A program made the position numbers and the translations under genes. Shown here piece after piece: positions 1 through 38,247 of a stretch of DNA of 38,247 nt. The stretch covers positions 1 through 38,247 of the forward strand of contig JAKIUF010000043.1 in assembly GCA_021647705.1 (NCBI GenBank), in the 5' to 3' direction. The stretch is from Gammaproteobacteria bacterium. GTDB taxonomy: Bacteria; Pseudomonadota; Gammaproteobacteria; SZUA-152. The notes under the pieces are model-generated. The model searched no databases. It saw only the letters and a program-made list of their open reading frames with translations, and was not told where the DNA came from. How positions within the stretch are numbered: the first letter of the stretch is position 1; the number at the start of each line of letters is the position of its first letter.

Positions 1-60
1 TAAGGTTTTTTATATTGGGCTGCCTGCACAAATTGACAAAAAATATGAAAGGACAGCGAA

Positions 61-1023
61 ATGCCAGAAATACTCATTAGCAACCGTACCTGGGATAAGC
101 CTCAATTCAAACAAATGTGTGGGGAATCCCTTGATGAAATACAGTGCAGCGGATCGTGCGGCGTTATGTGGCCCTACGAGCCCTACACTGTCGGCAAAAC
201 CACACACAACGAAGAGCTGATTCTCCGTGCCCTTCGCTATGGCGGCAGCCCACGAAATATCCATAAGCTTTCTGCAACAACAGGGCAAGACAACATTGTC
301 GGCATCAGCGAGGCCATGACAATGTTGCACGACACCACTGCTGCTGCGCTAGGAGCAACTGCCGCTGTCCATACCGCTCGTAGCAACGGGTTTGTGCGTA
401 CGGTGCAGCACTATCAAAATACCTTGCTGACTTACCGAAATGTCATGCGAGGCAAGGGGCGTGCCGGTGCCACAAAAGCCTCCGCAGGCGCAGCGGTAAG
501 AACCGCCTTTGAGGAAATGCAAAAACAATTTCAACGCGAACTCAGGATGACCACCGCCTCGCAAAAATCGCTCTCCCTCAAAGGCGTCCCCCTGACCAAT
601 ATCACCCGTGCCAAAAACATCGCCCGCAGCAGTCGCAGCATTGAAAAACTGCAACTGACTTCGGTGGCTCAGGCGGGTGCAGTGGGTCAGTTCAGCAAAT
701 ATGGCAAGGCACTGGGCAATGGTTTAATTGTTGTTGATGTCGCCAGTCGTGTTGGTAATGTGCAAAAGGCTTACAAAGCCGATGGGGACTGGGAACGGGA
801 ATTGTTTATTGAGTCGAGTAGTTTTGCAGCGAGCGCGTTAACGGGAAGTGGTGCAGTTTATGTGGGAGCTAAAGTGCTGGTGTTTCTTACTGTCGCGACA
901 CCCATTGGCTGGGTCGGTCTTATTGTTGTGGCGGCAGCCTCCTCTATGGCGATGAACTATGTTGTAAAGGAAAGAAGTAATGGCTGGTACGATGATATAA
1001 TGGGTTGGGTGGATTCTCTATGA
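61..1023 (+). CDS. Candidate toxin/effector with hydrophobic C-terminus
   Basis: A 320-residue protein of no family I can name. The start ATG follows an AAAGGA-like ribosome site. The N-terminal 100 residues are polar and hold a Cys-rich patch (CGESLDEIQCSGSCG). The middle (about 110-200) is basic, alanine-rich and helical. Residues about 270-310 form a long hydrophobic stretch rich in Gly, Ala and Val with a GxxG-like pattern (TPIGWVGLIVVAAASS), which looks able to insert into a membrane. There is no signal peptide. The stop overlaps the ATG of the next small membrane-protein gene (ATGA), and this same pair recurs downstream as a decayed duplicate. A soluble protein with a late membrane-inserting segment, paired and co-duplicated with a small membrane protein, fits a pore-forming effector and its immunity protein. 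That is inference; no secretion gene is visible nearby. Confidence 0.7.
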   Translation: MPEILISNRTWDKPQFKQMCGESLDEIQCSGSCGVMWPYEPYTVGKTTHNEELILRALRYGGSPRNIHKLSATTGQDNIVGISEAMTMLHDTTAAALGATAAVHTARSNGFVRTVQHYQNTLLTYRNVMRGKGRAGATKASAGAAVRTAFEEMQKQFQRELRMTTASQKSLSLKGVPLTNITRAKNIARSSRSIEKLQLTSVAQAGAVGQFSKYGKALGNGLIVVDVASRVGNVQKAYKADGDWERELFIESSSFAASALTGSGAVYVGAKVLVFLTVATPIGWVGLIVVAAASSMAMNYVVKERSNGWYDDIMGWVDSL

Positions 1024-1406
1024 GCTTTTCCACCCTCTTCGCAATCTCGGCGGCGGCGGCATTTATTGGATGTATTTTATTTGTCATCTTCGGTCAAATC
1101 ACCGTACGTAAACTCAGAAAAAACCCGGAAACCAAACATAGTCTGGGTATTGAATTTGCAAGTGGTTGGGATATTCTCAATGTAGCAGGTGCATTAGCAC
1201 TTCCAAAAGCAGTCGCGCAAAAAATTAAACGTAATTCTGTATCTATGGGGATGGGATCGGGATTTGAAGCCGATCCTGATATTTTATACAAACACACGAC
1301 GGTGTTTGACCGAGTCTTGGCTCGAATTTTTTTTTGGCTATGGATGTTTTCCGGGTTTGCGCTGATTATATTAGCAATATTAGATTTTTTCTGGGGCTTC
1401 GACTAA
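1020..1406 (+). CDS. Small two-TM membrane protein, candidate immunity protein
   Basis: A 128-residue membrane protein. Its ATG overlaps the stop of the preceding gene (ATGA), implying translational coupling. An in-frame ATG five codons earlier (1005) is possible but would lie deeper in the upstream gene. The first transmembrane helix spans about residues 5-25 (AISAAAAFIGCILFVIFGQI) and the second about 100-122 (IFFWLWMFSGFALIILAIL), with a polar loop of about 70 residues between them. I do not recognise the family. Its tight coupling to a protein with a membrane-inserting tail, and the fact that the pair was duplicated together, suggest it protects the producer from that protein. The decayed copy downstream keeps the first helix and the motif VIFGQIxVRK. 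Confidence 0.65.
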   Translation: MSFSTLFAISAAAAFIGCILFVIFGQITVRKLRKNPETKHSLGIEFASGWDILNVAGALALPKAVAQKIKRNSVSMGMGSGFEADPDILYKHTTVFDRVLARIFFWLWMFSGFALIILAILDFFWGFD

Positions 1407-1451
1407 GGAAAACAATACAAATAACCTTCGCAAAAGTAACCTAATCGTTAA

Positions 1452-1700
1452 TGCCGCTTTCAAGAAAATGTAAAAACAGTTTCAACGCGAATTACACATG
1501 ACCGCTATCTTGCAGAGTGCGTTCACCCACAAAGGCATCCACCCTGGCTAACATCACCCGCAGCATTGATGTTTTTCACTGTAGCTAGGGGTCGGTCTTG
1601 TTGTTGTGGCAGCGACTGCTTTATGGGAATAAACTATCTTGTAAAAGAAGAGAGTGGGAACTTATACGACAGTATTATGAAATGGCTAAACACCTTATGA
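1452..1700 (+). pseudogene. Decayed second copy of the effector gene
   Basis: Two blocks are recognisably homologous at the DNA level to the gene at 61-1023. Block 1 (about 1452-1560) matches about 502-610; the CAA codon at 520-522 has become a TAA stop at 1471-1473 and the frame is then lost. Block 2 (about 1586-1700) matches the last 110 bp of the intact gene, including the hydrophobic tail and the ATGA junction at its stop (1697-1700). The roughly 310 bp that should lie between the two blocks are missing. It is therefore an internally deleted, nonsense-mutated remnant of a tandem duplication and is unlikely to yield a functional protein. Confidence 0.7.
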
Positions 1701-1807
1701 CACTGGGCGATATAATTTTTGCAGTGATTTTCATTGCGATGTTTATCGCATGGGTTTTATTCGTTATTTTTGGTCAGATTGCTGTGCGTAAGCCAAGCAG
1801 GCATTAG
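1697..1807 (+). pseudogene. Truncated copy of the small membrane-protein gene
   Basis: A 36-codon frame begins at the conserved ATGA junction of the decayed duplicate. It encodes one hydrophobic helix followed by FVIFGQIAVRKPSRH and a stop. The intact gene at 1020-1406 has FVIFGQITVRKLRKN at the same place and then continues for about 90 codons, so this copy is cut just after its first transmembrane helix. Dispersed-repeat sequence begins shortly after the truncation. A short single-helix peptide could in principle still be made, but the simplest reading is a pseudogene. Confidence 0.6.
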
Positions 1808-1854
1808 ATATAGAATTTACAATATCGAAGTTGAGTACTCTGAATTTTTAGACC

Positions 1855-2205
1855 CGTTTGCGGCATAGCCGTCGAACTTAGCCCTATCCGGGAAGAGGAT
1901 GAAGTTGAGGTGTTATGGATTTTTTGTTCCGCTCTATTCAAGGCAGCGTAAAGCCGTAAGGTGGAACAAGCGCAGCGGTTCCACCAATAGGCAACAAGGA
2001 ACAACAAATCGCCTCTGTGCTCACGACCGCTGACAAAAACACCTTCAACAAAAAACCGATGGCCTGAAACAGGAGAAAAAAGCCCTCATGCAACAACGGC
2101 TCACCGGCAAACGGCGAGTCAAGGTGGACATCGATAGCTGATCGAATCTTGAATATGTCCCTTCCCTGCTTGGTGGAACCGCTGCGCTTGTTCCACCCTA
2201 CCCGG
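1855..2205. repeat. Dispersed repeat block A with palindromic cores
   Basis: A gene-free stretch built from modules that recur, mostly in inverted orientation, at 5238-5620. Module 1 (1855-1985) ends in a palindrome (GTGGAACAAGCGCAGCGG then TTCCACC, 1961-1985). Module 2 (2005-2046) carries the sequence around GTGAGCAC. Module 3 (about 2137-2205) has CTTGAATATGTCC followed by the palindrome in the opposite orientation (2172-2198). Modules 2 and 3 match the reverse complement of 5413-5450 and 5346-5412; module 1 matches the reverse complement of about 5238-5340. This is an intergenic repeat family resembling REP/MITE elements. No transposase is present. Confidence 0.65.
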
Positions 2206-2217
2206 CTTACAAAAATA

Positions 2218-2715
2218 ATGATGCCTTTTCCACATTTATCGACACGCTTGATCTATTTTCCAATACTCTTCCTGGTATTGCTTTCCTTGATTTTACAAGG
2301 TTGTGACGGTGGCGAAAATAATGCTAACCCTGTGGGTTATTTTACCGATATCGGTATCGCCAATGTGGATAATGACGCGGGTAAAACCATTAAGATTAAT
2401 GATTTACAGGGCGTAGTGATGGATGACAATATCATGATGATGAGCATGTCACACAAGATTGTCTATGATGGCATTATTACCAACATCAACGGAAATTATT
2501 TTACGGCTGATTTTATCATTTTTGTTGAGGATAAAAATCCGACAACGGCTACGGCAAATGGCATCATCACAGAAGGATCAAAAATAGAAGGGAGGTTGAC
2601 GGGGAGCGGTGTTGGCAATGGGACATTTAGTCTGTTTTCTATGCCAAATGAGCAAGTGGATATTTCAAATGCTATCAATGAACTGCAAGAGATGCTGGAT
2701 GACAATCAAAATTAA
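2218..2715 (+). CDS. Orphan lipoprotein
   Basis: A 165-residue protein with a clear lipoprotein signal: a hydrophobic segment (IYFPILFLVLLSLI) and lipobox LQGC with the acylated Cys at residue 29. The mature part is acidic and beta-like, rich in Asn, Asp, Gly and Ile, with no motif I recognise. An upstream ATG at 2149 is in frame, but its 23 extra codons translate the dispersed repeat (residues EPLRLFHPT encode the palindrome) and would put a long extension before the signal peptide. I therefore start at 2218, or 2221, where two ATG codons lie in tandem; the ribosome site is weak. It stands alone, with repeats upstream and a convergent gene downstream. The function is unknown. Confidence 0.65.
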   Translation: MMPFPHLSTRLIYFPILFLVLLSLILQGCDGGENNANPVGYFTDIGIANVDNDAGKTIKINDLQGVVMDDNIMMMSMSHKIVYDGIITNINGNYFTADFIIFVEDKNPTTATANGIITEGSKIEGRLTGSGVGNGTFSLFSMPNEQVDISNAINELQEMLDDNQN

Positions 2716-2942
2716 GACACGCTAAGAAATATACGCGCTTCTTAACGAAACGACGCTATAATATCTTCATCAAATATTTCGGCATCAGCATCTTACGAAA
2801 CCAGGATATTTTTTTGATCGTCTACAAGTTTTGGTAACCAACCCGTTTTTCAAGGCGGCCTTAGCTTGCGTTGATTTTAATAGCGCCTCTACCAACAGCT
2901 AGAAACTAATGCAATCACGCCCTATACAGCTTCCTGGCCCAT

Positions 2943-2968
2943 TTGAGGCATACGGGCTTGCGCCTCAA
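2943..2968. other. Hairpin after UPF0149 gene
   Basis: A perfect 7-bp inverted repeat (TTGAGGC / GCCTCAA) with a 12-nt loop lies 2 bp beyond the stop codon of the minus-strand UPF0149 gene. There is no T-tract, so it may be a 3' stabilising or weak terminator hairpin rather than a classical terminator. Confidence 0.3.
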
Positions 2969-2970
2969 TA

Positions 2971-3555
2971 CTAATGTAACGTCACATCAACTTCGATGTC
3001 TACCGGTGGTGCCTGAGTCGGTTGCAGTTCCTCGTTAATGAGCAGCACGCCCACACGCAGGTATTCCACCAGCTCGGCGTAGGCATTTTCATCTTCTTCG
3101 CTGCCTTCCAGCTCATAGGAAGTACCCGCACGGGCGATTTCCAGGAGGTCTTTGGTGATCTCACGAGCATCTTCGGGTAATGGCGCAAAGTCAGTGATGC
3201 CACCAAGGCTGAGACCGATAAGGTAACCCTGGCACCAGTCGCCCAGTGCATTGACGCGCGCATCAAGACTGTCATTGTCATCGGGTAGCAGCATCTGAAA
3301 TTCACAGGTGGGATCGTTGAGCTGTCGCCGGGTAACGTCATGTGTCTGTTTGAAAATCTCGTGTGCTTCGGCGGCTAGCAAATCACCGCCGGGCTGATTG
3401 GGCCATAGCGCCTGTTGCCAGATATCGACCCCGGCATTGCTGTTGGCGCATAACAGGCCACACAATGTGCCATGGACTTCGCTGGGGGTGATTTCAGTGT
3501 CCAGTCTGTGCAAAGCACTGTCGAGAATCAAATAGTCGGGCAAATTTTGGGGCAT
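2971..3555 (-). CDS. UPF0149 family protein (YgfB-like)
   Basis: A 194-residue cytoplasmic all-helical protein of the UPF0149 (YgfB/YecA) family, close to the family's usual length of about 190. Family hallmarks are the N-terminal HGTLCGLLCA motif (residues about 29-38) and the central LGDWCQGYLIGL motif (about 106-117), followed by an acidic C-terminal third. E. coli YgfB has the same neighbours: it is encoded divergently from zapA next to the 6S RNA gene. In Pseudomonas a YgfB homologue has been linked to control of a cell-wall amidase promoter, but no biochemical role can be read from this sequence. The gene is transcribed away from the zapA cluster. Confidence 0.9.
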   Translation of the reverse strand: MPQNLPDYLILDSALHRLDTEITPSEVHGTLCGLLCANSNAGVDIWQQALWPNQPGGDLLAAEAHEIFKQTHDVTRRQLNDPTCEFQMLLPDDNDSLDARVNALGDWCQGYLIGLSLGGITDFAPLPEDAREITKDLLEIARAGTSYELEGSEEDENAYAELVEYLRVGVLLINEELQPTQAPPVDIEVDVTLH

Positions 3556-3725
3556 GGCGATGGTATCGTGTTTTGCGCTGGTAAGCGGAGAAAATGGGGC
3601 GCTGATTTTAGCACCCGTAAGCAGTGGGTAACAGTCGTTGACCCGTTTTGTGCACCGCTCTATAGTGAGGGCTTATTGTGACATAGATGCGATAATAACA
3701 AATTCCCCCTGGACGATTGGATAGC

Positions 3726-3935
3726 ATGTCTGAATCTGAAATTAGCAAACTGGAACAGCGTATTGATGAGTTGATCACGCTGACAGACCAGTTGAGCAGT
3801 GAAAACAGCCTTATGCGCGAACGACAAAACCTGTTAGTGGAAGAACGCGCCCGGCTCATCGAAAAAGCCGAATTGGCGCGCTCCCGTGTAGAGTCCATGC
3901 TGGTGCGACTCAAGGCAATGGAGACCGAAGCATGA
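3726..3935 (+). CDS. TIGR02449-type small coiled-coil protein (ZapB-like)
   Basis: A 69-residue protein that is almost entirely one coiled coil: regular heptads from KLEQRIDELITLTDQL through to the end, no hydrophobic segment, and a high Glu/Arg content. Proteins of this size and composition (TIGR02449) sit directly upstream of zapA in many gammaproteobacteria and resemble the division factor ZapB, which bridges ZapA to the chromosome-terminus machinery. I start at ATG 3726; an in-frame TTG at 3717 would add three residues. The last four bases overlap the zapA start (ATGA), so the two are translationally coupled. The link to cell division is inferred from resemblance and position. Confidence 0.8.
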   Translation: MSESEISKLEQRIDELITLTDQLSSENSLMRERQNLLVEERARLIEKAELARSRVESMLVRLKAMETEA

Positions 3936-4273
3936 ATGCCAGGACGACCAAACCACCGCAATCTGTAGAAAGCAAGGTGATCAGCATCCGGGTACTGGAC
4001 AAAGAATATCAAGTAGCCTGCCCAGTGGATGAGGAACCGGCGCTGCTGGAATCTGCACGTTTACTGGACGAAAAAATGCACGAGATTCGGAATGCGCGTA
4101 AAATGGTGGGCGCAGACCGAGTAGCCGTGATGGCCGCATTGAATTTAGCCCACGATCTTCTGCAATTGCAATCAGGTGGTGGCAACGATGGCCCGGTGAT
4201 GGAAACCCGATTGCGCAATTTGCAAAATAAAGTGGAGGCTGCCATTACCCGTAGCCGACAATTGGGGTTGTAG
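3932..4273 (+). CDS. zapA: Cell division protein ZapA
   Basis: A 113-residue protein, the usual ZapA length. The N-terminal globular part (VSIRVLDKEYQVACP style, residues about 15-32) is followed by LLESARLLDEKMHEIR and then by the helical MVGADRVAVMAALNLAHDLL segment and a C-terminal coiled coil. ZapA is a cytosolic tetramer that crosslinks FtsZ filaments and stabilises the Z ring. The start codon overlaps the stop of the upstream coiled-coil gene. The 6S RNA gene follows about 85 bp downstream, as in E. coli and Pseudomonas. Confidence 0.93.
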   Translation: MNARTTKPPQSVESKVISIRVLDKEYQVACPVDEEPALLESARLLDEKMHEIRNARKMVGADRVAVMAALNLAHDLLQLQSGGGNDGPVMETRLRNLQNKVEAAITRSRQLGL

Positions 4274-4358
4274 CACAATATCATTAAGTCGGTTGGTGGT
4301 GAGCTTAATGGCATTGGGTTGTAGTAAATTTGTTTAGAAACATACGTTTTCAAAGAAT

Positions 4359-4544
4359 GGCGTTGCCTGTGGTGTTCGATACTGTATCGGAATTTTCTTG
4401 GCCTATGCTTAACCCTGTTGGGGACATTACATCGGTGTTGTGTGCATGTCCGTGTTACGGAAAGCCTGATATGCTGGTCGTTGTTCCCACTTTATCGCTC
4501 CGGTCCCAAGAGCGACGATGCAACCGGCACATGTGGGTGACGCC
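4359..4544 (+). ncRNA. ssrS: 6S RNA
   Basis: A 186-nt structured stretch lies exactly between zapA and the 5-formyl-THF cyclo-ligase gene, where 6S RNA is found across gammaproteobacteria (E. coli 6S is about 184 nt). The ends can pair (GGCGTT with GACGCC). The 5' arm contains CTGTGGTGTTCG, close to the E. coli CTGAGATGTTCG. The central region has GTCCGT, a loop and ACGGAAAGCCT, matching the E. coli GGTCCGTCCGAGAAGCCT region. 6S RNA mimics an open promoter and sequesters sigma70 RNA polymerase in stationary phase. A T-run follows the 3' end (4546-4551). The exact ends are estimated to within a few bases. Confidence 0.88.
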
Positions 4545-4568
4545 TCTTTTTTCTCCTGGATTAATCCT

Positions 4569-5177
4569 GTGACTGAACGTCAGGCTTTGCGCCAACAATT
4601 ACGTTTAGCTCGACATGCCTTTGATGCGCATGAACACGCCTGGCGCAGTGCGGCCATCACCCGGCAGCTGGTTAATCATCGTTTGTTTCGTGCCGCGCAA
4701 CATATTGCCTGTTATTTATCTAACGATGCTGAAGTAGATCTGACTTCGCTGATGGACTGTGCCTGGACCATGGGTAAAATCGTGTATCTGCCGGTGGTCA
4801 GTGCCAGCCACCATAACCGGTTGCATTTTTTACCTTATGCGCCGGGCGATACACTGGTCGCTAATGGTTTTGGTATTCCTGAACCAGTGCCGCATTCGCG
4901 TCAGAGCACTGCGTTGACCCGGCTGGATTTGGTGCTGGCTCCACTGGTGGGGTTTGATGTGTGGGGTAACCGGCTAGGCATGGGAGGTGGTTTTTATGAT
5001 CGCACCTTTGCCTTTTTACGCCGTCGCCAGTACTGGCGCAAACCACATTTATGGGGGGTGGCGTTTGATGCGCAAAGAAGTCCGACGGAATTGCCTCATC
5101 AACACTGGGATGTGCCGTTGGAAGGCGTAGTGACTGAGTCTGGCGTGCAGCAGAGATGCCGACCTAAAAACCCATAG
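4569..5177 (+). CDS. fau: 5-formyltetrahydrofolate cyclo-ligase
   Basis: A 202-residue enzyme that converts 5-formyl-THF plus ATP to 5,10-methenyl-THF, recycling this inhibitory folate in the cytosol. The family signature is clear: an N-terminal Arg-rich helix (RQQLRLARHAF), GKIVYLPVV, GFGIPEP, and RLDLVLAPLVGFDVWGNRLG followed by MGGGFYDRTF, the nucleotide-binding and catalytic loop. I choose GTG 4569 because it gives the normal family length; the in-frame ATG at 4518 lies inside the 6S RNA. In E. coli the gene (ygfA) is co-transcribed with 6S RNA, and the 24-nt gap here allows the same. Confidence 0.9.
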   Translation: MTERQALRQQLRLARHAFDAHEHAWRSAAITRQLVNHRLFRAAQHIACYLSNDAEVDLTSLMDCAWTMGKIVYLPVVSASHHNRLHFLPYAPGDTLVANGFGIPEPVPHSRQSTALTRLDLVLAPLVGFDVWGNRLGMGGGFYDRTFAFLRRRQYWRKPHLWGVAFDAQRSPTELPHQHWDVPLEGVVTESGVQQRCRPKNP

Positions 5178-5237
5178 ATCGGGGGGTGCTTATTTTTCCT
5201 CCAGGCAATCGAGTTTGTAGGATGTATACACGGTCAT

Positions 5238-5620
5238 GGTGGAACCGCTGCGCTTGTTTCACCCTACGGTTTTACTCTGCACTGAATAGAGCAGAACAAA
5301 AAATCGATGAACGCCCCAACGCCACCATCTATCCGGGATTCCACCCTCTATCCGAGTAGGGTGGAACAAGCGTAGCGGTTCCACCAAACGGGAAAAGGAC
5401 ATATTCAAGGTTCGGTTTTTGTCGGCGCTAGTGAGCACAGCAGCGGTTTGCTATTCTTTATAGTCAGAAGATACAGCTATTTTGAACGTTTTTAGATAAT
5501 GGGTGGTAACCCGTTTTTGACCTGCCTAGCCCTGCATATAAGCGAAACAAAACAACCGATGAACACCCCAGCTCTACCATCTACCTGGAAAGAGCTTAGC
5601 CCAACGACTATGGGGTGTTC
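5238..5620. repeat. Dispersed repeat block B with palindromic cores
   Basis: The stretch from the fau stop to 5658 holds no gene and is built of repeat modules shared with 1855-2205. The palindrome occurs at 5238-5263 (GGTGGAACCGCTGCGCTTG orientation, one mismatch) and in the opposite orientation at 5360-5385. Between and beyond these are modules containing GAACAAAAAATCGATGAAC (5291-5315), CTTGAATATGTCC in reverse (about 5398-5412), the GTGAGCAC module (5413-5450), and a further diverged copy of the GAACAAAA module at 5528-5620 (AACAAAACAACCGATGAAC). Module order is shuffled relative to block A, so recombination or repeated insertion is likely. Confidence 0.65.
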
Positions 5621-5658
5621 ATCACCTCGCCAATCTGTGGATTGTTTAACAAATCCGC

Positions 5659-7338
5659 TCAGCGAATAGAATTGAAGGCCGTCAAACTCATCATGTGTGC
5701 ATCAGTACCCAGGTCGTTATCGGGAAACAGACTACGATAGACATCACGATAATCCGTGCCATGCAAGGCAAGATAATTGAGCACTACCGTGTCCACCAAC
5801 AGGTTGACATTATTGGCCGCCACGCTGGAAGCAGTTTCTACTGAACCATCTGAGCGGAACCAGCCTATTTGCTGATGACGCTCGTCACCCAGATTGTCGC
5901 CACTAAACAGGGTAGCCTGACCACCATTGGCTGTCGGGTTATAAACCAGGAAGAAACTGCCAGCAGTGGAGGAGTTGTCACCGGTCCACACGCCTTTGCC
6001 GCGACCATCTTGAGAACCATCGATGGAACCATTGCTGGCCACGGAGCCATCGCTGAAAACGTACATCATCAATGGTGTAGGGACTCCTGCTGCGGTTCGG
6101 CGCGCAGCATATTCAAGACAAGCGCCCATGCAACGCCCGGCGCGCAGGTCACGGCGTTCACCAGCTTGGCGGTCACCCGTGTGATAATCGAAACCACCCA
6201 TGGTGATGGTACCAGCCCCGGCATAACCATCGATAACCATTTTCATGACGGCGGCGGTTTTACGGAATTCGCCTTCACCATCAAATTCAGCCTCGGTAAA
6301 TATACCGCCATTGTTATTGACGATGACCCGATCGGCAGGATCTTCGGCATTGCGATCATCAGGACTGATTTCTACACCGACGAAACGATCAGCAATATCC
6401 GCAGCGCTGAGGTAACCACAGTTCACCATCTCCCTGACCACGCTATCTGCGTCGATGCGAGCCACTTTTTTATCACTGAGGCGAGCAATGGATTCCATCA
6501 CAGCCTTGGCATCATCTTTGGTCAAGACAGCAGTGAGATCACCAGTGTCTACCATGCCGGTGACATCCGAGGGACGGTCCACCTTGGTAGGACGAACAGA
6601 AGGATCAATACTCATGGCCGGTGCCACAGAGTTGCCACCAGATTCAGAATTACGCGAGCCAATAAGAGTGACTACGCTGCCATTAGAACCTGTGCGAGCA
6701 ATACCATACATCGGGTTATGTGGATTGTTACCCGTATCGTTATCAGAGCGGGCGGGGATGACCGCGCCATTAATCAGTGAGGCGGTTCCAATACTGACTT
6801 TTTCCATAATGCCGCGCAGAAAACCGCTGTCTGAATGGAAAGGCAAACCCAGGCGAGTGTCAATGAAATCATTATTAGGGCCGCTCATGGTCGAGGCAGC
6901 ATCCACTATACCGGGCACCATATCACCGGGAATACCCATTTTACTGTAGCCTGCGGCACTGATGGGATCATTGAGATAACCACCTTGTCCACCGGCCAGC
7001 ACGTTGGAACCAACCATACTGGCACCACCCGCCAAATCAAAACAGATAAAAGGGATGTTGCCACCAGCGGTGCCCAAAGCACAATTGGGGTTGTTGGTAA
7101 ACATGGTTTTCAAATCGTCTGACAACTCCGCGTGTGCAGCACGAGGATTGGCAAACAAACTAAACAACGAACCACCAAGCGTGACACCTGTGCCCGTGAT
7201 AAAGCCCTGGCGCAGGAAATCCCGCCGCGTTACTGGTCGACTATGGTCCTGATGCAACAGAGGTGCATCGAGTGAAAGTCCGTGGCGATTCTTTTTCAAG
7301 CGTCTCGCAGTTCGGTTAACTGTTCTTTTATTAGCCAT
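5659..7338 (-). CDS. Tat-exported DUF1501-like protein
   Basis: A 559-residue protein with a twin-arginine signal: RRDFLRQG at residues 38-45, a hydrophobic stretch, and a likely cleavage site after AHA (residue 70), so it should be exported folded to the periplasm. The body is Gly/Asn-rich. Near residue 380 it has TMGGFDYHTGDRQAGERRD, and then PLMMYVFSDGSV, resembling the GxDTH and TLVVxxSEFGR region of DUF1501 proteins (alkaline-phosphatase/sulfatase-like fold), though without an exact DTH. A GAGG ribosome site precedes the ATG. It is the last gene of a three-gene minus-strand operon, 40 bp behind the dihaem LamG lipoprotein. The family assignment is tentative and the substrate is unknown. 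Confidence 0.7.
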   Translation of the reverse strand: MANKRTVNRTARRLKKNRHGLSLDAPLLHQDHSRPVTRRDFLRQGFITGTGVTLGGSLFSLFANPRAAHAELSDDLKTMFTNNPNCALGTAGGNIPFICFDLAGGASMVGSNVLAGGQGGYLNDPISAAGYSKMGIPGDMVPGIVDAASTMSGPNNDFIDTRLGLPFHSDSGFLRGIMEKVSIGTASLINGAVIPARSDNDTGNNPHNPMYGIARTGSNGSVVTLIGSRNSESGGNSVAPAMSIDPSVRPTKVDRPSDVTGMVDTGDLTAVLTKDDAKAVMESIARLSDKKVARIDADSVVREMVNCGYLSAADIADRFVGVEISPDDRNAEDPADRVIVNNNGGIFTEAEFDGEGEFRKTAAVMKMVIDGYAGAGTITMGGFDYHTGDRQAGERRDLRAGRCMGACLEYAARRTAAGVPTPLMMYVFSDGSVASNGSIDGSQDGRGKGVWTGDNSSTAGSFFLVYNPTANGGQATLFSGDNLGDERHQQIGWFRSDGSVETASSVAANNVNLLVDTVVLNYLALHGTDYRDVYRSLFPDNDLGTDAHMMSLTAFNSIR

Positions 7339-7378
7339 CGTCTTATCCTCAAATACGTCTGTTACTTGTTATGTGAGC

Positions 7379-10165
7379 CTATTGAATCATCATCACTGCA
7401 CTACCCAGGGTCGTGGTACACATCGCCTTGACCATTGCGCGGGTACGGGCAGCGTTATTGTTGCAGGCTGGATCGGCAGTACAAATCGTCAGCAAACGAT
7501 CAAACAGGTTGCCTGGGTACTCAAGGTCTGCTGGCTTACTGATTAACTCAGCTTTGAGATCTGCGCGATCCGGCATATTGGTTAAAATCACACCACCAAT
7601 ACCGACCATGTTGTCGTACAAGGCATCCACAATCTGATTTTTTGCTGCGGAATCACCTGTGCTGAAAGCAGTAGCCACATCATCGGTAAAGCCAAAACCA
7701 GAACCAAAGAAGGTGTTTCGCAAACTGGTGTCTTCCACCAGAGCATCACAATAGGCAATAGCTAGCTGGGCGACACCCATTTCGTGTGCAGCAAGGAAAC
7801 CATTAATATTCTCGTCGGCTGGTAGCTGTTGTTTGATACCGGTAACAACACCTGCGTCTTCTTTGTAATAAGTTTCCAGTACGCTGGCGAATTGTGGCAG
7901 ATAAGGATCAACACCCGTCATAACCGACATGGAATGAAGAACCTCCTCAAAAGTACGCAGACCGGTCTTAGGTACTGGAGTACCAAACACCGGCGCAATG
8001 TTGCAGTTTGGGGGACTATTCGCACTGCCACAAATCGCCGGGGTACGGCTATACTGCTTGCCGTCGAAATCTTCGAAGGTCAAAAAGAATTCGTCACTGC
8101 CTGAGCCTTTTTCCACGGCAATAATAGTACCAATAGTGGATAAAACCTGTTGACCTGTGGTGCTGTCGAAATCTGTGCCATTAATTGTGGTATCAAGATT
8201 AATGTAAGCCTGACCGCCAACGGGTTCCTTACCGTTAAGACCAATGCGCATACTTTTGATAACCGTACCACTGGGGGTGAAGTCAGGATTAAGGCTGACA
8301 AAAGTCGGCTGAGCAAACAAGTAACTGTAATCATCAAACTGGCTGGCTACAAAGTAAACAAAACATTGGTCAACCGGGCTGGTGCCCCCCTCAGGAACAC
8401 GGAAGCAGTTGGGGTCATCCATCAACCCACTGACACTGAACATGAGGAAGAATTTTTGTCCTACACCGGCTTCAAAATTTTGTTGGACCTGCTCTGGTGT
8501 CATGGCACGATTATGAATAGCTACCAGACGCAGTCTGCCTTTCCAGGGCTCGCTGAGGTCCGCTTCATTACCCATACTGAAGGCGTAGGTGGGATCCCAG
8601 TTAGCCAGATCACCCGCAGGAAGCAGAGGATCAACAGAACCCTCATCGTTGCCAATTGTGGATACATCAACACCATTCACATAAATCTTGCGGCCTTCAG
8701 CACGACTGAATGTCACCGCAACGTGCTGCTGGGTGGATTGCAGATCTTCATCCATGTCATCCGTCAGCAGGGTATTGCCATTGGGACTGTCCTCTGTGGA
8801 ACTACGATTCATGAATGCGTATCGGTACTCAGCCTGACCCAGAGTAAAGTTGCGTTCGTTAGCACCGCCTGAATAGTTGATGATGCGCGCAGGATTGTTA
8901 TCGCCTTGCGACACATTGGCAGGCACCACCCAAGCTTCGATAGAGTAAGCACCACTGCCAAGAATTTGAGTCAGCAATTTACGGCTGTCTTGTGTGGTCG
9001 CCTGTGCCTTTGCACTGCTGTCAAGAAACTCTATACCCCAGCCACCTACCCAACGGTAGTCTGTGCCTTCGTTGCCGAAGAGTTTGAGATCAAGTGGCAC
9101 ACCCACACCGCTGGTGTCTTGTATTGTGGCACCAGAACCGGCTTTGAATTCGTACAATGCGATGGTACTGGAATCATCACGAGCACCCCCGCTAGCAACA
9201 GTACCGTCAAGCAAAGCCAAAGCCTTGCTGATCTTCCAGTCAGTATCCACTGCGGTGGTGCTGATAGTATCTGCAAAAGCAACGATGGCCTGCTCCATTT
9301 CCACGGAACAGTTTTTACGGCCTTCAGTAACCGCTTGTTGCAGGGTACTGCTCAAATCCCAGCAATTGTGACCTTCGTCCATGCGTAACACCAGACGTGA
9401 ATCCCGTGGTATGTCCAGGCTGATTTTCTGACTGGTGACAATAGCATCGTAGGCGACATTTATATCGACATCAGCAAAGAAGGGCGTTTGCGGGACAGAG
9501 GCTGAATCCCTGTGACAGTTGGCACAATTGTCCACAAGCAGGGTATGCACGTCACTAAAACCAGAAGGTGCCGAAGCTGGAAAGTTTTTGCTGCTCCCAA
9601 CCTCTTTGATCGTTGGTGGAGTAAGCGTGATAACGTTAGGTTCGTTATCTATACCACCACCAGGAACGCCACCAGCAACCCAGTTACTGATATATGCCGT
9701 GGCATTCGTGGCCAAAGCGCTACAAGCACTCGCCGTGCCGCAATTGTGCCCTTCATTGATTTTGGTAATAAGTGCTGAGCTGCCCGGAACATCTCGATTA
9801 ACCAGATTGCTACTGATCATCTGGCCATAGGCAGTATTGACATCGGCGGTATCCAGAAAATAGGGAGCCTGGCTGCCGGTATTGGTGTTGTGGCAGTTTT
9901 CGCAATTACTGGCATCCAGCATCTTGCTCCAAAACTCGGTTTGGAAATTGCAAATATCTTCTATCGCGTCAGTCTCTGTAGCAACGGCGTTGCAGGCATT
10001 CCCGGTATAAAGCGCTGCGGTGCTGCCATTACCAACACCTCCCGTGACCGTAGGCTCATTGGGCACACTGTCACAAGCTGATAACAACAAACCACTGAGC
10101 AAAATAAGTGGTAACGACCATGACTGATGTTTTATACAGAGAGTTGTTCGGCCTGGAATGTTCAT
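7379..10165 (-). CDS. Dihaem-motif LamG lipoprotein
   Basis: A 928-residue lipoprotein: a signal with lipobox LLSAC (Cys31), then two tandem copies of a cytochrome-c-like unit. The first has CENCH at about 88-92 and ends in INEGHNC; the second has CANCH at about 214-218 and ends in MDEGHNC. The units share the pattern CxxCH - N - PxFxD - xNxAY - DxPxxSxLxxxxxEGHNC, showing an internal duplication. A laminin-G/concanavalin-like domain follows (about 335-560: TIALYEFKAGSG, YSIEAWVVPAN, HVAVTFS, IYVNGVDV). The C-terminal 350 residues are unassigned. A GGAG ribosome site precedes the ATG. The layout recalls planctomycete PSCyt1/LamG proteins that pair with DUF1501 partners, as happens here. An envelope redox or binding role is inferred. 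Confidence 0.75.
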   Translation of the reverse strand: MNIPGRTTLCIKHQSWSLPLILLSGLLLSACDSVPNEPTVTGGVGNGSTAALYTGNACNAVATETDAIEDICNFQTEFWSKMLDASNCENCHNTNTGSQAPYFLDTADVNTAYGQMISSNLVNRDVPGSSALITKINEGHNCGTASACSALATNATAYISNWVAGGVPGGGIDNEPNVITLTPPTIKEVGSSKNFPASAPSGFSDVHTLLVDNCANCHRDSASVPQTPFFADVDINVAYDAIVTSQKISLDIPRDSRLVLRMDEGHNCWDLSSTLQQAVTEGRKNCSVEMEQAIVAFADTISTTAVDTDWKISKALALLDGTVASGGARDDSSTIALYEFKAGSGATIQDTSGVGVPLDLKLFGNEGTDYRWVGGWGIEFLDSSAKAQATTQDSRKLLTQILGSGAYSIEAWVVPANVSQGDNNPARIINYSGGANERNFTLGQAEYRYAFMNRSSTEDSPNGNTLLTDDMDEDLQSTQQHVAVTFSRAEGRKIYVNGVDVSTIGNDEGSVDPLLPAGDLANWDPTYAFSMGNEADLSEPWKGRLRLVAIHNRAMTPEQVQQNFEAGVGQKFFLMFSVSGLMDDPNCFRVPEGGTSPVDQCFVYFVASQFDDYSYLFAQPTFVSLNPDFTPSGTVIKSMRIGLNGKEPVGGQAYINLDTTINGTDFDSTTGQQVLSTIGTIIAVEKGSGSDEFFLTFEDFDGKQYSRTPAICGSANSPPNCNIAPVFGTPVPKTGLRTFEEVLHSMSVMTGVDPYLPQFASVLETYYKEDAGVVTGIKQQLPADENINGFLAAHEMGVAQLAIAYCDALVEDTSLRNTFFGSGFGFTDDVATAFSTGDSAAKNQIVDALYDNMVGIGGVILTNMPDRADLKAELISKPADLEYPGNLFDRLLTICTADPACNNNAARTRAMVKAMCTTTLGSAVMMIQ

Positions 10166-10242
10166 TGTAATGCTCCAAAAAAAACTGTTATGGCACCCTT
10201 TAACAGCGTGACCACCAAAGAGAGATTGTACGCGTCTTGTTT

Positions 10243-11511
10243 TTAACTGCCTTTACAGAATGCTGCGGAATCGGCAAATACCTGCTTCAGCTTGTAGTCA
10301 CCCCGAAAGCCAGTGATCATGGTATCAATTTGTGCATGGTCTTCAGCGTCAATCGGTGTACGCAGGCACACCGCCTTAAAGACTTTTTCTACCTGACAGC
10401 GGGCAAAAGCATCACTGTGTGCCAATTCCCGGCCCATGGATGCAGCGCCGCTACCGCTACCTGATGTGTTATCTGCGCTATCCCAACCCAGCGCGCTGTT
10501 ACTGCCGGTGCGCCAATAATTAGCCCACTCGTCATTGGGAGTAACGTAACCACCTTCAAAGTTATTGGCGTTGATATGATATTTTTCCTGCACACGAGTA
10601 CCAGTAGGATTACCATCTTTACCGATATCGATGGAACCGGGGGCGTTGTAGACTATTTGCCCGGCATCGTAATCAGGTTCATTGCCATTCATGGGATATT
10701 CGTAGTCGTAATAAGCGAAGGCCTGAGTCAGAGGATCCATGCCATTGTGGCAACCAACACAAGCATTCATATAGATACGGCTGTCTCCACCAGGACTACG
10801 GGAAACGTCCTGACGAACACGGTCCGGACTGTAGCTGGCGTCTTTCACTTGCTCCAGATCAGTACATAAATGATTGAGCAGGGTAAAACGGAACATAGCG
10901 CGGTTGGTGCCATCCACAAAAAAAGCTTTGGCAGCAGCACGAGTGGTGAGTACACCGGCCGGTTCTATTGTCGATGAAATGGCAGACTGCGTGGTTTCCG
11001 TGAGTACCACCTGTAAGTCGGCACCGGTATCTTCCAATGCCTTGTAGTGTGCGTTGCTGTTGCTGACCAAATTTGTTGTATCGGAGCCAGTATAGAGAAT
11101 GTCATCGTAGAGAATCCGACGGAAATCGTGGCCATCACGGATTACCCCGATCACTGTCGCCGTGTAATCATTCAGCGGTGCAAACACAGTTTGCTCTTCA
11201 TTGGTCCAGGGGGTGATGAAATTTTTCAGGGTTACCTGATAAAATTCTTTACCTATGCAGTTGTCACCGCCACCATCGTTGGTAATGGCATCCATGGCCG
11301 CACCAACAGCATCGCCCGCAGTCACCTTGGCTTCCAATTGAGTCAGACAGGCAGCACTGGGGGGCACACCCGTCAGCCGGTCATGAATTCGTTTAGCCTG
11401 TTCACGCGAACCAGCCTGTACGCTACCCGCAAACGTCGCCGATAAAACCAGAGCCAGCGCAGCGCAGACCATTTTTTGTGAAATGCTTAGGGGGAAAATT
11501 TTAGTGCTCAT
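10243..11511 (-). CDS. Secreted monohaem-motif protein, DUF1592/1588-like
   Basis: A 422-residue periplasmic protein with a Sec signal (hydrophobic segment about 12-30, likely cleavage after VQA at 33). The C-terminal half has GVLTTRAAAKAF, FRFTLLNHLCTDLE and then CVGCHNGMDPLTQAFAYYDY (haem motif CxxCH at about 251-255). This resembles the CxxCHxxMDPxGFALExFD block of the DUF1592/DUF1588 families. I start at 11511 because AAGGA lies 8 nt upstream; two earlier in-frame ATGs (11520 and 11574) would put a tail in front of the signal peptide. It is the first gene of the operon, with the LamG lipoprotein 77 bp downstream. The three proteins probably act together in the envelope; the reaction is unknown. 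Confidence 0.7.
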   Translation of the reverse strand: MSTKIFPLSISQKMVCAALALVLSATFAGSVQAGSREQAKRIHDRLTGVPPSAACLTQLEAKVTAGDAVGAAMDAITNDGGGDNCIGKEFYQVTLKNFITPWTNEEQTVFAPLNDYTATVIGVIRDGHDFRRILYDDILYTGSDTTNLVSNSNAHYKALEDTGADLQVVLTETTQSAISSTIEPAGVLTTRAAAKAFFVDGTNRAMFRFTLLNHLCTDLEQVKDASYSPDRVRQDVSRSPGGDSRIYMNACVGCHNGMDPLTQAFAYYDYEYPMNGNEPDYDAGQIVYNAPGSIDIGKDGNPTGTRVQEKYHINANNFEGGYVTPNDEWANYWRTGSNSALGWDSADNTSGSGSGAASMGRELAHSDAFARCQVEKVFKAVCLRTPIDAEDHAQIDTMITGFRGDYKLKQVFADSAAFCKGS

Positions 11512-12152
11512 ATTATGCATCCTTAAAAACGGGATTGGTGGAGGCAAAGTTGATATTTGCATACGGAGAAACAAAACTGCTCAGCGGGTGTAAACAAACA
11601 TCCGTGCCGCTATGACCCTGTGTGCAGGCAACAGATTTCAATGATTGTTGTTTTTTAGCGTCATACAGCATGTTATATTTTCCCCAACTACATTTAGCTT
11701 TCGATACGATATCGGCCGGTGCATGTTTGTCATTACAGCAAACAGCTATTTTATTAATATTATCCGCCGTGTTTTTTTATGCGGCTTTCCTGGCCTTGTT
11801 TTCCCTTTTACAGCGCTTTCCCTAATAAGGCTCTGCTGCCAGGTGAGACTGCCGTTGCGTAAGGCATAGTTTGCACACCTGCTGCTATACTCCGGGAATT
11901 GCGATAAAAACACTGTGATCTCGGTCACACACCTGACACGAGCCGTATAAAAATACAAAAAAACAAATAGCTTTATTGTTGATATCAAAGCAGTTTTTAT
12001 CTGACAACAGCCTATAAACGCTATTTCCTGCGGTCAGGTTCCCTCATTCTTCAAATTGAAAATTTCTAAAAAAATACAAACTGGCAGTTTCGACACGCCA
12101 AAGCGGTTGATTTTTTGGCCAGATAGCAATGCTGCTCAGGAATCTACCGGGC
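11512..12152. other. Long intergenic region with CRP-type site
   Basis: About 640 bp without a convincing gene, lying upstream of the haem/LamG operon and downstream of the response-regulator gene, both on the minus strand. It holds one consensus CRP site (11914-11929). On the minus strand a TATAGC hexamer about 24 nt past that site could be a -10 box, which would give a leader of about 370 nt. I see no clear terminator for the gene ending at 12153. Small plus-strand frames here have no ribosome sites or family features. Confidence 0.4.
11914..11929. promoter_or_regulatory. Consensus CRP/Vfr binding site
   Basis: TGTGATCTCGGTCACA is an exact TGTGA-N6-TCACA match, the cAMP-CRP consensus. It lies about 400 bp upstream of the start of the minus-strand haem/LamG operon and is the only candidate operator in the gap. 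It suggests carbon-state control of that operon, unless an unseen transcript starts here. Confidence 0.55.
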
Positions 12153-13340
12153 TCAAGACAACTCCCTTTTGCTGTATTCATCCGGGCCTGACAAACTCCC
12201 GGCCTTTTGACGAATAGCGGCTAATTCAAGATCAGCACCCCATTGTTGTTTCCGGTTACAAAAATCCAGTAGTGGCATAAGTTGCTCCAGCATAATATCG
12301 ATATGTGGCGTAAGCTTTTCAGAATCACCTTTGCTGAGAATACGCAGTGCGGCATCAATACTGATGCGTTTTTTCGGCGCTTGTACACTACTGTATTCAG
12401 CAGGTATCAAACGATTACCTCCAGCAGCCTGGGCACTGACTGCATATTTTTCTGCCAGTGTGAGAAACTCTTCAATGCGTTTGATGTTGTTTATTCCACG
12501 GTGACTCAGCCCTAGACTTACCGTTAATGAAGTTTGCATTTCACCCACATTAAAAAGCTGGCTGGTCACCTGTTGGCGAATGCGGTTGCAGACCTTGTGC
12601 GCTTCAGCACCCCCCAACGTGGGTGCGATGATAGCGAACCGGGTATCAGCAATGCGTGCCAGGGTGTCTTCTTTACGAATGGCGGTTTGCAGACAACCCG
12701 CCACCCCGGTCAATAGTAACTCCAGTATGGTAATACCGTATTTTGCTTTTAGCCGGTCGGCATTATCCAGCGCGATGACCAATACGGATAAGTCCTGTTG
12801 GTGACGAACAGCAAAAGCCAGATCCTGGTCACCGTGTTTAAGCAAATACCGTCGGCTGCGCACCCCGGTAAGTGCATCATCCGTGGCTTGATCCCGCAGC
12901 GCTACGGCGGTTTGCGCCAGATCTCTCGTGGTCTGATCCAGTCGTGCTTGAGCACGTACCCGTGCCAGCAACTGAGCCTTGTCAAAAGGCTTGGTAATAA
13001 AATCTGTTGCGCCCAAATCCAATGCCCGCTGCCGGGCAGCTGCATCATCTGCTGCGGTCACCATATTCACGGGAATATCATTGATACGCACATCATCATG
13101 GGCGCGAATGCGTGCAATCAGCTCGTAACCATCTAGCCGGGGCATACCTGCATCGGTGAGTATCACCTGAATTTGCTCATCGGCCAGCAGTGCTTCCCAA
13201 CCAGCTTCACCATCACTGGCTTCAACAATTTCGAATTCATTACTGAGTATTTTTTTCAATGAAACACGCACCACGCGCGAGTCATCAATAATCAACACAC
13301 GGGGTTTGTTTACAGGCAGCAGCTGTTGGTCGGCCATCAT
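12153..13340 (-). CDS. Response regulator with degenerate GGDEF domain
   Basis: A 395-residue cytosolic protein. Residues 13-130 form a receiver domain with the acidic pair IIDD (19-20), phospho-acceptor Asp63 in LTDAGMPRLDGYEL, a T in MVTAADD, and the KPF lysine (TKPFDKAQLL). Residues about 155-310 have the GGDEF fold, starting with DALTGVRSRRYL and ending with TVSLGLSHRG, but the active-site loop reads RIADTRFAII instead of R-GGDEF-x. It is therefore very unlikely to make c-di-GMP and may act as a sensor or scaffold. A C-terminal tail of about 80 residues is unassigned. The second ATG (13337) is better spaced from GGAG than the first. It is divergent from the MSHA locus, whose MshE has a c-di-GMP-binding motif. 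Confidence 0.85.
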   Translation of the reverse strand: MMADQQLLPVNKPRVLIIDDSRVVRVSLKKILSNEFEIVEASDGEAGWEALLADEQIQVILTDAGMPRLDGYELIARIRAHDDVRINDIPVNMVTAADDAAARQRALDLGATDFITKPFDKAQLLARVRAQARLDQTTRDLAQTAVALRDQATDDALTGVRSRRYLLKHGDQDLAFAVRHQQDLSVLVIALDNADRLKAKYGITILELLLTGVAGCLQTAIRKEDTLARIADTRFAIIAPTLGGAEAHKVCNRIRQQVTSQLFNVGEMQTSLTVSLGLSHRGINNIKRIEEFLTLAEKYAVSAQAAGGNRLIPAEYSSVQAPKKRISIDAALRILSKGDSEKLTPHIDIMLEQLMPLLDFCNRKQQWGADLELAAIRQKAGSLSGPDEYSKRELS

Positions 13341-13389
13341 TTCTCCTACACCCGTGTCAAAACCGGGAAGTAGTGGCAGTTATTGTCTC

Positions 13390-13419
13390 GTATAACGGCA
13401 GGAAAGAATGAAAACTCAA
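13390..13419 (-). promoter_or_regulatory. Possible sigma70 promoter for the response-regulator gene
   Basis: On the minus strand, TTGAGT (13414-13419) and TTATAC (13390-13395) are separated by 18 bp and lie about 50 bp upstream of the start codon. Each hexamer departs from consensus at one or two positions. Confidence 0.4.
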
Positions 13420-13451
13420 CCCACTACACAAATCGTTGATTGTTTATGTTT

Positions 13452-13467
13452 TGTGATATGGCTCACG
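13452..13467. promoter_or_regulatory. Near-consensus CRP-like site between response regulator and MSHA locus
   Basis: TGTGATATGGCTCACG matches TGTGA-N6-TCACA except at the last base. It lies in the 265-bp divergent intergenic region, about 140 bp before the first MSHA gene and about 115 bp before the response-regulator start, so it could act on either. I could not identify a convincing promoter for the pilus operon beside it. Confidence 0.4.
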
Positions 13468-13605
13468 ATGAATTCAAGCTTGTTGTCCGGGGTGTCGCTA
13501 TTGGGTTACGGCATGAAATCTGCCTTATCTAACTGAGATTCAATGAGTTAACAAAAACTTCCGCCTAAAATGATGGCATAACATTTAAAAGGATGCAGAA
13601 CAGGC

Positions 13606-14241
13606 ATGATCAACCAGCAGGTCAATTTGTTTCAGCCCATCTTCCGCAAGGAACGGAAACTGCTGTCGTTCAAGGTATTGACCCAGGCTTGCGCAGCTGT
13701 GGTGGTGGTATTGTTCACAATGTACGGCTGGAGTGTGCAACAAACGCAACAAATGAAAACTGATTTGGTACAACTGAAAAAACAGCAAACACAATTTTCC
13801 ACGCAATTGGCCGAAGTCAGCGATCGCTTGGCTGGAATGAAAACAGATACGGCCCCTCAATTAGCACTAACCAGCCTGGAACAGGAATTAGCCGCCCGTC
13901 AAAAAGTCGTTGCTGCTCTGAGACGAGCAAAAGACAGTTATACACATGGCGTCTCAAATTATCTGGAGAGTTTTTCCCGTCAGGCTCCCAAGGGAGTATG
14001 GCTTACCGGTTTTAGCGTACAGGCTGGTGGTGAAAACCTGGTGATTCGCGGCAGATCTTTGCAGGCAGCATTGGTGCCAACATTTTTACAACAACTCTCC
14101 AGTGAAAGTGCATTGAGTGGTACAGAATTTGGCTTGCTGCAAATTCAGCGTGAAAAACCGAATACCCGTTTTGTTGATTTCACCGTATACACCGGCACAC
14201 AACCACCACAGACCGGCACCCTGATGGAGACATCACCATGA
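13606..14241 (+). CDS. MSHA biogenesis PilN-like inner-membrane protein
   Basis: A 211-residue bitopic protein with PilN layout: a short cytoplasmic N-terminus containing INQQVNLFQP (the conserved NLF/NLY motif that in PilN docks into the actin-like PilM/MshI partner), one transmembrane helix (about 25-45, QACAAVVVVLFTMYGW), a coiled coil (about 45-115), and a periplasmic alpha/beta domain (VWLTGFSVQAGGENLVIRG). In MSHA operons this is the MshI2/PilN-type subunit of the inner-membrane alignment complex. It is the first gene of the plus-strand pilus locus, and its last four bases overlap the next start (ATGA). Its expected partner MshI is not adjacent but lies 15 kb downstream. Confidence 0.82.
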   Translation: MINQQVNLFQPIFRKERKLLSFKVLTQACAAVVVVLFTMYGWSVQQTQQMKTDLVQLKKQQTQFSTQLAEVSDRLAGMKTDTAPQLALTSLEQELAARQKVVAALRRAKDSYTHGVSNYLESFSRQAPKGVWLTGFSVQAGGENLVIRGRSLQAALVPTFLQQLSSESALSGTEFGLLQIQREKPNTRFVDFTVYTGTQPPQTGTLMETSP

Positions 14242-14921
14242 AAAACCGTTTTGCCGCATGGGGAGAGCGCTTTGAGGCTTTTTCGTTACGTGAACGGAGC
14301 TTGATTGCAGCAAGCATTATTGTAGTGATGTTTCTATTTTGGGACACCTTGTTATTGAGCCCACAGGAAATTCAGCAAAAAAAAATTGTTGTCGAGATGT
14401 ATAACACCAATCAACAAACCGAAGCAGTTGCCGAAAAAATTAAGGAAATGTCGGCAGCATTGCGAGGCAGCCAAGTCACACATATCAATGCCCGAGTCAA
14501 TGAATTACAAACACTGTTGGGAAAATTAAAACAACAGCAGAAAGACCTGACTATCGAATTTATCCAACCGGTGCAAATGGCGGGCGTGTTGCGTGACATG
14601 CTGCATGCCGAAAGTGGACTGGTGTTAACAAGCCTGGAAAGCCTGGGTGTACAGCCATTGTTTCCCACAGAAGGGGACAACAAAACAAAAAATGAAAAAA
14701 AGGGCACTCGCACACAGCAACCGGAAATCTACAAACATGGCTTGCGTATTGTGTTTGAAGGTAATTATTTCAAGACATTGAATTATTTACGTGCGCTGGA
14801 AGCCATGCCTTGGAGCCTGTACTGGGACAATGTGGAATACAGAGTCACAAAATACCCAAAAGCCAGCGTGGTCATTACGGTACACACACTGAGCCTCCAC
14901 GAGGGCTGGATTGGTGTGTAA
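14238..14921 (+). CDS. mshJ: MSHA biogenesis protein MshJ (PilO-like)
   Basis: A 227-residue bitopic inner-membrane protein of the PilO/GspM type. A basic N-terminus (RFAAWGERFEAFSLRERSLI) leads to one transmembrane helix (about 25-45), then a coiled coil (about 50-110) and a periplasmic ferredoxin-like domain (YKHGLRIVFEGNYFKTLNYL, then LEAMPWSLYWDNVEYRV). FEGxYFxTLxYLxxLE is characteristic of MshJ. It pairs with the PilN-like protein upstream to form the platform linking the cytoplasmic motor to the secretin. It overlaps both neighbours, so it is translationally coupled. Confidence 0.85.
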   Translation: MKNRFAAWGERFEAFSLRERSLIAASIIVVMFLFWDTLLLSPQEIQQKKIVVEMYNTNQQTEAVAEKIKEMSAALRGSQVTHINARVNELQTLLGKLKQQQKDLTIEFIQPVQMAGVLRDMLHAESGLVLTSLESLGVQPLFPTEGDNKTKNEKKGTRTQQPEIYKHGLRIVFEGNYFKTLNYLRALEAMPWSLYWDNVEYRVTKYPKASVVITVHTLSLHEGWIGV

Positions 14922-15288
14922 TCTTTTAAAAAAATCTCAAGTCATAATCATTGTAACGACAATGCTATTACTGATTATGCCATTGCAAGCGGCCCTGAAA
15001 GACCCTACACGTCCACCCACGGCAACAACAGCAATTTCTTCGGTGCCAGAAAAAACTCAGCGACCACGCTGGGTGCTGACATCAACATTGGTATCGGCGC
15101 AAAGACGCACGGCGGTGATTAATGACACTGTGGTATCCCATGGTGATCGCATTAATGGTGCAAAGGTCATAAATATTCAACCTACCGCAGTCCGGCTACG
15201 CATCGGCAGACGAGAAATTACAGTAATGATATTGAAAAAGAATGTTAAGTCATTGTCTCAGATGACCTCATCGAGACAAGGGAAATAA
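14914..15288 (+). CDS. mshK: MSHA biogenesis protein MshK (PilP-like)
   Basis: A 124-residue exported protein: signal peptide (VIIIVTTMLLLIMPLQAA) followed at once by LKDPTRPP, the hallmark of MshK and PilP-type pilotins. A beta-rich domain follows (WVLTSTLVSAQRRTAVINDTVV, DRINGAKVINIQPTAVRL), as in the secretin-contacting part of PilP and GspC. I start at GTG 14914, which is 8 nt after GAGGG; TTG 14911 is the alternative. It overlaps the end of mshJ by 8 bp. It probably connects the inner-membrane platform with the MshL secretin encoded immediately downstream. Confidence 0.8.
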   Translation: MCNLLKKSQVIIIVTTMLLLIMPLQAALKDPTRPPTATTAISSVPEKTQRPRWVLTSTLVSAQRRTAVINDTVVSHGDRINGAKVINIQPTAVRLRIGRREITVMILKKNVKSLSQMTSSRQGK

Positions 15289-15290
15289 TA

Positions 15291-17081
15291 ATGAAAACTG
15301 GAAAAAAAATTAAACAACATTTTATATTGATAATTATTATCTTCACATTATTGCTGGCATCATGCTCAAGCAAGCCGCCCCGAGGTGGCAGTGTTGCAGA
15401 TGAAATCAATAAAAACCTGCAAAAAATCAACCAGCAGGCTCCCATAAAAAATAAACCGGGAACATTGCCACCGGAAGTATCTGCTGCATTGATGCCTCCA
15501 TTGAATATTGAATTCTCAGGTATGAATCAAACTCCACTGGAGCGCAGGTTTGATATTACCGTTGATCGTGTCAATGCACGTTCATTTTTTATGAGTCTGG
15601 TAAAAGATACACCTTACAACATGGTGACGTATCCGGGCGTTACAGGGAAAATATCCCTGAGCATGAAAAATGTCACGATTAATGAAGCCATGGAAACTGT
15701 GCGCAATGTTTATGGTTATGAATTTAATCGTACTAAAAATGGCTATGAAGTATTATCTGCCAAATTACGTTCAAAAATATTTACCATCGATTATCTCAAT
15801 GTGAAACGCTCAGGATTATCGAATGTACGTGTAAGCTCCGGACGAGTTCAAACATCACAAAAGAATCGCTCACAATCAGGCACGGGAAGAACCGATGGTA
15901 ACTTCGGTACAAATAATAGTAATGGATCGAATAGAAGCACAGCGGTTTCTGGCAGTCAGGTAAGCACCCGCTCCGAATCCAATTTCTGGACAGAGTTGAC
16001 AGTGGCATTGCAGGCCATCATTGGTAGTGAAGAAGGGCGTAAAGTTATTGTGAATGCGCAGTCAGGCATTGTTGTGGTACGTGCCATGCCAGCGGAATTA
16101 CGTGCGGTATCGAAATATTTACAAACGACTCAGAGCGTCATTGAGCGACAGGTTATTCTCGAAGCAAAAATTCTGGAGGTGGAACTCAGTGATGGTTTTC
16201 AGTCAGGCGTTAACTGGTCTGCGCTAGGCAAAGGTAAAAACGGGGACAGTATCATTGCTGGACAATTTGGTGGGTCCAGCGTATTTACTTCGGGTGCCAG
16301 CAACTTACAAGGGCAAACCGATGCCCTGAATCCAGCCGATTTATCTGGCCTGCGCTCAAACGTGGCTTCGGCCTTTGGCGGCATGTTTGCCATGAGCTTC
16401 GATATTGGTGATTTCACTGGTTTCCTGGAGTTTCTTGAAACACAGGGTGATGTGCATGTGCTGTCCAGCCCTCGGGTATCTACCGTCAATAATCAAAAAG
16501 CGGTTATTAAAGTAGGCACTGATGAGTTTTTTGTCACCGATGTAAACACTAATACCAATACTTCATTAGGTGGTACCAGTGCCAATCAATCTGTCAACGT
16601 TGAATTAACCCCATTTTTTTCAGGCGTGGCACTGGACGTTATCCCACAGATCAGCGAAGACGGTATGGTGACTTTGCATATTCATCCATCCGTCAGTGAA
16701 GTAACCGAACGCGTCAAACAAATCAGCCTGTCTTCAAGCAGCCAGCTTAATGTACCACTGGCTTTGAGCATGATCAGAGAGTCTGACAGTATTGTGCGTG
16801 CGCGCAGTGGCCAGGTAGTCGTCATTGGTGGTTTGATGCAAAACCAGACCAGAGATAAAAAAAGCTCAGTGCCTTTATTGGGTGATCTACCATTGATAGG
16901 TGGTTTGTTTCGGCATACTCAGAAAGTAACCCGCAAGAGTGAATTAGTCATTTTATTACGACCGATTGTTGTCAATAGCGATAATGTCTGGGCTGATGAA
17001 ATACAAAAAGTAACAACACGTTTTGGCAAAATTACCCAGCTCAATTCACCGTCAATTGTTAATGATACACCTGTAGAATAA
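15291..17081 (+). CDS. mshL: MSHA secretin MshL
   Basis: A 596-residue outer-membrane secretin lipoprotein. The signal has lipobox LASC (Cys25). N-terminal STN/N0-like and N-domains follow (about 80-300: RRFDITVDRVNARSFFMSLV, NVTINEAMETVRNVYGYEF), interrupted by a Ser/Asn/Gly-rich linker at about 180-230. The C-terminal secretin domain (about 340-575) includes LEFLETQGDVHVLSSPRVST, LDVIPQISEDGMVTLHIHPS, and the terminal VVVIGGLMQNQTRDKKSSVP with LLGDLPLIGGLF and SELVILLRPIVV. It forms the ring through which the pilus crosses the outer membrane. An AAGGGA ribosome site precedes the ATG, 2 bp after the mshK stop. Confidence 0.95.
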   Translation: MKTGKKIKQHFILIIIIFTLLLASCSSKPPRGGSVADEINKNLQKINQQAPIKNKPGTLPPEVSAALMPPLNIEFSGMNQTPLERRFDITVDRVNARSFFMSLVKDTPYNMVTYPGVTGKISLSMKNVTINEAMETVRNVYGYEFNRTKNGYEVLSAKLRSKIFTIDYLNVKRSGLSNVRVSSGRVQTSQKNRSQSGTGRTDGNFGTNNSNGSNRSTAVSGSQVSTRSESNFWTELTVALQAIIGSEEGRKVIVNAQSGIVVVRAMPAELRAVSKYLQTTQSVIERQVILEAKILEVELSDGFQSGVNWSALGKGKNGDSIIAGQFGGSSVFTSGASNLQGQTDALNPADLSGLRSNVASAFGGMFAMSFDIGDFTGFLEFLETQGDVHVLSSPRVSTVNNQKAVIKVGTDEFFVTDVNTNTNTSLGGTSANQSVNVELTPFFSGVALDVIPQISEDGMVTLHIHPSVSEVTERVKQISLSSSSQLNVPLALSMIRESDSIVRARSGQVVVIGGLMQNQTRDKKSSVPLLGDLPLIGGLFRHTQKVTRKSELVILLRPIVVNSDNVWADEIQKVTTRFGKITQLNSPSIVNDTPVE

Positions 17082-17105
17082 ATATAAAGGCGGCGGTGAT
17101 AATTT

Positions 17106-18011
17106 ATGTACCTGGAACACTTTGACATGCAGGAAATGCCTTTCGCTATTACGCCGGATACCAGTTACTTCTACAGCTATGGGAGTTATCAAGAGGCATT
17201 GAATGTTTTACTGGTCGCATTACGCAGTGGTGAAGGTTTTATAAAAATCAGCGGCGAAGTGGGCACAGGAAAAACATTATTATGTCGTAAAATATTGAAT
17301 ATTCTGGATGATAGTTTTATTACTGCCTGGCTTCCCAACCCCTGTTTGACGCCTGCGGGTTTACGCATGGCATTGGCTGATGAGCTGGATATCAAATATG
17401 CCCGAAACATGGGCCAGCATCGCATTTTATCATTGATCAATGATCGCCTGATCGAATTAAATACCGAAGGAAAACAAGTGGTTTTATTCTTGGACGAAGC
17501 ACAGGCTTTGCCGGATGATTCTATGGAAGCTTTGCGCCTGTTAACCAATTTAGAAAGCGAAAAAAGCAAACTGCTTCAAGTCGTATTATTTGGACAGCCC
17601 GAACTGGATGAGCGGCTGGCTCAAAATAAACTGCGCCAGCTACGTCAACGCATTACTTTCTCTCAGGAGTTGGAAACCATCGATATTAACGGTATCGAAG
17701 GTTATCTGGCACATCGATTATTGGTTGCTGGCTACCACGGTAAACCGCTGTTTAATAAAAATACTGTGGAAGGTTTATATCATATCAGCCAGGGTGTGCC
17801 ACGGGTAATTAATGTATTGGCGCACAAAATGTTGATGGTGGCCTATGGTCAGGGCGCGTCTAATATTACCTTGCAACATTTACAGCTGGCCGCAGAAGAC
17901 ACTGATGGCACAACACCACTACCTGCTTCCGGCTTGACACGTATGGGCACAACCATTGTTTCTGCCATGAGTGCAGCAGCAGCCGCCGCGGCAATAAGCC
18001 TGGGAGCCTGA
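17106..18011 (+). CDS. mshM: MSHA biogenesis ATPase MshM (ExeA-like)
   Basis: A 301-residue AAA+ ATPase of the ExeA/MshM group. It starts with YLEHFDMQEMPFAITPDTSYFY, typical of the family. Walker A is GEVGTGKT (about residues 50-57), Walker B is VVLFLDEAQ (about 126-134), and LLTNLESEKSKLLQVVLFGQ contains the sensor 1 region. Arginine-finger and sensor 2 elements lie in LRQLRQRITF and GVPRVINVLAHKML. A weak Ala-rich hydrophobic C-terminus (MSAAAAAAAISLGA) ends the protein. ExeA-type ATPases help assemble the secretin. The gene sits between mshL and mshN, as in Vibrio. Confidence 0.92.
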   Translation: MYLEHFDMQEMPFAITPDTSYFYSYGSYQEALNVLLVALRSGEGFIKISGEVGTGKTLLCRKILNILDDSFITAWLPNPCLTPAGLRMALADELDIKYARNMGQHRILSLINDRLIELNTEGKQVVLFLDEAQALPDDSMEALRLLTNLESEKSKLLQVVLFGQPELDERLAQNKLRQLRQRITFSQELETIDINGIEGYLAHRLLVAGYHGKPLFNKNTVEGLYHISQGVPRVINVLAHKMLMVAYGQGASNITLQHLQLAAEDTDGTTPLPASGLTRMGTTIVSAMSAAAAAAAISLGA

Positions 18012-18014
18012 TAC

Positions 18015-19127
18015 ATGAGCCTGATTAATCAAATGTTGCGCGATCTTGAACACCGTCGTACTTCAGAAATAGCATCATCGCCCCTGGGAGGGCTCAGTGC
18101 CAGTGGCTCAATAATACAACCGGCGGAAGTTTCAACTCATTATATGACCCTGACTATTGTCGTGGCAGTGATTTTTATAAGTGGCGTGATGGTGGCATAT
18201 TTATTGGGTGACCAGCAACAAGCCGTGGCAACAGAAAATATGGGGGCCAATATATTTCAAAAAGAAGCACCCGGTTTTATCACAGACACTGCGCCAGAAA
18301 ATACAAAAATAACCACATTGCCTGCAATGGCCAACCCTAATTCCACGGTGATTGATAGAAAAAAAACTATCGAAACTGTGATAAAAAAACCTGTTGTGAA
18401 AAAAATTACACCTGTGAACATCACACCGGATGTTGAAAATATAACCGAAACAACATCTGTCAGCAGAAAACAAAATATCAATAAAATAATCCGCCCACTG
18501 ACTAATGAACAACAATCACAGTTGGCCTTTCAGCGTGCAATACAGATGTTATCTCGTAATAATTCACAGGATGCACAACTGGCTCTGGAAGAAGCATTGT
18601 CTTTTTCACCGGCTCATCTTCGGGCTCGTGAAACACTGGCGGCAATTTTGTTAAATAGCGGTCGTATAAGCGAGGCTGCAAACAGCTTGAACGAAGGCCT
18701 GCATTTAATGCCGGATGCCGCGCCACTGGCAAAACTGTATGCCCGTATTCTGGTGGACCAGGGTGATATTGTTAACGCTGTCGCAGTATTGGAACGGGCA
18801 CGTCCAGCCGTGGCTGCTGATTCGGAATATTATGCCTTGTTGGCAGCCTTGTATCAGCAATTGGAGAAACATGCGCAAGCGGCGCAAGTCTATCGGCAAA
18901 TTTTATTACGGAACCCTGGGGCAGCGCACTGGTGGATGGGGCTGGCTTTAGCACAGGAAGCCATGGGTGAAACTACACACGCATTGGATGCTTTTCAGCG
19001 GGCGCAACGTGCTGGTGGCCTGAGTAATGAAGTATTGAAATATATACAGGCACGCATCGTGGCATTAACACCTGTAGCACCTTTGCGTACAGATGCTAAC
19101 CATGTGTTGGACGAGTTTGAGGAATAA
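18015..19127 (+). CDS. mshN: MSHA biogenesis TPR protein MshN
   Basis: A 370-residue bitopic protein. The cytoplasmic start SLINQMLRDLEHRR is the signature of MshN. One transmembrane helix follows (about 44-64), then a low-complexity Lys/Thr/Val linker (about 70-155) and a C-terminal tetratricopeptide array (about 165-355: AFQRAIQMLSRNNSQDAQLA, NSLNEGLHLMPDAAPLAKLY, AAQVYRQILLRNPGAAHWWM). TPR repeats mediate protein-protein contacts in the periplasm, probably with the secretin or platform. It starts 3 bp after mshM and ends 2 bp before mshE, so it is part of the same transcript. Confidence 0.9.
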   Translation: MSLINQMLRDLEHRRTSEIASSPLGGLSASGSIIQPAEVSTHYMTLTIVVAVIFISGVMVAYLLGDQQQAVATENMGANIFQKEAPGFITDTAPENTKITTLPAMANPNSTVIDRKKTIETVIKKPVVKKITPVNITPDVENITETTSVSRKQNINKIIRPLTNEQQSQLAFQRAIQMLSRNNSQDAQLALEEALSFSPAHLRARETLAAILLNSGRISEAANSLNEGLHLMPDAAPLAKLYARILVDQGDIVNAVAVLERARPAVAADSEYYALLAALYQQLEKHAQAAQVYRQILLRNPGAAHWWMGLALAQEAMGETTHALDAFQRAQRAGGLSNEVLKYIQARIVALTPVAPLRTDANHVLDEFEE

Positions 19128-19129
19128 AC

Positions 19130-20836
19130 ATGTCAGCACAGATAAAACGTATTCGTCTGGGTGATTTGCTGGTTGAGCATAAGCTTATTTCTGAAGGCCA
19201 ATTGATTGCGGCATTGGATGAGCAAAAGAAATCTGGCCATAAATTGGGTCGGGTCCTGATTGAGAATGGTTATGTAAAAGAGGATGACGTACTTAATTTA
19301 TTGTCTCGTCAACTCAATGTTCCTTTTGTCGATTTGAGCATTTTTGAGTTCAAACCGGAAATAGTGAATAAAATTCCAGAAACTGCGGCACGTCGATTCC
19401 GAGCACTGGCACTGGAAGACACACCGGATGGCTTATTGGTTGGCATGGCTGACCCGACCAATATTTTTGCCTACGATGACTTGGTACGAGTAATAAAAGG
19501 CCCGATCAAAGTCGCTGTAGTAAAAGAAGGTGACTTGATCGCCGCCATCGACAAGGTTTACCAACACGGTACTGAAATACAAAGCCTTGCCACAGAAATT
19601 GGCGAAGACATGGAGGAAAATGTCTTTGATCTGGCATCATTAGATAAAATTGTCAGTCAGTCTGATGCGCCAGTAGTCCGTTTGATTGAAACAATATTTG
19701 AAGAGGCCATGGCAACCAATGCCTCTGACATTCACATCGAACCCGACGAAACTGTGTTACGCATTCGTCGCCGCATTGATGGTGTTTTATACGAACAGGT
19801 GATGGATGAAAAAGCCATTGTGCCTGCGTTGGTATCCCGCCTGAAATTGATGGCGAGTCTGGATATTGCCGAACGACGTTTACCACAGGATGGTCGTTTT
19901 AATATCAAATTAAAAAACAAAGCTGTAGACGTACGTTTTTCCACCATGCCAACACAGTATGGTGAAGCCGTGGTAATGCGTCTGCTGGATCACTCTACAG
20001 GTGTGCAAGGTCTGAACCAGATTGGTTTGTCGGACGATATCCGAGTCCGCCTGGAAAATGCCATTAACCGACCGCATGGTTTATTGTTGGTCACGGGCCC
20101 GACCGGTAGTGGTAAAACCACAACGCTGTATGCGGCATTAAATGAATTAAACACACCGGAAAAAAAGATTATCACCGTAGAAGATCCGGTGGAGTATCGT
20201 TTACCCCGTATCAATCAGGTACAAGTCAATCAAAAAGTGGGGCTGGATTTCGCACGGGTATTGCGCAGCGCATTGCGACAGGACCCGGATATTATTCTGG
20301 TTGGTGAGATTCGCGACCAGGAAACCGCAGAAATTGCCTTGCGTGCTTCAATTACCGGCCATCTGGTGATGTCAACATTGCATACCAATGATGCCATCAG
20401 TACCGCATTACGACTTATCGATATGGGCGTGGAAGGTTTTTTGGTAGCCTCAGCAGTGCATGCCATTGTTGCACAACGTCTGGTACGCCGTATCTGTGAT
20501 AAATGTACGACTGCCCATGCCCTGGATGCAGGTCAACTGGCTTGGTTGCAAGTGGTAGTGGGTGAAGAGCGTGCCGCAGAAATGACGTTTCAACATGGTA
20601 CTGGCTGTCCTGCTTGCGGGCATACCGGTTATCACGGTCGTGCCGCCGTACACGAAATGCTGGATATTACCAGCGAGCTTGCCGATGCCTTGCGTCATCA
20701 GGATTATACCAAATTCAAAAAACAGGCATTAGCACAAGAGCAGTTTACTCCGCTATTGGAAAATAGTCTGATTCTGGCTGAACAAGGTGTCACTTCCATC
20801 GATGAAGTGATCCGTATCAGTGGCTGGATTGATTGA
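19130..20836 (+). CDS. mshE: MSHA extension ATPase MshE
   Basis: A 568-residue hexameric secretion ATPase of the GspE/PilB family that powers pilus extension from the cytoplasmic side. The N-terminal MshEN domain carries the two consecutive c-di-GMP-binding motifs: RLGDLLVEHKLISEGQLIAAL (about 9-29) and LGRVLIENGYVKEDDVLNLL (about 39-58). The ATPase core has Walker A GPTGSGKT (about 323-330), the Asp box ITVEDPVEYRL, Walker B IILVGEIRDQETA and the His box STLHTNDA. A four-Cys zinc site is present (CDKC near 455 and CPAC near 492). All key residues look intact, so binding of c-di-GMP is expected from the family. It lies 2 bp behind mshN. Confidence 0.95.
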   Translation: MSAQIKRIRLGDLLVEHKLISEGQLIAALDEQKKSGHKLGRVLIENGYVKEDDVLNLLSRQLNVPFVDLSIFEFKPEIVNKIPETAARRFRALALEDTPDGLLVGMADPTNIFAYDDLVRVIKGPIKVAVVKEGDLIAAIDKVYQHGTEIQSLATEIGEDMEENVFDLASLDKIVSQSDAPVVRLIETIFEEAMATNASDIHIEPDETVLRIRRRIDGVLYEQVMDEKAIVPALVSRLKLMASLDIAERRLPQDGRFNIKLKNKAVDVRFSTMPTQYGEAVVMRLLDHSTGVQGLNQIGLSDDIRVRLENAINRPHGLLLVTGPTGSGKTTTLYAALNELNTPEKKIITVEDPVEYRLPRINQVQVNQKVGLDFARVLRSALRQDPDIILVGEIRDQETAEIALRASITGHLVMSTLHTNDAISTALRLIDMGVEGFLVASAVHAIVAQRLVRRICDKCTTAHALDAGQLAWLQVVVGEERAAEMTFQHGTGCPACGHTGYHGRAAVHEMLDITSELADALRHQDYTKFKKQALAQEQFTPLLENSLILAEQGVTSIDEVIRISGWID

Positions 20837-20865
20837 GCATTAACGGGAATTTAACGGATTAATTT

Positions 20866-22086
20866 ATGCCACTTTTTCAATACAAGGCACGCGGCCATCG
20901 GGGTGATGCCATTGAAGGCACTATGGAAGCCGTAAGCTCAGATGCCGTGGCCTCACAATTATTGGAAAACGGCGTTGTCCCCATCAATATCAATCCGGCA
21001 AAAATAGGTGTATCTACTGAAATTGATTTTGGTAAACTTTTTACCGAAAAAGTGACCGACACTGACATCATTCAGTTTTCCCGACAAATGTACAGTCTCA
21101 CCAAAGCGGGCGTACCAATGTTAAGTGCCATGCATGGTTTGTCACAATCTACCAAAAATGCCACTTTGTCCGAAACTATTCGTAATATAACGGTGAGTCT
21201 GGAGTCTGGCCGGGATCTGGCAACATCATTCAATGAACATCCGGAAGTATTTTCGCTGTTTTATGTATCGATGATTCGCATTGGTGAAACCACGGGTCAA
21301 CTGGATGAAATCTTTAATCAGCTGGCACGCTACATGGAACGTGACAAACGCACGCGCAATCAGATTAAATCTGCGCTGCGTTATCCTGGTTTTGTACTCA
21401 TCGCAATTTCCATCGCTATCGCCATTATTAATTTATTTGTGATTCCTTCCTTTTCAGGTGTATTTTCCAAATTTGGTGCGGAGTTACCACTACCAACATT
21501 AGTACTGATGAATATTTCAAATTTTAGCGTGACTTATTGGCCGGAGCTACTGGGCATATTACTGGCAACTACGCTGGGCGTACGACATTACATAAAAACA
21601 GATAACGGGCGTTATCGCTGGGATAAACAAAAACTTAAACTGCCATTGGCTGGCGATATTATTTATCGCGCCACACTGGCACGGTTTACACGGCTTTTTT
21701 CCATGTCCATAAAGGCGGGCGTACCACTGATTACGGCACTCACTGTAGTAGCTAAAGCACTGGATAATCATTATGTAGAAGAACGCCTATTAGGCATGCA
21801 AACGGGTATTGAACGCGGTGAGTCCATTACACGTACTGCTGCGGCTACTGGTTTGTTTGATGGCCTGGTAATGCAAATGATGGCGGTGGGTGAAGAAACC
21901 GGTTCTATTGATACATTGCTGGCTGAAGTCGCTCTATTTTATGAGGCTGAAGTCGAAAATGACATCGATAAACTCAGTGCGCGTATTGAGCCTGTATTAA
22001 CGGTGATAATTGCAGGCATTGTATTAGTACTGGCCTTGGGTGTATTCCTGCCTATGTGGAATTTATCTGAAATCACCATCAAATAA
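20866..22086 (+). CDS. mshG: MSHA platform protein MshG (GspF/PilC family)
   Basis: A 406-residue polytopic inner-membrane platform protein. It starts with FQYKARGHRGDAIEGTMEA, standard for the family, and has two copies of the GspF domain: FSRQMYSLTKAGVPMLSAMH (about 65-85) and FTRLFSMSIKAGVPLITALT (about 268-288). Three transmembrane helices lie near 170-195, 220-240 and 375-398. PilC/GspF proteins transmit the ATPase motion to pilin insertion. The gene follows mshE by about 30 bp. No mshF-like gene is seen in the 134 bp between it and the major pilin. Confidence 0.94.
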   Translation: MPLFQYKARGHRGDAIEGTMEAVSSDAVASQLLENGVVPININPAKIGVSTEIDFGKLFTEKVTDTDIIQFSRQMYSLTKAGVPMLSAMHGLSQSTKNATLSETIRNITVSLESGRDLATSFNEHPEVFSLFYVSMIRIGETTGQLDEIFNQLARYMERDKRTRNQIKSALRYPGFVLIAISIAIAIINLFVIPSFSGVFSKFGAELPLPTLVLMNISNFSVTYWPELLGILLATTLGVRHYIKTDNGRYRWDKQKLKLPLAGDIIYRATLARFTRLFSMSIKAGVPLITALTVVAKALDNHYVEERLLGMQTGIERGESITRTAAATGLFDGLVMQMMAVGEETGSIDTLLAEVALFYEAEVENDIDKLSARIEPVLTVIIAGIVLVLALGVFLPMWNLSEITIK

Positions 22087-22220
22087 ATAATCGATATATA
22101 GGTAAAGAATTTTTTCGGAAAGACCGATAGTTACAAAGAATGGAGCCACGTCAGAGCATTGTGGGTACAACCATCCCGAACCATTGACACATTTAAAGTA
22201 GATAAAGCTGGAGAAGTGAC

Positions 22221-22655
22221 ATGAAGAAACAAAGTGGTTTTACCCTCATTGAGCTAGTGATGGTTATTGTGATTTTGGGAATTCTGGCGGCAACAGCCTT
22301 ACCAAAATTTGCCGATTTATCTACCCGGGCAGAGGGTGCATCTATCGCCGGGGCACGCGGCGCAGTTTCCTCTGCGGCAGCTATTGCCCATGCAGCATTT
22401 TTGATTGACAACACAACAGCAACCATTGAAGGCACTGCTGTAACGTATCAAAATGGTTATCCCAATGCAGCCACCATTGTCAATCTGGCGGGCCTTAACG
22501 TCGGTGTGGGGTTGGATTTTCAGGGATCAACCGTTCCTGGTCCACCTGCTGTATTAACCATTACCAATGGCTCAGCTACCTGTAGCTTTACTTATACAGA
22601 AGCAGTTTCCCCTGCCGCTCCGGTTATCAGCACTGTTCTCGGCGCGGGTTGTTAA
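22221..22655 (+). CDS. mshA: MSHA-type major pilin, MshA-like
   Basis: A 144-residue type IVa prepilin. A short basic leader MKKQSG is cut before FTLIELVMVIVILGILAATA, with the essential Glu at +5. The mature domain is small, and a Cys pair near the C-terminus (SATCSFTY and GAGC) likely closes the D-loop. EGTAVTYQNGYPNAATI resembles the conserved EGxxVxxxYGYPNA region of MshA pilins. A strong GGAGAAG ribosome site precedes the ATG, and a robust rho-independent terminator follows 60 bp after the stop, both fitting a highly expressed major subunit. I call it MshA rather than MshB on these grounds; the separate pilin at 30163 is the other candidate. Confidence 0.85.
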   Translation: MKKQSGFTLIELVMVIVILGILAATALPKFADLSTRAEGASIAGARGAVSSAAAIAHAAFLIDNTTATIEGTAVTYQNGYPNAATIVNLAGLNVGVGLDFQGSTVPGPPAVLTITNGSATCSFTYTEAVSPAAPVISTVLGAGC

Positions 22656-22715
22656 TTAAACGACCTGGTTTCTCACCAGGGCAACACTGCCCATATTGTG
22701 AAAACCATTGGAAAC

Positions 22716-22748
22716 AAGCCAGGTTGCGTAAGCTACCTGGCTTTTTTT
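22716..22748 (+). terminator. Rho-independent terminator after the major pilin
   Basis: The inverted repeat AAGCCAGGT / ACCTGGCTT with a 10-nt loop is followed directly by a run of seven T. It lies between the mshA stop and the GTG of the mshQ-like gene, so it probably limits transcription into the downstream half of the locus. A smaller hairpin (CTGGT / ACCAG) precedes it at about 22664-22678. Confidence 0.85.
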
Positions 22749-22761
22749 CTGGATAATTATT

Positions 22762-25700
22762 GTGCTCAATATTAAAACCGTTATACAAAAGAAAATATTC
22801 ACCAACGATGTGCGAGCATTGTTGACATCAATAACTGTTTTTCTGTTTTTATATTTTTTTTCGTTCTCTCTTTTGGCTGCTCCGGGCGACGTATTATTCA
22901 CCGATGATTTTGAGCGTGCCACTGTGGGTGTAGACTGGACTATTAATAATAGCGGGGGAGGTGATGCCGGTATCGGTACCCATACCGCTAATTCAGGTAG
23001 TCGTTCACTATACACACGCTGGCAAGCCGTCTCCGTCACTAGCAGAAGCATTAATCTTTCCACCATTAGCGGGGTGGAATTAACTATGTGGGTGCGCCGG
23101 GGCAGTGATGCCTTCAGTGAAGACCCGGAAGTTGCCGGGGTTGAAGACTTGATCATCGAATACTTTGATGATGTTGGAAATTGGCAGCTATTAACCCGTT
23201 ATGTTGCTGGCAACATACCCGGACAAATTTTTACTCCTGTTTTTAATTTAACAACCAATGCATTACATGCAAATTTTCAAATTCGATTCAGGCAAGTGGG
23301 GGGCGATAATATCGATTGGGACTACTGGCATATCGATGACGTTGTTTTGACCGAAACGGCTGGACTACCCTCTCTCTCCTTTCCCTTTTGTGATGACTTT
23401 GAAAGTGGGCTCAGTAATTGGCAGGTTTTTCCGGGCAGCGGAGATATCGGTACGGGGAACCAAACTTCAAACTCTGCCAGCAATAGCCTCTACTTGCGCT
23501 GGGGTGGAGGCAATATTGTTTCGTATGATATTGACCTTTCTGTCGTTGGTGCGGCCAATCTGAATTTTTGGCTGCGTCGTGGTGAAGATAGTTTTAGCGA
23601 AGACCCCGACACTGGTGAAGATTTTATCGTTGAATATTTTAATAATTCTGGCAACTGGATAAATCTGGAAATATTTCCAGGCAATGGTACACCAGGTGAA
23701 ATATTCAACAGACGTTACGAGCTACCTGCTGATGCCCTGCATAATGCATTCCGTATTCGTTTTACAATGGCCGATGGTGATGGTGTTGACTGGGACTATT
23801 GGCATGTAGATGATGTTTGCGTTGAACCACCACCAGGTCCAATCGCTGTTTATTTTCTTGATGAAACAAGTTGGGGACCGGTAAATGACAGCAGCGGCAA
23901 TGCTAATCATGGCTCGGTAATAGGCGGGATAGTGCCGGATAATATTTCTCCTGCGATAACGGGAAGTCCTGGTACTTGTGGTTATGCTGAAATTCCTTTT
24001 AATAATTCTAACAACATTTACGACGCTGTTGATACTGGCATTGATGTGGATAGTGACATCGGCAACGTGGGCAGCATTGATTTCTGGTACAAAAGCAATA
24101 ATAGCTGGGATGGCAACCAAGGTGACCGGCAATTACTGGACGCCTCTACAACATCCTTTGGACAAAAGTATTTTTTTCTGACGTTGTTGGACAATAGCCG
24201 TTTGCGTTTTGGTCTGGAAGACTCCGTTGATGGTGATTATTCTTTCCAGGGAGGGAATAATAATTTCAATGCCGATGTATGGGTACATATCGCCGTGACC
24301 TGGGATTTACCCAACGATGTTTTACAAATCTATATCAATGGAAACCTGGATGCACAACAGACTTTTTCCACCAATGGTGTGCTGGGAAATATGGATACGC
24401 TTTATCTGGGGGATAATCGCAGCACTTACCAAATCGCTGGCATGACGGGTAATTCCGCCAATGGCTCTATTGATGAGGCCCGTGTTTATAATTTTGTTTT
24501 ATCACAGGCTGAAGTTCAAGCCGACATGAATGCCACACATCCTTGCAGCTCAATACTGAGCCACTTTGTCATTTCACATAATAACGTGGGTATTAATTGC
24601 CTGGCAGAATCCATTACCGTGACCGCCAGATTATCGAATGGCTCAACGTATACCGGCTATACTGGCAATATTGTACTGGATACACAAAGTACCACCGGCA
24701 CCTGGACACTCAATACTGGCACAGCACTCAATTTTGCTGATGCCATTGCCAACGATGGTTTAGCCACTTACACCTTTGATGCCACAGATAACGGCGTAGC
24801 CATTTTTGGTCTTGATTACCAAAGTGGCACTGCCAGTATTGATGTTGATGTCTATGATGGCACAACCCGCGACGATGACACCGAAGGTAATCTGGTTTTT
24901 TCACCCAATGGTTTTACCGTGACAGCATCACCGCTGGCCGTTCCATTTTTGGGGGTTGTTGATAACACGATTCCAGCACAAACAGCCGCCAGTAATTTCC
25001 CATTATATCTGGCCGCCTATGGCGTAACGCCCACTGACCCGGTGTGCGGTATTATTGAAGCATACACCGGTGCAAAAAATCTCAAATTCTGGTCAACGTA
25101 TAACAATCCGGGCACGGGTACTCTGCCCGTGACGGTCAATACCGTGAATGCCTTTGCTGATGAAACAACGGCCAATGCCGGTTCAACACAGCCCGTGACG
25201 TTCACCAATGGTCAGGCAACAATTACGGTTGATTATGCTGACGTGGGGCAAATTACTCTGGCCATGAAAGATGATTCAGTGACCGCTGATTTGCCCACAG
25301 GCATTCGTGGCACCAGTGATGTCTTTGTGGTCAAACCCGCTGATTTTATCTTGAGTAGCATTGAGCGCAGCAGTGACAATTTTGCAAACCCCGGTACAGC
25401 CATTGATGAAAATAGTGCCACATTTATGGCCGCGGGCGACACTTTTTCGGTCACCGTAACCGCAGTGAATGCACTGGGCAATCCGACACCGAACTACGGT
25501 CAGGAAAGCATCCCGGAATCAGTGGTGTTAACACCGACATTAGTGGCGGCTGGTGCGGCAAATAATCCCGCCATTGCCTTCACTACGGGCTTTGACGGTT
25601 TCATTGCCGGTATCGACACCGGCAACGATTTTCGTTGGGATGAAGTCGGCATTATCACACTGACGCCCAGTGTGGCCGATGGTGATTATCTGGGCAGTGG

Positions 25701-26649
25701 GGATGTAGCCGGCACAACCAGTGTCAATGTCGGACGTTTTTATCCCGATCATTTTATCACCAGCACCATCGATGGCAGTTTTGCCAACACCTGCACAAGT
25801 GGCACGGCATTCACCTATCTGGGTGAAGATTTTGGCTATCTGGGCAATCCCACCATCACCGCAACAGCCACCAGTGCCGTGAATATCACTACTGCCAACT
25901 ACACCGGATCCTGGGCCAAACTCACCATTGCTGGCATCAGCCTCGGCTATCCCACTGATGACAATTCGCAGTTAGACGAAAATGGCGTGCTGGCAATAGG
26001 CGTTACTGCAACAGCAGGCACACTCGCGCGTATTGACAATAATAATGGCTCACTGACTTTTACCCTAGGTGGTACCAGTGCGGATAACTTTGCCTACGAG
26101 CGCAGTGCCGGACAAATACCCCCGTTCACCAGCGACCTGACAATTTCACTGACGGCGGTAAATGATGGCGAGGCCAGCTCCAATGATACACCCCGCAATA
26201 TCAACCCCATCGGTAATCTTCAACGCTTTGGTCGTGCTTATGCCCAGGATGCATATGGCACCATGAGCCAGGTGGGTGACAGCCTGCTCATGCCTGTCAA
26301 CAGCTGGTTTTTTGATGCCAGCAGTAATTGGGCATTGAACACCGATGACTCCTGTTCCAGCTATAGTTACACCAAAACCGATACCAGCATTACTGCTACG
26401 ACAGCTCCCGCAAGCCCGGTAACGCTGACCAGTGGCACAGGTAATTTGACGCTGACACTGACCGGCACAGGTAACCCCGGTGGCAGCAGTATCATCAATA
26501 CTGTCTGGCCCGACTGGTTGCAATACGATTACGACGCTGTTGATCAACTCCTCGACAGTAATTTTTATGATGACAACCCTTCTGCCACAGCCACCTTTGG
26601 CATTTTTCGCGGCGACGACCGTTATCTATACTGGCGTGAGTCCCCTTGA
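22762..26649 (+). CDS. Giant MshQ-like adhesin (DUF6701) with LamG and tandem jelly-roll repeats
   Basis: A 1295-residue exported protein starting at GTG 22762. The signal peptide ends near LLAAPGDV (about residue 40). Two tandem repeats of about 160 residues follow (about 45-200 and 210-370). Both have DDFE near the start, LRW or TRW, RRGxDxFSEDP, a GNW motif, ALHxxFxIRF, and close with DWDYWHxDDV; they look like MAM-type jelly rolls. A LamG domain spans about 375-590 (IDFWYKSNNSW, VWVHIAVTWDLPNDVLQIYI). The remaining 700 residues match the MshQ/DUF6701 layout, rich in Thr, Gly and Asn. It probably acts at the pilus tip or surface. It sits just after the pilin terminator and ends 1 bp into mshC; in Vibrio mshQ is last in the operon. 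Confidence 0.85.
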   Translation: MLNIKTVIQKKIFTNDVRALLTSITVFLFLYFFSFSLLAAPGDVLFTDDFERATVGVDWTINNSGGGDAGIGTHTANSGSRSLYTRWQAVSVTSRSINLSTISGVELTMWVRRGSDAFSEDPEVAGVEDLIIEYFDDVGNWQLLTRYVAGNIPGQIFTPVFNLTTNALHANFQIRFRQVGGDNIDWDYWHIDDVVLTETAGLPSLSFPFCDDFESGLSNWQVFPGSGDIGTGNQTSNSASNSLYLRWGGGNIVSYDIDLSVVGAANLNFWLRRGEDSFSEDPDTGEDFIVEYFNNSGNWINLEIFPGNGTPGEIFNRRYELPADALHNAFRIRFTMADGDGVDWDYWHVDDVCVEPPPGPIAVYFLDETSWGPVNDSSGNANHGSVIGGIVPDNISPAITGSPGTCGYAEIPFNNSNNIYDAVDTGIDVDSDIGNVGSIDFWYKSNNSWDGNQGDRQLLDASTTSFGQKYFFLTLLDNSRLRFGLEDSVDGDYSFQGGNNNFNADVWVHIAVTWDLPNDVLQIYINGNLDAQQTFSTNGVLGNMDTLYLGDNRSTYQIAGMTGNSANGSIDEARVYNFVLSQAEVQADMNATHPCSSILSHFVISHNNVGINCLAESITVTARLSNGSTYTGYTGNIVLDTQSTTGTWTLNTGTALNFADAIANDGLATYTFDATDNGVAIFGLDYQSGTASIDVDVYDGTTRDDDTEGNLVFSPNGFTVTASPLAVPFLGVVDNTIPAQTAASNFPLYLAAYGVTPTDPVCGIIEAYTGAKNLKFWSTYNNPGTGTLPVTVNTVNAFADETTANAGSTQPVTFTNGQATITVDYADVGQITLAMKDDSVTADLPTGIRGTSDVFVVKPADFILSSIERSSDNFANPGTAIDENSATFMAAGDTFSVTVTAVNALGNPTPNYGQESIPESVVLTPTLVAAGAANNPAIAFTTGFDGFIAGIDTGNDFRWDEVGIITLTPSVADGDYLGSGDVAGTTSVNVGRFYPDHFITSTIDGSFANTCTSGTAFTYLGEDFGYLGNPTITATATSAVNITTANYTGSWAKLTIAGISLGYPTDDNSQLDENGVLAIGVTATAGTLARIDNNNGSLTFTLGGTSADNFAYERSAGQIPPFTSDLTISLTAVNDGEASSNDTPRNINPIGNLQRFGRAYAQDAYGTMSQVGDSLLMPVNSWFFDASSNWALNTDDSCSSYSYTKTDTSITATTAPASPVTLTSGTGNLTLTLTGTGNPGGSSIINTVWPDWLQYDYDAVDQLLDSNFYDDNPSATATFGIFRGDDRYLYWRESP

Positions 26650-27101
26650 TGAACAGAAAGCTTAACAAACGACAATCCGGTTTTACTCTAATAGAGCTGG
26701 TTATGGTGATTGTTATCATGGGCGCACTGTCAGCACTGGCCGTGAGTAAATTCAATCGAAATACTTTTGATGTCGCTGCTGCATCCGGCGAACTGGTACA
26801 AGCCATTCGTTATGCCCAAAATAAATCCATGAGCCATTCCGGGGCAAGCAATTATCAAATTGCCATCAACGGAACAGGGTACACAGTAACCCAGGCTGGC
26901 ACGGCCATTACTCATCCACTCACTGGTGCTACCAATTACACAAAAACCTGGTCCGACATCACATTGGATACCACCACTACAATTATTTTTGATGCTTACG
27001 GTAACCCGCTGGGCCTGGGTACACCGCTGACCATTACACTGAACAAAGGATCAGATAGCGATAGCGTAACCGTGGAAAATATTACCGGGTTTACGCGATG
27101 A
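26649..27101 (+). CDS. mshC: Minor pilin MshC-like
   Basis: A 150-residue type IV pilin-like protein. Leader peptide MNRKLNKRQSG is cut before FTLIELVMVIVIMGALSALA, with Glu at +5. The mature part has the GspH-like features SGELVQAIRYAQNKSMSHSG and a beta-rich tail ending NITGFTR, which match MshC (GspH/FimT family). The ATG shares one base with the stop of the MshQ-like gene (TGATG); the codon before it, TTG 26646, is less likely. It overlaps mshD by 4 bp. It probably belongs to the minor-pilin initiation complex. Confidence 0.86.
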   Translation: MNRKLNKRQSGFTLIELVMVIVIMGALSALAVSKFNRNTFDVAAASGELVQAIRYAQNKSMSHSGASNYQIAINGTGYTVTQAGTAITHPLTGATNYTKTWSDITLDTTTTIIFDAYGNPLGLGTPLTITLNKGSDSDSVTVENITGFTR

Positions 27102-27625
27102 ACAAACAGCACCCACAAGCAGGTTTCACCCTGGTAGAAACCGTCATCGTTATTGTATTGGTCGGCGTGATGATGGCGGGCATGACCTCACTGTTTATGA
27201 ACAACGTCAGCAACAGTCATCGGCCATATCTTCGGCAAAAAGCACTGGCCGTCACCAACGCCTTTATGGATGAAATTCTACGCAAACAGTGGAACGAAGC
27301 AACACCGCTCGGTGGTGGTTGTGTCAATACCGCCAGTGGCTCCTGTGTTACAGGGCCAGCCGTCATCGCCATTGGCACAGATGGCGAGTCGCGTGCCACT
27401 TACGATGACATTGATGATTATCACGGACTTAGCCAAAGCCCGCCGCAGGATTCATCGGGCACAGATATGCCGGGTTATACCGGTTACACCGTGAATGTCA
27501 GTGTGGTTCAGCCCGGCGCAAACTGGAATGTTGTACCTGCCGCAGACGTTCGCCTGATTACTGTCAGCGTAACGTCTTCCAGCAACGAAACCCTTTCTGT
27601 TTCAGCTTACCGGGTCAATTTCTAA
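27098..27625 (+). CDS. mshD: Minor pilin MshD-like
   Basis: A 175-residue minor pilin with leader MNKQHPQAG and mature start FTLVETVIVIVLVGVMMAGM (Glu at +5). The periplasmic part includes LRQKALAVTNAFMDEILRKQ, a GspI/MshD-like motif, and a Cys pair (GGGCVNTASGSCV). Its start overlaps mshC (ATGA) and its stop shares one base with the mshO start (TAATG), so mshC, mshD and mshO are translationally coupled. The order C-D-O-P is conserved with Vibrio and Shewanella MSHA loci. Confidence 0.86.
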   Translation: MNKQHPQAGFTLVETVIVIVLVGVMMAGMTSLFMNNVSNSHRPYLRQKALAVTNAFMDEILRKQWNEATPLGGGCVNTASGSCVTGPAVIAIGTDGESRATYDDIDDYHGLSQSPPQDSSGTDMPGYTGYTVNVSVVQPGANWNVVPAADVRLITVSVTSSSNETLSVSAYRVNF

Positions 27626-28470
27626 TGTCGCCCCGGAAAACCAAACAAACGGGTTTTACACTCATCGAAATGATCACCGTGATTGTATTGCTGGGCATTA
27701 TTGCCGGAATACTTACACCGTTTATCGCCAAAACCATGCAAGCTTATACCCACAGCAAGGCACGAGCAGAACTGGTGGCCAAAGGACGCCTGGCACTGGA
27801 ACGGTTAACACGCGAAGTCCATCAGGCAATACCCAACAGCCTGTCCGTACTTTCCGGCGGCTCGGGAATTGAATTTGCGCGCAGCCGCGCCGGAGGGCGC
27901 TATGTAGAACGTTTTGATAATTTTGGTACAGAGTTCTCGCGCATCAATCTTCGTTTTCGCAAGAACGCCAACCTCACCAGTCTTTACATCGTCGGCACCG
28001 GTTTAAATTATGTAGCAGGTGATGTGCTGGTGATTGCCAATACCTCACCTGCGGATTTACAGGCCGGTAATACGGCAACACCCCTATCCGCTATCACAGC
28101 AACAACAGCAATAGGCCCAGGAAATGATGGCACGACCAATGGTCGGATTCTGAGTTTTACCGGGCAACAATTCACAACCGAGTCTCCAGGCAAACATTTT
28201 TCCATCGCGGATCAAACCATTGAAGTGGGCCTGAGCGGCAGTAACCTGCGCTGGTTCACTGCCACGGGCCTGACAAACTATGACGGAGCCGTGGACTGGA
28301 GCAGTAGCGACCCTTCGTTAATAGACAGTGTTTCTGCCATGGCATTTGTTTATACCCCAGGCACACCACAATCCACCGGTGTATTACGTGTAGACCTGCA
28401 AATTACCGATGCTACTACCGGCGAAACCATCCGGCTTTATCGTGAAATCCATGTAAGGAATACACCATGA
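27625..28470 (+). CDS. mshO: Minor pilin MshO-like
   Basis: A 281-residue pseudopilin of the GspJ/MshO type. Leader MSPRKTKQTG precedes FTLIEMITVIVLLGIIAGIL, with Glu at +5. The family motif RAELVAKGRLALERLTREVH (about residues 50-70) is followed by a long beta-rich domain with IEFARSRAGGRYVERFDNFG and LRVDLQITDATTGETIRLYR. The length fits MshO, the largest of the minor pilins. The start overlaps the end of mshD and the stop overlaps mshP (ATGA). Confidence 0.88.
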   Translation: MSPRKTKQTGFTLIEMITVIVLLGIIAGILTPFIAKTMQAYTHSKARAELVAKGRLALERLTREVHQAIPNSLSVLSGGSGIEFARSRAGGRYVERFDNFGTEFSRINLRFRKNANLTSLYIVGTGLNYVAGDVLVIANTSPADLQAGNTATPLSAITATTAIGPGNDGTTNGRILSFTGQQFTTESPGKHFSIADQTIEVGLSGSNLRWFTATGLTNYDGAVDWSSSDPSLIDSVSAMAFVYTPGTPQSTGVLRVDLQITDATTGETIRLYREIHVRNTP

Positions 28471-28913
28471 TGACAAAGATAAAGCCGACTGTTTTCCTGC
28501 CGCTAATCAATAAAGGACTCATAAATACAGAACATCCGGCCCGGCAACGCGGGGCAGCATTGATTGCCACCATTTTTGTGATTACTGCGCTGGCGGCATT
28601 GGGTGCTTTAATGACGCAAATGCTGGTACTAGGCTCGGAAGAAACCATTGATGAATGGTATTCATCACAAGCACTGTATGCCGCAGAAAGCGGCGTCGAT
28701 TGGGCAATATGGGATTTAACCGTTAATAGCGGTACCGGCGTAAGTACCAATAACACCATACTCAATGACCAAGTATGGGTGAGCACCACCGTAAACACAC
28801 TGACCATTAACGGCAGCAATAATGTGTACACCATTACCAGCACAGGTACAGCAGGTGGTACGTCCGGCAACCCGCGCACCCAACGACAAATCGTCGTCCA
28901 CTATATGCCTTGA
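28467..28913 (+). CDS. mshP: MSHA biogenesis protein MshP-like
   Basis: A 148-residue PilX/GspK-like protein. A polar N-terminus of about 25 residues leads to RGAALIATIFVITALAALGA, a transmembrane helix with no prepilin Gly-Phe cleavage motif. SSQALYAAESGVDWAIWDL follows, the characteristic AxYAAxSGxxWA pattern of MshP. The short C-terminal domain is rich in Thr, Asn and Gly. It overlaps mshO by 4 bp. It is expected to complete the minor-pilin complex. In most MSHA loci mshQ comes next; here mshI follows. Confidence 0.86.
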   Translation: MMTKIKPTVFLPLINKGLINTEHPARQRGAALIATIFVITALAALGALMTQMLVLGSEETIDEWYSSQALYAAESGVDWAIWDLTVNSGTGVSTNNTILNDQVWVSTTVNTLTINGSNNVYTITSTGTAGGTSGNPRTQRQIVVHYMP

Positions 28914-28972
28914 TGATGGGTGCTGCATTTCGGCCACACTTTTTCTACACAACGGAGACGGAGCCTACTTCC

Positions 28973-29941
28973 ATGTTTTCACTATTCGGAAAAAATAAGA
29001 AACAGTCCATTGCCGCAATCGTACCGGGTGAAATGGGCATTGCCATCGCAACACTGAACCCCGGCAAAGAAAAACCCTGTTTAAAAATCTGTGACTTTTC
29101 GCTTTGGGACGAGGGCCGTGATCATGGAAAACAATTGCTGCAAAAAGCCAAAGAATTTTCACTGACAAAACATGCCTGTACCACCGTCATGGGACTAGGC
29201 GAATATAGCGTATTAAGTGTCGATGCACCGGACGTACCCCCCAACGAATTACGTGCTGCGGTACGTTGGCAAGTCAAAGACCTGATTGATTTTCATATCG
29301 ATGATGCAGTGATTGATGTATTTGATGCACCCGGTAATAGTGCGCATAGCCAGCAAAATAAACTGTACGTGGTCGCTTCACGCACATCCACAGTACGCAC
29401 ACATGTCGATCAGTTACAGGATGCTGATGTCAATCTCACCACCATTGATATTCCTGAACTGGTATTGCGCAATATTATTTCCTCTTTACCGGAAAACGAA
29501 GCAGGTGTTGCCATGATCTACCTTACCCGTGAACGGGGTCTGATCGTGGTAGCACGTCAATCCACATTGTATTTTGCCCGGACACTGGATCTCGGTTATG
29601 AATACCTGACCCAAAATATCAATGATGGTGATAGCTTGAACACTGAAGGCAATGTTGTAAACAATGCCGAGTTTGATCGACTGGTGCTGGAGATACAACG
29701 TTCACTGGATTATTACGACCGTTATTTTTCTCAGCCACCCGTGGCAGGGCTGGTGCTGGCACCCACTGAAGTACCAATCTCCGGCCTGAGTGAATATTTG
29801 AATGACGCTTTAGGTCTGTCTGTCCGGCATCTGGATATCAATGAAATTGTGGACTGCGATACGCCTCTTTCGGAATCTCAACAAGCGCATTGTTTATCGG
29901 CAATTGGAGCGGTGTTGCGCCAGGAGCCGATTGCTCTTTAG
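28973..29941 (+). CDS. mshI: MSHA biogenesis protein MshI (PilM-like)
   Basis: A 322-residue cytoplasmic actin-like protein of the PilM/MshI family. It begins MFSLFGKNKKQSIAAIVPGE and contains YSVLSVDAPDVPPNELRAAV, RWQVKDLIDFHIDDAVIDVF, the ATPase-like strands GVAMIYLTRERGLIVVARQ and LVLEIQRSLDYYDRYFSQPP. I start at ATG 28973, ten bases after GGAG, rather than at an in-frame ATG at 28910 that would overlap mshP and add 21 unrelated residues. The PilN-like protein at 13606 should bind it. Usually these two are adjacent at the head of the operon; here mshI lies at the far end, 59 bp after mshP. Confidence 0.88.
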   Translation: MFSLFGKNKKQSIAAIVPGEMGIAIATLNPGKEKPCLKICDFSLWDEGRDHGKQLLQKAKEFSLTKHACTTVMGLGEYSVLSVDAPDVPPNELRAAVRWQVKDLIDFHIDDAVIDVFDAPGNSAHSQQNKLYVVASRTSTVRTHVDQLQDADVNLTTIDIPELVLRNIISSLPENEAGVAMIYLTRERGLIVVARQSTLYFARTLDLGYEYLTQNINDGDSLNTEGNVVNNAEFDRLVLEIQRSLDYYDRYFSQPPVAGLVLAPTEVPISGLSEYLNDALGLSVRHLDINEIVDCDTPLSESQQAHCLSAIGAVLRQEPIAL

Positions 29942-30162
29942 TTCTGAATACCCCCTGGATGCTGACAACCCATCAAGAGGTTTTCCAACAGCACAGTGTC
30001 GTCCTCATTGCCATACTCCTTTTTCTGGATATATTTTCCTCGGATTGTGACAACGATCACAACTTGTCAGCTTTAACTTCCAGTCCGCTCCCCTCATGCC
30101 GCTAGAAAAATGAAAGCACTGATTTTCAATCGCACAGACATATATACAGGCGTGGGAAAAAT

Positions 30163-30528
30163 ATGAAAAAACAGTTACACGGATTTACATTTATCGAATT
30201 ACTGACGGGCATGGCATTGATCGGTGTTATTGCTGTTATGGCGGTACCCCGTTACATCGATGCTGCACAACAGGCAAAAGACGATACACTGTGGGCACAC
30301 AGTATCGCGGTTAAAAATGCGCACGATGCTGTCACAAACCGCAACGAGCAACCCACCGTTGTAAACCTGACAGCTGAAATGTCCGCTGCCACTGCGGCTG
30401 CCAACGGCGTGCGGATACCGATATCAGGTGTAATGTATATTGTCCCAACGTATTCCAACGCCTTGTGTACAAAACCGACCAAAAGTGTAACTGACCCTGT
30501 ACGCTGTGTGGGGGCAATTGCGGGTTAA
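30163..30528 (+). CDS. Additional small type IV pilin
   Basis: A 121-residue prepilin. Leader MKKQLHG is cut before FTFIELLTGMALIGVIAVMA, with Glu at +5. The mature domain is short (about 114 residues), has PRYIDAAQQAKDDTLWAHSI after the hydrophobic helix, and ends in a Cys-bounded loop (CTKPTKSVTDPVRC). It is separated from mshI by a 221-bp gap in which I see no clear promoter, and it may have its own transcript. It could be an MshB-type minor pilin displaced from its usual place before mshA, or a second major-type subunit. Its sequence after the first 30 residues is unlike the pilin at 22221. Confidence 0.85.
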   Translation: MKKQLHGFTFIELLTGMALIGVIAVMAVPRYIDAAQQAKDDTLWAHSIAVKNAHDAVTNRNEQPTVVNLTAEMSAATAAANGVRIPISGVMYIVPTYSNALCTKPTKSVTDPVRCVGAIAG

Positions 30529-30546
30529 GCCTGGAAGCTCCACATT

Positions 30547-30624
30547 TCACACTATACTTGCCGCAGATTCTTCCATTTCCAGCTTTCTGATCTTCCGGAC
30601 CAACAGATTACATCCCCAGCTCAG
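30547..30624 (-). pseudogene. Relic of a glnG (ntrC) 3' end
   Basis: About 78 bp on the minus strand align without gaps to the last 26 codons of the intact glnG at 34477; I count about 75% identity over 30541-30620 against 34471-34550. The stop codon is in the same place, the frame is open, and the translation ends KIRKLEMEESAASIV where glnG has [15 protein letters not shown]. It covers the recognition helix end of the Fis-type DNA-binding domain (LSWGCN against LGWGRN). Similarity stops abruptly beyond 30624. Several differences are synonymous, so this looks like a piece of a diverged glnG homologue rather than a recent copy. Confidence 0.72.
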
Positions 30625-30971
30625 CGGTACAAACGGGCTTCCTGATTGTCACAAAATAGCAAGAGGGAACGTTGCCCATGTCATTAAGTGAAGGAAGCCT
30701 CCTGCTTGGATGACACTGCTAACACCCCATTATTGTATTTATTTTTCTCGATACTTCCAATGATTCCGCTCCCCATATAAATTAGGCGCTGAAATAATTA
30801 AGAACAGTACAAATACTAACCAGGACAAGGCGTTGTTTTTAATAATCTCATACAGGGCTTACAATAAACGTATTCACAAAATCACTGGTTAAGCCTGGTC
30901 ACCTCGGGTGTATAGTAGCTGACTTCTTTTTCATGGGCGCTAAAACAAACCATACAAGTGGGTTACAAACA
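30625..30971. other. Gene-free spacer
   Basis: About 350 bp between the glnG relic and the helicase gene. I see no gene, repeat or clear terminator. The stretch is AT-rich toward 30750-30880. Any promoter of the helicase gene should lie here but none is convincing. Confidence 0.35.
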
Positions 30972-32852
30972 ATGGCAGAAATCATCCCTCCCCTGAACCG
31001 ACAGACTCTCGGACGTATGACGTCCGGAGAAAAGCGCGTGGCAAGGCGTCTACAGGCGCTGCTGGAAAACGATTATCTGGTCTGGTTCGACATCCCGGTA
31101 GGAAAAAAGCGTCGCTATCCCGACTTTATCATCCTGCACCCGTCACGGGGATTGCTGTTTCTGGAAGTGAAAGACTGGAAGCCGGAAACATTAAAAACGA
31201 TCAGCAAATCTGATGTAACCCTACTGACAAATACCGGTTTGGTTACCCGACCACACCCACTGGAACAGGCTCGTCAATACACTTATAACGTCGTTGGAGC
31301 ATTATCATGCGACCCCAAACTCTGTCAGGCCACCGGAGCCTATAAAGGCAACCTGTCCATACCTTATGGTTGGGGTGTGGTGTTTACCAATATTACCCGA
31401 AAGCAGATTGAGAAGGCGATTCCCGATGACCAGCGTGAAGGATTGTTGCCGGATCACTTAATGATCTATAAAAATGAGATCACCGAAAACACTGATGCCG
31501 AAAAATTTCAGGAACAGTTATGGGAAATGTTCCACTATCGATTTGGGAGCACCCTCACCCTGCCACAAATTGATCGCATTCGTTGGCACCTGTTTCCCGA
31601 AATTCGCATTGATGACTGTAGCCAGATCGATATTTTTTCCGCTGAAGACGCAGAGACACAACAACTTGAAAAAACCCTGCCGGATATCATTAAAATCATG
31701 GACATTCAGCAAGAGCAATTGGCGCGCAGTCTGGGCGAAGGACACCGGGTCATTCACGGAGTTGCCGGTTCCGGCAAAACCCTGATCCTGGGTTATCGCT
31801 GTCTGCATCTGGCACAAGTGATGAGCAAACCGATTCTGGTGCTCTGCTTTAACATCACCCTTGCCGCCAAACTACGGACTTTTATCACCGACAAAGGCAT
31901 CGGTGGACAGGTACAGGTTTACCATTTCCACGACTGGTGCGGCCAACAACTCAAAAGTTACCATGTGGAGCTACTGGAATCCGACAAACCCTTCTGGGAA
32001 CGTCAGGTGGAGAGTGTGATTGCCGCAGTGGACAAGGGACACATACCCAGAGCGCAATATGGTGCCCTGCTGATTGATGAAGGTCATGATTTTGAAGCGG
32101 AGTGGCTGAAGCTTATAGTACAAATGATCGATCCTGAAACCAATGCCCTGCTATTGCTCTACGATGATGCCCAATCAATTTATCACAAACACACCGGCCT
32201 TGGTTTCAGCCTCTCCAGCGTTGGCATCCAGGGAAAAGGGCGCACGACTATTTTGCGGCTTAATTATCGCAATACGCGTGAAATCCTCCACTTTGCCTAT
32301 ACTTTTGCCAGCCACTATCTCCATCCAAAAAGTGCAGATGACGATCACATCCCTTTGATCGAACCGGAAGCCGCAGGTAACAGTGGACCAGCACCGGTCG
32401 TCCACCAAAGCAACAGTCTTCAGGAAGAGATTACCTACGCATCTCGGTGCTTAACAAAATGGCATCAGCAAGGTATATCCTGGGGCGATATGGCAGTGGT
32501 ATATGCTGAAGGACGCCAAGGTCGCAAAATGGCAGCGCAACTCGAAATTGCTGATATTCCTCATACCTGGCTGGGTAGCAAGCAGTATAAGAGCACTTAC
32601 AACCCGAGCAATAAGCAGGTTACCGTGCTGACTATTCACAGCAGCAAAGGGTTGGAATTTTCCCGCGTTATCATGCTCGGAATTGGCCAACTAAATGATG
32701 ATGAGACACAACAAGCACGAAACGTCCGCCTGCTTTATGTCGGTATGACACGGGCACAGAAATGTCTGTTAATCACGACGTCGGCAAAGAATGCCTTTAG
32801 TCGCAAGTTACTGGAAGTGTCGGAGGCTCATACCACAAATGAAAGGAAATAG
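30972..32852 (+). CDS. NERD-domain SF1 (UvrD-like) helicase
   Basis: A 626-residue cytoplasmic protein. The N-terminal NERD nuclease-like domain (about 1-200) has Asp51 in YPDFIIL and E65-x-K67 in LFLEVKDWK, the D...ExK arrangement of restriction-type nucleases. The C-terminal superfamily I helicase has Walker A GVAGSGKT (about 263-270), motif II LLIDEGHDFE (about 365), motif III LLYDDAQSIY, motif IV RLNYRNTREI, motif V VLTIHSSKGLEF and motif VI RLLYVGMTRAQ. All motifs appear intact. I start at ATG 30972 because MAEIIPPL is typical for this family; an ATG at 30933 adds 13 residues. It is a lone gene inside the segment between the glnG relic and glnG. Roles in DNA repair or anti-phage defence are both possible. 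Confidence 0.88.
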   Translation: MAEIIPPLNRQTLGRMTSGEKRVARRLQALLENDYLVWFDIPVGKKRRYPDFIILHPSRGLLFLEVKDWKPETLKTISKSDVTLLTNTGLVTRPHPLEQARQYTYNVVGALSCDPKLCQATGAYKGNLSIPYGWGVVFTNITRKQIEKAIPDDQREGLLPDHLMIYKNEITENTDAEKFQEQLWEMFHYRFGSTLTLPQIDRIRWHLFPEIRIDDCSQIDIFSAEDAETQQLEKTLPDIIKIMDIQQEQLARSLGEGHRVIHGVAGSGKTLILGYRCLHLAQVMSKPILVLCFNITLAAKLRTFITDKGIGGQVQVYHFHDWCGQQLKSYHVELLESDKPFWERQVESVIAAVDKGHIPRAQYGALLIDEGHDFEAEWLKLIVQMIDPETNALLLLYDDAQSIYHKHTGLGFSLSSVGIQGKGRTTILRLNYRNTREILHFAYTFASHYLHPKSADDDHIPLIEPEAAGNSGPAPVVHQSNSLQEEITYASRCLTKWHQQGISWGDMAVVYAEGRQGRKMAAQLEIADIPHTWLGSKQYKSTYNPSNKQVTVLTIHSSKGLEFSRVIMLGIGQLNDDETQQARNVRLLYVGMTRAQKCLLITTSAKNAFSRKLLEVSEAHTTNERK

Positions 32853-32879
32853 GGTTTTCGTATAAACATTATTATCAAT

Positions 32880-32903
32880 TGTTACAATGCGAGAACTGGC
32901 CCC
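32880..32903. repeat. Left inverted repeat of orphan block
   Basis: A 24-bp sequence (TGTTACAATGCGAGAACTGG then CCCC) is the inverted partner of 34333-34356, with 21 of 24 positions matching. It lies just after the helicase gene. Similar ends accompany REP-type mobile units, but this origin is inferred. Confidence 0.6.
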
Positions 32904-32985
32904 TTTAGCTTACTCTCATAGATTCTCTAGTCACCTAACGTCACCAATAACTCGCCATTTTAAGCGTGGCTTGTTTGTTAGCATT

Positions 32986-33300
32986 TTACAATGAGTCAAT
33001 TCCTAGCCCTAGTATATATAAGCCGGTAATTACTATGTAAAGGAATGAGCCTATTATAAAATTAACAACCAAATGAATTATTTTAAGATAAGTGTTTTTT
33101 AAATATTTAACACCAGAGGTTATGAAATATCCTGCAATTATTGCTGCTATTATGTGTACCAAGAACCAGATTGTCTCCGGAATTCCAGAATAGCGGAAGT
33201 CATCGCTGGATATCCTGAGAAGGTAGTCAACTCCTAATTCTAAGAAGAGAATTCCAAGAAAAAATCCCCAGGCATATATAATGCTTGATTTATAGTTCAT
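32986..33300 (-). CDS. Small three-TM membrane protein, orphan
   Basis: A 104-residue very hydrophobic protein with three predicted transmembrane helices (about 8-28, 43-65 and 75-98: IIYAWGFFLGILFLELGVDY, IWFLVHIIAAIIAGYFITSG, LKIIHLVVNFIIGSFLYIVI). I do not recognise a family. The coding sequence is markedly AT-rich compared with the pilus and gln genes. It starts 9 bp after the stop of the gene at 33310-33870, so the two are almost certainly co-transcribed. A soluble protein followed by a small membrane protein inside a repeat-framed block is reminiscent of a toxin-immunity pair, but nothing in the sequence proves it. Confidence 0.65.
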   Translation of the reverse strand: MNYKSSIIYAWGFFLGILFLELGVDYLLRISSDDFRYSGIPETIWFLVHIIAAIIAGYFITSGVKYLKNTYLKIIHLVVNFIIGSFLYIVITGLYILGLGIDSL

Positions 33301-33309
33301 TGAATTAGC

Positions 33310-33870
33310 CTAGTTGATTATCGGCCTAGACCTCGGACAGTGAGGCATAAAATATGTTTTAGGGATTCTTTTTTTATTGGCGACATCCAACCCTTTTAAA
33401 TCACTTTTTACCTTACCCCCTGCTAACTCTATAACAGTTTGAGCCCAACTATTGCTATTAAACCCCAAGCCTGCAAGAGGGTACTTTATTTTATCTATTA
33501 ATTGATTCATATGATAAATGTCAACCAGTTTAATAATCTCCTTAATCGCAATTTGAACATGTGTCTTAGGGAATTTTACTTGTATCACCTCTGTGTCATA
33601 ATCGGACTTATAGAAGCGTACTCTTTTCTGATCAAAATGTTCTAACGTAGCCGCGTAGTCGCTTTTTTCAAAATACTCTACTGCCAAATTAGTTTTATTA
33701 TGTGCACCAATGACATAACCTAACTTACCATTACCTAAATCTTTCAAAGAAATAATCTTTCCATCTAACTTTGCTAATGGATGAGGGTTGGCTTCATTCT
33801 CGATTATTATAAACTGATGAGTACCAATTGCTAAACCATCCAAATCTCTTGCTGCAATATATACAGGCAT
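33310..33870 (-). CDS. Orphan protein, possible papain-like domain
   Basis: A 186-residue soluble protein without signal peptide, with a good ribosome site (GGGAG 8 nt before ATG). Two features hint at a papain/NlpC-like fold seen in toxin-associated proteins: an early His in GLAIGTHQFIII, and GLGFNSNSWAQTVIELAGGK (about 148-168), a motif position where active relatives carry NSNS or NCxS followed by a hydrophobic helix. No Cys lies at that place (the only Cys is near the C-terminus), so a catalytic role is uncertain. AT-rich codon use unlike its neighbours suggests recent acquisition. It is the first gene of a pair with the membrane protein at 32986. Confidence 0.6.
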   Translation of the reverse strand: MPVYIAARDLDGLAIGTHQFIIIENEANPHPLAKLDGKIISLKDLGNGKLGYVIGAHNKTNLAVEYFEKSDYAATLEHFDQKRVRFYKSDYDTEVIQVKFPKTHVQIAIKEIIKLVDIYHMNQLIDKIKYPLAGLGFNSNSWAQTVIELAGGKVKSDLKGLDVANKKRIPKTYFMPHCPRSRPIIN

Positions 33871-33906
33871 CCAACTTCTCCCTTATTTGTTATGCTAACG
33901 CCTTGC

Positions 33907-34371
33907 TCACCGGCAATTTAAAGTGACACGTTTTCGAGTAACCTCATGAATTGAGCTGTATAGATCATCAAACAATTTTTTTTGCGTAATAACCTCACTC
34001 ATGTTATTCATTTCACGGTCAATGAAATGAAATAGTTGATTATTGAGTGCGGATGAAACAACACTAATGCTGTCCAGTGAATTGTTCATTGTTTTGTAAT
34101 GTTCAGTGAAATCATTTGTAAGGCTTACGTTCCAAAATGTTAATTCACGGTGAGACTTTGATAAACTTCTTCTAGCTTGGTACAAGTAATTCCATACATT
34201 GTTTAGGTGTTCAATTCGTTTCACGGATACATCCTTACTTTCTACTACGACACCTGAAGCCGGACATATATGGTTGTATTGGAAAATTAATTCGTGTAAC
34301 TGCTCTTCAATTTCATCAATTGAGAGAGAAGGGGGGTCAGTTCTCGCATTACAACATGCACATATAAGCAT
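33907..34371 (-). CDS. Orphan helical protein starting inside the inverted repeat
   Basis: A 154-residue, mostly helical soluble protein with long amphipathic stretches (IDEIEEQLHELIFQYNHI, NNVWNYLYQARRSLSKSHRE, LNNQLFHFIDREMNNMSEVI). It has no signal peptide and no motif I recognise. Three Cys occur in the first 8 residues (ICACC). Codons 6-13 coincide with the right inverted repeat (34333-34356), so the present N-terminus was either donated by the repeat or is a chance frame; an in-frame stop lies five codons upstream and no ribosome site is visible. It ends 36 bp before the start of the next minus-strand gene. Confidence 0.5.
   Translation of the reverse strand: MLICACCNARTDPPSLSIDEIEEQLHELIFQYNHICPASGVVVESKDVSVKRIEHLNNVWNYLYQARRSLSKSHRELTFWNVSLTNDFTEHYKTMNNSLDSISVVSSALNNQLFHFIDREMNNMSEVITQKKLFDDLYSSIHEVTRKRVTLNCR
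34333..34356. repeat. Right inverted repeat of orphan block
   Basis: Inverted partner of 32880-32903 (GGGGTCAGTTCTCGCATTAC then AACA on the plus strand). It overlaps the first codons of the gene at 34371. A further diverged copy follows at 34383-34405 in the opposite orientation (TGTTACAATGC then AGAACCGG); together they could fold as GTTCT-GCATT-AACAT against ATGTT-AATGC-AGAAC. Confidence 0.6.
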
Positions 34372-34476
34372 TATCGTCGAATGTTACAATGCAATTAGAA
34401 CCGGACGCGCGGTTTCCAATGTTCTTCCTCCTTAAATATGCACATCTTTCCTGGCTGTAAATAGGCCGTTTTAATT

Positions 34477-35910
34477 TCACACTACACTCGCAGCAGGCTC
34501 TTCCATTTCCAGTTCCTTGATTTTCCGGGTCAGCGTATTACGCCCCCAGCCCAGCAACTTGGCAGCATCCTGCCGTCGGCCACCGGTGTGTTTCAGCGCG
34601 ATTTCAATCATGATGCGTTCAAAACGGGGCACCGCATCCGTGAGCAAAGCTTCTTCACCCTGAGCAAAACGCAGATCCGCCCAGCGACGCAAGCTGGCTT
34701 CCCAGTTGTCATCGGAAGACTGGGTACGGCTGGATTTTTTCAACTCAGCGGGCAGGTCGTCCATGTGAATGGTTTGCCCCGGCGACATCACCGTAAGCCA
34801 ACGACAGATATTTTCCAGTTCGCGCACATTGCCCGGCCATTCCTGTTGAGCCAGATAGCGGGCCGTTTCTTCATCCAGCTGCTTGGACTCCATGTTGAGT
34901 TCTTTTGCCGCTTCAGCAAGGAAGTGTTTGGCCAGTAACGGAATATCTTCCCGGCGTTCACGCAACGGCGGCATGTGTACACGAATGACGTTAAGCCGGT
35001 GAAACAGATCTTCACGAAACTGACCATCTTTAACCCGTTGTTCCAGATTCTGATGAGTCGCCGCAACAATGCGTACATCCACCTTGGTAGGTGAGTGCCC
35101 ACCAACCCGGTAAAACTCACCATCAGCCAGCACACGTAACAACCGGGTTTGCAGCTCCGCAGGCATATCACCGATTTCATCAAGAAACAGAGTGCCGCCA
35201 TCAGCTTGTTCAAAACGACCGCTACGCGCACTTTGTGCACCGGTAAAAGAACCGCGCTCATGACCAAACAGCTCTGATTCCAAAAGATCATGCGGAATCG
35301 CTGCGGTATTCAGTGCAATAAAGGGTTGGTTGGCACGCGGACTGTGCCGATGCAAAGCACGGGCCACCAGCTCCTTGCCGGTACCGGACTCACCATTAAT
35401 CAGCACAGTGATTTTCGAACGCGCCAACCGCCCAATGGCACGAAACACCTCCTGCATGGAAGCCGCTTCACCAATAATTTCCGGTGTGGTATCCGGTGCG
35501 ATGCTGACACTGCCGCCGGTTTGCCCCTGCAACAACATATGACGATGCCGGATCGCACGGTTAACCAGCTCGATGGCCTCATCCACGTCAAAAGGTTTGG
35601 GTAGATATTCAAATGCACCGCCCTGATAGGCAGACACAGCACTGTCCAAGTCCGAGTGGGCGGTCATGATAATCACTGGCAGATCGGGGTAACGCTCACC
35701 GATCATTTCCAGCAATTGCAGGCCATCAATACCGGGCATGCGCACATCACTGATGATGGCGGCAGGCATGTCGGTTGCCAGTTTGTCGAGCACACCTTCG
35801 GCACTGTCAAACGGTTTAACAGACATACCCGCTTGCTTGAGCGCACGCTCCAGCACCCAGCGAATGGAGCGGTCGTCATCAATAACCCAAATGTTTTGTG
35901 TATCAGTCAT
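34477..35910 (-). CDS. glnG: Nitrogen regulator NtrC
   Basis: A 477-residue sigma54-dependent response regulator. The receiver domain (1-120) has IDDD at 10-13, the phospho-acceptor Asp55 in [13 protein letters not shown] in IMTAHSD and the KPF lysine. The AAA+ domain (about 145-380) has Walker A GESGTGKE, the sigma54 loop as GSFTGA rather than the usual GAFTGA, Walker [12 protein letters not shown] and the GEFYRVGG and [10 protein letters not shown] motifs. The C-terminal Fis-type HTH ends with [20 protein letters not shown]. Phosphorylated NtrC activates nitrogen-assimilation promoters. Its start overlaps the glnL stop by 4 bp. The last 26 codons have a diverged relic at 30547-30624. Confidence 0.96.
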
Positions 35911-37052
35911 GCGCTGTGCCTCAAAGCGGATTGATGTTTCTGTGTTTCAGCCTTATTTTTCACATGGTTTTCCGCATAGCTCAGCGGCAGCAGCAAAGCA
36001 AAACGGGTACGACCAGGACGACTTTCGCACTGAATCAGGCCACCGTGCTGGTTAATCAATGACTGGGAAATAGACAACCCCAGCCCAGTGCCATCCGCAC
36101 GGCCAGTGACCATGGGGAAAAAAATGCTTTCCATCATGTCCTCAGGAATACCAGGGCCGTTATCGATAATTTCCACCCGGCACACCAGCTTGTGGCAGGT
36201 TTGACCGATGGTGAACTGCCGCTGGGCACGGGTGCGCAGGATAATTTCACCCCGATCACCAATGGCCTGCACAGCATTGCCCACAATATTCAGCACCGCC
36301 TGGATGAGCTGGTCACGATCACCGAGAATCTCCGGGATGCTGGGATCATAATCGCTGACAAAAGTGATATCACCGCGTTTTTCCACGTTAACCAACTGCC
36401 GTACATGCTCCAGAACCTGATGGATATTCAGCGCCTCTTTTTGTGGCAAGGCATTGGGGCCCAGCATGTGGTTGACCAGATTGCGCAGGCGGTCAGCCTC
36501 ACCAATGATGATATTGGTATATTCCTTCAGTTCCGGGTTCGGCAATTCACGTTCCAGCAATTGGGCAGCCCCGCGCAAACCGCCCAGCGGGTTTTTGATT
36601 TCATGCGCCAGACCCCGCACCAGAGAGCGCATGGTTTCCTGCTGCGCCAGTTGCTGACCCTCGCGGGAGATACGCAATTGCCGATCCAGTTGCTGCAACT
36701 CCACCAACAGGCCCGACTCATTAGCCGCTGAAATCAACGGGGTAATGGTGCAATCCACAGTAACTTCACGGCGTCCGGGCAAGGTGATCTGCACCTCATG
36801 TTCGGTAAAAGGGTGGCCACTGCCCAGCCCCGTTTCGATAGCCTCCAACAAGTGACTGTCAGCAGGCAACAATACCGGGGCACACTGGCCAATCAAACGT
36901 TTAGCGCTCACCGCAAACAACATTTCACCCGCCGGATTGATGTAATCCAAACACAGGTCTGCATCAAACATGAGCACGGCATGAGTCAAATTGTCCAGAA
37001 TGCGCTGGTGTAGTGCAGCAGCCGAGGGTGTTTGCAGAGAAGGGGCTTTCAT
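35907..37052 (-). CDS. glnL: Nitrogen sensor kinase NtrB
   Basis: A 381-residue cytosolic histidine kinase/phosphatase for NtrC, normally controlled by PII. A PAS domain (about 17-125: ILDNLTHAVLMFDADLCLDY, INPAGEMLF) is followed by the HisKA helix with His150 in RGLAHEIKNPLGGLRGAAQL, the N box VLNIVGNAVQA, the G1 box DNGPGIP, the F box MESIFFPMVTGR and the G2 box GTGLGLSIS. There is no transmembrane segment. I start at ATG 37052; a TTG at 37076 is the only upstream alternative and neither has a strong ribosome site. It overlaps glnG (ATGA). An NtrC-type operator lies about 180 bp upstream. Confidence 0.95.
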   Translation of the reverse strand: MKAPSLQTPSAAALHQRILDNLTHAVLMFDADLCLDYINPAGEMLFAVSAKRLIGQCAPVLLPADSHLLEAIETGLGSGHPFTEHEVQITLPGRREVTVDCTITPLISAANESGLLVELQQLDRQLRISREGQQLAQQETMRSLVRGLAHEIKNPLGGLRGAAQLLERELPNPELKEYTNIIIGEADRLRNLVNHMLGPNALPQKEALNIHQVLEHVRQLVNVEKRGDITFVSDYDPSIPEILGDRDQLIQAVLNIVGNAVQAIGDRGEIILRTRAQRQFTIGQTCHKLVCRVEIIDNGPGIPEDMMESIFFPMVTGRADGTGLGLSISQSLINQHGGLIQCESRPGRTRFALLLPLSYAENHVKNKAETQKHQSALRHSA

Positions 37053-37231
37053 AACAATAGAGATAGCAAGAACCAAACCAAATTACACGGAATCTGTAAA
37101 ATGCACCGGGCTTTCACTATCCAGGAAGAAAACTACCGCAATTACAGTCAGTTATATTGAAGCATGGCAGACTGATGTTGACCGGGAAAGCACGGTGCTC
37201 CCCACTAGGATAGCTCAAACGGAAACGATGC

Positions 37232-37246
37232 GCACCATATTAGTGC
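37232..37246. promoter_or_regulatory. NtrC-type operator upstream of glnL
   Basis: GCACCATATTAGTGC is a perfect-arm GCAC-N7-GTGC palindrome of the same length and form as enterobacterial NtrC boxes such as GCACTAAAATGGTGC. It lies between the DUF4124 gene and glnL, about 180 bp before the glnL start, consistent with autoregulation of glnLG. I did not find a good sigma54 -24/-12 element beside it, so repression of a sigma70 promoter is as likely as activation. Confidence 0.5.
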
Positions 37247-37273
37247 GCGCCCTGCCAGATAATGAGCCGCGCT

Positions 37274-37810
37274 CTATTTGGCGCGGTTTGACCTGATAGC
37301 AGACTGACGGAATAAATAAACGGTCACCGGGGCAGAACTGATAAGTGCTTTACCTGCCTTATCCACCACCTGCGCAACCAGACTGTGGCTACCGCGATCA
37401 AGGTTATTCAGCGTAAAACTGCCGGACCTGGATTCACCTTTTTGCTCACCATCAACCAGCAACACCAGCTTGTGCCCGGAGCGCAGAGCAGGTGACAGGG
37501 AAACGCTAACCTTGACCGTACCGGTATTGTCACGAATTGTGGCCTCATTAGCAGGGCTGGAGACACTGATCGCATCGTATTTTTTGGTGTCAGCCCGGGT
37601 AGTGGATGTCCTTCGTTGCTGCGGTACCGGTGTTGTTTTAAAAGTGCTCATGGGACTCAATGGCACCGGCTTTTCTTCGTCAGAGCGGGGAACGTCCGTG
37701 AACTCCACACTGCCATCAGGATTAGTGCGCTTGTAAATCTCCGCCACGGCAGGCGCAGCGATAGCGACAGAAAGTACCAACAAAGCTGAAAAACGAATGG
37801 ATGTATGCAT
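37274..37810 (-). CDS. DUF4124 domain-containing exported protein
   Basis: A 178-residue protein with a Sec signal peptide (SALLVLSVAIAAPAVA, cut near residue 23) followed immediately by the DUF4124 motif EIYKRTNPDGSVEFTDVPRS. Then come a Pro/Thr/Arg-rich linker (about 50-75) and a C-terminal Ig-like beta domain (VSVSLSPALRSGHKLVLLVD, GSFTLNNLDRGSHSLVAQVV). DUF4124 proteins with this architecture commonly lie just upstream of ntrB-ntrC in gammaproteobacteria. They are periplasmic and of unknown function. The stop codon is embedded in a GC-rich hairpin (CCGCGC / GCGCGG, 37267-37286) with no T-tract. Confidence 0.85.
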   Translation of the reverse strand: MHTSIRFSALLVLSVAIAAPAVAEIYKRTNPDGSVEFTDVPRSDEEKPVPLSPMSTFKTTPVPQQRRTSTTRADTKKYDAISVSSPANEATIRDNTGTVKVSVSLSPALRSGHKLVLLVDGEQKGESRSGSFTLNNLDRGSHSLVAQVVDKAGKALISSAPVTVYLFRQSAIRSNRAK

Positions 37811-37928
37811 GTTTATACTGTAGCGGGAAAGCCGTTGAAAGGGAAAAAAAGCAGCGAATAAAGCCTCGGGTAAGCGCTCCAGTGTATTGGAAGGTATGTT
37901 CTCGTGATACTGACAAATCAGGTGTCAT

Positions 37929-38016
37929 AAACGCAGAGATCGCAGAGGCGCAAAGGACGCAGAGAAAAAACCCAAAAACTTTGTGTCCTCTGCGTCTCTG
38001 CGACCTCCGCGCTAAA
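37929..38016. repeat. Long imperfect palindrome of the CGCAGAG type
   Basis: Two arms of about 40 bp (ACGCAGAGATCGCAGAGGCG at left; CTCTGCGTCTCTGCGACCTC at right) are inverted copies, with roughly four fifths of positions matching, around a short AAAACCCAAAAA centre. Each arm is itself made of repeated GCAGAG units. Intergenic repeats of this composition are seen in several unrelated bacterial genomes. No gene lies between 37811 and the window end at 38247, and I see nothing else in it. Confidence 0.7.
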
Positions 38017-38247
38017 TATCCAGTGATTCTTAAAAGCAGCGTGTTTCCAGCGCTTAATTCACAGTGAAAAAACCCGGAACAACTCCCGAAAACTCAACGC
38101 CCCACAACCCACCACAAACACTTTCTATTACCCATAAGTTATATACTCTGCGCAAGAACCCAGCCTCGCGAAATATCATTGAGTCGTTTCCAGCCTCGCC
38201 ACAACGTTGTTATTCCCGGGTCTCCATCACCCGCCCTTCCTAAAAAT

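Follow-up and report, generated by a model that had tools for sequence, protein, structure and literature searches.

Three adjacent genes for exported proteins lie on the reverse strand of a 38,247-nucleotide stretch from a gammaproteobacterium (contig JAKIUF010000043.1, hereafter the window), in the order C-B-A with intergenic gaps of 77 bases between C and B and 40 bases between B and A. The question raised by this locus is whether the three genes form one unit, from which known families they descend, and with which cellular system they work. The features referred to below are as follows.

10243..11511, strand -: gene C, Sec-exported DUF1592/DUF1588/DUF1585-like protein (to 11574 if an upstream TTG start is used)
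10738..10761, strand -: CVGCHNGM of C (CVGCHNGMDP), putative haem-attachment motif and Met, from sequence and alignment
7379..10165, strand -: gene B, 928-aa lipoprotein with two cytochrome-like units, LamG and a C-terminal helical domain
10073..10084, strand -: lipobox LSAC of B (LLSAC-D), from sequence; Cys31 nearly invariant in 16 aligned sequences
9677..9973, strand -: cytochrome-like unit 1 of B, approximately residues 65–163, CENCH...EGHNC, from alignment, model helices and the PSCyt3 profile
9269..9565, strand -: cytochrome-like unit 2 of B, approximately residues 201–299, CANCH...EGHNC, from alignment and model helices
8483..8971, strand -: LamG/concanavalin-A-like domain of B, residues 399–561, from PF13385 and model
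7382..7960, strand -: C-terminal helical domain of B, approximately residues 736–928, from model helices
5659..7338, strand -: gene A, 559-aa Tat-exported protein, from the open reading frame
7201..7230, strand -: twin-arginine motif TRRDFLRQGF of A, residues 37–46, from sequence and alignment

In a set of 57 genomes that includes the window's own, C was present in 23, each of which also carried A and B. Public loci were taken as the best 80 of 578 relatives, so that their counts describe near relatives, and several come from the same genomes as in the 57-genome set; C-B-A was found in fixed order and strand in 73 of 73 of these loci with any C on the contig, and in the remaining 7 of the 80 the contig end falls inside B or A. 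A single match per genome was seen in 49 of 54 positive rows of a gammaproteobacterial survey, and in a phylum survey of 397 genomes the 8 with A were all from the window's class, to which the 20 non-matching rows listed belong as well. Carriers include the culturable marine genera Microbulbifer, Alteromonas, Paraglaciecola and Rheinheimera, and chemosynthetic symbionts, e.g. Thiodiazotropha. We regard C-B-A as almost certainly a single functional unit. A preliminary description of this DNA had read the genes as one operon and had named their co-occurrence as its own test; co-occurrence held throughout (23/23 genomes, 73/73 loci with C), and the conserved gene order is consistent with an operon. 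The sequence features that it gave are also present, namely a Tat signal in A, a lipobox, CENCH/CANCH...EGHNC units and LamG in B, and a Sec-type leader with CxxCHxxMDP (as CVGCHNGMDP) in C.

Protein C carries the CxxCHxxM[DE] motif of PSCyt3/PSD proteins, with both Cys, the His and the Met invariant in 18 aligned sequences, and exactly one CxxCH was present in 72 of 73 homologues. Its matches to PF07624 (16.4 of 25.8 bits) and PF07627 (14.3 of 27 bits) were below the Pfam gathering scores, and stand in the family's order. In profile comparisons, for which unrelated pairs gave a baseline of 17–25, C scored 100 against five PSCyt3-type proteins (E 2.6e-12, probability 97.6%; shuffles at most 27), and its segments 34–245 (score 42, shuffle maximum 29), 180–300 (55, maximum 21) and 300–422 (38, maximum 23) each exceeded their shuffles. 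By these profile scores, C is in all probability a diverged DUF1592/1588/1585 (PSCyt3-type) protein.

In protein B, CxxCH followed by HNC, mostly 47–52 residues on, was found in both units of 64 of 73 proteins of at least 700 aa, and Cys214, Cys217, His218, His266 and Cys268 of unit 2 were invariant in 16 aligned sequences. A structure model, built like that of A from a 16-row alignment, placed both CxxCH...HNC units in four-helix arrangements. The LamG domain passed the cut-off for Laminin_G_3 (PF13385; 60.4 bits, E 2.9e-16, cut-off 27.6), and the model resembled ConA-like folds (VIA Z as high as 17.4; model residues 47–681 only). Its fold neighbours included sialidases, an arabinanase and the lectin-like binding domains found in clostridial neurotoxins; these reflect the common ConA-like fold and carry no information on function. 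Pfam cytochrome models remained below cut-off for B (Cytochrom_C 13.3 bits, cut-off 21.3). When B was compared with PSCyt3-type proteins, a score of 56 came from its N-terminal unit, lipobox leader included; unit 1 against the PSCyt3 N-terminal haem unit scored 58 with the leader kept (shuffles at most 23) and 35 with the leader removed (shuffles at most 20), which gives moderate support to a kinship between these units. The CxxCH units of B and C would, we infer, bind c-type haem.

An equivalence of the C-terminus of B with that of PSCyt3 was considered and then withdrawn, as its score was no higher than shuffled controls (21.0 for the B C-terminus alone; shuffles at most 20.6 and 20.2). Since the B C-terminus scored 21 against shuffles of 20–21, the reading of B and C as one ancestral protein that became split in two is weakened, and we hold it as rather doubtful.

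The N-terminus of protein A is of twin-arginine type (RPVTRRDFLRQGF), and RRxFL was kept in 80 of 80 homologues. No Pfam or NCBIfam family was matched above cut-off, and DUF1501 (PF07394, gathering score 27 bits) gave no Pfam match at E up to 1. Against a DUF1501 profile A scored 38.5, from A-profile columns 50–118 with the Tat leader included; without the leader the score was 16.8–19.2, not above controls, two sets of which contained outliers, at 214 and 138, and the C-terminal half alone scored 18.8, below the shuffle maximum of 21.6. The GGxD and DH residues were invariant in 14 aligned DUF1501 members, whereas, with residues mapped by eye, A has N or S and no D at the GGxD place in 96 of 96 sequences and, in 95 of 96, has no DH beyond residue 370. 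Being confined to the Tat-leader region, the profile match was rejected as a basis for kinship, and the description of A as DUF1501-like could not be upheld. The suggested relation to planctomycete-type PSCyt clusters stands for C by profile and moderately for unit 1 of B, and is not borne out for A, whose profile match covers the leader region only.

The model of A is weak (pLDDT 56.7, pTM 0.63), and Foldseek gave nothing for it at E<=0.001. VIA comparison of this weak model reached Z up to 8.7, the 50 matches listed all being phosphatase, sulfatase, iPGM, NPP or phosphoethanolamine/phosphoglycerol transferase entries; judged from this model, the odds that A belongs to the alkaline phosphatase superfamily are about even. 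PDB sequence searches with A, B and C found no relative, and a LIM-kinase match of A (E 0.65) was discarded.

A gene for an HZS_alpha/propeller dihaem lipoprotein lies divergent from C, within 1.5 kb, in 55 of the 63 loci with room, and is absent beside C in the other 8. One representative passed PF18582 (61.6 bits, cut-off 26.6), and two CxxCH were present in 51 of 54 such proteins. Outer-membrane-barrel genes often follow at loci with C and the HZS_alpha-like gene. After removal of weak matches to A (2), HZS_alpha (8) and TPR960 (3), 370 gammaproteobacterial genomes gave A in 52, the HZS_alpha-like gene in 54 and both in 48, or 48 of 58 with either; A stood without HZS_alpha in 4 genomes and HZS_alpha without A in 6. 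In 12 of the 48 co-holding genomes the two genes did not lie within 12 kb of each other. This co-occurrence partly reflects shared ancestry. It is very likely that C-B-A works with the HZS_alpha-like and outer-membrane set.

Among 57 loci with room, 18 have genes designated p174 and TPR960 following A on its strand, some of these runs reaching ExbB/ExbD, and the other 39 have no such run after A. Among the 370 genomes, TPR960 was present in 50 of the 52 with A. Another 40 genomes have TPR960-type genes but no A, so the machine can do without C-B-A. ExbB was found at 11 of 80 loci (best 80 of 578). At a Rheinheimera locus (L137), ExbB-ExbD-ExbD-AgmX-like genes directly precede C-B-A, and the protein from this locus, the only one compared, passed the cut-off for the AgmX/PglI C-terminal domain (52 bits, cut-off 40); in another case (G037) the complete set stands within one cluster. 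Linked genes scored 28.2 of 650 bits against the GltG equivalog and 30.7 of 225 bits against that of GltE, and NCBIfam scans of the TPR genes gave sub-cut-off matches only. From gene neighbourhood and co-occurrence, C-B-A is somewhat more probably than not part of an Agl/Glt-type machine. The links to the HZS_alpha-like cytochrome, barrels and TPR genes and, at fewer loci, ExbB/ExbD/AgmX-type genes lay outside the scope of the preliminary description. In the window itself, C-B-A does not adjoin the machine; its neighbours are an MSHA-type pilus cluster and a response-regulator/GGDEF gene. No HZS_alpha-like or TIGR04565 gene was found in the window's genome, part of which reads N and could hide such genes.

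Our best reading, to which we give a probability of roughly 45%, is that C-B-A is a sub-assembly of the orphan Agl/Glt-type envelope machine, one that bears haem and may bind polysaccharide. By descent, it is tied to PSCyt3-type cytochromes through C and, with moderate support, through the first haem unit of B, with a LamG lipoprotein added. B would sit in the outer membrane, holding C and A and gripping polysaccharide via LamG, the His of each EGHNC being the likely distal ligand of its two haems, and A may bind or edit an ester of sulfate or phosphate type on the polymer. Electrons would travel through the haems of B, C and the HZS_alpha-like protein to serve a redox step, either on the polymer or on the assembly, and the ExbB/ExbD machine would provide proton-motive force, much as the Agl motor does in Myxococcus when slime or spore-coat polymer is transported. 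Action of the module on a surface polysaccharide is conceivable, with the balance slightly against it; no polysaccharide genes were found among the recurring neighbours identified. A more far-reaching version, in which the standalone gammaproteobacterial Agl/Glt core is a redox-coupled surface machine that carries the HZS_alpha-like propeller and C-B-A as cargo and applies proton-motive force and electron transfer jointly to surface polysaccharide, is unlikely on present evidence.

Alternatively, C-B-A could be a stand-alone periplasmic or outer-membrane electron-transfer module, respiratory or extracellular, with the TPR/ExbB genes as incidental neighbours. The five CxxCH sites over B, C and the HZS_alpha-like neighbour are in keeping with this, as are the redoxin, DUF3570 and ApbE that accompany the classical PSCyt3/DUF1501 pair also encoded in the same genome, and ApbE itself, which flanks 18 of 80 loci (best 80 of 578). 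However, the recurring neighbours identified include no porin-cytochrome conduit or quinol oxidase, a LamG domain is odd in a pure electron conduit, and incidental neighbours sit poorly with TPR960 in all but two of the genomes with A; we consider this reading improbable. Somewhat less probable still is that the module serves nutritional polysaccharide degradation, sulfatase/phosphatase-like and oxidative, as suspected for PSCyt clusters of Verrucomicrobia. LamG in B and the sulfatases and phosphatases among the fold neighbours of the weak A model speak for degradation, and PMC5615132 places sulfatase genes near carbohydrate-binding (pfam13385), glycoside hydrolase and PSCyt genes of unknown function. 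Yet no glycoside hydrolase or sulfatase was identified among 14 recurring flank clusters (at least 6 loci each; 2 without identity), 49 of 54 rows held one match per genome rather than many substrate-specific copies, A has neither the GGxD Asp (N or S in 96/96) nor the C-terminal DH (95/96), and carriers extend to chemosynthetic symbionts such as Thiodiazotropha.

The haem assignment itself bears on a further reading, a structural or adhesive lipoprotein complex at the cell surface, whose CxxCH and other Cys would serve disulfides or another metal. The sub-cut-off Pfam cytochrome scores (Cytochrom_C 13.3 of 21.3 bits) and several further conserved cysteines in the B and C alignments fit such a complex, but CxxCH with HNC in both units of 64 of 73 B proteins, the four-helix arrangements in the model and the homology of C to PSCyt3 proteins make it very improbable.

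No description of the trio or its machine link was found in the open-licence PMC literature searched, including PMC3169522, PMC3858216, PMC5615132, PMC8238504 and PMC12758564; that literature likewise described no envelope motor with a dedicated haem sub-assembly, and no paper in it combined DUF1501 with LamG. PSCyt gene clusters are common in some Verrucomicrobia genomes, with unknown function (PMC5615132), and the gammaproteobacterial Agl/Glt core is described as an orphan machine of unknown function (PMC3169522, PMC3858216). If the link is true, these two puzzles would meet in culturable marine genera, mostly in single copy per genome.

Compared with hydrazine synthase alpha, the HZS_alpha-like neighbour shares propeller repeats and the HZS_alpha middle domain, whereas it lies far under the NCBIfam hydrazine_alpha equivalog cut-off (49.3 bits, cut-off 800). 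DUF3570 and ApbE are tied to flavin-based extracytosolic electron transfer in PMC8238504; the DUF3570/ApbE/thioredoxin-like flavinylation clusters treated there resemble the present loci in the ApbE, redoxin and DUF3570 beside the classical pair and the ApbE that stands within the module's cluster in 7 Microbulbifer loci, and differ in that the flavinylation motif [ST]GA[ST] is not conserved in A (5/80), B (7/79), C (5/73) or linked genes. Besides the Tat signal, DUF1501 proteins and A both carry a GG motif towards the N-terminus, have alkaline-phosphatase-like fold neighbours (for A, from a weak model) and, on inspection by eye, show a GGYDYH/GFDTH-like motif, while A differs by having no Pfam match, no profile match past the leader and no GGxD Asp. 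The PSCyt3-type proteins paired with DUF1501 (e.g. L050, from the same genome) share with the module the DUF1592/1588/1585 stretch and CxxCH..MDP of C, an N-terminal haem unit similar to unit 1 of B, export, and a Tat-exported partner nearby. In contrast to them, C has no N-terminal haem unit and no lipobox, the haem-motif units of the module stand on the separate LamG lipoprotein B, and partner A is sub-cut-off for DUF1501 with a profile match in the leader region only. For Myxococcus, extracellular polysaccharide is the target of both Agl-Glt and Agl-Nfs (PMC3858216), and the main text of PMC3169522 mentions neither 'cytochrome' nor 'LamG'. With the Agl/Glt and Nfs machinery and its standalone gammaproteobacterial core the linked loci share between them, by family and domain matches, ExbB, two ExbD, a protein with the AgmX/PglI C-terminal domain, TPR proteins and TIGR04565 barrels.

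The three exported-protein genes, termed C, B and A in order of transcription, are consecutive, with intergenic gaps of 77 bases (C-B) and 40 bases (B-A), and their leaders are evident in the sequence.

10243-11511, minus strand: gene C, Sec-type leader; an upstream TTG start extends it to 11574
7379-10165, minus strand: gene B, lipobox
5659-7338, minus strand: gene A, twin-arginine leader

C contains the motif CVGCHNGMDP; B has CxxCH twice, with EGHNC after each. Pfam gave a LamG domain in B (PF13385, E 2.9e-16), sub-threshold matches of C to DUF1588 (14.3 of the required 27 bits) and DUF1585 (16.4 of 25.8 bits) in the correct order, and no family above cut-off for A. Searching the PDB with phmmer at E up to 1 returned no relatives of B or C, and a single chance-level match for A. 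A response-regulator + GGDEF gene (12153-13340) adjoins C, and is similarly placed in six same-genus loci (L013-L017, L019). Farther out are type IV pilus biogenesis genes at 13606-29941 (PilN, secretin and PilM by Pfam), which we read as an MSHA-type cluster; one of its products, 1295 aa long, combines LamG and DUF6701 domains (22762-26649). A 6S RNA (4361-4543, RF00013, 75.7 bits) is found where the 5-formyltetrahydrofolate cyclo-ligase gene region begins.

Among 57 genomes (the window's own and relatives), C was present in 23, A in 24 and B in 25, with both A and B in all 23 C-bearing genomes; the surplus rows are an A fragment at a contig edge (genome G024) and partial B matches (G018, G045). 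Searching with the A profile through 84,980 species, each represented by one genome, gave at least 591 stretches, at least 578 of them confirmed, and the best 80 of these were taken as the locus set. By their labels, they are nearly all from Gammaproteobacteria (Microbulbifer, Alteromonas, Paraglaciecola, Glaciecola, Colwellia, Rheinheimera, Thiodiazotropha, Chromatiales and others); two are labelled Pseudomonadota/Proteobacteria only (L119, L138), and one Polarisedimenticolaceae (L107). C-B-A on one strand was found in 73 of these best 80 loci, including three whose C is truncated at the contig start, one where B is split between two reading frames, and one in which an over-long B frame overlaps C; in the remaining seven, the contig end falls inside B or A. 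C-B-A is a conserved unit. Genome G016 has two copies (L030, L031), the B of L031 lacking the first CxxCH unit, and at L032:1559-4367 (G006) B is made up of two overlapping reading frames, perhaps by frameshift or assembly error.

Elsewhere in the window's genome (locus L050), a classical pair is formed by a PSD4/PSCyt3 lipoprotein (PSD4, the DUF1592 model, 30.7 bits; PSCyt3 24.5 bits, or 30.2 with its frame neighbours) adjoining a DUF1501 protein (55.8 bits); genes for redoxin, DUF3570 and ApbE come next. This places a PSCyt-type pair beside flavinylation genes (L050:4457-10997, contig C78), the DUF3570 protein having two SGAS motifs. Five proteins like the L050 lipoprotein were aligned as a reference for PSCyt3-type proteins (the DUF1592/DUF1588/DUF1585 cytochrome family), and compared profile to profile. 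The C profile matched at E 2e-10 (18 rows), 2.8e-12 (88 rows) and, in a further comparison, 2.6e-12, with a score of 100 against at most 26.6 in 40 column-shuffles and 21 for the reversed profile. Taken by segment (25 shuffles each), residues 34-245 scored 42 against a shuffle maximum of 29, 180-300 scored 55 against 21, and 300-422 scored 38 against 23. By these profile comparisons, C is homologous to PSCyt3-type proteins. The N-terminal 320 residues of B scored 58 (shuffles at most 23), and its first putative haem unit is probably related to the same proteins, because residues 60-185, with the lipobox leader removed, still scored 35 against 20 in shuffles; the second unit scored 42 across 27 columns at the CxxCH (shuffles at most 20). 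A common origin of B and C by the splitting of one ancestral protein is only a possibility, because the middle of B (20 against 23 in shuffles) and its C-terminus (21.0 against 20.2-20.6, in a co-linear alignment place) gave no clear excess over controls.

In the B model (pLDDT 65.5, pTM 0.43), residues from about 65 to 163 and from about 201 to 299 each form a four-helix unit; a ConA-like domain (fold matches with Z up to 17.4) and a helical C-terminal domain follow. The spacing from CxxCH to the start of HNC is 47-52 residues in 130 of 137 cases, and among 73 B proteins of at least 700 aa, HNC occurs in both units in 64 and in one of two in eight, the last being a single-unit B.

For A, comparison with a profile of 14 DUF1501 proteins scored 38.5, arising from the Tat-leader region; after removing the leader, the score was 17-19, not above controls, and a smaller DUF1501 set gave a profile probability of only 2.5-3.6%. 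By eye, GGYDYH and an N-G...N-P-H stretch recall the DUF1501 FDTH and N-G...N-x-H. Across 96 A sequences, D101, H207, D384, H386, D430 and D454 are invariant, the DUF1501 GGxD position is N or S in all, and no DH occurs past residue 370 in 95. The A model is poor (pLDDT 56.7, pTM 0.63, 16-row alignment), and Foldseek gave no match at E<=0.001, its top rows above that value being phosphoglycerate mutases, alkaline phosphatases and sulfatases. VIA matches, which we take to belong to this same superfamily, reached Z 8.7; the modelled likeness to the alkaline phosphatase-type superfamily is suggestive only, because Z near 8 can be background.

Flank genes were clustered over the best 80 of the at least 578 confirmed loci, using 8-kb flanks. 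At 55 of the 80, C has a divergently oriented neighbour, here called HZS_alpha-like, which is represented by a lipoprotein with a PD40 propeller and HZS_alpha (61.6 bits, cut-off 26.6), and two CxxCH occur in 51 of 54 such proteins. Of the 63 loci with room, 55 have it no more than 1.5 kb from C; at one exception, L137, an ExbB-ExbD-ExbD-TonB-like run occupies its place. The other seven loci are judged to come from the genus or family of the window, and six of their genomes carry the gene elsewhere. The L137 TonB-like protein scores 52 bits against a cut-off of 40 for the AgmX/PglI C-terminal domain, and falls far below the cut-off of the GltG equivalog. Past the HZS_alpha-like gene are SH3/outer-membrane-barrel (55/80) and TIGR04565 barrel (35/80) genes, and co-directional genes of the recurring clusters p174 and TPR960 lie downstream of A in 18 of the 57 loci with room there. 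A TPR lipoprotein (17/80) and ExbB (11/80) are counted in flanks that often stop short of them.

The full set forms a single cluster in G037, and in G014 the strand opposite A carries two ExbD genes and a TonB-like gene, ~1.6 kb away from A. A separate cluster of HZS_alpha/barrel/p174/TPR genes is present in five genomes from the window's family, one of which lacks the trio. In G010, also without the trio, L163:5629-13088 is one run of HZS_alpha-like, SH3-barrel, TIGR04565 barrel, thioredoxin-like and p174 genes. The window's genome, part of which reads N, carries p174/TPR genes in two sets, ExbB/ExbD/ExbD/TonB-like genes accompanying one of them; searches of this genome for HZS_alpha and TIGR04565 found neither. 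ApbE lies within the module cluster in Microbulbifer and G037 (L162, L100, L083), and the examined proteins of these clusters have no conserved [ST]GA[ST] site.

In 370 gammaproteobacterial genomes, after excluding weak matches (two for A, eight for HZS_alpha-like), A was found in 52 (30 families), HZS_alpha-like in 54, both in 48 and neither in 312, a co-occurrence for which Fisher's test, taking no account of shared ancestry, gives 1e-48. A occurs without HZS_alpha-like in G000, G024 (the contig-edge fragment), G058 and G111, and HZS_alpha-like without A in G078, G134, G165, G198, G262 and G355; the two are within 12 kb in 36 of the 48 genomes, and farther apart or on another contig in 12. 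TPR960 occurs in 50 of the 52 A-bearing genomes and in 40 without A. The pairwise distances obtained for each of A, B, C and HZS_alpha are correlated with one another (0.70-0.89), as shared descent alone could bring about. The analysis establishes the export signals of the trio, the homology of C, and the linkage and co-occurrence with the HZS_alpha-like gene.

We propose that the trio may be a haem-bearing, polysaccharide-gripping sub-assembly of an Agl/Glt-type (ExbB/ExbD-type, proton-driven) envelope machine, and we infer for it haem, an electron path, ester chemistry, a polysaccharide target and physical association with the machine. Its parts are known families or kin of known families; their arrangement (PSCyt3-like C, haem/LamG lipoprotein B, Tat protein A, HZS_alpha-like gene and envelope machine) does not appear in the open-licence PMC papers searched. 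In PMC5615132, PSCyt genes are reported with carbohydrate-binding modules, their function being unknown. PMC3169522 describes an aglRQS+gltCDEG core of unknown function in gammaproteobacteria. For the Myxococcus machines, PMC3858216 shows slime and spore-coat polymer to be the targets of Agl-Glt and Agl-Nfs, with proton-motive force required.
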